Below, piece after piece: positions 1 through 39,636 of a stretch of 39,636 bases of DNA. The notes beneath the pieces are model-generated. The model did not search any database. It saw only the letters and a program-made list of their open reading frames with translations, and had not been told where the DNA came from. The stretch's first letter is position 1, and each line of letters opens with the position of its first letter. The position numbers were made by a program, and so were the translations under genes. Source of the DNA: Eubacteriales bacterium (GTDB lineage Bacteria > Bacillota > Clostridia > Oscillospirales > Oscillospiraceae); the NCBI GenBank assembly GCA_030533415.1, contig JAUNJE010000026.1, forward strand, positions 1-39,636, given 5' to 3'.

Positions 1-112
1 GCTCGTTGATACGGGCGGTCAGGATGGCGACCTGAACCTCGGGGGAGCCGGTGTCACCCTCGTGGGTAGCGTTTTCCAGGATAACCTGGGTCTTCTTTTC
101 CTTTTGAATCAT
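1..112 (-). CDS. rpsO: 30S ribosomal protein S15, 5' part only (cut by window edge)
   Basis: Reading the minus strand from an ATG at 112 gives a protein beginning [12 protein letters not shown] and continuing through [19 protein letters not shown]. This is the conserved N-terminus of ribosomal protein S15, with the near-invariant GDTGSPEVQ segment. S15 is a primary binder of the central domain of 16S rRNA and is needed for platform assembly of the 30S subunit. Only about 37 of the usual 88-90 residues lie in the window. A GGTGG-type ribosome binding site lies a few bases upstream (about 121-126). The gene has its own promoter and an unusually long leader. Confidence 0.95.
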
Positions 113-231
113 TGTGTTTTCCACCTTTCAATACAATTACCCGGAAGCCAAGTAGGGGCTAGTGGAATGCCTTTTCGGCCTTCTCCCACAACTGAGCAAC
201 GGGCTTACACTTTAAGCCGGTCGTGACCAGC
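113..231 (-). promoter_or_regulatory. Structured 5' leader of rpsO, possible S15 autoregulatory element
   Basis: The mRNA expected from the promoter at 238-266 would carry about 115 nt before the S15 start codon. The leader can fold into GC-rich stems, for example GTGG...CCAC enclosing a GCC/GGC pair near 159-187. S15 represses its own translation through leader structures in several bacteria, and Firmicutes have their own leader class. Assigning this leader to that class is inference from its position, length and folding potential. Confidence 0.4.
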
Positions 232-237
232 CTTTTC

Positions 238-266
238 ATGATATCATAAGTTTACCCAGTTGTAAA
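238..266 (-). promoter_or_regulatory. Sigma-A-type promoter of rpsO
   Basis: On the minus strand a -35 box TTTACA (261-266) is separated by exactly 17 bp from a -10 box TATCAT (238-243). It lies between plsY and rpsO, so rpsO is transcribed independently of plsY. Confidence 0.7.
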
Positions 267-267
267 G

Positions 268-297
268 GAAAAATTTCGGTTTTTCCGGGAATTTTTG
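268..297 (-). terminator. Weak terminator after plsY
   Basis: Directly after the plsY stop codon the minus strand has an AT-rich hairpin: an AAAAATT/AATTTTT outer stem with a short CGG/CCG inner stem. The right arm supplies the U-run. It ends just before the rpsO promoter. Confidence 0.4.
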
Positions 298-298
298 C

Positions 299-916
299 TC
301 ATTTTTTGTGAAACAGCTTTTCCATTAGGGGCTTTCGGACGCGCATGGATTCGTCTTTTGCAAAGGCTTTTTTCAGATTGTCCAGATGCACCAGGAATAA
401 AAGCGCGCCTGCCAGTATGGCCGTCAGAATTTCCGGCGTCGTGGCGCCGAAGGCGTACACCAGCACCGGGAACAGAATGCTGACCAGCAGGGGAAAGGCC
501 ACGCCGCAGTCCAGCAGTACCATCAGCGCCAAAGCGGAAAACAGGATAATGGGTACAAACCAGAGGTTATAGTATATGACCAGCCCGCCGAAGGTGGACA
601 AGCCCTTGCCCCCGTGAAAATGCAGAAACAATGGAAAGCAGTGGCCCAGCATGGCCCCGATGCAGGCCAGCATCCCGGCAATCCGAAGCTGGGGAAACAG
701 AAATTGGGCCAGTTTGCCGGCAAGGAAGGACTTGGCGATGTCAAAGGCCATGACGAAAATCCCCGCAGACCAGCCAAGCACCATCATAGTGTTGGTGGCT
801 CCCAGGTTTTTGGTGCCCTCCTGTTTTAAGTCCACGTTATTCCGTTTTCCGACCAGGGCGGCGGGGCTGATGCTGCCCAGAAGGTAGCCGATGATCAGGC
901 TGATGATTGCGTTCAT
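299..916 (-). CDS. plsY: Acyl-phosphate:glycerol-3-phosphate acyltransferase PlsY
   Basis: This 205-residue integral membrane enzyme transfers an acyl group from acyl-phosphate to glycerol-3-phosphate, the first step of phospholipid synthesis in most Gram-positive bacteria. The three PlsY signatures are present: an N-terminal GYLLGSISPA segment, the GTKNLGATNTMMVLG motif that binds the glycerol phosphate, and FHGGKG in the middle loop. Several hydrophobic helices separate them, and the length fits the family (about 190-215 residues). The ATG at 916 follows a GAAAGAGAG-like binding site. The gene has its own promoter and stands alone between rsmG and rpsO. Confidence 0.96.
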   Translation of the reverse strand: MNAIISLIIGYLLGSISPAALVGKRNNVDLKQEGTKNLGATNTMMVLGWSAGIFVMAFDIAKSFLAGKLAQFLFPQLRIAGMLACIGAMLGHCFPLFLHFHGGKGLSTFGGLVIYYNLWFVPIILFSALALMVLLDCGVAFPLLVSILFPVLVYAFGATTPEILTAILAGALLFLVHLDNLKKAFAKDESMRVRKPLMEKLFHKK

Positions 917-954
917 AGGATGCTCTCTTTCACATTTTCTTATCTTGATATTTG

Positions 955-983
955 ATTATAGCTGTATTACGGGAAAAAAGCAA
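955..983 (-). promoter_or_regulatory. Promoter of plsY
   Basis: Minus strand: -35 TTGCTT (978-983), a 17-bp spacer, and a perfect -10 TATAAT (955-960), about 40 bp upstream of the plsY start. Confidence 0.75.
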
Positions 984-994
984 CCATAAAATCA

Positions 995-1017
995 GGCGTG
1001 ACGGAAAACGCCACGCC
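995..1017 (-). terminator. Terminator after rsmG
   Basis: GGCGTGACG (995-1003) and CGCCACGCC (1009-1017) form a 9-bp hairpin with one mismatch just beyond the rsmG stop codon. On the minus strand it is followed by TGATTTTA. It separates rsmG from the plsY promoter. Confidence 0.55.
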
Positions 1018-1022
1018 GAAAA

Positions 1023-1718
1023 TCACAGGGGAGACTGTTTGATTTTGCTGTACCGCCGGGGGTATTGGCTGGGAGTGGAGGAAATTTTGCGCAGTACGAT
1101 TACCGCGTGGGAGGTACTGTCAATGGGAAATTCCTTCACCTGTTCCAGCTTCAGGCCCAGCTTTTTTATGGCGCCGGCGCACTCGGAAAGCTCTTCTCTG
1201 GCCGCCGCACCCTTCATCGCCAGCACGGCGCCGCCCACCTTCACATAGGGGGCCGTCAGTTCCAGCAGGATATTCAGCCGGGCTACGGCCCGGGAGGTCG
1301 CGAAATCATAGGTTTCCCGGCGGCTGGCAACGGCTTCCTCGGCCCGGGCGGTAACGCATTCGGCTTCAATGCCCAGCCGGGGCAGGATCTCTTCCAGCCA
1401 TTTCATCCGCTTGCCTAGGGAATCCAGCAGCGTGATTTTGGCGCCGGGGCAGGCAATGGCTAGGGGGACGCCGGGAAATCCGGCGCCGCAGCCTACATCA
1501 ATCAGGGTTTTTCCAGTAAGCTCAGCGGTACACAAAACCGTCAGGCTGTCCAGCAGGTGGAGCTTTGCCACCTGGGAAGGCTCCGTAATGGCGGTCAGGT
1601 TCATGACCTCATTTTGTTTTACCATTGCCTCCGCGAAGGCGCAGAGGGTTTGCCGCCTTTCCTCCGGCAGGTCCAGCCCCAGAAGGGGAAGGCCTTCGTC
1701 CAATGCTTTTCTCACCAT
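1023..1718 (-). CDS. rsmG: 16S rRNA (guanine-527 N7)-methyltransferase RsmG (GidB)
   Basis: RsmG methylates N7 of G527 in 16S rRNA with S-adenosylmethionine. The product shows the family hallmarks: NEVMNLTAI near the N-terminus, LLDSL, the SAM-binding glycine loop DVGCGAGFPGVPLAI, then SRAVARL and VLAMKG. I place the start at the ATG at 1718, four bases after the stop of the upstream gene, preceded by AAGGTAA; a GTG at 1745 in the same frame would overlap that gene and is less likely. The protein is about 231 residues, normal for the family. rsmG is classically next to parAB near the Firmicutes origin; here it is about 8 kb from parB, with nfnAB, serS and mscL between. Confidence 0.95.
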   Translation of the reverse strand: MVRKALDEGLPLLGLDLPEERRQTLCAFAEAMVKQNEVMNLTAITEPSQVAKLHLLDSLTVLCTAELTGKTLIDVGCGAGFPGVPLAIACPGAKITLLDSLGKRMKWLEEILPRLGIEAECVTARAEEAVASRRETYDFATSRAVARLNILLELTAPYVKVGGAVLAMKGAAAREELSECAGAIKKLGLKLEQVKEFPIDSTSHAVIVLRKISSTPSQYPRRYSKIKQSPL

Positions 1719-1722
1719 GGCG

Positions 1723-2892
1723 TTACCTTGCGTTGACGATGCCACTCAGATCAATCTGGGTTTCATCGTAAGGATCGAAGGGGGATTCCACCACGGTGAT
1801 GGAGGGCAGCACCACGGTCTGAATGTGCCAGTTCACCAGAAGGTCGCAGACTTCACCGTAGGAGGCAACACCGGATTCATCCCCGCTGACCTTCAGATAG
1901 GTGTCGTTAACGGTGTCGGCAAATTTGGTTGCGGAATCGTCCTGGCGGGAGTTGAAGAAGCTGCTGTAGAAATTGTAATCGGTTTTCAGCTTGTCACCGA
2001 TGCCGCTGCTGACCCGGGCGGCAGCCGCCGCGGCGGATTGGGTGTTGACGCCATTCAGGGCATTGTAGCAATACCGGAAGGCCATAAAGTAGGCGGAATA
2101 CTGGAACTGCACATCGGAATGAACGCTGCAGGCCAGGAACGCGGCAAAGTTGGCATCCCGTTCTGCGGCGATGCACATCCTGTGGGCCATCTCGTGGCAC
2201 ATGGTAAAGGGAAGGGATACATCGGGAATCTGGGGATTGACGCAGGCCTCGCCGGTCAGGCCGAAGGTGACGCCGGTGATTCCCATGGACGTATACATAT
2301 CCGACCAGCCCAGTTCCTTCACGGGCAGACGGGAGCCGGCAAAGACGGGGTAGTGGTATTCATAGGTCAGAACCTCAAAGCCTTCTCCGGCCATATCCGC
2401 CAGGGTGGCAAAATCTGAAAATTCCACGTTGCCGTTTGCATCCCGGTTGACCTGCCCGGCCAGGGCATTGGCCTTGTCCCGGTAATATTCCGTGGCCTCG
2501 GTCAGTTCCTCCAGGGTGTAGCTGGCTACCTCCAGGCGCATATCGTCCGCCAGAGCGCCGGCATAATAATTCAGTCCCCAGAAAAGGGTATGGCACATAA
2601 AAATCGCGGAAAATACGGCCAGGACCCAGCCGAACCACTGAATGGGATTCCATTTCAGCACGATCATCAGCACAAAGCTTGCCAGCACCAGAACGCCCAG
2701 GGCCACCGCCAGCAGCTGCCAGACAGGAAAGTCCACCGCCGAGGTCCATTCGGCCAAAATCGTCTGCAATGTGCGGATAACATAGGGATACACCATGTCC
2801 ACCAGGGTAGAGAAACGCTCGCCGAACTGCATCAGCAGCCAGGTTATGGCGCCGAAAATAGCAGCGGTGAGGTATCCGAACCAATATTTCAA
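1723..2892 (-). CDS. DUF3810 family membrane protein, probable zinc metalloprotease
   Basis: This 389-residue protein has three N-terminal hydrophobic segments: about residues 2-22, 58-80 and 87-105 counted from the TTG start. A large domain follows, carrying CHEMAHRM, an HExxH zinc-binding motif at about residues 233-237, with ERDANF downstream where a third ligand would be expected. This layout matches the DUF3810 family, whose substrate is unknown. The TTG at 2890-2892 is preferred as start because AAAAGGAGG sits 8 nt upstream; longer in-frame starts lack such a site. It is transcribed from its own promoter and is followed four bases later by rsmG. Protease activity is inferred from the HEMAH motif. 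Confidence 0.85.
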   Translation of the reverse strand: MKYWFGYLTAAIFGAITWLLMQFGERFSTLVDMVYPYVIRTLQTILAEWTSAVDFPVWQLLAVALGVLVLASFVLMIVLKWNPIQWFGWVLAVFSAIFMCHTLFWGLNYYAGALADDMRLEVASYTLEELTEATEYYRDKANALAGQVNRDANGNVEFSDFATLADMAGEGFEVLTYEYHYPVFAGSRLPVKELGWSDMYTSMGITGVTFGLTGEACVNPQIPDVSLPFTMCHEMAHRMCIAAERDANFAAFLACSVHSDVQFQYSAYFMAFRYCYNALNGVNTQSAAAAAARVSSGIGDKLKTDYNFYSSFFNSRQDDSATKFADTVNDTYLKVSGDESGVASYGEVCDLLVNWHIQTVVLPSITVVESPFDPYDETQIDLSGIVNAR

Positions 2893-2929
2893 AGGAAACG
2901 CCTCCTTTTGGAATGTCGCATACATATAG

Positions 2930-2959
2930 ATTTTAATAGTATAGCACATTTTGGGTCAA
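2930..2959 (-). promoter_or_regulatory. Promoter of the DUF3810 gene
   Basis: Minus strand: -35 TTGACC (2954-2959), an 18-bp spacer, and -10 TAAAAT (2930-2935), about 40 bp before the TTG start. An alternative -10, TATACT, lies inside the spacer. Confidence 0.55.
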
Positions 2960-3121
2960 TTGTCTGCCCCTAAATTTTTAATTTTTTATAAAGAGGGAAG
3001 CGGGATAGGGCCGCTTTGGTTTTCTTTGGAAAAACAAAGATTGCTGATTTTTTGTTATGTAAACAATATCCCCAGATTCTTAAATTTTCTCCGGCCTGTC
3101 TTCCCAAATTGTCAAATTATC

Positions 3122-3150
3122 TTGCTTTTTCCTGTACCGCGTGGTAAAAT
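3122..3150 (+). promoter_or_regulatory. Promoter of the DUF2207-like gene
   Basis: -35 TTGCTT (3122-3127), a 17-bp spacer, and -10 TAAAAT (3145-3150), about 75 bp before the TTG start at 3226. Confidence 0.6.
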
Positions 3151-3225
3151 GCAAAGATAATAGAGAAGTATCGAATTTTTGTACCGTCTATTTGGCGAAA
3201 TCCATTTTTGACAGGAGGGATAGGC

Positions 3226-4983
3226 TTGAAGCGTTTGCTGGCGCTGTTTACCGTTTGTATTTTGCTTGCGGGCGTTATTTGTATACCGGTTTCCGCTGAG
3301 AGTACCGCGTCCCTGGTGGATTTGCTGTGCACCGTCAATTCCGACGGTGACTGCCTGGTCACCATGACGGTGACGCTGCACCTGGAGGCCTCCCATGACA
3401 AGCTTACCTTCCCCCTTCCTGTGGAGGCCCGGAATATCACCATGAATGGTTCTGCCGTTTCCAGCACCAAAACAGATTCCGCCATCAATGTGGACATCAG
3501 CAAGATCACCAGCGGCTATGTGGGAGATGCCTCTTTGCGCTTTGAGTATACCATTCCTGAGGCCGTGAAAGTTGTGATAGAGGATTCCAACTCCACTTCA
3601 GGGAGTAAGAAGGGTTCAGAGCGTGATATCCAGCTGACGATCCCGCTGCTGTGCGGGTTTGAATATCCTGTGGAAAAGCTGAACTTTACCATCACCATGC
3701 CCAGCAATACCGCGGGGCTGACGCCGGAATTTATCAGCATTTACCGGCAGACCAGCATCGATTCCGACCTGAATGTGACGAAAAACGGTACGCAGATCAT
3801 TGGTTCCAGCAAGACTGTTCTGAACGATCACGAGGGCATTACCATGACCATGATCGTTCCCAAGACTATGTTTCCCTCCGTCAGCACTTATGTCCGGGAG
3901 GGCAACCCCGAGATCGTCCCCATGGCCATTTGCGCCGTGCTGGCTCTGCTGTACTGGCTGTTTTTTCTGCGGACCCTTCCTATGTTCCGCGTCCACACTT
4001 CCACGCCTCCGGAGGGCATTACCGCCGGAGAGATGGGCTGCCGCCTGACCATGGCGGGGGGCGATTTGACCATGATGGTGTTCACCTGGGCCCAGCTTGG
4101 CTATATTTTGATCCAGATGGACGGCAACGGCCGGGTTCTTCTGCACAAGCGTATGGACATGGGCAATGAACGCAGCCAATTTGAAAATAAGGTTTTTAAG
4201 CTGCTCTTTGGCGCCCGGCGGATGGTGGACGGCACCGGACACCAATATGCCAAGCTCTGTCAGAAGGTTGCGGCCCAGATTCCCAACAGCCGAAGCATGC
4301 TGAAGGGCAGTTCCGGGAATATGAAAATTTTCCGGGGCATTGCCTGCGGCAGCCAGGTGTTCTGCGGCGTCTGCGTTGCCATGAATATGACTACCATTAC
4401 GGTTTTGCAAATCCTCATGGCTATGATCCTGGTGGTTTTCGGTGCGGTCAGCGCCTGGCTGATTCAGGATGTGGCCTACCGTACCCACCTGCGGGGAAAG
4501 ATTCCGGTTTATATCGGCCTTGTGTGCATTCTGATCTGGATTGTGCTGGGCCTGCTTTGCGGACAGGTCTGGATTCCCCTTTGCTGTACGCTTGGAGAAT
4601 TTCTGTTTGGCTATTTTGCCGCTTATGGCGGACGCCGCAGTGATCTTGGCCGGTATAATGGAGGGATGGTCCTGGGCTTGCGGCACTATTTGAAGCATTT
4701 GCCCAGAAGCGATATTAACCGCCTGCTGATGAACGACCCAGATTATTTCTTCAACCTGGCGCCTTATGCCCTGGCCCTGGGTGTCATCCATCCCTTTGCC
4801 AACGCCTTCGGGCGGCGCAAGCTGGACCAATGCCCGTACCTTATGACCCGGGTTCATGGGAAGCGTACGGCAGAAGAATGGGGCCAGCTGATGGCGGATG
4901 TGGCCGACATGATGGATGCCAAGGTGCGCAGAATGCAGATCGAAAAATGGACGGCGGTGCAGATTCGGGTCCGCCGAAAATAG
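3226..4983 (+). CDS. DUF2207-like membrane protein with signal peptide
   Basis: The TTG at 3226 is chosen because AGGAGG (3213-3218) lies about 7 nt upstream and the protein then begins with a clean signal peptide (KRLLALFTVCILLAG...SAES). About 200 residues of beta-rich extracytoplasmic domain follow. Then come a membrane segment near residue 230 (PMAICAVLALLYWLFFL), a cytoplasmic region containing GEMGCRLTMAGGDLTMMVF, and further membrane helices at about residues 390-455. This two-part layout resembles DUF2207 (YciQ-type) proteins, whose function is unknown. It stands alone and ends at a shared terminator. The family call rests on architecture and local resemblance only. Confidence 0.7.
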   Translation: MKRLLALFTVCILLAGVICIPVSAESTASLVDLLCTVNSDGDCLVTMTVTLHLEASHDKLTFPLPVEARNITMNGSAVSSTKTDSAINVDISKITSGYVGDASLRFEYTIPEAVKVVIEDSNSTSGSKKGSERDIQLTIPLLCGFEYPVEKLNFTITMPSNTAGLTPEFISIYRQTSIDSDLNVTKNGTQIIGSSKTVLNDHEGITMTMIVPKTMFPSVSTYVREGNPEIVPMAICAVLALLYWLFFLRTLPMFRVHTSTPPEGITAGEMGCRLTMAGGDLTMMVFTWAQLGYILIQMDGNGRVLLHKRMDMGNERSQFENKVFKLLFGARRMVDGTGHQYAKLCQKVAAQIPNSRSMLKGSSGNMKIFRGIACGSQVFCGVCVAMNMTTITVLQILMAMILVVFGAVSAWLIQDVAYRTHLRGKIPVYIGLVCILIWIVLGLLCGQVWIPLCCTLGEFLFGYFAAYGGRRSDLGRYNGGMVLGLRHYLKHLPRSDINRLLMNDPDYFFNLAPYALALGVIHPFANAFGRRKLDQCPYLMTRVHGKRTAEEWGQLMADVADMMDAKVRRMQIEKWTAVQIRVRRK

Positions 4984-4996
4984 GATCGTCTGATGG

Positions 4997-5036
4997 AAAA
5001 TCCCCGGCTGATGTGAAAGCAGCCGGGGATTTTTAT
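4997..5036. terminator. Bidirectional rho-independent terminator
   Basis: AAAATCCCCGGCTG (4997-5010) and CAGCCGGGGATTTT (5020-5033) form a perfect 14-bp stem with a 9-nt loop, with T-runs on both strands. It serves the DUF2207-like gene (plus) and the reductase gene (minus), whose stop codon touches the base of the stem. Confidence 0.9.
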
Positions 5037-5545
5037 TGCTTGCGGTAAACCAGCTCCGCGAATTGTCCGTATTTCTTTACTTCCTTCAATTGGAAGCGCT
5101 TTAGGGCTTCTTTTTGGGTGAACAAAGGGATACCATCCCCCAGCAGCACAGGAGCTATCTGGATGATCAGAAAATCAACCATATTTTGATCCAAAAGGGG
5201 AGAGAGAAGGCTGTTTCCACCGACGATCCAGATGTTTTTGTCCTCAGGGATCTGCTTGACAAATTCCACTACGCCGCAGTTTACGGAGAGAAACCCCGCT
5301 TGAGGAAGGCTCCTGGAATGGGTGAAAACATAGTTTTGCGTGGTGGGATAGAATGTGTGGGGATTGTCATATTTTGCGATTTTCTGAAAGGTTCGTTTCC
5401 CCATAATGGTAATGTCCATGGACTGATAGAAGCTTTCATAGTTGGTCTCCTCCGTGGTTCCCGTTTGATGGAGCCAGTCCAGGCCGTGGTGTTTGTCGGC
5501 AAGGTATCCGTCCAGCGTGATACAGCCGTAAAAATATACACTCAT
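5033..5545 (-). CDS. Dihydrofolate reductase-fold protein (RibD C-terminal-like)
   Basis: The ATG at 5545 is preferred because AGGAGG lies 7 nt upstream, giving 170 residues. The sequence starts MSVYFYGCITLDGYLADKH and shows MDITIMGKRTFQKI, WIVGGNSLLSPLL and IQIAPVLLGDGIPLF. These are the typical blocks of the DHFR-like superfamily related to the RibD C-terminal domain and the YyaP/YwjB group. Members bind NADPH, but for these stand-alone proteins the substrate is not known. It is not a canonical folate-pathway DHFR. The gene is monocistronic and converges on the DUF2207-like gene. Confidence 0.85.
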   Translation of the reverse strand: MSVYFYGCITLDGYLADKHHGLDWLHQTGTTEETNYESFYQSMDITIMGKRTFQKIAKYDNPHTFYPTTQNYVFTHSRSLPQAGFLSVNCGVVEFVKQIPEDKNIWIVGGNSLLSPLLDQNMVDFLIIQIAPVLLGDGIPLFTQKEALKRFQLKEVKKYGQFAELVYRKQ

Positions 5546-5706
5546 TTTCTGCCCTCCTGATAATTTTTGATTTTGCGGCGGGGATGCATAGTTTTTTGAA
5601 TACAGGTATTTCATCTTTGGCCTGTAATATCTCATCTGCGAAAAGGATTCCCCAAATGCCCTGCTCCGGTTGAATTTTGGGGAATGTGAATCTTAGAATA
5701 TCAAAT

Positions 5707-5736
5707 CCCCCACAGCATCGTGGAATGCTGTGGGGG
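5707..5736 (-). terminator. Terminator after nfnB
   Basis: CCCCCACAGCAT (5707-5718) pairs perfectly with ATGCTGTGGGGG (5725-5736) with a 6-nt loop. On the minus strand it is followed by ATTTGATATT, a weak U-tract, just past the nfnB stop codon. Confidence 0.75.
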
Positions 5737-5751
5737 CCGTTATACTTTTGT

Positions 5752-7134
5752 TTATTTATTCAGGAATGCGTCGATGGCGGCAGCACCCTTCTTGCCTGCG
5801 CCCATGGCCAGGATGACGGTTGCCGCGCCGGTAACAGCATCGCCGCCGGCAAACACGCCCTCCCGGGTGGTCATTTCGTTCTCGTCCACGATCAGGCAGC
5901 CCTTACGGTTGGTGTCCAGACCGGGAGTGGTGGAGCGGATCAGGGGGTTGGGGCTGGTGCCCAGGGACATAATGACGGTGTCCACATCCAGCACGAACTC
6001 ACTGTCCGGTACCGGAATGGGACGGCGGCGGCCGGAGGCGTCAGGCTCGCCCAGCTCCATGCGGATGCACTTCATGCCGCAAACACGGCCGGTTTCATCG
6101 CCCAGAATCTCCACGGGATTGCACAGGGTCTTAAACTCGATGCCCTCTTCCTTGGCGTGGTGCTGCTCTTCCAGACGGGCGGGCATTTCGGCTTCGCCGC
6201 GGCGGTAGACCACATAAACCTTGTCGGCGCCCAGACGCATGGCGCAGCGGGCGGCGTCCATAGCCACGTTGCCGCCGCCGACCACGGCCACGGCCTTGGA
6301 CTTGATGACGGGAGTATCGGCATCGGAGGTGTAGGCCTTCATCAGGTTGGTGCGGGTCAGGTATTCGTTGGCGGACATGACACCCTTCAGGCTCTCGCCG
6401 GGGATGTTCATGAACATGGGCAGACCCGCGCCGGAGCCGACAAAGATGGCCTTGTAGCCCATCTCAAACAGCTCGTCGATGGTCAGCACCCGGCCGATGA
6501 CCATATTGGTCATGACTTCCACGCCCTGGGCCTGAAGCTTTGTGACTTCGTTGGCAACAATGGCCTTGGGCAGACGGAATTCGGGAATGCCGTAAACCAG
6601 AACGCCGCCGGCGGTGTGCAGTGCTTCGAAAATGGAGACCTGGTAGCCCTTCTTGGCCAGGTCGCTGGCGCAGGTCAGGCCGGCAGGGCCGGAACCGACC
6701 ACGGCAACCTTGATGCCGTTGGAGGGAACCTTTTCGGGCATTGCGTTGATGTTCTCCCGGTACCAGTCGGCAACGAAACGCTCCAGACGGCCGATGGCCA
6801 CAGGCTCACCCTTGATGCCACGGACGCATTTGCACTCACACTGGGTCTCCTGGGGGCAGACGCGGCCGGACAGGGCGGGCAGTGCATTGGTAGAAGTGAT
6901 GATCTCGTAGGCGGCCTTGAAGTCACCTTCTTGAACCTTTTTGATGAATTCGGGAATCCGGACGTTGACGGGGCAGCCTTCAACGCACTTGGGATTCTTG
7001 CAGGAAAGGCAGCGCTTTGCTTCTTCAACCGCCATTTCCGCGGTGTAGCCCAGGGTGACTTCCTTGAAGTTCCGGGCACGAACCTGAGGGTCCTGCTCAG
7101 GCATAGGGGTCTTGGTAAGTGTCATATTGGCCAT
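5752..7134 (-). CDS. nfnB: NfnB: NADPH-binding large subunit of NADH-dependent ferredoxin:NADP+ oxidoreductase
   Basis: This 460-residue protein of the glutamate-synthase small-subunit family carries two N-terminal cysteine clusters for [4Fe-4S] centres (CLSCKNPKCVEGCP at about residues 42-55, then CPQETQCECKCVRG). It has an FAD-binding GSGPAG loop near residue 147 and a second nucleotide-binding GGGNVAMDAAR loop near 287 followed by VYRR, typical for NADPH. With the adjacent NfnA-like subunit it is best read as NfnAB, which couples ferredoxin- and NADH-driven reduction of NADP+ by electron bifurcation or confurcation. It follows nfnA by 13 bp. The alternative annotation is a stand-alone GltD-like protein, but no glutamate synthase large subunit is present in the window. 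Confidence 0.9.
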   Translation of the reverse strand: MANMTLTKTPMPEQDPQVRARNFKEVTLGYTAEMAVEEAKRCLSCKNPKCVEGCPVNVRIPEFIKKVQEGDFKAAYEIITSTNALPALSGRVCPQETQCECKCVRGIKGEPVAIGRLERFVADWYRENINAMPEKVPSNGIKVAVVGSGPAGLTCASDLAKKGYQVSIFEALHTAGGVLVYGIPEFRLPKAIVANEVTKLQAQGVEVMTNMVIGRVLTIDELFEMGYKAIFVGSGAGLPMFMNIPGESLKGVMSANEYLTRTNLMKAYTSDADTPVIKSKAVAVVGGGNVAMDAARCAMRLGADKVYVVYRRGEAEMPARLEEQHHAKEEGIEFKTLCNPVEILGDETGRVCGMKCIRMELGEPDASGRRRPIPVPDSEFVLDVDTVIMSLGTSPNPLIRSTTPGLDTNRKGCLIVDENEMTTREGVFAGGDAVTGAATVILAMGAGKKGAAAIDAFLNK

Positions 7135-7147
7135 TGCAGCTTCCTCC

Positions 7148-8005
7148 TTATTCCTTGATCAGGGACTTGCCCATGGATTCAATCCGGCAGGTGTGGGTCT
7201 TGCTGACCTCGGCCTCCCGGTCACGGTAAGTACCATTGCGGCTCATCAGTTCGGCAAAGTCCACCTTGTGGCCGTCGAATTCGGGACCGTCCACGCAGGC
7301 AAACTTTGTTTCGCCGCCCACGGTAACACGGCAGCCGCCGCACATGCCGGTGCCGTCGATCATGATGGGATTCAGAGATACGCTGGTATGGATGCCGTAA
7401 GGCTCGGTGGTTTTGCAGACGAACTTCATCATCGGCACGGGTCCGATTGCCAGGACCTCATCAAACCGCTCACCTGCTTCCAGCAGCTCCTGCAGGGGCT
7501 GGGTGACCAGGCCGTGACGGCCATAGGAACCGTCGTCGGTCATCATGACGAAATGGTCTGCCACTGCCTTGAACTCGTCCTCCAGAATGACGATATCCTT
7601 GCTGCGGAAGCCTACAATAACGGTGACTTCCGCGCCTGCTTCCTTGAAGCCGGCGGCAGAGGGCAGGGCAATGGCGCAGCCTACGCCGCCGCCGACCACA
7701 CAGACCTTCTTCTTGCCTTCAACCGGGGTAGGCTTGCCCAGGGGGCCCACAAAATCGCGGATGTAGTCGCCCTCGTTCAGTTCGCCCAGCGCGGTGGTGG
7801 AAAACCCGACCTTCTGGAAAATGATCGTAACAGTACCGGCCTCACGGTCGTAACCGGCAATGGTCAAGGGAACACGCTCGCCCATATCATCGATGCGGAA
7901 GATGATGAACTGGCCTGCCTTCGCTTTCCTGGCTACAAAGGGCGCTTCGATCTCCATCAGGGTGACGGTAGAGTTCAGCTCCTTTTTGCGAACGATTTTA
8001 TACAT
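7148..8005 (-). CDS. nfnA: NfnA: FAD/NAD-binding, [2Fe-2S] small subunit of the NfnAB complex
   Basis: The 285-residue product belongs to the ferredoxin-NADP reductase/PyrK-like family. It shows an N-terminal flavin domain (GQFIIFRID, RVPLTIAGYD) and a nucleotide-binding segment (VCVVGGGVGCAIALP at about residue 103). A C-terminal cysteine cluster, GTGMCGGCRVTVGG followed by FACVDGPEFDGHKVDF, binds a [2Fe-2S] centre. The latter block is characteristic of SudB/NfnA proteins rather than PyrK. It is the first gene of the nfnAB operon and has a consensus-perfect promoter, suggesting high constitutive expression. The product would be cytoplasmic. Confidence 0.9.
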   Translation of the reverse strand: MYKIVRKKELNSTVTLMEIEAPFVARKAKAGQFIIFRIDDMGERVPLTIAGYDREAGTVTIIFQKVGFSTTALGELNEGDYIRDFVGPLGKPTPVEGKKKVCVVGGGVGCAIALPSAAGFKEAGAEVTVIVGFRSKDIVILEDEFKAVADHFVMMTDDGSYGRHGLVTQPLQELLEAGERFDEVLAIGPVPMMKFVCKTTEPYGIHTSVSLNPIMIDGTGMCGGCRVTVGGETKFACVDGPEFDGHKVDFAELMSRNGTYRDREAEVSKTHTCRIESMGKSLIKE

Positions 8006-8065
8006 GTTCTGATCCGTCCTTTTCAGAATTTTCTTTCAAAGCGGGTAAAATGCCCGTACACTTTT

Positions 8066-8094
8066 ATTATATAGGCTCTTGGCGTATTTGTCAA
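8066..8094 (-). promoter_or_regulatory. Consensus promoter of nfnAB
   Basis: Minus strand: perfect -35 TTGACA (8089-8094), exactly 17 bp, and perfect -10 TATAAT (8066-8071). This is the strongest sigma-A-type promoter in the window. Confidence 0.92.
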
Positions 8095-8200
8095 ATATTT
8101 ATCGATATATTTGTTTTGAATTCACAGTAAAAACCCGAAAGTTAGCAATAACTAACCAATTTTCCTCATTTTTTGTGGTGCGTGGCGCATTGCAAAATGA

Positions 8201-8244
8201 ACAGGTGCAAGGCTTTTTTGTATTCCAAAATGCCTTGCACCTGT
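8201..8244 (-). terminator. Terminator after mscL
   Basis: ACAGGTGCAAGGC (8201-8213) pairs perfectly with GCCTTGCACCTGT (8232-8244). A/T-rich loop bases can extend the stem. It lies 10 bp past the mscL stop and is followed on the minus strand by TCATTTTG. Confidence 0.75.
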
Positions 8245-8254
8245 GTATTATCCA

Positions 8255-8722
8255 TTATTTGTTTTTCAATAGATCCCGAATTTCGGTCAGCAGAATTTCT
8301 TCCGCACTTGGCGCGGGGGGTGCCGGCTCTTCTGCGGGAGCTTCCTCTTCTTTTTTCTTCCCCAGCTCAGACAGCTTGTTCAGGCTTTTTACCAGGAAAA
8401 AGACGACCAGCGCCAGAATCAGGAAATTGATGATTGCGGAGATAAAATTACCGTAGTTCAGTGTGTTCAGAATTTCGTTTCCTGCTTCATCCAGAACGGG
8501 CTCGGAGAACAGACGGGGCAGGACGATTTTCAGTTCAGAGAAATCCACGCCGCCTATGAAGATGGCAATGATCGGCATAATGATATCATCCGTCAAGGAC
8601 TTGGTAATGGTTGAGAATGCCGCGCCGATGATGGTACCGACAGCCAGTGCCATGGCGTTGCCTTTTACCGCAAAGGCGATGAATTCTTCAATCCAGGCTG
8701 GTTTTTTAACCTGTTTTTTCAT
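8255..8722 (-). CDS. mscL: Large-conductance mechanosensitive channel MscL
   Basis: MscL forms a pentameric membrane channel that opens under turgor to release solutes during hypo-osmotic shock. The sequence has the signature AFAVKGNAMALAVGTIIGAAF for the pore-lining first helix, then SLTDDIIMPI, a periplasmic-type loop, and a second helix (IINFLILALVVFFLVKSLN). A C-terminal amphipathic segment, EEILLTEIRDLL, completes it after an EEEAPAEEPAPPAP linker. I choose the ATG at 8722 (155 residues) because GGAAGGA lies 9 nt upstream; a GTG two codons earlier would sit too close to that site. It follows serS by about 27 bp and ends the par/serS transcription unit. Confidence 0.95.
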   Translation of the reverse strand: MKKQVKKPAWIEEFIAFAVKGNAMALAVGTIIGAAFSTITKSLTDDIIMPIIAIFIGGVDFSELKIVLPRLFSEPVLDEAGNEILNTLNYGNFISAIINFLILALVVFFLVKSLNKLSELGKKKEEEAPAEEPAPPAPSAEEILLTEIRDLLKNK

Positions 8723-8749
8723 GTGCACAGTTCCTTCCTTTCCTGTTGC

Positions 8750-10081
8750 TTATTTCTTTTCTATGACCTCAATGCCGCCAAGATATTTCCGCAATACTTC
8801 CGGCACCACAATGGAGCCATCGGCCCGCTGGTTCTGCTCCACCATAGCGGGGAAAATACGGGAGGTAGCCAGGCCGGAGCCGTTCAGCGTGTGCAGAAAT
8901 TCAGGTTTTCCGGTTGCTTCCCGGCGGAAGCGGATATTGCCCCGGCGGGCCTGGTAATCCCGGGCATTGGATACGGAAGAGACTTCCTTATAGCCGTTCA
9001 TGGAGGGAATCTGAATCTCAATGTCATAGGTCCGGGCCATGGAGGCGGAGCAGTCGCCTGCGGCCAACTTTACAGTGCGGAAATGGAAGCCCAGGCCCTT
9101 CACCAGGTTTTCCGCCTTGCGCACCAGCTCTTCGAACGCCTCATCGGAATCCTCGGGGCGGGTAAACTGGAACATCTCCACTTTGTTAAATTGGTGTCCC
9201 CGAACCATGCCCCGTTCATCTGCACGGTGGGAGCCTGCTTCCCGGCGGAAGCAGGGAGTATAGGCAAAGTACTTTTTGGGCAGCTCGTTTTCCGGGAGAA
9301 TCTCATCCCGGAAGACGGAGCAAAGCGCCGCCTCGGCAGTGGGAAGCATGTAGTGGATACGGTCGTCGGTTGGATTTGCGATTTTGTAGACTTCGTCGGC
9401 AAATTTGGGGAACTGGCCCGCGGTTTCACCGCACTGGTACTCCAGCATATGGGGCGGCAGGATAAATTCATAGCCGTCCGCGATATGGGTGTCGATGAAG
9501 TAATTCAGCAGAGCCCACTCCAGCCGTGCGCCCATTCCGGTGTACATCCAGTTTCCGGAGCCTGCCAGCTTGACGCCCCGCTCGTAGTCGATCAGTCCCA
9601 GGTCAAGGCATAGGTCAACGTGATGTTTCGGCGTAAAGTCAAACTTGTGGGGTTCGCCAAAGTAGCGCAGGGGTTCATTGTTTTCTTTTCCGCCGGGCTT
9701 CAGGTCAGGGTCCGGCAGATTGGGCAGGCTCAGCATAGCGGTGCGGTATTCAGCGCTCATTGTCTTGAGTTTTTCCGCGTCCTCGGCGATCTCTTGGTCC
9801 AGACGGATGCTCTGCTGCCTGTTGTTTTCAATGATTCCGTCGATTTCGGCAGTGGGTTTTCCTTCTTTTTCCGCTTTCTTTCTCTGGCCAAACAGTTTTC
9901 CGTTTTCCTTTGCCAGTTTGTTTTTCTGGGCAGTGGCGCTTTCCGTAGCAGTTTTCAGCGCCCGGATCTGAATGTCCAGTTCCAGAATACGGTCGACGGT
10001 AGCGTCACAGTCCACCTCCTTGGCCCGCAGGCCTGCTTTGACTGCTTCGGGGTTTTCCTTGATTTTTTTGATATCCAACAT
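8750..10081 (-). CDS. serS: Seryl-tRNA synthetase
   Basis: This class II aminoacyl-tRNA synthetase charges tRNA-Ser and tRNA-Sec with serine. The 443-residue length is normal. The N-terminal ~100 residues form the long tRNA-binding coiled coil (KKIKENPEAVKAGLRAKE, then lysine- and glutamate-rich helices). The catalytic domain contains motif 2 (FRREAGS...RGMVRGHQFNKVE) and motif 3 (LNGSGLATSR). A strong AAGGAGAGG site precedes the ATG at 10081. It lies 31 bp downstream of parB and upstream of mscL, in an apparent common unit with the partition genes. Confidence 0.97.
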   Translation of the reverse strand: MLDIKKIKENPEAVKAGLRAKEVDCDATVDRILELDIQIRALKTATESATAQKNKLAKENGKLFGQRKKAEKEGKPTAEIDGIIENNRQQSIRLDQEIAEDAEKLKTMSAEYRTAMLSLPNLPDPDLKPGGKENNEPLRYFGEPHKFDFTPKHHVDLCLDLGLIDYERGVKLAGSGNWMYTGMGARLEWALLNYFIDTHIADGYEFILPPHMLEYQCGETAGQFPKFADEVYKIANPTDDRIHYMLPTAEAALCSVFRDEILPENELPKKYFAYTPCFRREAGSHRADERGMVRGHQFNKVEMFQFTRPEDSDEAFEELVRKAENLVKGLGFHFRTVKLAAGDCSASMARTYDIEIQIPSMNGYKEVSSVSNARDYQARRGNIRFRREATGKPEFLHTLNGSGLATSRIFPAMVEQNQRADGSIVVPEVLRKYLGGIEVIEKK

Positions 10082-10112
10082 GTATATTACCTCTCCTTAA
10101 ATTTGGAAATGT

Positions 10113-10979
10113 TTATTTCAGTTTCATCAGTGCGTCCAGCAGGTTTTGCAGGTCCTCCTGGCCGTAAAATTCCAGTTCAAATTTTCCCTTGCGTTTTCCG
10201 TTGATGATTTTCACACCGCGTCCCAAGTGTTTGCTTAGTGTTTTTTCACATTCCGCTACATAATCCACGGCGAAAACCGTTTTCTCCTTTGGAATGGGTT
10301 CCTTTGCCATGTTTTTGCATAGGGTTTCCGCCTGGCGGACGGATAGGGACAGGGAGATGATTTTCTGCGCTGCCTCCTGCTGCTTTTTTTCACTTTTCAG
10401 CGTCAGAATGGCCCGGGCATGTCCGGCGGTCAGCTCTCCTTTTCTCAGTTTTTCCAGCACCTCGGGACACAACCCCAGCAGACGCAGTGCGTTGGCAACC
10501 GTTGGACGGGATTTGCCAACCTGTTTCGCAGCATCCTCCTGGGTCAGTCCGTATTCTTCAATCAGACATTGGTAGCCAAGGGCCTCTTCCACGGGATTCA
10601 GGTCCTGGCGCTGTAGGTTTTCAATCAGAGCCAATTCTGTTGCTTTTTTATCGTCCGCTTCGACGATGATTGCGGGAATGTCGCTAAGGTTTGCCAGCCG
10701 TGCTGCCCGCCAGCGCCGTTCTCCTGCGATAATTTGATAGTATCCGCTGGGCAGCTGCCGCACGGTCAGCGGCTGTATGACGCCGTGGACGGATATGGAA
10801 TCCGCCAATGCCTGCAATTCCTCTTCGTCAAAGTCCTGCCTTGGCTGGTCGGGATTTGGCTCGACTTTGTAAAGGGGAAGCATCTGATAAGCGCTCTTTT
10901 CAATGGGTTCCTCTGAGAAATCTCCCAGAAGCGCGCCAAGTCCTTTGCCAAGGCCTTTGTTTGATGCCAATGAAACCAT
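10113..10979 (-). CDS. parB: Chromosome-partitioning protein ParB (Spo0J)
   Basis: ParB binds parS and spreads along DNA as a CTP-dependent clamp, recruiting SMC and acting with ParA to segregate origins. The 288-residue product begins with the ParA-contacting KGLGKGLGALLG segment. It continues with NPDQPRQDF, the CTP-binding GERRWRAARLA box near residue 88, ENLQRQDLNPVEEA, and a helix-turn-helix (LTQEDAAKQVGKSRPTVAN). A C-terminal dimerisation region follows. The start is the ATG at 10979; a TTG three codons later has better spacing to the AGGAAAGG site and is possible. It lies 29 bp after parA. Two parS sites are about 0.8 kb upstream. Confidence 0.96.
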   Translation of the reverse strand: MVSLASNKGLGKGLGALLGDFSEEPIEKSAYQMLPLYKVEPNPDQPRQDFDEEELQALADSISVHGVIQPLTVRQLPSGYYQIIAGERRWRAARLANLSDIPAIIVEADDKKATELALIENLQRQDLNPVEEALGYQCLIEEYGLTQEDAAKQVGKSRPTVANALRLLGLCPEVLEKLRKGELTAGHARAILTLKSEKKQQEAAQKIISLSLSVRQAETLCKNMAKEPIPKEKTVFAVDYVAECEKTLSKHLGRGVKIINGKRKGKFELEFYGQEDLQNLLDALMKLK

Positions 10980-11008
10980 CCTTTCCTGTTAAAGATGTTT
11001 GACTGTAT

Positions 11009-11767
11009 TTATTTCAGTTTTCTTTTGATCTCCTCAGCCATTGCCTTGTAGGCTACGGCGCCGCGGCTGCTGCGGTCGTAGGCGGTTACCGGGACGCCAT
11101 GGCTCGGCGCTTCTGCCAGGCGGACGTTGCGGGGAATTACCGTTGTAAAAACCTTACCTGGAAAATGCCGGCGGACTTCCTGGGCAACCTGAGTGGAGAA
11201 ATTCGTGCGTCCGTCAAACATCGTCAGTGCCACCCCAAAGATTTCCAGCCGTGGATTCATGCGCCGTTTTACCATGCGCAGTGTAGACATCAGATCGCTC
11301 AAGCCTTCCAGCGCGAAATATTCGCACTGCACCGGAACCAGAATACCGTCTGCCGCGCACAGGCCATTCAGAGTCAGAAGCTCCAGGGAAGGCGGACAGT
11401 CAATAAAGATCAAATCGTAGTCTTCTTTCTTGCTGTGCAGTGCTTTTTCCAACTGCAGTTCCCTGTGGTCGGCGGAGATCAGTTCTACCGCTGCCCCTGC
11501 CAGGTCCGTGGAGGATGGAAGCACATCTCCGTATTCTGTGTGTACAATGGCCTCTTCCAGTGGTATGTCGTTGATGGTCACATCATAGGCGGAGTATTTG
11601 ATTTTTCGCTTGTCCACCCCCAGTCCGGAGGTCGCATTGGCCTGTGGGTCAAAGTCACACAGCAGTACCTTCAAGCTCAGGTCATGGAGGGCAGCCGTCA
11701 GGTTCACGGCGGTAGTTGTTTTTCCAACGCCGCCTTTTTGATTGACGACCGCTATAATTTTACCCAT
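11009..11767 (-). CDS. parA: Chromosome-partitioning ATPase ParA (Soj)
   Basis: ParA is a dimerising, DNA-binding ATPase that acts with ParB on origin segregation and, in Bacillus, on DnaA regulation. The 252-residue protein starts MGKIIAVVNQKGGVGKTTTA with the deviant Walker A motif KGGVGKTT. It also has DFDPQANAT and the Walker B-like FIDCPPSLELLTLN. The size matches the short chromosomal Soj class without an extra N-terminal DNA-binding domain. A strong GAGGAGG site precedes the ATG. The parS pair sits directly upstream, between parA and the zinc-ribbon gene. Confidence 0.97.
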   Translation of the reverse strand: MGKIIAVVNQKGGVGKTTTAVNLTAALHDLSLKVLLCDFDPQANATSGLGVDKRKIKYSAYDVTINDIPLEEAIVHTEYGDVLPSSTDLAGAAVELISADHRELQLEKALHSKKEDYDLIFIDCPPSLELLTLNGLCAADGILVPVQCEYFALEGLSDLMSTLRMVKRRMNPRLEIFGVALTMFDGRTNFSTQVAQEVRRHFPGKVFTTVIPRNVRLAEAPSHGVPVTAYDRSSRGAVAYKAMAEEIKRKLK

Positions 11768-11793
11768 TTCTTCCTCCTCTTTTTCTCTATGTG

Positions 11794-11809
11794 TGTTTCA
11801 CGTGAAACA
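11794..11809. promoter_or_regulatory. parS site 1
   Basis: This 16-bp perfect palindrome, TGTTTCACGTGAAACA, matches the bacterial consensus parS recognised by ParB. It lies 27 bp upstream of the parA start codon. Confidence 0.95.
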
Positions 11810-11837
11810 GATTCGGCGTATCATCGGCTGCAGCCAA

Positions 11838-11853
11838 TGTTTCACGTGAAACA
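11838..11853. promoter_or_regulatory. parS site 2
   Basis: This is a second identical TGTTTCACGTGAAACA palindrome, 44 bp from the first (start to start). It directly abuts the stop codon of the zinc-ribbon gene at 11854. Confidence 0.95.
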
Positions 11854-12219
11854 TTAGCTGCTTTCGGGCACCGTATCCGTCGGAGCGGAAGTGGAAACAA
11901 TCGAAGAGTAGTTCTGTCCGGGACGGACACGGTTTCTGCGCAGGTACTCCACGGTCGGAATGGCCAGACACACAATTAGAACCAGTGCCAGAAGCAGCAA
12001 AGCCGTAAGCAAATGCACACGTTTTCTGAGCATTCTCAACTGGTCCTCCGTATTGGGCGTACGGCGTTTGGGAGCCTTCCTTGGTACGGAAGAGTCCCTC
12101 CTTTTTGGCAGCATCACGGCCGTACCGGGCTTGACCGGATATTTCTGCATATCCAGCAGACACTCCTGGCAAAAGACCTGCTCCGCTGTTGTTTCCCGGC
12201 CGCATTTCATACACTTCAT
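11854..12219 (-). CDS. Small zinc-ribbon membrane protein
   Basis: The ATG at 12219 is selected because GGAGGTG lies close upstream; longer in-frame starts lack a site. The 121-residue product begins MKCMKCGRETTAEQVFCQEC, a four-cysteine zinc ribbon. A basic region (LPKRRDSSVPRKAPKRR) follows, then one hydrophobic helix at about residues 67-87 (LLTALLLLALVLIVCLAIP), and an S/T-rich tail. The ribbon would be cytoplasmic by the positive-inside rule. Function unknown; similar small proteins sit next to parA in some Clostridia, but I cannot verify this here. It is the first gene upstream of parA and may be cotranscribed with it through the parS region. Confidence 0.75.
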   Translation of the reverse strand: MKCMKCGRETTAEQVFCQECLLDMQKYPVKPGTAVMLPKRRDSSVPRKAPKRRTPNTEDQLRMLRKRVHLLTALLLLALVLIVCLAIPTVEYLRRNRVRPGQNYSSIVSTSAPTDTVPESS

Positions 12220-12249
12220 GTCCGCACCTCCGATGATGATGTCCACAGT

Positions 12250-12278
12250 ATTGTACAACAATTTTTGCCGTTCGTAAA
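12250..12278 (-). promoter_or_regulatory. Promoter of the zinc-ribbon/parAB unit
   Basis: Minus strand: -35 TTTACG (12273-12278), a 17-bp spacer, and -10 TACAAT (12250-12255), about 30 bp before the zinc-ribbon ATG. Confidence 0.55.
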
Positions 12279-12347
12279 GAGGGGAAATGCGTGAATCGTG
12301 CAATTTTGAAATTTACAATTTGTTCATGAATAGTTATAAGATTACTA

Positions 12348-12376
12348 TTGACAATCATATAACCATATGATATTAT
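12348..12376 (+). promoter_or_regulatory. Promoter of the DUF1836-hflKC operon
   Basis: Perfect -35 TTGACA (12348-12353), a 17-bp spacer, and -10 TATTAT (12371-12376). An inverted repeat overlaps the -10 box (next entry). Confidence 0.8.
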
Positions 12377-12381
12377 CATAT
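12354..12381. promoter_or_regulatory. Inverted-repeat operator candidate over the DUF1836 promoter
   Basis: ATATGATA-T-TATCATAT (12365-12381) is a perfect 8-bp inverted repeat with a single central base, and a further ATCATAT half-site occurs at 12354-12360. All three half-sites lie between the -35 box and just past the -10 box, so a bound protein would block RNA polymerase. The downstream gene encodes a helix-turn-helix protein, which makes autoregulation plausible (inference). Confidence 0.5.
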
Positions 12382-12409
12382 CACGGTAAAACAAAAGGAG
12401 GTATCCCCC

Positions 12410-12958
12410 ATGCAGTGGACAATTCCCGGAACGACCTTAACAGCAGAACGCGCGGACGCGGACCGAACGGCGGAGCGGTTTCAGGCGCTGTTTTTAGCGG
12501 GCGGCCTGACACTGAGCCAGGTATCCAATATCACAGGCCTGGAGCCGTACACCGTGCAGAACTGGGTCAAACGCGGCTTCCTCTCCCCTCCCCGGTGCAA
12601 GCGCTATGATATGGAGCAGGTCTGCCGGATCATTAACATCAATATTTTGAAGGGAGCTATGCCCCTGGAGCAGATCGTCAAGCTGATGGCCTACTTAAAT
12701 GGCGACCTGGTGGATGAAAGCGACGATCTGGTGGACGACACCATGCTGTTCTTTTTCTTTGTACAGCTGGCGGCCCGGGCGCGCTACATCGGCGGGACGG
12801 AAACCTGGGATGACGCGCTGCTTCAGGTGACGGAAAACTACCGGGAGCCTGTCCCCGGCGCCAGGGAAAAGCTGATCAAGGTATTAAAGGTTATGTTAAC
12901 CTCTTGGACTGCCAACCAGCTGAAAGCCGAGGCGGACAAGATGCTGGCAGAGCTGTAA
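12410..12958 (+). CDS. DUF1836 family MerR-like regulator
   Basis: The 182-residue product matches DUF1836 proteins of Firmicutes. An N-terminal helix-turn-helix (LTLSQVSNITGLEPYTVQNW, about residues 33-52) is followed by VKRGFLSPPRCKRYDMEQVCRIININILK, which resembles the wing and second helix of MerR regulators. The C-terminal half is helical. It probably binds DNA; its ligand is unknown. A perfect AAGGAGG site precedes the ATG. It heads an operon with hflK and hflC and diverges from the zinc-ribbon gene. The palindrome over its own promoter suggests autoregulation. Confidence 0.88.
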   Translation: MQWTIPGTTLTAERADADRTAERFQALFLAGGLTLSQVSNITGLEPYTVQNWVKRGFLSPPRCKRYDMEQVCRIININILKGAMPLEQIVKLMAYLNGDLVDESDDLVDDTMLFFFFVQLAARARYIGGTETWDDALLQVTENYREPVPGAREKLIKVLKVMLTSWTANQLKAEADKMLAEL

Positions 12959-13041
12959 ATGGAAGCTGCTGGATGCAGACGCCGCATCTATATGCAGCAG
13001 TTTGCATTTCGCAAAACACAAACTGTAAAGGAGCAAATTCT

Positions 13042-14043
13042 ATGGAAGAAAACGGAACCTACCGCTGGCCCGGAAACCAGCCTCAGAAGCCAAAGAAAAA
13101 GCCGGACTTTAAGCGGGCAGGCCGCACGGCCCTGATTGTTGTTGTGGTGCTGGTGCTGCTAATCTTTGCCGGCACCTGCTTCTACACCGTGGACGACAAG
13201 CAGCAGGCCGTGGTCACCACCTTTGGCAGGGTCACGGATATTACCGACGCGGGCGTCCACTTCAAGCTCCCCTTCGGCATCCAGCAGGTGCAGAAGGTGG
13301 ATGTGAATGTCTACCAGAAAATCGAGCTGGGCTACGCCAGCGCAGGATCTGCCTACAACGTCAACGAAAGTGAAAGCACCATGATCACCGGAGACTACAA
13401 TATTGTCAACGTGGATTTCTTTGTGGAGTACAAGATCTCTGATCCCGTGCAGTATCTGTATTCCTCCAACAGCCCTGAGCTGATCCTGCGAAACCTGATC
13501 CAGAGCCAGGTGCGCAATGTGGTAGGCTCCTCCACCGTGGACGCGGTGCTGACCGACGGCAAAGGGAACATCCAGATGCAGGTCAAGGACCTGGTGGCCG
13601 GGATTCTGGAGGAATACGACATCGGACTTTCCCTGGTGGATGTGAAGATCCAGGACGCCGAACCCCCCACCCAGGAGGTCATCGAAGCCTTCAAGGCGGT
13701 GGAGACCGCCAAGCAGCAGGCGGAAACCGTTATCAACGACGCCAAGGCATACCAAAATGCCCAGCTGCCCCAGGCCGAGGCCCAGGCGGATAAGCTGCTG
13801 CAAAACGCGGCATATCTGAAACAGAAGCGGGTCAACGAGGCCATTCAGCAGGTGGCCATGTTCGAGGCCATGTACGAAGAGTACGCCCAGAACCCGGCCA
13901 TTACCCGTTCGCGTATGTACTATGAGGCCATTTCCCAGGTGCTGCCCGGTGTGAAGCTGTATATCAATTCCGGAAGCGGCAACTCTGACGTGCAGATGCT
14001 CCTGCCCCTGGAAAGCCTGACCGACACCAATGGAGGGGAATAA
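13042..14043 (+). CDS. hflK: SPFH-domain membrane protein HflK
   Basis: With HflC this protein forms a membrane-anchored cage that modulates FtsH protease. I use the ATG at 13042, preceded by AAAGGAG, giving 333 residues. A proline- and lysine-rich N-terminus is followed by one transmembrane helix (about residues 28-49). The SPFH/band-7 domain begins VDDKQQAVVTTFGRVTDI and runs to about residue 220. A long helical, alanine/glutamine-rich coiled-coil region follows (KAVETAKQQAETVINDAKAY), then a C-terminal segment with MYYEAISQVLPGVKLYI, conserved in HflK. It is followed by hflC after 2 bp. No ftsH is in the window. Confidence 0.93.
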   Translation: MEENGTYRWPGNQPQKPKKKPDFKRAGRTALIVVVVLVLLIFAGTCFYTVDDKQQAVVTTFGRVTDITDAGVHFKLPFGIQQVQKVDVNVYQKIELGYASAGSAYNVNESESTMITGDYNIVNVDFFVEYKISDPVQYLYSSNSPELILRNLIQSQVRNVVGSSTVDAVLTDGKGNIQMQVKDLVAGILEEYDIGLSLVDVKIQDAEPPTQEVIEAFKAVETAKQQAETVINDAKAYQNAQLPQAEAQADKLLQNAAYLKQKRVNEAIQQVAMFEAMYEEYAQNPAITRSRMYYEAISQVLPGVKLYINSGSGNSDVQMLLPLESLTDTNGGE

Positions 14044-14045
14044 CC

Positions 14046-14921
14046 ATGAAGAAAAGCGTAGTTGTGATCGTCGTTCTGGTGCTTGCAGCCCTGCTGGCAC
14101 TGAACGCCACCTTTACGGTCCAGGAAAATGAATATGCCTGTACCGTCCGCTTCTCCAAGATCATCGAGACCACGGACACGGCGGGCCTGCATTTCAAAAT
14201 CCCCTTTGTGGACAGCGTGAAGTATTTCAGCAAGGCCACCCAGCTCTACGACATCCCCCCGTCCGAGGTGCTGACCTCCGACAAGCAGAATATGACCGTG
14301 GACTGCTATATCCTGTGGTCCATCTCCGACCCCAAGCTGTTTTACCAGACCCTTGGCTCCAAAGCCACCGCGGAGCAGCGGCTGGACGCGCTGACCTACA
14401 ACGAGCTGAAAACCGTTATGGGCACCCTGGCCCAGGCCGACATCATCAACATGGAGGACGGTGCAAAGCGCAATGAGATCTATGAAAACATTGCCACCGA
14501 CGTGGATTCCCTGGCAAAGACCTATGGCATCCGGGTGGAGGATGTGAAAATCAAGCAGTTCGACCTGCCGGAAAGCAACCTGAACGCGGTCTATAACCGC
14601 ATGATCTCCGAGCGGAACCAGATGGCGGAAAAATACACCGCTGACGGCAATTATGAGGCGTCCATCATCCGCAACGATGTGGATAAGCAGGTGAACATCA
14701 TCGTCTCCGACGCGGAGGCCGAGGCCGCCAAGCTGGAAGCCGAAGGCGAGCAGGAATACATGCGCCTGCTAGCGGAGGCCTACGACACGGCGGATAAGAA
14801 AGACTTCTACGAATTCACCTTGGCCCTGGATGCTTTGAAAGCAAGCCTGACCGGTGACGAAAAGACCGTCATCCTGGACGGCAATTCCGAATTGGCCCGG
14901 ATTTTGATGGGCGCGGAATAA
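14046..14921 (+). CDS. hflC: SPFH-domain membrane protein HflC
   Basis: HflC is the partner of HflK in the FtsH-associated complex. The 291-residue protein has an N-terminal signal-anchor helix (VVVIVVLVLAALLALNATF). It is followed by FTVQENEYACTVRFSKI, AGLHFKIPFVDSVKYFSK and DKQNMTVDCYILWSISDP, typical HflC blocks. The C-terminal half is rich in Ala/Glu (SDAEAEAAKLEAEGEQEYMRLL) and predicted coiled coil. The start codon lies just after the hflK stop, indicating coupled translation. The unit ends at a strong terminator. Confidence 0.93.
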   Translation: MKKSVVVIVVLVLAALLALNATFTVQENEYACTVRFSKIIETTDTAGLHFKIPFVDSVKYFSKATQLYDIPPSEVLTSDKQNMTVDCYILWSISDPKLFYQTLGSKATAEQRLDALTYNELKTVMGTLAQADIINMEDGAKRNEIYENIATDVDSLAKTYGIRVEDVKIKQFDLPESNLNAVYNRMISERNQMAEKYTADGNYEASIIRNDVDKQVNIIVSDAEAEAAKLEAEGEQEYMRLLAEAYDTADKKDFYEFTLALDALKASLTGDEKTVILDGNSELARILMGAE

Positions 14922-14974
14922 CATCCGGCGGGAAAACCCAAAAGATGTAGCAAAGTCCCGGAATAAAACAAAAG

Positions 14975-15010
14975 ATGCACTCCGGTTTCCAAATCGGAGT
15001 GCATTTTTTG
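14975..15010 (+). terminator. Terminator after hflC
   Basis: ATGCACTCCG (14975-14984) pairs with CGGAGTGCAT (14995-15004) with a 10-nt loop, followed by a T-run. Confidence 0.88.
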
Positions 15011-15036
15011 TCGTTCCGCAATCGATATTGCCTGCG

Positions 15037-15957
15037 TCATCCCCAAAGCCCGTCGGGATATTTTCCTTCCTCGGTCATTTTCCGCAGGGCGGCCACCACC
15101 ATGGGCTTGTCCGCGGCGTAGGTAACGCCGAACCACTTATCGGGGGAGGTCAGCACCTTTACGGTGGCCTTTCCCTCTTGAATCACCTGGGCTACGGGAA
15201 GGGGCAGGAAAAATTCGCCCTTCATGGGATTCTCCACCAAAGCGGTATCCAGGAACGCGGAAAAACGGCTCCGGATCTCCTCCAGGAAGCTGGGCATAAA
15301 GCCCCACATGTTCATGGAAACGGTGGTCTGGGGCGCCAGCTCCGTAAAGGTGGCGCCATCTTCGGTGAAATGGATACCGCCGTCGTATTTCTCAATGCGC
15401 GTGCGCTCGGTGATTCCGGTCAGGTAGCCATTGCCGTCGGTGACGCAGATGCCCCGGGCCACACTGCCGTTATCTGTGACGGTTTTGCTCAGCTCATAGC
15501 CGACCATGCAGTAGCCGTAAGGGTCAGTGGTGGCGGACAGGTAGTCATAGATGACCTTGAAAGCGGAGGTTCCGTAGTAATCATCGGCGTTGATGACGGC
15601 AAAGGGGGCGCCGTCAATGGCTTCAGCAGCGCACAGCACCGCATGGCTGGTGCCCCAGGGCTTGGTGCGTCCCGCGGGAACCGTGTAGCCCTCGGGCAGG
15701 TTGTCAAGCTCCTGGTAGGCGTAGCGAATTTCCACGGGGGCCTTTTGAAGCCGCTTGCCCACGGTTTCCATGAAGTCCTTTTGAATGGCTTCTTTGATGA
15801 TAATGACAACGGTGTCGAAGCCGGCCCGGTGGGCGTCATAGATAGAGTAATCCAAAATCGCCTCGCCCTGGCTGCCGACGGGATCGATCTGCTTCAGGCC
15901 GCCATAACGGCTGCCCATGCCGGCAGCCATAACGACAAGAACAGGTTTTTTAGCCAT
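15037..15957 (-). CDS. Nucleotidyltransferase (NTP_transferase family, sugar-1-phosphate type)
   Basis: This 306-residue protein begins KPVLVVMAAGMGSRYGGLKQIDPVG, with the AAGMGSRxGGxKQ signature of nucleotide-sugar pyrophosphorylases. It continues with AVINADDYYG, the metal- and sugar-binding aspartate region, and VSMNMWGFMPSF. These enzymes join a nucleoside triphosphate to a sugar-1-phosphate. The subfamily is common in Clostridia, and its sugar is not defined by the sequence. It has a strong promoter and a clear AAGGAG site and is monocistronic. GalU-type UTP-glucose-1-phosphate activity is possible but unproved. Confidence 0.88.
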   Translation of the reverse strand: MAKKPVLVVMAAGMGSRYGGLKQIDPVGSQGEAILDYSIYDAHRAGFDTVVIIIKEAIQKDFMETVGKRLQKAPVEIRYAYQELDNLPEGYTVPAGRTKPWGTSHAVLCAAEAIDGAPFAVINADDYYGTSAFKVIYDYLSATTDPYGYCMVGYELSKTVTDNGSVARGICVTDGNGYLTGITERTRIEKYDGGIHFTEDGATFTELAPQTTVSMNMWGFMPSFLEEIRSRFSAFLDTALVENPMKGEFFLPLPVAQVIQEGKATVKVLTSPDKWFGVTYAADKPMVVAALRKMTEEGKYPDGLWG

Positions 15958-15997
15958 GAAATTATATCTCCTTAGGTTTTATATTTTTTCTGATTGT

Positions 15998-16026
15998 ATT
16001 ATAATCAGTATTTCCATGGAAAGCAA
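15998..16026 (-). promoter_or_regulatory. Promoter of the nucleotidyltransferase gene
   Basis: Minus strand: -35 TTGCTT (16021-16026), a 17-bp spacer, and perfect -10 TATAAT (15998-16003), about 40 bp before the start codon. Confidence 0.8.
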
Positions 16027-16084
16027 GAGAAGGCGCGAAAATTTGTGCAGGTTTCCGTGTTTTCCAGGATTTTTGCATACGGGA

Positions 16085-17008
16085 CTATAACAGCTGCCCG
16101 GCGTCCAGGAAGATGCTGCCGCATTTGAGCTTGTCCCAGGAAAATTCCGCTGCCAGTTCTTTTGCGGAAATGGGCGTTTTTTGATCGGTCAGGCCGCCGG
16201 CATAGGCCAGGGTGCCGATCAGCGTTTCCGGGGAAACCCGGCTGCGCAGCACACCGAGGTCCAAGTCCCGGTCCCGCTTGCTCAGCCGCCGGCCATCAGG
16301 GGCCAGCAGCATGGGAACATGGGCGTATTCCGGATGGGGAAAGCCGAACAGCTCCTGCAAATACATTTGCCGGGGAGCGGAGCTGAGCAGGTCCATGCCC
16401 CGCACGACCTCCGTGACCCCCGCCTCCGCGTCGTCCACGGTCACCGCCAGCTGGTAGACGTAGACCCCGTCTGCCCGGCGCACCACCATATCCCCGCAGT
16501 CTACGGCAAGATTGGCTTCATAATGTCCCTGAACCTTATCTTCCACCGTCCACAGCCTGTCCGGCACGATAACGCGCCACGCGGGCTTCCTGCCAAAGGC
16601 CGCCCGCTCCGTTTCCGTCAGGCGGCGGCAGGTGCCGGGATAGACGTATGTACCGTCAGACAGATGGGGGGCATCGGCGCTGTGAAGCTGGCTGCGGGTG
16701 CAGTAGCAGGGGTACAGCAGGCCTTTTTGGGCCAGCTGTTCAAAATAAATGTCATACACGGCGCTTCGCTGGCTCTGGGGCGGTGTTTCCCGGTCATAGT
16801 CCAGACCCAGCCAGTGAAGGTCATCCCGCAAAATGGCGGCAAATTCCGCGCTTGTGCGCTGGGTATCCAGGTCCTCCATGCGAAGCACCATCTCCCCGTC
16901 CCGGGACCGGACAGAAAGCCAGGCGATCAGCGCCGCGAACACATTGCCCAGGTGCATCCGTCCGGAGGGGGTGGGGGCGAAACGCCCCACGGGGGTCAGG
17001 CCAGCCAT
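16085..17008 (-). CDS. gluQ: Glutamyl-Q tRNA(Asp) synthetase
   Basis: GluQRS is a truncated glutamyl-tRNA synthetase that attaches glutamate to the queuosine base of tRNA-Asp instead of to a tRNA end. The product has VGRFAPTPSGRMHLGN (HIGH-like motif), LRMEDLDTQR, a zinc site of the family (CYC...YVYPGTC), and LSKRDRDLDL in place of KMSKS. It lacks the anticodon-binding domain of GltX, consistent with about 307 residues. I prefer the ATG at 17008, overlapping the upstream gene by 13 bp; GTG codons at 17020 and 17017 are alternatives. It is probably cotranscribed with the small membrane-protein gene before it. Confidence 0.93.
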   Translation of the reverse strand: MAGLTPVGRFAPTPSGRMHLGNVFAALIAWLSVRSRDGEMVLRMEDLDTQRTSAEFAAILRDDLHWLGLDYDRETPPQSQRSAVYDIYFEQLAQKGLLYPCYCTRSQLHSADAPHLSDGTYVYPGTCRRLTETERAAFGRKPAWRVIVPDRLWTVEDKVQGHYEANLAVDCGDMVVRRADGVYVYQLAVTVDDAEAGVTEVVRGMDLLSSAPRQMYLQELFGFPHPEYAHVPMLLAPDGRRLSKRDRDLDLGVLRSRVSPETLIGTLAYAGGLTDQKTPISAKELAAEFSWDKLKCGSIFLDAGQLL

Positions 17009-17385
17009 TGCACCCACCACCAGACGATGGCCACAATGCCCAGTACCTCCAATAGCGCCAGCAGCACCAGGCCGCCGATGCCTTTGGGCTTTGGCTCGTC
17101 GGCGAATACGGCTTTGTCCTCGTCCATTTCCTCATCATCGTACACCGTGCGGTCAAAGTCCACGGCGTAGTTCCGGGGGCGGGTACCGTAGCCGTTGGCA
17201 TGGTTGCGGATGGGGATCTCCTCTTCCTCCCCGATCAGCGCTTTGGCTTCCTGAAGCCAGTCGTCCTCCTCAAATGCAAATCCGCTGCCGAATTCTTCCT
17301 CCTGCGCTTCCGGCTCTTCCTCATATTCTGCGGCCAGCAGCTCCTGTTCCAGCCGGCGCAGTTCCTTTTTGGGATCGTCAAACAT
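16996..17385 (-). CDS. Small acidic tail-anchored membrane protein, unknown function
   Basis: The 129-residue product starts MFDDPKKELRRLEQELLAAEY. It has a very acidic N-terminal region (runs of E and D) and one C-terminal hydrophobic helix (GGLVLLALLEVLGIVAIVWWWVQWL) that ends the protein. This fits a tail-anchored protein with a cytoplasmic acidic domain. No family recognised. GGGAGG precedes the ATG and a clear promoter lies upstream. Its end overlaps the start of gluQ by 13 bp, which suggests translational coupling. Confidence 0.75.
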   Translation of the reverse strand: MFDDPKKELRRLEQELLAAEYEEEPEAQEEEFGSGFAFEEDDWLQEAKALIGEEEEIPIRNHANGYGTRPRNYAVDFDRTVYDDEEMDEDKAVFADEPKPKGIGGLVLLALLEVLGIVAIVWWWVQWLA

Positions 17386-17408
17386 AGCGTATTCCTCCCT
17401 TGTGGCCT

Positions 17409-17437
17409 ATTCTAACCGAAAACGGTGGGAAAGTAAA
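17409..17437 (-). promoter_or_regulatory. Promoter of the acidic protein-gluQ operon
   Basis: Minus strand: -35 TTTACT (17432-17437), a 17-bp spacer, and -10 TAGAAT (17409-17414). Confidence 0.65.
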
Positions 17438-17465
17438 GAGAATATCGTCTGGTGCATCCCGGCGC

Positions 17466-17500
17466 CGCAAAAAAGCCCGGCCGAAGCCGGACTTTTGCGG
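17466..17500 (-). terminator. Terminator after malQ
   Basis: On the minus strand CCGCAAAAGTCCGGC, loop TTCG, GCCGGGCTTTTTTGCGG makes a long stem with a stable UUCG tetraloop and a T-run. It lies 7 bp past the malQ stop codon. Confidence 0.9.
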
Positions 17501-17506
17501 GAACGT

Positions 17507-18985
17507 TTATTTTTTCACTCTTCCATAGAGCCGTGTGATGCCATAGATTTTCTTTGCCAGCGCGTCCGAATCAAAGCCCTCCGCTGCGCGCCAGGTCCAG
17601 TTGTCGCTGGACAGGGTGCCGGGGAAGTTCATCCTGGCCTGCCTGCCCAATTCCAGATAGTCCTGCATCTGCACCACGCACAGCCGGGACACGGAGCCCA
17701 TGGCCCCCCGGATCATGCCCCGGACATAGCCCTCCTCCGCGTTCAGCCCCAGATAGGCCTTGGCGCAGGCGATATCCTGGGGAGACGCCTCGTCAAACCA
17801 CTGCTTTAATGTCACATTGTCGTGGGTACCGGTGTAGCAGATGGAGTCGACAGGGTACAGATGGGGCAGATAGTCGCTTTCCTCCCGGGAGTCAAAGGCG
17901 AACTCCATGACCTTCATGCCGGGATAACCGGAATCCTGCTGCAATTTGCGCACCTCCGGGGTCACGAAGCCCAAGTCCTCGGCTATAAAATCCAGGTCCG
18001 GCAAAGCGGTTTGCAGGCAGCGGATGAAGGCCATGCCGGGACCCTTCACCCAAGCGCCGCCCCGGGCGGTTTTGTCCTGGGCGGGCACTGCCCAATAGCT
18101 TTCAAAGCCCCGGAAATGGTCGATGCGGACCACATCGTACATTTTGGCGGCGGCCTTCATGCGGCGGATCCACCAGGCGTAGCCTGTGGCCGCCATCTCC
18201 TGCCAGTCGTAGAGGGGATTTCCCCAGAGCTGGCCGTCGGCAGTGAAGGAATCCGGCGGGCAGCCGGCCGCCTTTTTGGGACGGCGGTTTTCGTCCAGCT
18301 GGAAAAGGGTGGGGTTGGCCCAGACATCGGCGGAATCTAAGGGAACATAGATCGGCACGTCGCCGATGATCCGGATGCCCTTGCCGTTGGCGTATTGCCG
18401 CAGGGCTGTCCACTGCTGGTGGAATTTGAATTGGAGGAAATATTGGAGCTTTATGGCGTCCTCCAGATCCCGGCGTGCCTGTGCCAGGGCCTGGCTGTCA
18501 TGGAGCCTCCATTTTTCCGGCCAGTCCAACCAGGAACTGCCGCCGCAGGCCTCTTTCAGGGCCATAAACAGGCCGTATTCCGAAAGCCAGCTTTCATTTT
18601 CCCCGACAAATGCCTGATAGGCGGCGCCGGGCCGGAAGCGCCGGAAGGCCAGCTTCAAAACCGAAAGCCGGTGGGCATACATGGCACCGAAATCCACCCG
18701 CTGAGGGTCCGCACCCCAGCAGACGCTTTCGGTCTCCTCTTTTTTCAGCAGTCCCTCCTGTACCAGGAGGTCAAGGTCAAGCAGGTAGTGGTTGCCCGCG
18801 CAGGCGGAAAAGGACTGGTAGGGAGAATCTCCGTAGCCCGTAGGGGTCAGGGGCAGAATCTGCCAGCAGGACTGCCCGGCCTTTTCCAGAAAGTCCACAA
18901 AGGCGTAGGCGTTTTTTCCCATGGTGCCAATGCCATAGGGGCCCGGCAGGGATGTAATGTGCATCAAAATACCGCTTTCGCGCAT
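17507..18985 (-). CDS. malQ: 4-alpha-glucanotransferase (amylomaltase, GH77)
   Basis: MalQ disproportionates maltodextrins by transferring alpha-1,4-glucan segments. The 492-residue protein starts ESGILMHITSLPGPYGIGTMG and shows the GH77 catalytic residues: the nucleophile Asp in VRIDHFRGFESYW, the acid/base Glu in FIAEDLG, and the third acid Asp in YTGTHDN. Length and order are normal. AAGGAGAAACAATACC precedes the ATG. It lies downstream of the LacI gene and a sugar ABC transporter, all on the same strand, consistent with use of imported maltodextrin. A hairpin repeat (19028-19101) lies in its upstream region. Confidence 0.95.
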   Translation of the reverse strand: MRESGILMHITSLPGPYGIGTMGKNAYAFVDFLEKAGQSCWQILPLTPTGYGDSPYQSFSACAGNHYLLDLDLLVQEGLLKKEETESVCWGADPQRVDFGAMYAHRLSVLKLAFRRFRPGAAYQAFVGENESWLSEYGLFMALKEACGGSSWLDWPEKWRLHDSQALAQARRDLEDAIKLQYFLQFKFHQQWTALRQYANGKGIRIIGDVPIYVPLDSADVWANPTLFQLDENRRPKKAAGCPPDSFTADGQLWGNPLYDWQEMAATGYAWWIRRMKAAAKMYDVVRIDHFRGFESYWAVPAQDKTARGGAWVKGPGMAFIRCLQTALPDLDFIAEDLGFVTPEVRKLQQDSGYPGMKVMEFAFDSREESDYLPHLYPVDSICYTGTHDNVTLKQWFDEASPQDIACAKAYLGLNAEEGYVRGMIRGAMGSVSRLCVVQMQDYLELGRQARMNFPGTLSSDNWTWRAAEGFDSDALAKKIYGITRLYGRVKK

Positions 18986-19027
18986 GGTATTGTTTCTCCT
19001 TACTGATAGAGCGTGGTCATTGCTTTG

Positions 19028-19101
19028 ATACTGTTTCTTTATAAAAATGTTTCCTTTTTATAAAGACGGCACCGCCTGGCGGTGCTGCCGTCTCATAATG
19101 A
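19028..19101 (+). repeat. Structured intergenic repeat, copy A
   Basis: This 74-bp element runs from ATACTGTTTCTT to GTCTCATAATGA. It contains a 12-bp perfect hairpin (arms 19036-19047 and 19055-19066, loop 19048-19054) and then a second GC-rich hairpin (about 19064-19093). A second copy in the opposite orientation lies at 39362-39473. The copies share both ends, the AAAAATGTTTC loop region and GGCACCGCCTG, while the hairpin arms differ by compensatory changes. Copy A sits between malQ and the lacI-type gene. Confidence 0.8.
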
Positions 19102-19105
19102 TTTT

Positions 19106-19149
19106 CCAATTAAAAAATTCCATTCTTGCGAATGAATCCTTTTAATTGG
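19106..19149 (-). terminator. Terminator after the LacI-family gene
   Basis: CCAATTAAAA (19106-19115) pairs perfectly with TTTTAATTGG (19140-19149). Inside, ATTC-TTGC-GAAT and flanking bases add an inner stem. On the minus strand the inner hairpin is followed by a six-T run. It starts right after the regulator's stop codon. Confidence 0.75.
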
Positions 19150-19152
19150 ATA

Positions 19153-20163
19153 TCAGTATGAAATTGCGCGGATGCTCTCTCTGGGGAGCACCTGGAAGGG
19201 AATGGTCTCGTGGCAGGCAGGCCCGCCGTCCTCGATGCAGCCCAGCAGAATCTCCACGCTGCGCTGGGCCAGCAGATGGACGGACTGGCGGACGGTGGCC
19301 AGCTGGGGCACCAAATAGCCCCCCAGGGGCAGACCGTCGATGCCCATGACGGATACGTCCTCCGGCACCCGCAGGCCGTTTTCCCGCAGCGCCCGAATGG
19401 CGCCGATGGCCATCACGTCGGCGATGGCAAAAATAGCGGTGAACCGGCAGCCCTTTTCCAGCAGGGCCTGGGTGGCCTGGTAGCCGTCCTGATAGGAGTA
19501 GCGGACGCCCTGGTAATCCCGCCCGGTGTCAAAGACGATGCCGTGCCGGTCAAAAGAGCGCATACAGCCCTCGTAGCGCAGTCGGCTGGTGTCGGAGATG
19601 GCCCGGTTGCCGCCGATGATGGCAATGCGGCTGTGGCCCAGAGAGATCAGCGTGTCAATGGCGCTGCTGGCGGCTTCCAGGTCGTCGGTGGAGACGCTGG
19701 AAAGATTTTCAAAGGACAGCTGGGATGCGTCATTGGTGACCAGAACACAGGGAATGTCGATTTTTTCAAAATCCCGGACAAAGTTCTGATTGTTGCCCCC
19801 CAGGAACAGGATGCCCAGGGGCTTTTTCTCCCGGCAAAGCTGCAAGGCTCTGTGTACCTCGTTCAGGTCCTCGTCCATGTAGTCCACCACCAGCTGATAG
19901 CGGGTTTGGGCGATGAGATTCTGGATGGATTCCACCATTTCTCCGAACAGCTCATTGCGGGTGCCTTTGACCACCACCAGGACGGTGGTGGAGCGGTGCT
20001 GTTTGAGCTGCTTGGCGTTGACATTCAATTCAAAGCCGCTTTCCCTGGCGGCTTTGAGGATGGCCTTTCTGGCCTTATCGCTGACATTGGGATGGTTGTT
20101 CAGGGCCCGGGATACGGTACCGACGGCATAACCCGTCTTGGCAGCCAGGTCTTTGATGGTCAC
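19153..20163 (-). CDS. LacI-family transcriptional regulator
   Basis: This is a sugar-responsive repressor. The N-terminal helix-turn-helix reads TIKDLAAKTGYAVGTVSRAL followed by NNHPNVS. A periplasmic-binding-protein-like ligand domain follows, with VLVVVKGTRNELFGEMV, LGILFLGG, GHSRIAIIGG and VMGIDGLPLGGYLVPQLATV. I choose the GTG at 20163 (336 residues) because AAGAGG lies about 9 nt upstream and the HTH then begins at residue 2, as usual. It lies downstream of the two permease genes and upstream of malQ. It is likely to act on the operator-like palindrome near 23528. Confidence 0.93.
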   Translation of the reverse strand: MTIKDLAAKTGYAVGTVSRALNNHPNVSDKARKAILKAARESGFELNVNAKQLKQHRSTTVLVVVKGTRNELFGEMVESIQNLIAQTRYQLVVDYMDEDLNEVHRALQLCREKKPLGILFLGGNNQNFVRDFEKIDIPCVLVTNDASQLSFENLSSVSTDDLEAASSAIDTLISLGHSRIAIIGGNRAISDTSRLRYEGCMRSFDRHGIVFDTGRDYQGVRYSYQDGYQATQALLEKGCRFTAIFAIADVMAIGAIRALRENGLRVPEDVSVMGIDGLPLGGYLVPQLATVRQSVHLLAQRSVEILLGCIEDGGPACHETIPFQVLPRESIRAISY

Positions 20164-20195
20164 AGGGGCATACCTCTTCTTTCTTCCATGGTACT

Positions 20196-20226
20196 CCCGG
20201 AGCCGGCACAAGCAGCCGGCTCCGGG
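20196..20226 (-). terminator. GC-rich hairpin between permease and regulator genes
   Basis: CCCGGAGCCGGC (20196-20207) pairs perfectly with GCCGGCTCCGGG (20215-20226) with a 7-nt loop. There is no T-run after it on the minus strand, so it may be an mRNA-stabilising or attenuating hairpin rather than a full terminator. Confidence 0.55.
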
Positions 20227-20232
20227 ATGAGA

Positions 20233-21084
20233 TCAGCCTTTTACGGCACCTGCCGCCACACCCTTGATGATGTGCTTCTGGCAGAACATGTAAACGACGA
20301 TGATGGGGATGATGCTCAGCATGATGACAGCCATGGTGGCACCCAGGTCAACGGTGCCGTAGCTGCCCTTCAAATACTGGACATGGATGGGAATGGTCAT
20401 AAACTTGGTGCGGTCCAGAACCAGGTAAGGCAGCAGGTAATCATTCCACACCCACATCAGCTCCAGAATGCCCACGGAGATCAGGGTGGGCTTCAGCATG
20501 GGCAGCACCACATTGAAAAAGGTGCGCAGCGGGCCACAGCCGTCGATGGCGGCCGCTTCCTCGATTTCCAGGGGCAAGCCCTTGATAAAGCCCAGGAACA
20601 TGAAGATAGCCAGACCCGCGCCAAAGCCCAGATACACGATGGGGATGGTGTAGGGGGTATTCAGCTTCAGCTGGTCAGCCGTGAAGGTCAGGGTGAACAT
20701 GACCATCTGGAAGGGCACGATCATGGAGAATAGGCACAGGTAGTAGAAAATTCTGGAAACCGTGCTGTTGACGCGGGCAATATACCAGGCGCTCATGGAG
20801 CAGAACAGCAGGATCAGCACCACGGAGACCACGGTAATGAACAGGCTGTAGAATACGGATTTCAGGAAGGGATAGTTGCCGAAGGTCATGCCCTTGATGT
20901 AGTTGGCGAAGCCAACAAAACTCTCGGAGTTGGGCAGGGCGAAGGGCTCTAAGTTGACAAAGGCGTTTCCTTTGAAGGAGTTGATAAGCACCTCAAAAAT
21001 AGGAATCAGCCAGATTATGGAAAGCACTGCAAAAACGCAGGTGAGGACCTTGCTCAGTGCGGAATACTGTTTTCCCTTTTTCAT
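20233..21084 (-). CDS. Sugar ABC transporter permease, MalG type
   Basis: This 283-residue inner-membrane permease of the carbohydrate-uptake-1 family has six predicted helices. The EAA loop that contacts the ATPase reads EIEEAAAIDGCGPLRTFFNV followed by VLPMLKP near residue 185. Its start overlaps the stop of the other permease in a TAATG arrangement, so the pair is translationally coupled. No ATPase gene is present; such transporters often share one MsmX-type ATPase encoded elsewhere. Substrate is inferred as alpha-glucoside or maltodextrin from the nearby malQ and regulator. Confidence 0.93.
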   Translation of the reverse strand: MKKGKQYSALSKVLTCVFAVLSIIWLIPIFEVLINSFKGNAFVNLEPFALPNSESFVGFANYIKGMTFGNYPFLKSVFYSLFITVVSVVLILLFCSMSAWYIARVNSTVSRIFYYLCLFSMIVPFQMVMFTLTFTADQLKLNTPYTIPIVYLGFGAGLAIFMFLGFIKGLPLEIEEAAAIDGCGPLRTFFNVVLPMLKPTLISVGILELMWVWNDYLLPYLVLDRTKFMTIPIHVQYLKGSYGTVDLGATMAVIMLSIIPIIVVYMFCQKHIIKGVAAGAVKG

Positions 21085-21980
21085 TACTGCTTAACCTCCT
21101 TGCTGCGGGTGGCGGCCTGCTGGGCAATGGCCAGAACGGCTACCAGGATGAAGAAGACAACGGCCTTGGCCTGAGCCACGCCATGATAGTTTTTGTTGAT
21201 ATTGTAGGTGGAATAAATGTTCAGGGCCAGCAGCTCGGTGATGTTGACCTTGGCGCCGTTCTGGATAACGCTGGGCAGGCCGCCGGTCAAAGCCATGTTC
21301 TGGTCGAACATTTTGAAGGAGTTGGTCAATGTCAGGAAGGTGCAGGTGGTGATGGAAGGCATCACATTGGGAATGATGACCTGGAACAGGGTCTGGCTTC
21401 CTGTGGCACCGTCGATCTTGGCGGCCTCCAGCATGTCCTCCGGAACAGCCTGCAGTCCCGCGATATAAATGATCATCATGTAGCCGATCTGCTGCCAGGC
21501 CACCAAAATGACCAAGCCCCAGAAGCCGTAGGTACCGTTGGCAGTCAGGTAGGTGCCGTAGTTTTTCAGGATACCGTCAAAAATCATGCTCCAGATGTAG
21601 CCCAGCACTACGCCGCCGATCAGGTTTGGCATGAAGAATACGGTGCGGAACACGTTGGTGCCCCGCATTTTCTGGGTCAGGGCGTAGGCAATGGTGAAGG
21701 CCAGCACGTTAATAAGGATGATGGACACCACAGCGAAGGCGGCGGTGTTTTTGAATGCGTTGAGGAAGCCCGCGTCGGAGAAGACCTTCACATAGTTGCT
21801 CAGGCCCACCCATTTGGCGTCCCGGGGGGTGTTGAAGCTGCAGAAGGACAGGTAGATGCCCTGCAGGAAGGGCCAGACAAAGCCGATGATGAAGGCAAGG
21901 AATGTGGGCAGGATAAATACCGGAGCAAATTTGCGGATGGGGCGCTGCACCAGGCTGACGCCCGTTTTCGTTTTGGCCAA
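21084..21980 (-). CDS. Sugar ABC transporter permease, MalF type
   Basis: This is the first permease of the transporter. The EAA loop reads EDMLEAAKIDGATGSQTLFQ followed by VIIPNVMPS. I choose the TTG at 21980 because GAGGGAG sits about 6 nt upstream, giving 298 residues starting with a short basic cytoplasmic tail before the first helix (FAPVFILPTFLAFIIGFVWPF). Longer in-frame starts extend into a region without binding sites. Six helices are visible, fewer than the eight of E. coli MalF but usual for Firmicutes homologues. The gene overlaps the MalG-type gene by one base. Confidence 0.92.
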   Translation of the reverse strand: MAKTKTGVSLVQRPIRKFAPVFILPTFLAFIIGFVWPFLQGIYLSFCSFNTPRDAKWVGLSNYVKVFSDAGFLNAFKNTAAFAVVSIILINVLAFTIAYALTQKMRGTNVFRTVFFMPNLIGGVVLGYIWSMIFDGILKNYGTYLTANGTYGFWGLVILVAWQQIGYMMIIYIAGLQAVPEDMLEAAKIDGATGSQTLFQVIIPNVMPSITTCTFLTLTNSFKMFDQNMALTGGLPSVIQNGAKVNITELLALNIYSTYNINKNYHGVAQAKAVVFFILVAVLAIAQQAATRSKEVKQ

Positions 21981-22089
21981 GATGATCTCCCTCTCTAAAA
22001 TAGATTTTCTCCCTTCTGAGCAGAGCGAAAGCACCGGGGGGAACGGCATGGGTGCCTTCGCCCTGCCCAGAAGCGGCGGCTTTTAGGAA

Positions 22090-22111
22090 GGGGCGGGCAA
22101 CTGCCCGCCCC
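22090..22111 (-). terminator. Hairpin between solute-binding protein and permease genes
   Basis: GGGGCGGGCA (22090-22099) pairs perfectly with TGCCCGCCCC (22102-22111) around a very short loop. It follows the binding-protein stop and lacks a T-run. Such hairpins typically stabilise the upstream mRNA so that binding protein exceeds permease. Confidence 0.6.
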
Positions 22112-22130
22112 GGAGAATTGCGTATCGGAT

Positions 22131-23483
22131 TTAGCCGTTTACAGTGGCGTACTCAATGGCCCAGCCGTCTACGAAAGCGGAAACCACATCCGCCCAGTTG
22201 GCGTCGGTGGGATCGGAGGAGTACTTGGTCAGGGCAGTGACCAGGGTGGCGCGGAAGCTGTCAACGTTGGGCGTGTAGTTGAATGCCCAGGTAACAGCGT
22301 ACTTGCCCTCGGCCAGCAGCTCATCGCCGTCGACGACGAAGACATTCTCGGACTTGGGAGCGGCCTTGAAGGGGATAGCGCCCAGGGTGTCCATCATCTT
22401 CTGAGCGGCGACCTCGTCGGTGACCAGCCAGTACAGGAAGTCCAGGGAAGCCTTCTGGTCGGCCTCGGAAACCTGGGAGTTGACAGCCCAGCAGTTCTCG
22501 GTACCGGAGCACAGGCCGGAATTTTCTTCACCCTCGACACCACAGTAGATGGGGATCATAGCCAGCTGGTCGTCGGTCATACCGGCCTCGATCAGGCCAG
22601 CATATTCCCAAGTGCCGTTCTGATAGAAGACAGCCTGACCCTCGGTGAACTGGGCCTTGGACTCGTCAGAGGTGGAGGTGGACAGGGTCTTGGCATCGGC
22701 GGCAGTGTCGGTGATATACAGATCCCAGATGCTGCGGAAGTTGTCCAGGTAAGCGTCGGTGATGGTAGCGGGCTGCTCGGTCACGCCGTCATCCCGGAAC
22801 TGGTAGTACAGAGGCATATTGGCCAGGTGGCCGGAGAAGCGCCAGGAAGAGGAGCTGTCCAGGCCGGAGGCGGAGAAGGCGTCGAAGCCCAGCTCGCCGG
22901 AACGGCTGTGGATGTCATCGGCAACGGCCTTCAGGGTTTCGAAGTTGGTGATGTCGGCCAGGGTGTAGCCAGCCTGCTCCAGCAGGGTGGTGTTGACGAT
23001 GATGCCGAAGGTTTCGTAGCAGTGGCCGATGGCCTTCAGCTCGCCGGCGTCGTTATAGAGGTTGAAGTCATTGGTGGTCAGTTCCCCGGCAACGGCGGAA
23101 TTGGTCAGATCCAGGGCGTATTCATCCCAGTCTCTCAGGCCGGCCATGTTGCCGATGTTGTAGATGGTGGGAGCCTCGCTCTTAGCCATCTCGGCAGTCA
23201 GGGTGTCAGAGTAGGTACCGGAAGCGGCGGTGACGACCTTCACGGGAACACCGGTCTGCTCTGTGTACAGGGAAGCCAGCTCCTGCATGGCTTCATCAGC
23301 CTCGGGCTTGAAGTTCAGGTAGTAAACACGGCCCTCAGCAGTGGAAGAGGCAGCGGCGGGAGTGGTCTCGCCGGCGTTCTGGGCTGCGGTGGGAGTCTTG
23401 GACTCGTCGGCAGTGTTGCCGCCGCAGGCGGTCAGGCCGAAAACCATAACCAGAGCCAGCAGCATTGCGATCAGCTTTTTCAT
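22131..23483 (-). CDS. Extracellular solute-binding lipoprotein of a sugar ABC transporter
   Basis: The ATG at 23483 follows AGGAGG by 7 nt. The 450-residue product has a lipoprotein signal (KKLIAMLLALVMVFGLTACGG) with the lipobox cysteine at residue 20. A Ser/Thr/Ala-rich linker follows, then a family-1 binding-protein fold (VYYLNFKPEADEAMQELASLY near the start of the mature domain, FYQNGTWEYAGLIEAGM). It would be anchored on the outer face of the membrane and deliver sugar to the two permeases. It is the first gene of the transporter operon and has a promoter with a LacI-like operator. Confidence 0.93.
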   Translation of the reverse strand: MKKLIAMLLALVMVFGLTACGGNTADESKTPTAAQNAGETTPAAASSTAEGRVYYLNFKPEADEAMQELASLYTEQTGVPVKVVTAASGTYSDTLTAEMAKSEAPTIYNIGNMAGLRDWDEYALDLTNSAVAGELTTNDFNLYNDAGELKAIGHCYETFGIIVNTTLLEQAGYTLADITNFETLKAVADDIHSRSGELGFDAFSASGLDSSSSWRFSGHLANMPLYYQFRDDGVTEQPATITDAYLDNFRSIWDLYITDTAADAKTLSTSTSDESKAQFTEGQAVFYQNGTWEYAGLIEAGMTDDQLAMIPIYCGVEGEENSGLCSGTENCWAVNSQVSEADQKASLDFLYWLVTDEVAAQKMMDTLGAIPFKAAPKSENVFVVDGDELLAEGKYAVTWAFNYTPNVDSFRATLVTALTKYSSDPTDANWADVVSAFVDGWAIEYATVNG

Positions 23484-23527
23484 TGTTTTTCCTCCTGTTT
23501 TTGTTCCGGCGATGCCGGACTTTTGAT

Positions 23528-23545
23528 TTTGGAAACGATTCCAAA
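23528..23545. promoter_or_regulatory. LacI-type operator candidate
   Basis: TTTGGAA-ACGA-TTCCAAA is a palindrome with a central CG, as in many LacI/CcpA-family operators. It lies about 8-25 bp downstream of the expected transcription start of the transporter operon, where a bound repressor would block elongation. Confidence 0.65.
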
Positions 23546-23559
23546 GTTTCCATGCCTCA

Positions 23560-23588
23560 ACTATAGCGCAATTTGCATAAAAGTGCAA
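23560..23588 (-). promoter_or_regulatory. Promoter of the sugar transporter operon
   Basis: Minus strand: -35 TTGCAC (23583-23588), a 17-bp spacer, and -10 TATAGT (23560-23565). Confidence 0.72.
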
Positions 23589-23711
23589 TCAAAATCTGTA
23601 AGAAAACAAAAAGTTCTGCGGATTATACAACACGGGAAACCTCTTTTTGGTGAATATTCCTATTTCCTGCGGAGCTGAGATATCCGGAAGCATTTTTTGG
23701 TGGCGGTGCTA

Positions 23712-23740
23712 TTGCTTTTTTCCCGGACAAAGGCCATAAT
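23712..23740 (+). promoter_or_regulatory. Promoter of the P1-family peptidase gene
   Basis: -35 TTGCTT (23712-23717), a 17-bp spacer, and -10 CATAAT (23735-23740), about 35 bp before the TTG start. Confidence 0.55.
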
Positions 23741-23775
23741 ATAGGGGAGAAATGTTATAATCAGGAGGGATGACT

Positions 23776-24777
23776 TTGAAAATCGGACGAATGGAGCACG
23801 GCCTTCTCAACGCCATTACGGATGTTCCCGGGGTTCGGGTGGGCCACTGTACCGTGGATGATGCCCGGCACAAAACCGGCGTGACGGTGCTTCTGCCCTG
23901 TGGGGACGACATTTTTCGGAACAAAATGGTTGCCGCCTGCCATGTGCTCAACGGCTTTGGCAAGACGGCGGGGCTGATACAGATTGAGGAGCTGGGCACC
24001 CTGGAAACCCCCATTGCCCTGACCAATACCCTGAATGTGGGATTGGTGCACGACGCCATGGTGGAATACATGTGCCGCCAGGCGGAGCGCGGCGGATACG
24101 CGGTCAGCTCCGTAAATCCGGTGGTCTGCGAATGCAACGACGCTTCCCTCAATGATATCCGCCACCGGGCCGTGGGGGAAAAGGAGGTCTTTGCCGCCAT
24201 CGAAAGCGCTTGCGCGGACTTTGCCCAGGGAGATGTGGGCGCGGGCAAGGGCATGACCTGCCACGGCCTGAAGGGCGGCATTGGCTCCGCGTCCCGGATC
24301 GTAGAGATCGGAGATGGGCGCTTTACCTTGGGTGTGCTGGTGCTGGCGAACCACGGCTCTCTGCGGGATCTGGTTATCGGCGGGGAGAAAGTGGGAGAGG
24401 CCATCGAGGAACGGATCCATGGAGACGCGCCGGACAAGGGCAGCTGCATCATGATCGTGGGCACCGACCTTCCGGTGACCTCCCGGCAGCTGGGGCGGAT
24501 CATCCGGCGGTGCAGCGTGGGGCTTGCCAGGCTGGGAAGCTATATCGGCCATGGCAGTGGCGAGGTGATGGTGGGCTTCAGCACCGCCAACCGCATCCCC
24601 GAGGAGGGGGACTGCCTGAACCTGCGCTGTATTCACGAATCCTGCATGAACGAGGCCTTTCGGGCAGTGGCGGAGGCCACGGAGGAAGCGGTCCTGCGGG
24701 CCATGCTGGAAGCAAAGCCCGTCACGGGCTACAGCGGCAAGCACCGCCGGAGTCTCAGCGAATTTTGGCAGCCGTAA
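23776..24777 (+). CDS. P1-family (DmpA-like) self-processing aminopeptidase/amidohydrolase
   Basis: The product belongs to peptidase family S58 (DmpA/BapA). These N-terminal-nucleophile-type enzymes cleave themselves into two chains and act on N-terminal residues of peptides. Blocks seen: ITDVPGVRVGHCT at the N-terminus, GLVHDAMVEY, GAGKGMTCHGLKGGIGSASR, and VLVLANHGSLRDL, where the Gly-Ser is the expected autocleavage and nucleophile site. I prefer the TTG at 23776, 7 nt after AGGAGG; an ATG at 23770 sits immediately on that site. The result is 333 residues, a normal size. It appears cytoplasmic, with no signal peptide. The gene may be cotranscribed with the next one, 30 bp on. Confidence 0.92.
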   Translation: MKIGRMEHGLLNAITDVPGVRVGHCTVDDARHKTGVTVLLPCGDDIFRNKMVAACHVLNGFGKTAGLIQIEELGTLETPIALTNTLNVGLVHDAMVEYMCRQAERGGYAVSSVNPVVCECNDASLNDIRHRAVGEKEVFAAIESACADFAQGDVGAGKGMTCHGLKGGIGSASRIVEIGDGRFTLGVLVLANHGSLRDLVIGGEKVGEAIEERIHGDAPDKGSCIMIVGTDLPVTSRQLGRIIRRCSVGLARLGSYIGHGSGEVMVGFSTANRIPEEGDCLNLRCIHESCMNEAFRAVAEATEEAVLRAMLEAKPVTGYSGKHRRSLSEFWQP

Positions 24778-24807
24778 TGGGCAAAAACGGAAAGGAAGGC
24801 ATGGAAT

Positions 24808-25902
24808 ATGATGCAGAATGATTCGACCCGGGCGTTGACGGAGGTCTCTGCCCGCCAGTGGAACTTCGTGACACAGGATAACCTCAGTGCCCGGGAAGCG
24901 GTTGCCTTTCTTCTGGATGGGATGCAGGTGCGAACCTTTCGGAATATCCTCTACCTGGTCTGCGGGAGGGATGATCTGGAAAAAGACCTTGTGGAAGGGC
25001 TGTGCGCCCTGGCCGGAGAGCGTGTCCAGCCAGACAGCATCCGCCGCAAGGTCCGAAACTGGATGAATGGAAAAACCCTCCCGACCGAGCGGGAGGATGT
25101 GTTTCAGATCTGCTTTGCCCTGGAATTAAACCAGGAGCAGGCCAACCGGATGCTGACCCTGCTGACGGAACAGGGCATCCATTACCGAAACGGCCGGGAA
25201 ATGGTGTATGCTTACTGTCTGCGCTATGGCCTTGGGTACGGCAATGCCTGCCGGCTGGCGGAGCAGCTGGTGCACGGAAAATCAGCACCGGATATCCACC
25301 GGGAGCCGCTTACGCAGATGATCCGGCAGGAATTTCAGTCGGTTCAGGCGGAGGAGGATTTGTTTTCCTTTCTTCTGCGGCATCAGGAGCACCTTGGCAG
25401 CTACCATAACACAGCATATGCCTATTTTTGCAAAATGCTGACGCTTTTGACGGGGGAGAACCTGGATGGGGAGGCCTGCTATTCCATGGAGTATGTGGCG
25501 GAAACCTATCTGCGGCTGAACGTGCCCCAGGAGAAAAAGACCGGAGCCTACAGTGATGTTCAGAAAATGGTAAAAAAATACTGGCCCGGTGCCAGAAGCA
25601 TCAAGGCCATGAAAAGCCGCAGCGAGGATGTGAGCCGTAAGACTTTGCTGCTGTTGTATCTCGTTACCGGGGGCGTATGGGACCGGGATTATGACGAGCT
25701 GGACGAAGCTTACATCCAGCCGAAGGAATTTTTGGAGGCCCACTGCAAGCGGATGAACCGGATGCTCATGAACTGCGGAATGTGCCGGATAGATCCGCGA
25801 AATGTCTTTGACTATCTGGTGCTGTATTGCCTGCGGCCGGAGGATGAGCTTTTTATGAGCGACCGCATGGCTGTGCTGGCAGCGGAAATATTCAATACAT
25901 AA
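24808..25902 (+). CDS. Unknown protein with an HTH-like N-terminal region
   Basis: I do not recognise the family. The 364-residue protein looks soluble and largely helical. Residues about 79-118 (RRKVRNWMNGKTLPTEREDV followed by FQICFALELNQEQANRML) resemble the recognition helix and following helices of a lambda-repressor/XRE-type domain. The rest is alternating charged and leucine-rich helices, ending MSDRMAVLAAEIFNT. AAGGAAGG precedes the ATG. It lies between the P1 peptidase and a small XRE repressor, 1 kb before the phospho-signalling cluster. A regulatory role is plausible but not shown. Confidence 0.7.
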   Translation: MMQNDSTRALTEVSARQWNFVTQDNLSAREAVAFLLDGMQVRTFRNILYLVCGRDDLEKDLVEGLCALAGERVQPDSIRRKVRNWMNGKTLPTEREDVFQICFALELNQEQANRMLTLLTEQGIHYRNGREMVYAYCLRYGLGYGNACRLAEQLVHGKSAPDIHREPLTQMIRQEFQSVQAEEDLFSFLLRHQEHLGSYHNTAYAYFCKMLTLLTGENLDGEACYSMEYVAETYLRLNVPQEKKTGAYSDVQKMVKKYWPGARSIKAMKSRSEDVSRKTLLLLYLVTGGVWDRDYDELDEAYIQPKEFLEAHCKRMNRMLMNCGMCRIDPRNVFDYLVLYCLRPEDELFMSDRMAVLAAEIFNT

Positions 25903-25908
25903 TGGGGT

Positions 25909-25946
25909 GTATCCGGTGCGCATGGTGGGCTGTGCGCACCGGATAC
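25909..25946 (+). terminator. Hairpin after the unknown HTH-like gene
   Basis: GTATCCGGTGCGCA (25909-25922) pairs perfectly with TGCGCACCGGATAC (25933-25946). It lacks a T-run. It lies 6 bp past the stop codon. Confidence 0.6.
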
Positions 25947-25974
25947 ATGCTGATTGCTGACACAATTCCGCAAA

Positions 25975-25999
25975 AGCCGCATGGAAGCGGTTTGCGGCT
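25975..25999 (-). terminator. Terminator after the XRE gene
   Basis: AGCCGCA (25975-25981) pairs with TGCGGCT (25993-25999). On the minus strand it is followed by TTTGC. It lies 25 bp downstream of the XRE gene's stop. Confidence 0.55.
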
Positions 26000-26023
26000 G
26001 ATTCAGCGGAGCGTTACATGGGC

Positions 26024-26350
26024 CTACAGCCTGTGGGCCAGTCCTTTCATATAGGCTATGGCCAGCGCCTGTTCCTCTGACGTGAGAACGTTGAAGAGGG
26101 ACAGGCATTCTTTTTGCTCTGCGGTCAGGATTGTGGCCTCATCCTCCCCGGCGAAAAATTGCTGCAGGGAAATGCCAAGGCCGGCACAAAGCCGTTTTAG
26201 GGTGGGCATGGACGGCTGCGCACCCTTCAGCAGCAGGGTATTGAGCGTGGAATAGGGAATGCCGGACCGTTTTGCAAGCTCATAGTAGGAGTAATTCCGC
26301 TCCCGGCAAAGGTCCTTGATCCGCTGAAGCACATCCATTTCCTCCGACAT
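26024..26350 (-). CDS. Small XRE-family transcriptional regulator
   Basis: The 108-residue protein has a complete helix-turn-helix of the lambda-repressor type (IKDLCRERNYSYYELAKRSG followed by IPYSTLNTLL). The closing LKRLCAGLGISLQQFFAGED, a typical XRE end, is followed by a short helical tail (LTSEEQALAIAYMKGLA). AGGAGG lies 6 nt before the ATG. It faces away from the downstream TPR-like gene and the phospho-signalling cluster, so it could act on that divergent region; this is inference from position. Confidence 0.9.
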   Translation of the reverse strand: MSEEMDVLQRIKDLCRERNYSYYELAKRSGIPYSTLNTLLLKGAQPSMPTLKRLCAGLGISLQQFFAGEDEATILTAEQKECLSLFNVLTSEEQALAIAYMKGLAHRL

Positions 26351-26484
26351 AACCGTCCTCCTTTTCTGATTTTCTATAAGTATACCTGATTTGGCAAAAA
26401 AATCCTAGATTGACTATTCGATGCTATCATGACGGTATTCCGTTACTCCGGTGGAATCAGGTTGCCCCGGCGGCAAAATGGCTA

Positions 26485-26493
26485 TGCTATACT
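26485..26493 (+). promoter_or_regulatory. Extended -10 promoter candidate for the TPR-like gene
   Basis: TGCTATACT (26485-26493) is an extended -10 element (TGN plus TATACT). No clear -35 is seen. It lies 41 bp before the ATG. Confidence 0.4.
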
Positions 26494-26533
26494 TGCCCTA
26501 TCAAGGCCGAAAAAACGGCTGTGGAGGGTGCTT

Positions 26534-26887
26534 ATGGAAAAAGAGAAGATGCAAAAGCTGATTGACAGTGGAAACACGCCGGAGGCAATGATCGCGGTGG
26601 CCCAGGCGTATCTGGATGGTGGGGTCCTCCGGGATCCCGTGGCGGCGGAAGGCTGGCTGATGAAAGCCATTGAGGCCGGGGACCCGGTTCAGTCCCCCAA
26701 GGCCATGGGAATTCTGGCTGTCCGGGTGCTGGGAAAAGACCGGGTACTCAGCGATGCGGATTACCGGGATATCCAACGCTGCGTACAGTCGGCCGAAGGC
26801 GCGGAGCGCCAGGAGCTTCTTGCCCTGCTTACATTGGCGTCAGAGGAGCAAAAAGTTTTTGAAGAAACGGATTTTCGTTGCAAATAA
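26534..26887 (+). CDS. Small Sel1/TPR-like protein
   Basis: The 117-residue product starts at the ATG at 26534 with GGAGG 6 nt upstream. It is made of helix pairs (NTPEAMIAVAQAYLDGGV, DPVAAEGWLMKAIEAGDP, SPKAMGILAVRVLG) that resemble Sel1-like or tetratricopeptide repeats, which mediate protein contacts. No membrane segment or enzyme motif is visible. It lies directly before the phospho-signalling cluster, whose promoter starts inside its last codons, and could be a cytoplasmic partner. That link is inference from position. Confidence 0.7.
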   Translation: MEKEKMQKLIDSGNTPEAMIAVAQAYLDGGVLRDPVAAEGWLMKAIEAGDPVQSPKAMGILAVRVLGKDRVLSDADYRDIQRCVQSAEGAERQELLALLTLASEEQKVFEETDFRCK

Positions 26888-26906
26888 AACGGTATTATGA
26901 TACAAT
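26878..26906 (+). promoter_or_regulatory. Promoter of the FHA/kinase/phosphatase cluster
   Basis: -35 TTGCAA (26878-26883), a 17-bp spacer, and -10 TACAAT (26901-26906). It overlaps the end of the TPR-like gene. The first cluster gene follows with AGGAGG at 26916-26921. Confidence 0.7.
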
Positions 26907-26929
26907 CGGCCTTATAGGAGGAATAAAAT

Positions 26930-28633
26930 ATGAAAAATAAAAATTTTATACGCTTATTTACACTGCTGTTGACGCTGGCCTTTTTTGTTCCCCAGTTTGT
27001 TCAGGGCGCCCAGGCCCTGTCGGGAGACATCCTGCTGCCCGGGCAAAATGACAATTCTCTCGACACAAACCTGTTTGATTCGATGAATTCTGATAGTACC
27101 GTTTCCGATTTGCCGGATGGTTTGAACGGCGGGGAAGCGGACAATTCCGTTTTCTTTATGCTATTTACGGACGGCACATCGGATAACTCGATTCTGATGC
27201 ACGCCTTCTATATGGAGGATACCCAGGGGGATGGCAGCACCTATCTGGTAACGTCTTATCTTACCGCTGTGCTGGTAGACGGCGGATTCACCCCCGTAGT
27301 TGTGGGAGCGGACTATCAGGAGACTGCCTCCTATATAACCACTGTGGGATATTACGCGTTTTTTGAAGCGCCTGGTCTGGAGACGTTTACCCCCTTGAAG
27401 ACCGGGACAGAGTTTACGGACATGGTTTATGTTGCGAAGCAAACTGCCAACAGCGGAGGCGTAACCGGACCTCAGTACGACATAATAGATATGTCCGAAG
27501 CGGAGAATCTTGGTGATTTTTATTATTTCCCCGGAGAGACGATCCGTGATGCCTATGTCGGTGCGCCGGTTTTCGATTCTGAGGAATGCGGGCTGATCGG
27601 TTGTCTGGATCTATATAACAGTGACGGCGAGATGGCCATCACGTCTATCATCGGTCTGGAATTTCCTGCTGCGGCGGCCATTGTAAAGGGCAGCGCCCAG
27701 CCGGCAGGCGGGACAACGCCGGAAACCAATCCCCAGGCAGAACCGGCAGCGCAGCCGCAGACAGAGCCGGAAACCCGGGGGACCCAGGAGCAGGACGATG
27801 ACGGCGGTAAAACGGGAACCGCCACGGTAAGCATCCTGGCTGTAGTGGCAGTCATTGCAGCGGTGGGGTTCGTCATGACCAGAAAGACCTCCGGAAAGAA
27901 GGAAAAGGAAGGAACCGCCGTCGTGGAGCAGGGAACCATTTCGCTGGAACCGCAGCCGGATCCCGGCCCCGTGCCGGCGCCTACGCCCGATTCCACCGCC
28001 AAATTCCAGGTGCGGGGTGTCGGCGGCGTCATGAACGGCAGGGTGTTCCCGCTGAATGACGTCCTGCGCTTTGGCCGTGGCGGGCAATGCAGTGTGCTGT
28101 TTCCCCAGGATGCCCCCGGCGTCAGCAGCCTGCATTGCACGCTGGCCATGGAGAATGGCCGGGCGGTGCTGCGGGACGAAAATTCTTCCTATGGAACATA
28201 TTTAGGCAAAAATGTCAGAATGGAACCGGGAGTCAGCTACAATCTTCAGCCCGGAGATGTGTTTACGCTGGCGGAGGGCGGACAGTCCTTCCGTCTGGAA
28301 AACGCCGGCGCCAATGTCCAGGAGCTTACGCCTGCTGTGCGGGCAGTGAATGGCGGCATGGTCTACCGGGCAGATCTGCAGGGCCGCGTTGCCTTTGGGC
28401 GGGATCCCCGGTGCCAGGTGCCGTTTGACGCCAATGACACTTCCGTCAGCGCCAACCACTGTGTCCTGTACCGGGAGGGAGATGTGCTGTATCTGATGGA
28501 TAACGGCTCCACCAACGGCACGTTCCTGGGAGAGAAGGAACGTCTGCGGCCCAACAAGCCCTACCGGGTGTCCAAGGGCCAGGCATTCTTCCTATGCTCC
28601 CCGCAATATACATTCGTCATCATTGAGGATTGA
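26930..28633 (+). CDS. Membrane protein with protease-like extracytoplasmic domain and two cytoplasmic FHA domains
   Basis: The 567-residue product has a signal peptide (residues 1-30) and an extracytoplasmic domain (about 70-250). A Pro/Glu/Gln-rich stalk, one transmembrane helix (about 299-317) and a basic stop-transfer segment follow. Two FHA domains occupy about 360-456 and 467-565. FHA domains bind phosphothreonine. FHA2 is well conserved (FGRDPRC, SANH, NGSTNGTFLG); FHA1 has FGRGGQC and SSLH but SSYGTYLG instead of TNG. The outer domain resembles a trypsin/HtrA fold: STYLVTSYLTA and GAPVFDSEECGLIGCL (about 211-226) fit the strands around the catalytic serine, but no GxSG serine is present, so it is probably an inactive sensor. 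First gene of the cluster. Confidence 0.8.
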   Translation: MKNKNFIRLFTLLLTLAFFVPQFVQGAQALSGDILLPGQNDNSLDTNLFDSMNSDSTVSDLPDGLNGGEADNSVFFMLFTDGTSDNSILMHAFYMEDTQGDGSTYLVTSYLTAVLVDGGFTPVVVGADYQETASYITTVGYYAFFEAPGLETFTPLKTGTEFTDMVYVAKQTANSGGVTGPQYDIIDMSEAENLGDFYYFPGETIRDAYVGAPVFDSEECGLIGCLDLYNSDGEMAITSIIGLEFPAAAAIVKGSAQPAGGTTPETNPQAEPAAQPQTEPETRGTQEQDDDGGKTGTATVSILAVVAVIAAVGFVMTRKTSGKKEKEGTAVVEQGTISLEPQPDPGPVPAPTPDSTAKFQVRGVGGVMNGRVFPLNDVLRFGRGGQCSVLFPQDAPGVSSLHCTLAMENGRAVLRDENSSYGTYLGKNVRMEPGVSYNLQPGDVFTLAEGGQSFRLENAGANVQELTPAVRAVNGGMVYRADLQGRVAFGRDPRCQVPFDANDTSVSANHCVLYREGDVLYLMDNGSTNGTFLGEKERLRPNKPYRVSKGQAFFLCSPQYTFVIIED

Positions 28634-28647
28634 AAGGAGAATGAATT

Positions 28648-30075
28648 ATGAGCAACCGTACCTTTTTTAAGCAGGTAAAGGAAGGGCAAATGAGCCTCGG
28701 AGATATTTTCTCCGAGGTGGGCAGGAAGCATTCCCCAAAAGAAACGGCAAAGGTTCTGATCTCCGGCACGGAGCTGACCACCCCGTCTGAGGCGGAGATG
28801 CTCTCCGGCTGGCAGAAGCCCTTTCTGTTTGCCCGGTTCTTTGGAGGCTTTTTGGCTGTGATCCTGCTGACCTGTTTGCTTGGCACAGTTTTGGCGTATG
28901 AAGGGGCGTCTTTTCTGCTGATGGTGGAAATTCCGTTTCTGGTGCCTTTGACGCTGCTTCTGCTGGTTTGGGAGATGAATGTTCCCCGGAACATTTCTCT
29001 GTACGAGATTTTGAAGATCGTTGCCGTGGGCGGCATCCTGTCCATTATCGCGGCAATTATCGGCTTTAGAATTGAATCCCCCGAAATGGACGCTTGGGCT
29101 GGATTGATAGAGGAGCCTGCCAAGCTGCTGGTGATCTATATGATCTTAAAGCGCAAAAACTATCCCTATGCCATCAACGGCGTTCTTATCGGCATGGCGG
29201 TGGGTGCCGGCTTTGCGATCATGGAATCCCTTGTCTATACCTTTAGCTTATTTTTCGGTGGCATCATAACGGGTGTAAGCCAGCTTTTGAATGGCGAGTG
29301 GATACAGGACGATATTTTGCGGTATGGCTTTTTCTGCGGGTTAGAGACAGCAATCGCCCGGGCGCTTGTAGCGCTCTCCGGCCATGGCGTCTTTGCGGCC
29401 CTTTATGGCGGGGCGCTGGTCAAGGCCAAGGGCACAGATGAGGTTCAGCTGAGCCACTTGGCAAAGCCGGAGTTCCTTCTGTACTTTGCTGTCTCCATCC
29501 TGCTGCACGCGCTGCACAACTACGGGCTGAATCTGGGCTTGCCCCAGATAAAGATACTTACCTTTCAGGCACAAAATGGAGATACTGTCGCCGGAACCCT
29601 GCGCAGTGAGTACATTATCATTGGTGTCATCGCGGTTATTCTTTTGTTAAATTCCCTGCGCTCCGGCGTCAACCAGGTGGTCACCATCTGCGCCGGGAAG
29701 AACGGAGGCCGGGTGACCCAGGCGGTTTACCGGGGCGAAAGTGGAAATCCTGTCTTTGCCGCAGGCACATTTACGCTGGAGGGAATTGCGGGCCCTTGCG
29801 CGGGACAGGTATTCCAGCTGAAGGCCGGACAAGCCCTGACCATCGGCCGCAGCAGCGGCAACGATATCCCTCTGCCCGGCTGTGCCAACGTCAGCTCAGA
29901 GCATTGCCGGGTATCTGTGGAGAACGGCCGTGTCACCGTTACGGACCTGAAGTCCACCAACGGCACTTATCTGGACAGTCAGCGGCTGCTTCCCCGGGTG
30001 TCCACTTCTGCAGCAAACGGTTCCGTGATCTATCTGGGCAACAAAAGCTGCGCCTTTCGTGTGCGGGCTCAGTAA
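28648..30075 (+). CDS. PrsW-family intramembrane metalloprotease fused to an FHA domain
   Basis: The 475-residue protein has about eight hydrophobic helices and the PrsW/CPBP-like signature: LIEEPAKLLVIYMI (EExxK at 155-159), GMAVGAGFAIMES (Glu 193), SGHGVFAALYGG (His 246) and LLHALHNYG (His 287 and 290). In Bacillus, PrsW cleaves the anti-sigma factor RsiW. After the last helix an FHA domain (about 378-473) shows LTIGRSSGNDIPLP, SSEHCRV and DLKSTNGTYLD, all key phosphothreonine-binding positions intact. The FHA would be cytoplasmic and could recruit phosphorylated partners or substrates to the protease. AAAGGAG precedes the ATG, 14 bp after the previous gene. Confidence 0.88.
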   Translation: MSNRTFFKQVKEGQMSLGDIFSEVGRKHSPKETAKVLISGTELTTPSEAEMLSGWQKPFLFARFFGGFLAVILLTCLLGTVLAYEGASFLLMVEIPFLVPLTLLLLVWEMNVPRNISLYEILKIVAVGGILSIIAAIIGFRIESPEMDAWAGLIEEPAKLLVIYMILKRKNYPYAINGVLIGMAVGAGFAIMESLVYTFSLFFGGIITGVSQLLNGEWIQDDILRYGFFCGLETAIARALVALSGHGVFAALYGGALVKAKGTDEVQLSHLAKPEFLLYFAVSILLHALHNYGLNLGLPQIKILTFQAQNGDTVAGTLRSEYIIIGVIAVILLLNSLRSGVNQVVTICAGKNGGRVTQAVYRGESGNPVFAAGTFTLEGIAGPCAGQVFQLKAGQALTIGRSSGNDIPLPGCANVSSEHCRVSVENGRVTVTDLKSTNGTYLDSQRLLPRVSTSAANGSVIYLGNKSCAFRVRAQ

Positions 30076-30081
30076 CAGGCG

Positions 30082-31272
30082 ATGAGTGCAGTCAATCGTG
30101 CCCTTCGGCCGGGTACTGTGATCCACAGCCGCTACCGGGTGGAGCAGGTGCTGGGAGCGGGCGGCTTTGGCGTCACCTACCGGGTGACGGACCTGCGGGA
30201 AAACCGGACCGCCGCCATGAAGGAGTACATACCCCAGGATATCGCCGTCCGCCGGATCGGCGGCACCGGGGTGGTGCCGCGTCCGGGCTGCGATGCGCCC
30301 TTTGAGCAGTTCCGCGACCGCTTCCTGGAGGAAGCGAGAATTATTTACCGCTACCGGGGCCATCCCAACATCATTCGGGTGCAGCACCTTTTTTATGAAA
30401 ACAATACCGCTTATTATGTGATGGAATTCATTGACGGAATGGATTTTGGCAAATACCTGGAGCGCAGCGGCCAGCGGCTTTCCTGGGAGGATATTCGTCC
30501 GGTCATGGCCCAGGTGGCGGCTGCCCTGCAGGAGGTTCACGGCAGCGGTATGATCCACTGCGACATCAGTCCGGATAATATTTTCCTTCTCAGCGGCGGG
30601 CAGGTAAAGCTTATCGATTTTGGCGCGGCCAAAAGTATGCTTCACGGAAAATCCTCCGTCATGCTGCTCAAGCGGGGCTTTGCACCGCCGGAGCAGCTGT
30701 CGTCCCAGGGGCGGCTTGGCCCCTGGACGGATATCTACGCTATGGCGGTGACCATCTACCGTGCGTTTACCGGGAAAATGCCGCCGACGGCGGAGGAGCG
30801 GCTTACCTCGGATGCAACCATCTGGCCCTCAGAGCTGGGCATTGCGGCGCCGTCCCGGCAATGGGAGCAGGCGCTGCGGAAGGCCATGTCCCTGCGCGTC
30901 GAGGACCGGTATCAGGATGTCGCCGCGTTCTGGGCGGAGCTTGCCGGCACCCAGGCCGTGCCGGAGCTGGAATGTTTCCGGGGAATTTACGCAGGCACCA
31001 AATTTCAGATTCGGGGGGAGACCCTGTTGGGGACCGACAGCAGCCGCTGCAGCATCCTTTTTCCGCCGGGCACGCCGGGAGTCAGCCGGGTGCATATGCG
31101 GGTCTGGGCGGAAGATGCGCAGCTGCGGGTCATGGACATGGGATCCAGCTACGGTACCTGGCTGAACGGCCAGCGGATGATTCCGGGCTTGGCATATGCC
31201 CTTGCCCCCGGTATGCTCCTTGTCCTGGGAGACGGACAGGTTTTCCGCGCGGCTCCGCCGGAATCCAAATGA
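30082..31272 (+). CDS. Ser/Thr protein kinase with C-terminal FHA domain
   Basis: The 396-residue soluble protein contains a Hanks-type kinase domain (about 15-290). The glycine loop is LGAGGFGVTY, the ATP-binding Lys is in AAMKEYIPQD (residue 47), and EEAR supplies the helix-C Glu. The catalytic loop is HCDISPDN (159-166) and LIDFGAAK carries the metal-binding Asp. The usual HRD is HCD, so it is a non-RD kinase with the catalytic Asp kept. The FHA domain (about 298-390) has SRVH and SSYGTWLNG, but the conserved GR is GT (LLGTDSSRC), which may weaken phosphothreonine binding. No membrane helix. It starts 6 bp after the PrsW gene; the binding site is weak, implying coupling. Confidence 0.9.
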   Translation: MSAVNRALRPGTVIHSRYRVEQVLGAGGFGVTYRVTDLRENRTAAMKEYIPQDIAVRRIGGTGVVPRPGCDAPFEQFRDRFLEEARIIYRYRGHPNIIRVQHLFYENNTAYYVMEFIDGMDFGKYLERSGQRLSWEDIRPVMAQVAAALQEVHGSGMIHCDISPDNIFLLSGGQVKLIDFGAAKSMLHGKSSVMLLKRGFAPPEQLSSQGRLGPWTDIYAMAVTIYRAFTGKMPPTAEERLTSDATIWPSELGIAAPSRQWEQALRKAMSLRVEDRYQDVAAFWAELAGTQAVPELECFRGIYAGTKFQIRGETLLGTDSSRCSILFPPGTPGVSRVHMRVWAEDAQLRVMDMGSSYGTWLNGQRMIPGLAYALAPGMLLVLGDGQVFRAAPPESK

Positions 31273-31327
31273 ACCGATGAAGCAATACATATGATATTAT
31301 GGATATAACAAACAGGAGGTAATTTCA

Positions 31328-31960
31328 ATGGAACTTATTAAATGCAAAAACGGCCATAGCTATGATCCTTCCATCACCCCGGAGTGTCCCGAATGCGCAA
31401 GGCTGAGGGGCCATACCCTGCCGCTGGACACGTCTGCCTATCTCCCCAACGATGAGATTGGCAAGACCATGCCCCTTCGCCGGGACACGGTACCCATCAA
31501 TCACCAGACGTCCCATTGGGCAGATACGGACGATTACCGCAGCGCCAGTCTGGCCTCGGATGGCTACGACCCCACCTTGCCCGTTAATTACGACAAGGGT
31601 CCCCTCCACGACAAGGCAGCGCGGCCCGTTACCGGCTGGCTGGTATGTATTGACGGCCCCGAAAAAGGCCGGGACTACCGCCTTCACGAGGAATACAACT
31701 ACATCGGCCGCAGCACGAAGATGGATGTCTGCATTGCCGGGGATCCCACGGTTTCCCGGGAAAATCATGCCATCATCGCCTATGATACCCAGGAGCGGAT
31801 GTTCTTTTTTGCTCCCTCCAGCGGTGCAAGCATCGTCCGCCACAACGGCAAGGCGGTTTTGAGCAATGTGGAGCTGAAATACGGCGACAGGCTGCAGATG
31901 GGGAAGGGAACGTTCCTGTTTGTACCTCTGTGCGGAGAGAGTTTTCAATGGGAGGATTAA
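31328..31960 (+). CDS. Zinc-ribbon FHA-domain protein
   Basis: The 210-residue protein begins MELIKCKNGHSYDPSITPECPEC, a C/H-rich zinc-ribbon-like knuckle. A linker with several Thr-Pro-like sites follows (EIGKTMPLRRDTVPI, GYDPTLPV). A C-terminal FHA domain (about 100-205) has YIGRSTKMDVCI and VSRENHAII; the loop that is usually TNG reads SSGASIVRHNG. In actinobacterial GarA/OdhI, a threonine ahead of the FHA is phosphorylated by a kinase and then folds back on it; the linker threonines here could act likewise (inference). AGGAGG precedes the ATG. Its 3' end overlaps the next gene by 13 bp. Confidence 0.85.
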   Translation: MELIKCKNGHSYDPSITPECPECARLRGHTLPLDTSAYLPNDEIGKTMPLRRDTVPINHQTSHWADTDDYRSASLASDGYDPTLPVNYDKGPLHDKAARPVTGWLVCIDGPEKGRDYRLHEEYNYIGRSTKMDVCIAGDPTVSRENHAIIAYDTQERMFFFAPSSGASIVRHNGKAVLSNVELKYGDRLQMGKGTFLFVPLCGESFQWED

Positions 31961-33072
31961 GCTGCACGAAGCTGTCCGGCAGTGAACTGCTGCTGAACAT
32001 TCCCGGCCTGGGCGGGTTGGAGGATTCGGGACAAACGGAACCTACGGAAACGACATTGCCTGCGGTGGAGGAAACCGAAGCTTGGCAGACGGAAGCGGAG
32101 ACGGTGACAGAGGAAACCCAGGCCGTCACGGAGCCGGATGTGCAGGGGCCTGCTTTTAACAGCGGCTGGCTGTATGCCGCTCTGGCGCTGGTGGTTCTTC
32201 TGCTGGTCTGCCTGGTGGCGGATACTCTGCGGAAGAGCAAAAAGCGCGCAAAGCAGGCTACCCTTAAGCAGGAAACCACGCCCGTCCCTGCCGGCGAAGG
32301 TGTTCCCGCTCCGGAAGCTGTTGCCCCGCTCTGTGTAACGGCTGCGGTTCTGCAGGGCCAGGGGGCCAGGGAGGACCAGCAGGACTGCTATGGCTATTCA
32401 GAGCCGGCCCGCTACGCCCAGCAGGGCGTGCTGGCCGTGGTGGCCGATGGCATGGGGGGACTGGCCAACGGCAGTGTCGTCAGTTCCGCCCTGGTTCGGA
32501 TTTTCCAGGAGGGATTTCAAAGCATGGCCGCTTATGCCCAGCCCGATGAGCTGCTGCTGGAAATGGCCGCGCAGGCCAATGCCCAAATCAACGAGATGCT
32601 CCGGGGAACGCCCCGCAGCGGCTCCACCCTGGTATCCGCAGTGATTCGGGACGGAAAATTGTACTTTCTCACTGTTGGGGATTCCCATATCTATCTTTAC
32701 AGAGGCGGCGCTTTGCTCCAGCTGAACCGGGAGCATATCTATCAGGAAGAGCTGGCGGTGAAGGCCATAAACCGGGAGGTGCCGCTTTCCCGGGTACAGG
32801 GCGACCGTCAGGCCCATTCTCTGACCAGTTATTTCGGAATCGGCAAAATCCCCGGCCTTGACAGAAACGCCAAAGGGATTAAACTAATAACAGGAGACCG
32901 TATTTTGCTGGCCACCGACGGCGTCTTTGGCACTTTGCCGGATCAGCGGCTGGAGCGGGCGCTGGAGCACGATATCGGTGATGCGGCCAAACAAATTGAG
33001 GAGGCGGTCCGGGAAGCGGACCGGCCTTACCAGGACAATTTCACCGGGCTGATTCTGGAATACCGGGAATAA
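31948..33072 (+). CDS. Membrane-anchored PP2C-family protein phosphatase
   Basis: The ATG at 31948 follows GGAGAG and gives 374 residues. An acidic Thr/Glu-rich N-terminal segment (about 1-70), likely outside, is followed by one helix (74-92) and a basic patch (RKSKKRAK) that places the rest inside. The PP2C domain (about 128-372) carries QGAREDQQD, VVADGMGGLANG, SGSTLVSAVI, VGDSHIYLY, LLATDGVFG and QDNFTGLIL, i.e. all metal-binding aspartates. It would dephosphorylate Ser/Thr residues written by the neighbouring kinases. The reading frame begins inside the FHA gene, suggesting tight coupling of their amounts. Confidence 0.92.
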   Translation: MGGLSCTKLSGSELLLNIPGLGGLEDSGQTEPTETTLPAVEETEAWQTEAETVTEETQAVTEPDVQGPAFNSGWLYAALALVVLLLVCLVADTLRKSKKRAKQATLKQETTPVPAGEGVPAPEAVAPLCVTAAVLQGQGAREDQQDCYGYSEPARYAQQGVLAVVADGMGGLANGSVVSSALVRIFQEGFQSMAAYAQPDELLLEMAAQANAQINEMLRGTPRSGSTLVSAVIRDGKLYFLTVGDSHIYLYRGGALLQLNREHIYQEELAVKAINREVPLSRVQGDRQAHSLTSYFGIGKIPGLDRNAKGIKLITGDRILLATDGVFGTLPDQRLERALEHDIGDAAKQIEEAVREADRPYQDNFTGLILEYRE

Positions 33073-33093
33073 GCCCAAGGGGGAGGAATCCAT

Positions 33094-33810
33094 ATGAACA
33101 TCAAAACAGCTTCTTTATCAGATTGCGGCGGCAGAAGCATCAATGACGATACCGTCCGTATCCGCCAGGATGAGGATGGTGTGTGCGTCTTTGTCGGTGA
33201 CGGTCTGGGCGGCTATGCCGGAGGCGGACAGGCCTCCCAGGCCGCAGCGGAAGCGGTGCTGGCGGCCAGCCGCCGGGGAAGCCTGCTGACGGAGGAAAGG
33301 CTGCTTTCCACAGCGGAGCAGGCCGACCAGGCGGTTCGGAAGCTCCAGGCGGAAAGCCGGGGAAATATGAAAACCACGCTGGTAACCCTTGCCATCGAGG
33401 ACGGACGGGCCAGGTGGATGCACGTGGGGGATTCCCGGCTGTACCATTTCCGGGACGGGCGGCTGCAATTCCAGACCATGGACCACAGCGTGTCCCAGAT
33501 GGCGGTGCTCATGGGGGAGATCACCCGGGAGCAGATCCGCTTTCACGAGGACCGCAACAGGGTGCTCCGGGCACTGGGAGGCGAGAACGCTAAGCCGGAG
33601 ATTTCCCCCACGGTCATGCTGACCGGCGGGCAGGATGCCTTTCTTCTGTGCACCGACGGATTTTGGGAATATGTCTACGAGCCGGAGATGGAGCAGGCCC
33701 TCCGCCTGGCGAAGGATCCCGAAGACTGGCTGGAGCGGATGAAAAAACTGCTTCAGACGCGGGTACCGGAGGACAACGATAATTTCACTGCGGCAGCGGT
33801 CTTTTGCTGA
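33094..33810 (+). CDS. Soluble PP2C-family protein phosphatase
   Basis: The 238-residue product is a minimal PP2C (PppA/Stp-like) domain: SDCGGRSINDDTV, FVGDGLGGYAGGGQAS, KTTLVTLAI, MHVGDSRLYHF, LLCTDGFWEY and EDNDNFTAAAVF. The metal-binding aspartates are present. No membrane segment. It differs from the preceding membrane-anchored phosphatase, so the cluster has one cytosolic and one membrane phosphatase. GGGAGG precedes the ATG, 21 bp after the previous stop. Confidence 0.93.
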   Translation: MNIKTASLSDCGGRSINDDTVRIRQDEDGVCVFVGDGLGGYAGGGQASQAAAEAVLAASRRGSLLTEERLLSTAEQADQAVRKLQAESRGNMKTTLVTLAIEDGRARWMHVGDSRLYHFRDGRLQFQTMDHSVSQMAVLMGEITREQIRFHEDRNRVLRALGGENAKPEISPTVMLTGGQDAFLLCTDGFWEYVYEPEMEQALRLAKDPEDWLERMKKLLQTRVPEDNDNFTAAAVFC

Positions 33811-33843
33811 AGCGCGCCGAAAAAGAAAATGAGGTGATACGCA

Positions 33844-36800
33844 ATGGAAAAGAAACGCTGTTATGGCTGCATGAAGCTGAAAGTTTCCAGCCCGGTCTGT
33901 GAGCATTGCGGCTACGACGAAAATACCCGCAACGCGCCCCACCAGCTGCCTGCGGGAACCGTACTCAAGGAACAGTACCTGGTGGGGCGGGTGCTGGGCC
34001 AGGGAGGCTTTGGCATCACCTACCTGGGATGGGACCTGTATCTGGACATTCCCGTGGCGGTGAAGGAATATTACCCCAACGGGGCTGTCATGCGGGAGAC
34101 CTCCGTGACAATGGATGTGGTCAGCTGTGACGGTGAGACCGGGAGCCGTTTCCGCAACAATAAGGAGCGGTTTCTGCGGGAGGCGAAAATGCTGGCCCGT
34201 TTCTCCCAGGTGCCCCAGATCGTGCAGGTAAAAAACTTTTTCCTGGCCAACAATACCGCCTATATCGTCATGGAATATGTGGAGGGCATCACCCTCAAGC
34301 AGTATGTGAAGGAGCATGGCGGCAAGCTCAGCGTGGAGGAGACCTTCACCATTTTGGGGCCTGTGGTAGAGGCCCTGTGCAAAGTCCATAAGGCGGGGCT
34401 GGTCCACCGGGATATCAGCCCGGATAACATCATGATGCTGCCCCAGGGCGGCGCCAAGCTGCTGGATTTCGGCGCGGTGCGGGATGTGGGCGCGGCTTCC
34501 GTGGACAAGGGCCTGACCAAATCCACTGAGGCGATCCTGAAGCAGGGCTATGCGCCCATTGAGCAGTACCAGAAGCGGGGCAGCCTTGGCCCCTGGACGG
34601 ATGTCTATGCGCTCTGCGCCACCATGTATTATTGCATGACGGGCCAGGTGCCGCCGGACGCGCCGGAACGCCTGCTGGGGGATGAGGACCTGAACTGGCG
34701 GGGCCTGATTCCCGAATTGACTCCGGTCCAGAAGGCGGCGCTGGAGCATGGCATGGAGCTGCGCGCGGAGAAGCGGACAAGCTCCATGGAGGTGCTGCAT
34801 GAAGAGCTGTTCCGAAAGGAGAAGCCACCAATCTCATCCCTCTTGGGTGTAAATCCGCCCCTAATCCCATCATGGGAGGAAGGGGAAACCTCCCACGTTA
34901 CCGGGGAAAACTCGGAAAAGGGGGAGGAAATCACCACCCAGGGGGAGAAAATCACGACCCAGGCGGAGGAAACCACCCACGTTACCGGGGAAAAACCGGA
35001 AGAGGGGGAGAAAAAGTCCCGTGCCGGCAAGGGCCGGATGGTTTTGATCGGCGCTCTGGGAGCGGCCGCGGTGCTTCTGCTGTGCCTGATTCTGCTTCTC
35101 GGAGGCAGGGACAAGACAGAAGACAAGGAGGAGTCTCTGCCCCCGGCGGAGACTGCGGGCGCCGCCGCGCGGACGGAGGACGGCAATACCGTTTCCGGAA
35201 ACTGCGGCCAGAATTTGACCTGGGTGCTGGACCGGGATACCGGGGAGCTGACCATTTCCGGCAGCGGGGAAATATACGATTACGACTGCTACGGCTATTA
35301 TAATTCCGGTTTGGCCTACGCGCCCTGGCGCGGTTATCAGGATCAAATCACCTCCGTCACCATAGAAGACGGTGTGACGGTAATCGGCTCCTGCGCGTTT
35401 ATGGGTTGTAAGAACCTGAAGGCCGTGCAGCTTCCCGGCACGTTGGAGGAGATTCGGCTTAGTGCCTTTGACCAGTGCGCGCTGACGGAGCTGGCGCTGC
35501 CCGACGGTTTGCAAACCATCGGTGAAAGCGCGTTCTCCTGGAATCCGCTGAAAACGGTAACCATTCCCGACAGCGTGCGCTATGTGGGCGTGGCAGCGTT
35601 TGACTGCAACCCGCAGCTGGAAAACGTCACCATCGGCCCGGATACCCGGCTGAACTATGATACCTGGTATCCAATCTTCAGCGGAAATGGATTCACCATT
35701 CATGGTTACACCAACTCCATGGCGGAGGATTACGCCCAAATTCTGGGATGCAATTTCGTATCCACCGGTGAGAACCAATGGGACGCCGAGGGCCAGTGCG
35801 GCGACAATCTGTACTGGCATCTGGATTTTGATTCGGGATTCCTGAAAATTGACGGCGAAGGCCAAATGTGGGACTTTAATGGCCCATGGAGGTTGAGCGA
35901 GGACGAGTGGAACGATGACTTGGAGCTGATTCCATGGAGCCAGTACCGGGGCAAAATTTATGTGTTGTCCATTGGCGATGAGGTCACCAGCATTGGGCTA
36001 GATGCCTTCGCGAATTGTGATAATCTGGTGGATGTCTACTTTGGGAATTCCGTAGAGAGCATCCGTAGTGCTTTCTTATCAACTGCCATAGATCAGCTTT
36101 ATCTTCCCGACAACGTGACATACATAGAAAATCATACTATCAACTGGTGCGAAAATCTGACGGAGGTGCGGCTTCCCGAAAACCTGAAATTTCTGGAGGA
36201 AAACGCCATTGCGGAGTGTGGAAATCTGCAAAGGCTGTTCGTGGGGCGGGATACCGTCATCGATGAATCCCATGGACTGCCATTTTCATCGGAAGAGACT
36301 GGGAATTCGACGACTTATCCCAACCTGACCATCTATGGCATGCAAAATTCCGACGCGGAGCGGTTTGCTGCGGAATATGGCTTCTCCTTCAAAATCGGCG
36401 CCTGGCCCGAAAACTGGGGGTCTGGCCTGGCGGCGGAAGCGGAGGGCCAGTGTGGTGACGATGTCTGGTGGCTGCTGAGCAATGGTGTACTGGTGGTCTA
36501 CGGCACCGGAGAGATGTGGGATTTCAACGGCACCTGGCAGCTGCGGGAGGAGAATAAGGACTCCTGGATCGATAACCGGGAGCTGCCCCCTTGGTCAAGC
36601 TATCAGGACCAGATCGGGACACTGTTATTCATGGGCGACGTTACCTACATCGGAGAGAACGCGTTTTCCGGCTGCAGGCTCAGCGACAATGTTGATCTGG
36701 GCAGCTCGGTTCGCACCATCGGGGCGAATGCCTTCCTCGAATCGGGAATCCAGCATATTGTTATCCCCGAGCAGGTGACATCGATTGACCATAACGCTTT

Positions 36801-37083
36801 CAACTATTGCGAAAGCCTGACCAGCGTGTGGCTGCCGGATAATCTGGACAGGCTGCAGGCCACTGTGTTCAACCAGTGCCGCAATCTCCAAAAGCTGTAT
36901 GTGGGCGGCAAAACAATTCTGGAAAGAGACGGCAAATTGACGCCCTTTACGCAGCTTGGCGCAACACTGGACGATGAAACCGTAATGCCCTACAATCTGA
37001 CCATCTATGGCTACGAAAATTCCGATGCCGAGCGGTTTGCCAAGGAGTATGACATCCCTTTTGTTCTAGCGCCAGCGGAATGA
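33844..37083 (+). CDS. Receptor-like Ser/Thr kinase with zinc ribbon, transmembrane helix and leucine-rich-repeat ectodomain
   Basis: In order the 1079 residues comprise a zinc ribbon (Cys 6, 9, 19, 22) and a kinase domain (about 43-325: LGQGGFGITY, VAVKEYYP with Lys 74, REAKML, HRDISPDN at 188-195, LLDFGAVRD). A repetitive Glu/Thr linker (345-392), a transmembrane helix (399-420) and an extracytoplasmic region follow. The ectodomain has three units (about 452-640, 648-850, 866-1075). Each starts with CGxxxxW and a small beta block ending in YDY or WDF, then BspA-type leucine-rich repeats (SIGxxAFxxCxxL, LPxxLxxI) and ends with a GYxNSDAERFA-like module. The reading frame ends just before a fourth unit that continues in another frame. 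AGGTGA precedes the ATG. Confidence 0.9.
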   Translation: MEKKRCYGCMKLKVSSPVCEHCGYDENTRNAPHQLPAGTVLKEQYLVGRVLGQGGFGITYLGWDLYLDIPVAVKEYYPNGAVMRETSVTMDVVSCDGETGSRFRNNKERFLREAKMLARFSQVPQIVQVKNFFLANNTAYIVMEYVEGITLKQYVKEHGGKLSVEETFTILGPVVEALCKVHKAGLVHRDISPDNIMMLPQGGAKLLDFGAVRDVGAASVDKGLTKSTEAILKQGYAPIEQYQKRGSLGPWTDVYALCATMYYCMTGQVPPDAPERLLGDEDLNWRGLIPELTPVQKAALEHGMELRAEKRTSSMEVLHEELFRKEKPPISSLLGVNPPLIPSWEEGETSHVTGENSEKGEEITTQGEKITTQAEETTHVTGEKPEEGEKKSRAGKGRMVLIGALGAAAVLLLCLILLLGGRDKTEDKEESLPPAETAGAAARTEDGNTVSGNCGQNLTWVLDRDTGELTISGSGEIYDYDCYGYYNSGLAYAPWRGYQDQITSVTIEDGVTVIGSCAFMGCKNLKAVQLPGTLEEIRLSAFDQCALTELALPDGLQTIGESAFSWNPLKTVTIPDSVRYVGVAAFDCNPQLENVTIGPDTRLNYDTWYPIFSGNGFTIHGYTNSMAEDYAQILGCNFVSTGENQWDAEGQCGDNLYWHLDFDSGFLKIDGEGQMWDFNGPWRLSEDEWNDDLELIPWSQYRGKIYVLSIGDEVTSIGLDAFANCDNLVDVYFGNSVESIRSAFLSTAIDQLYLPDNVTYIENHTINWCENLTEVRLPENLKFLEENAIAECGNLQRLFVGRDTVIDESHGLPFSSEETGNSTTYPNLTIYGMQNSDAERFAAEYGFSFKIGAWPENWGSGLAAEAEGQCGDDVWWLLSNGVLVVYGTGEMWDFNGTWQLREENKDSWIDNRELPPWSSYQDQIGTLLFMGDVTYIGENAFSGCRLSDNVDLGSSVRTIGANAFLESGIQHIVIPEQVTSIDHNAFNYCESLTSVWLPDNLDRLQATVFNQCRNLQKLYVGGKTILERDGKLTPFTQLGATLDDETVMPYNLTIYGYENSDAERFAKEYDIPFVLAPAE
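34885..34994 (+). repeat. Imperfect direct repeats encoding the kinase juxtamembrane linker
   Basis: A 26-bp unit at 34885-34910 recurs at 34969-34994 with one mismatch, both encoding a HVTGE-containing stretch. Between them an ATCACxACCCAGG unit is also duplicated. The encoded segment, rich in Glu and Thr, lies between the kinase domain and the membrane helix. Confidence 0.75.
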
Positions 37084-37694
37084 CCGCTGAAGCAGAAGGC
37101 CAATGCGGGGACAGCGTTTGGTGGTTCCTCAGCGGCGATACGCTGGTGCTTTACGGAAGCGGAGAGACATGGTGCTTTGGCTTGAAACAATCGGATATCC
37201 AGTCCTGGGCGAAGGAGGACTACGAAAACGGACGGGCTTTCACCACATATCCGGAGTACTATGAATACAGAGAAGCGATCCGCCGTTTCGTGGTGCTTCC
37301 CGGTGTGGATTTCCTGCGGGATGGACTGGCTATTGGGCTGTATTGGCTGGAGGAGGTGGAATTCGGAACGGTTTCCAGCTGCTGGCTGAATTTCAGAAAC
37401 ATCAAAACTCTGAAGGAGGTTGTTTTCCCCGAGAGTATGGCGTCCATCGGCAGTTATATGTTCATCGAAGGGGGCATAGAGAAAATTACGATTCTCAACG
37501 CCAGTGCGGAAATCGGAGAATATTTCTGCTATGAATGCAGCAGCCTGCGGGAAATTTGGTTTGGCGGAAACGAAAAAATCGAACAGCCACTATTTTGGGG
37601 AATGAACTTGAGCGAAGTTACCTTCTACGTCAAGCCCGGCTCCGATGCGGAGAGGTTCGCGGAACAAAAAGGAATTTCTTATGAATACTACTAA
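37080..37694 (+). CDS. Detached fourth ectodomain unit of the receptor-like kinase (probable frameshift product)
   Basis: This 204-residue frame starts at an ATG overlapping the kinase stop (ATGA). It begins TAEAEGQCGDSVWWFLSGDT, the same module that opens kinase units 2 and 3 (AEGQCGDNLYW; AAEAEGQCGDDVWW), and continues with leucine-rich-repeat-like text (FPESMASIGSYMFIEGG) to SDAERFAEQKGISYEYY. It has no signal peptide or membrane helix, so as a separate protein it would be stranded in the cytoplasm. Translating this frame upstream of the ATG gives SASGMTAEAEGQ, matching GSGLAAEAEGQ before unit 3. The homology therefore begins before the ATG. I read it as the 3' part of the kinase gene displaced by one base. 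Confidence 0.75.
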   Translation: MTAEAEGQCGDSVWWFLSGDTLVLYGSGETWCFGLKQSDIQSWAKEDYENGRAFTTYPEYYEYREAIRRFVVLPGVDFLRDGLAIGLYWLEEVEFGTVSSCWLNFRNIKTLKEVVFPESMASIGSYMFIEGGIEKITILNASAEIGEYFCYECSSLREIWFGGNEKIEQPLFWGMNLSEVTFYVKPGSDAERFAEQKGISYEYY

Positions 37695-37707
37695 TTGAGG
37701 TGAGCAT

Positions 37708-38745
37708 ATGGGAGAAGCACAATTTTGGCTCAGTGACGGCACGGTTGTGGGCGGCCGGTACCGGCTGGAAAAGGTGCTGGGGATCGGCGGCTACGGCATC
37801 ACTTACCGGGGCCTGGATATGCGCCTGGAACGGCTGGTGGCAGTGAAGGAATACTACCCCTCCTTCTGGGCCAGCCGGTTCACGGAATACGGCTGCGGCG
37901 TCCGGGTGCTGCAGGGCATGGAGGAGGCGTTCCGGAAGGGAATGGACCGCTTCCTGGATGAGGCCAAGACCCTTGTACAGCTGTCCAATATTTCCGGTGT
38001 GGTTCGGGTCAGTGACTTTTTTCAGGAAAACGGCACGGCCTATCTGGTGATGGACTATCTGGACGGCAAAAACCTGAAGCAAATGGCCGACGGCTTTGGC
38101 GGCCGGATTCCCGCGGATGTGCTGATCCCGGTGCTGGCCCCGGTGATCTCGGCACTGCGGCAGGTGCATGAGCTGGGGATGATCCACCGGGATATCAGCC
38201 CTGACAACATTATGATGCTGTCCGACGGCTCCGTGCGGCTCATCGATTTCGGCAATGCCAGAGATACCACCGACGACCGCTCCATGACCCTGGCCATGAA
38301 GCAGGGCTTTGCCGCCCCGGAGCAGTACCGCAGCCGGGGACAGGGGACCTATACGGATGTCTATGGTATCTGCGCCACCATGTATTACTGCCTGACGGGC
38401 AAGCTGCCACCCCAAGCCATGGACCGGCTTACCGGAACGCCCTTCCCCACACCGTCGGAGCTGGGGGTCAGCATCACGGAGCAGTGGGAAAAGACGATTA
38501 TGGATGGTTTGGAGTTGTATGTGAATAAGCGCATTCAGACCATGGAGGAGCTTTGGCAGCGGCTGTATGTGGTGACACAGCCGGAACCGATTCCCTACAC
38601 CGGGGTGGAGGATTATACCCCCACCACACAGATCGAACCGAAGCCCCACTTCCCGGACCTTCCGTGGGAAAAGGCCGTTTCCACGGGACTGCAGCGGATC
38701 CGCGGCATCTGCGCGCAAATCTATCAAAAAATGAAAGAGCTGTGA
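37708..38745 (+). CDS. Ser/Thr protein kinase
   Basis: The 345-residue soluble protein is a complete Hanks-type kinase: LGIGGYGITY (24-33), LVAVKEYYPS with Lys 47, LDEAKTL (Glu 85), HRDISPDN (160-167), LIDFGNARD (178-186) and APEQY in the activation segment. It is closest within the window to the receptor-like kinase but has no zinc ribbon or membrane helix. A C-terminal tail of about 60 residues contains DYTPTTQIEP, a possible phosphothreonine site for the neighbouring FHA domains (inference). AGGTGAGC precedes the ATG, 13 bp after the detached ectodomain frame. Confidence 0.94.
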   Translation: MGEAQFWLSDGTVVGGRYRLEKVLGIGGYGITYRGLDMRLERLVAVKEYYPSFWASRFTEYGCGVRVLQGMEEAFRKGMDRFLDEAKTLVQLSNISGVVRVSDFFQENGTAYLVMDYLDGKNLKQMADGFGGRIPADVLIPVLAPVISALRQVHELGMIHRDISPDNIMMLSDGSVRLIDFGNARDTTDDRSMTLAMKQGFAAPEQYRSRGQGTYTDVYGICATMYYCLTGKLPPQAMDRLTGTPFPTPSELGVSITEQWEKTIMDGLELYVNKRIQTMEELWQRLYVVTQPEPIPYTGVEDYTPTTQIEPKPHFPDLPWEKAVSTGLQRIRGICAQIYQKMKEL

Positions 38746-38749
38746 CGCC

Positions 38750-39217
38750 ATGGAAAAGCCGGATGAATTTGACCGCTGCATCTATTGCTTCGCCCCCAAG
38801 GATACCCCGGGGCCTTGTCCGGCCTGCGGCTATGACAACGGACTTTGCGATCCGCCGGGATGGTGGCTGTCACCGGGAACAGTCCTAAAGGGCCGCTATA
38901 TCGTGGGCCGCCACTTGAGCAGCACGTCTGCGGAGCTTACCTATCTGGGATGGGATCTGCGGCGGAATTGCCTTACAGAGGTGGTGGAATATTTCCCGGA
39001 GGATTATGTAAAGCGGGATATTACCAATTCCGACGATGTCAGCTGTATTCCCGGCTGCGCCCAAGCTCTGGAAACCGGACGCCAGGCCTTCTTTGAAAAG
39101 GCAAAGCTGTTCTATAACTGTGTCAGCCGGATAGAAGCGCTGAAAATGGACTTTTTTGTCAGGAACAATACCTGCTATTATGTCCGTGAGAAAAAGCCCA
39201 AAAACGCGATGCCGTAA
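38750..39217 (+). CDS. Zinc-ribbon plus degenerate kinase N-lobe (truncated pseudokinase)
   Basis: The 155-residue product aligns along its whole length with the start of the receptor-like kinase. It has a zinc ribbon (CIYC at 10-13, CPAC at 23-26), SPGTVLKGRYIVGR (against AGTVLKEQYLVGR) and TYLGWDL, then FFVRNNTCYYV (against FFLANNTAYIV), and stops at the hinge. The glycine loop is lost (SSTSAE instead of GQGGFG) and the ATP-binding Lys is Val (EVVEYFPE against AVKEYYPN). No C-lobe, HRD or DFG follows. It cannot be an active kinase: it is a decaying duplicate or a small decoy. It begins 4 bp after the previous stop with no clear binding site. Confidence 0.8.
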   Translation: MEKPDEFDRCIYCFAPKDTPGPCPACGYDNGLCDPPGWWLSPGTVLKGRYIVGRHLSSTSAELTYLGWDLRRNCLTEVVEYFPEDYVKRDITNSDDVSCIPGCAQALETGRQAFFEKAKLFYNCVSRIEALKMDFFVRNNTCYYVREKKPKNAMP

Positions 39218-39238
39218 TACCGCGCCGGGATAACGAAA

Positions 39239-39285
39239 ACACCCCTGCCTGCACTGCACAGTGCCGGCAGGGGGGTATTTTCTGG
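39239..39285 (+). terminator. Terminator ending the FHA/kinase/phosphatase cluster
   Basis: ACCCCTGCC and GGCAGGGGGGT form the outer stem and CACTG/CAGTG the inner stem, followed by ATTTTC. It lies about 20 bp after the last stop codon. Confidence 0.8.
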
Positions 39286-39361
39286 TAAATTGCATAAAAA
39301 CTTTCGCCTTAAAACCCGACATCTGATAAAATATAATAATCCTGCATTTTTAATATGAAGG

Positions 39362-39473
39362 TCATTATGAGACGTGTTTTCGTGATTTTCTATCTCAAAA
39401 ATCACGAAAACGTCAACGCCGTCAGGCGGTGCCTTCTTGCTAAAAATGAAACATTTTTAGCAAGAAACAGTAT
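39362..39473 (-). repeat. Structured intergenic repeat, copy B with an extra hairpin
   Basis: On the minus strand this 112-bp element shares both ends and the core blocks of copy A (19028-19101). Its first hairpin is a perfect 14-bp stem (39434-39447 with 39453-39466, loop GAAAC on the plus strand). Compared with copy A, two base pairs in the stem are swapped in both arms. It also carries about 40 extra bases forming another perfect 14-bp hairpin (39376-39389 with 39398-39411). Confidence 0.8.
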
Positions 39474-39553
39474 GAATGTAAATGATTTATCCGAGATGTA
39501 ACCATTAGCAACATCTCACAGATACGGTCAACGCCCACTTGTATATAAAAGGG

Positions 39554-39580
39554 GCCGCTACAAGTAGAACCTGCAGCGGC
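39554..39580 (-). terminator. Terminator of the tmRNA gene
   Basis: GCCGCTACA (39554-39562) pairs with TGCAGCGGC (39572-39580) with one wobble. On the minus strand it follows the CCA end directly and is followed by CCCCTTTTATA. Confidence 0.75.
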
Positions 39581-39581
39581 T

Positions 39582-39636
39582 TGGTGGAGTGTAGGGGATT
39601 CGAACCCCGTCTGGCGTGCATGTGAACCAGTATATT
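39582..39636 (-). ncRNA. ssrA: tmRNA (ssrA), 3' end only
   Basis: The minus strand reads GACGGGGTTCGAATCCCC, a TpsiC arm, then TACACTCCACCA with an encoded CCA end. The CTCCACCA ending is typical of tmRNA, whose 5' end would be GGGGTGT-like to pair with it. The bases upstream of the T arm do not form a tRNA anticodon arm at the right distance, which argues against an ordinary tRNA. The tag-coding part lies beyond the window. tmRNA with SmpB rescues stalled ribosomes. Confidence 0.65.

Follow-up and report, generated by a model that had tools for sequence, protein, structure and literature searches.

A recurrent kinase–PP2C–FHA gene cassette with a putative membrane-proteolysis arm

The window analysed here, a 39,636-nucleotide contig of a gut bacterium of the Eubacteriales (JAUNJE010000026.1, assembly GCA_030533415.1), carries one copy of a gene cassette that looks like a dedicated surface-sensing switch. 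As read from its sequence, the cassette is composed of a receptor kinase with a variable ectodomain (here LRR), soluble kinases, PP2C phosphatases, a zinc-ribbon–FHA adaptor (zFHA) and FHA-tagged membrane proteins. By the same reading, some of the latter have a protease or pseudoprotease part, and the unannotated HTH-like protein R364, a likely DNA-binding partner, lies beside the cassette in some loci. With moderate confidence, we interpret the cassette as accessory and of patchy occurrence, a transmembrane Ser/Thr phospho-relay in which FHA domains recruit membrane proteolysis and R364 is the output; the signal flow in this scheme is inferred.

Architecture of the cassette

Analysis of the open reading frames (ORFs) of the window gives ten on the plus strand between 26930 and 39217, spaced by −31 to 55 bp (Table 1), which agrees with the ten co-directional genes described in an earlier note on this DNA. 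The inventory of three kinases, two PP2Cs, a PrsW protease and an LRR receptor kinase given there is borne out as well: a Pfam scan of the ten proteins matched Pkinase in three, PP2C_2 in two, PrsW-protease in one and LRR_5 in two, the Lys/Glu/HRD(HCD)/DFG kinase motifs are intact in P0003, P0007 and P0009, and the metal-binding aspartate motifs of PP2C are found in P0005 and P0006. Two points of that inventory need qualification. Pfam does find five FHA domains, distributed 2+1+1+1 over four proteins, but phosphothreonine binding by the FHA domain of P0003 is doubtful because Gly-Thr replaces the conserved Gly-Arg. P0008, the start of which overlaps the stop of P0007 (ATGA), may be no independent gene, since a single kinase protein of locus L093 matches both P0007 and P0008.

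Table 1 Features of the cassette and its surroundings.
Feature	Position	Strand	Description
R364	24808..25902	+	364 aa, all-helical, putative XRE-like HTH motif at about residues 75-115; unannotated
Small Cro/C1-type HTH protein	26024..26350	-	Between R364 and cassette; Pfam HTH_26/HTH_3; membership uncertain
Small Sel1-repeat protein	26535..26887	+	Pfam Sel1 below cut-off; membership uncertain
Candidate promoter TTGCAA-17-TACAAT	26878..26906	+	9/12 match, TG ahead of -10
P0001	26930..28633	+	Signal peptide, degenerate trypsin-fold ectodomain (predicted pseudoprotease), one TM, two FHA domains
P0002	28648..30075	+	PrsW intramembrane protease-FHA fusion; Pfam PrsW 2.3e-17, FHA 2.1e-16
P0003	30082..31272	+	Soluble Ser/Thr kinase (HCD, non-RD)-FHA fusion; FHA without conserved Arg
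P0004	31328..31960	+	Zn-ribbon-FHA adaptor (zFHA); anchor for locus searches
P0005	31930..33072	+	PP2C phosphatase, single-pass membrane
P0006	33094..33810	+	PP2C phosphatase, soluble
P0007	33844..37083	+	Kinase with Zn ribbon; TM near residue 400; LRR_5 (BspA-type) ectodomain
P0008	37080..37694	+	Extra copy of P0007 ectodomain repeat, ATGA-coupled
P0009	37708..38745	+	Ser/Thr kinase, soluble
P0010	38750..39217	+	Zn ribbon and dead kinase N-lobe stopping at hinge; stand-alone
Terminator-like hairpin, then GGUAUUUUCU	39242..39273	+	z -4.0

The strong hairpin and the GGUAUUUUCU that follows it probably mark the end of the operon. At its other end, a promoter at 26878 is plausible because TG precedes the −10 element and AGGAGG precedes the ATG at 26930. 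The claim that this is a single strong promoter is not established: the site matches at 9 of 12 positions, the scan returned 18 such sites against 8.1 (sd 2.9) expected by shuffling, and a promoter-like site scoring 10/12 lies within the island at 32858. The start of the Sel1-repeat protein was chosen by its ribosome-binding site; the longest ORF begins at 26429.

No vWA domain was matched by Pfam in the ten proteins; elsewhere, vWA is present in 30 of the 43 non-trypsin membrane FHA proteins scanned from a set of 51 in other cassettes. The C-terminal parts of the cassette kinases also vary (n = 87), with LRR_5 in 13, C-type lectin in 7, DUF5050 in 6 and PASTA in 3.

The last gene of the island, overlooked earlier, encodes what is, by its motifs, a conserved stand-alone dead kinase N-lobe. 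We rejected P0010 as a kinase, as it has no Gly loop, VAIK Lys, HRD motif or Pfam match, and this motif loss is kept in three other loci (L093, L095 and L096). Decay of the gene was likewise rejected because ω is 0.10 between L095 and L096, a value that stems from seven substitutions and is weak alone.

A predicted pseudoprotease and an intramembrane protease

The outer domain of P0001, which adjoins its one predicted TM, has a trypsin (chymotrypsin) fold according to a fold search. In the alignment, other residues occupy the positions of the catalytic His and Ser of active relatives, in the window as well as in L093 and L094. The ectodomain, also passed over in the earlier note, is thus predicted to be a trypsin-fold pseudoprotease. 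This fold assignment rests on the fold search rather than on the profile–profile comparison with active trypsins, which is weak (probability 3.7%, E 0.012). In many relatives, a trypsin–TM–FHA protein that is intact, as judged by a motif test, takes the place of the P0001-type pseudoprotease.

P0002 carries the PrsW motifs EExxK (as EEPAK), ME and HxxHN and passes the Pfam test for the family domain with 63.6 bits; it fails the NCBIfam PrsW equivalog model (38.1 bits versus a cut-off of 225). A PrsW–FHA fusion was not seen in 57 of the 80 named loci. Across these loci, PrsW–FHA and motif-intact trypsin–FHA occur together in 3, PrsW–FHA alone in 20, trypsin–FHA alone in 26 and neither in 31, a tendency to mutual exclusion (Fisher p 0.009 with related loci counted as independent) to which we give no weight. 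Searches anchored on PrsW found two of three PrsW–FHA proteins outside the genome of the window in cassettes (L045 and L047); the third, that of L022, lies outside a cassette on a contig of 6.4 kb. PrsW without FHA was near kinase, PP2C or FHA genes in none of four loci.

Conservation and distribution

The linkage of the cassette genes, which the earlier note had proposed as a check on its reading, is conserved across genomes. In the 80 named loci, chosen by the zFHA gene only, a kinase and a PP2C share a same-strand run with zFHA in 66. The 48 of these loci with at least 18 kb of sequence contain a transmembrane PP2C in 48, a kinase in 46, a second PP2C in 45 and PrsW–FHA in 16. Furthermore, the regions fetched around zFHA matches within the taxonomic order hold both kinase and PP2C in 18 of 18 cases, and a phylum-wide draw of 15 loci has a PP2C nearby in all 15 and a kinase in 10. 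This conserved linkage therefore supports the notion of a dedicated system.

The cassette gene set of the window recurs in L093 and in L095/L096, and L094 has it without the last two genes. Between L095 and L096, ω ranges from 0 to 0.34 over the ten genes compared, including those for R364 and the dead N-lobe. In a cassette tree restricted to the 84 loci, out of 105, in which all three genes are present, the window groups with L093–L096 (support 0.996), apart from the five same-genus cassettes included (L023, L024, L025, L030 and L035); taken alone, this tree suggests transfer of the cassette. Strong matches in 15 of 61 same-genus genomes make for a patchy distribution, and the cassette occurs in records labelled Bacillota, Pseudomonadota, Acidobacteria and Synergistetes. 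The genome of the window has, on other contigs, another kinase adjoining a PP2C-like gene and another, SEDS-fusion-like FHA protein.

R364, a candidate output

The earlier note saw no output gene. No T6SS, secretion, sigma or anti-sigma gene is indeed present among the window ORFs scanned, and R364, an unannotated recurrent neighbour, is now a candidate for this role. R364 is 59% identical to a protein adjoining the L093 cassette, and its homologues stand beside 15 of the 80 named zFHA loci. Among the matches listed, 21 of 24 homologues lie no more than 300 bp from a core gene, compared to 1,028 bp for R364 of the window; away from cassettes, four of five strong matches adjoin a kinase or PP2C gene.

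R364 has no Pfam match, and its AF2 model (pLDDT 80.5) has no convincing relative by Foldseek or VIA-align. A profile search against PDB sequences likewise gave none. Position 169, which follows a low-confidence linker in the model, is Thr in 21 of 22 aligned homologues and Ser in the remaining one, and 19 of the 21 Thr-containing rows have I, L, M or V at +3. Judged from gene neighbourhood and alignment, R364 is the best candidate for the output of the cassette.

Proposed mechanism and alternatives

Combining these observations, we propose the following model. A surface ligand would alter the activity of the P0007 kinase, and the kinases would then phosphorylate threonines of the cassette membrane proteins and of R364, in which Thr169 is the best candidate. 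Three proteins, zFHA, P0001 and P0002, would bind these phosphothreonine marks through their FHA domains and assemble a complex, in which PrsW–FHA, brought in by its own FHA domain, would cleave a single-pass partner and thereby throw an irreversible switch. P0001 is the leading candidate for the substrate or, alternatively, an inhibitor of PrsW–FHA. The PP2Cs would reset the uncut pool, and phosphorylated or FHA-bound R364 may alter gene expression.

A somewhat unlikely alternative is that the cassette controls machinery for secretion or pili (a T7SS, Tad or T6SS) whose genes lie at another locus. Kinase–PP2C–FHA sets regulate such machines elsewhere, and a passage of PMC5995506 describes a kinase–PP2C–Fha pathway for the T6SS. 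Some cassettes have suggestive neighbours: a prepilin peptidase, DUF5702 and DUF6382–FHA in L087, an FtsK/SpoIIIE–FHA protein beside the L130 cassette, and an FHA–ABC transporter beside that of L127. The window ORFs scanned include no secretion gene, however, and a scan of its genome assembly, which is 88% complete, gave only two weak T2SSE ATPase matches, both under the cut-off, and one FtsK/SpoIIIE match, which disfavours T7SS or Tad as the output in this genome.

A trypsin-fold ectodomain and PrsW in one operon bring to mind DegS/RseP and PrsW/RsiW, and with them a cell-envelope stress monitor, in which the pseudoprotease and LRR would read the state of the wall or of misfolded proteins and PrsW would act on an unlinked anti-sigma factor. 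We regard this as improbable, considering (i) the loss of His and Ser from the P0001 ectodomain, (ii) the absence of a PDZ match by Pfam in the island proteins, (iii) the low score of P0002 on the PrsW equivalog model, and (iv) a scan of window ORFs in which neither a sigma nor an anti-sigma gene came up. Similarly improbable is a defence or conflict system in which the kinases sense infection and trigger a response, as in kinase–STAND systems, with which R364 would be a shared adaptor: the patchy distribution and the R364 homologues that adjoin, or lie within one ORF of, kinase–NACHT or kinase–NB-ARC proteins (G676, G433 and G573) speak for it, but the outer sensor domains fit extracellular ligands, Pfam matched none of the cassette proteins to a nuclease or pore family, and PADLOC, which does not support membership, returned only generic kinase-domain matches and a weak PP2C resemblance, with none for P0001, P0002, P0004, P0010 or R364 in a scan that excluded P0008.

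The phospho-relay with FHA-recruited proteolysis is thus the reading that we retain. More tentatively, it can be extended to a widespread, so far undescribed class of bacterial transmembrane signalling: phosphorylated threonines would bring FHA-tagged membrane proteases (outer trypsin or intramembrane PrsW) and pseudoproteases to their targets, and one branch may lead to R364 as a phosphothreonine-switched HTH regulator that kinase–STAND systems share. Kinase–phosphatase–FHA sets are known; here one cassette recurs, many copies of which link phospho-reading to a membrane protease. If the model is true, bacteria possess a receptor-kinase pathway that is switched by proteolysis, with R364 and its Thr169 as a tangible candidate output and phosphosite. 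The cassette unites many FHA, PP2C and kinase–ectodomain genes of gut bacteria, and cultured carriers exist, among them Heliobacterium chlorum and Thiocapsa imhoffii.

Comparison with known systems

The cassette resembles the threonine phosphorylation pathway of the T6SS (PpkA/PppA/Fha) in that a Ser/Thr kinase, a PP2C and an FHA reader are encoded together. It differs in that the window ORFs scanned include none for a T6SS and in having several kinases, FHA membrane proteins, PrsW and a predicted pseudoprotease; furthermore, the FHA protein fails the TagH model (51.2 bits versus a cut-off of 120.25). The TerY-P triad consists of vWA, PP2C and kinase, the first of which is missing from the ten window proteins. 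Membrane-anchored trypsin proteases of the DegS/HtrA type share with P0001 the predicted trypsin fold beside one TM, whereas P0001 lacks the catalytic His and Ser and a PDZ match and carries cytoplasmic FHA domains.

The mycobacterial cluster has the composition FHA–kinase–phosphatase–RodA. FHA proteins, kinases and PP2C are together there as they are here, except that the SEDS-fusion-like FHA protein and the second kinase–PP2C pair of this genome are on other contigs. A passage of PMC1262709 mentions that FHA genes of M. tuberculosis cluster with those for kinases and phosphatases. PrsW–FHA fusions like P0002 have been published and proposed to be signalling peptidases (Zhang et al. 2012, PMC3482391), in a passage that names no kinase–PP2C–zFHA–pseudoprotease cassette. 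Among the papers listed by the literature searches, none was seen to describe the cassette, subscription papers and preprints lying outside the search. The kinase, PP2C and FHA sequence features of a Hanks-type Ser/Thr kinase–PP2C–FHA module are all found in the cassette.

Architecture of the island

The source assembly comprises 2.72 Mb in 80 contigs and is 88% complete. The ten island genes (26930–39217) are co-directional, as the earlier note had described, with intergenic gaps of −31 to 55 bp, and the kinase, PP2C, FHA, PrsW and LRR content that it had assigned to them is confirmed by Pfam and a motif audit. None of the ten proteins scored above the cut-off of any NCBIfam model. A strong hairpin lies 3′ of the last gene, and the promoter that had been claimed for the island is plausible at most.

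Genes of the island, assigned by Pfam and motif audit (Zn ribbons by eye from CxxC pairs; transmembrane (TM) segments from a simple hydropathy scan).
Gene	Architecture	Position	Strand
P0001	signal peptide-ectodomain-TM-FHA-FHA		+
P0002	PrsW-FHA		+
P0003	kinase-FHA		+
P0004	Zn-ribbon-FHA (zFHA)		+
P0005	TM-PP2C		+
P0006	PP2C		+
P0007	Zn-ribbon-kinase-TM-LRR_5		+
P0008	LRR_5 repeat	37080–37694	+
P0009	kinase		+
P0010	Zn ribbon + N-lobe remnant		+

P0008 is an extra copy of the P0007 LRR repeat in another frame, ATGA-coupled; a single kinase protein covers both parts in the related locus L093. The break is either a natural split or an assembly error. Two neighbouring SPFH/Band_7 membrane proteins are encoded upstream of the island, outside the cassette (12904–14921).

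Conserved linkage

Searches were anchored on zFHA, so that the co-occurrence of the other genes was not built in. It was matched in 22 of 197 genomes of the order, own genome counted, and PP2C and kinase genes lay near it in all 18 regions sampled from 17 of these (three weak matches left out) and likewise in the additional locus L045. Among named genomes, at least 595 stretches matched zFHA and 524 were confirmed. In the same-strand run around zFHA, to which counts were restricted, the best 80 of the 524, which hold several near-identical pairs such as L095/L096 and are not 80 independent events, contained tm-PP2C (72), kinase (68), a second PP2C (66), trypsin-TM-FHA (31), vWA-TM-FHA (30), PrsW-FHA (23) and kinase-FHA (18); the corresponding numbers for the 48 loci with at least 18 kb of sequence were 48, 46, 45, 19, 24, 16 and 14. 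In a phylum-wide draw, the 15 strong zFHA loci that were new to the fetched set had PP2C in all, a kinase in 10 and trypsin in 5 within eight called genes; without L220 and L221, which resemble L146 and L172 of the 80, PP2C was present in 13/13 and kinase in 8/13.

Kinase, PP2C and FHA genes were all absent from the neighbourhood of four contrast loci that carry PrsW without FHA. Eight others gave a kinase-type match in four (two very weak), an R364-type match alone in two and nothing in two, the only PP2C being that of the own genome's kinase-PP2C pair. The linkage that the earlier note had proposed as its check thus holds across genomes, kinase and PP2C occurring jointly in 66 of the 80 runs (short contigs are among the other 14) and PP2C in all 15 phylum loci, and it is nearly certain that the cassette is a conserved dedicated system.

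A shorter variant consists of zFHA and two TM-PP2Cs, the second of ~580–700 aa (L222, L223, L224, L225, L227, L228, L229, L231), in most cases accompanied by a small TM or TM-FHA protein and lacking trypsin-TM-FHA and PrsW; several of the phylum-draw loci other than L220 and L221 are of this type.

Strong zFHA matches (E <1e-30) in 15 of 61 same-genus and 17 of 398 phylum-wide genomes, own genome counted in both, mark the cassette as an accessory system. By record title, carriers include Bacillus, Heliobacterium chlorum, Butyrivibrio, Thiocapsa imhoffii, Thiohalocapsa marina and Acidobacteria and Synergistetes records; names from MAG titles may be wrong, and several carriers are named strains.

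The window's cassette type and its maintenance

The window, L093, L094 and L095/L096 form a single clade (support 0.996). L093 and L095/L096 keep the window order: P0001-like, PrsW-FHA, kinase-FHA, zFHA, both PP2Cs, kinase-LRR, P0009 and the dead N-lobe (P0010). The P0009 kinase of L093 is broken into two open frames; L095/L096 have no separate P0008 counterpart, and their P0001-like protein has one FHA and an ectodomain without a match to the P0001 query. L094 has the first seven genes, P0009 and P0010 being absent from the available stretch. For L095 versus L096, a single closely related pair whose genes each differ at few sites, ω was 0.07 for R364 (a 364-aa protein with an XRE-like HTH motif, the candidate output), 0.34 for the P0001-like gene, 0.13 for PrsW, 0 for zFHA and 0.10 for the dead N-lobe (7 substitutions each), and 0.07–0.27 for the remaining five genes. 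All values are below 1, consistent with a maintained gene set.

Sensors, outputs and a proposed mechanism

Among 87 complete kinase C-terminal parts of at least 120 aa, there were matches to LRR_5 (13), TPR_19 (8), C-type lectin (7), DUF5050 (6) and PASTA (3). Such variety is consistent with receptors that bind different ligands, and some of the parts may be intracellular.

Could the cassette be the cell's housekeeping set? The gene for a 698-aa one-TM kinase has a PP2C-like neighbour, the two probably forming the housekeeping pair; this pair and an FHA-containing many-TM protein lie on contigs other than the island's, which argues that the cassette is probably something else. From its translation, by eye, the latter (L210:10538–12166) looks like a SEDS (FtsW/RodA-type) fusion.

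The 88% complete own genome has no T2SS/Tad ATPase above cut-off and one FtsK/SpoIIIE match. Tad-like, FtsK/SpoIIIE-FHA or ABC-FHA genes abut the cassette in some relatives, and outputs may therefore vary between lineages. In genome G067, a PP2C-zFHA-kinase cassette comes directly after a locus of Tad/Flp-like type that encodes DUF5702, prepilin peptidase and DUF6382-FHA (L087:2–7367). R364 homologues adjoin kinase-NACHT or kinase-NB-ARC STAND proteins (L191:7149–12138, L193:6516–10829, L194:1540–6105), and the available stretches of these loci contain no zFHA gene.

Combining the parts, catalysis motifs, conserved linkage and sequence constraint seen in the cassette, we propose a scheme to which, taken whole, we give even chances. 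A ligand of the LRRs would activate the kinase; the kinases would mark threonines on membrane partners and R364; FHA domains would mediate assembly; PrsW would cut a recruited single-pass protein; R364 would drive gene expression; and the PP2Cs would reset the system.

Comparison with known systems

Our search of the open literature, seen in part, found no description of the cassette, its trypsin-TM-FHA member or R364. In the portions available, a 2025 PP2C survey (PMC12088040) mentions FHA once, in a figure legend, and neither 'gene cluster' nor 'trypsin'; the trypsin, kinase and FHA parts that a 2020 conflict-system survey (PMC7159879) deals with belong to other systems; and PMC5995506 covers the T6SS pathway. 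The consulted text of a 2005 bacterial kinase survey (PMC1262709) describes kinases fused to FHA and one that has LRRs, and restates that in M. tuberculosis FHA genes cluster with kinases and phosphatases. PrsW-FHA fusions were already noted, and suggested to be signalling peptidases, in the part seen of Zhang et al. 2012 (PMC3482391).
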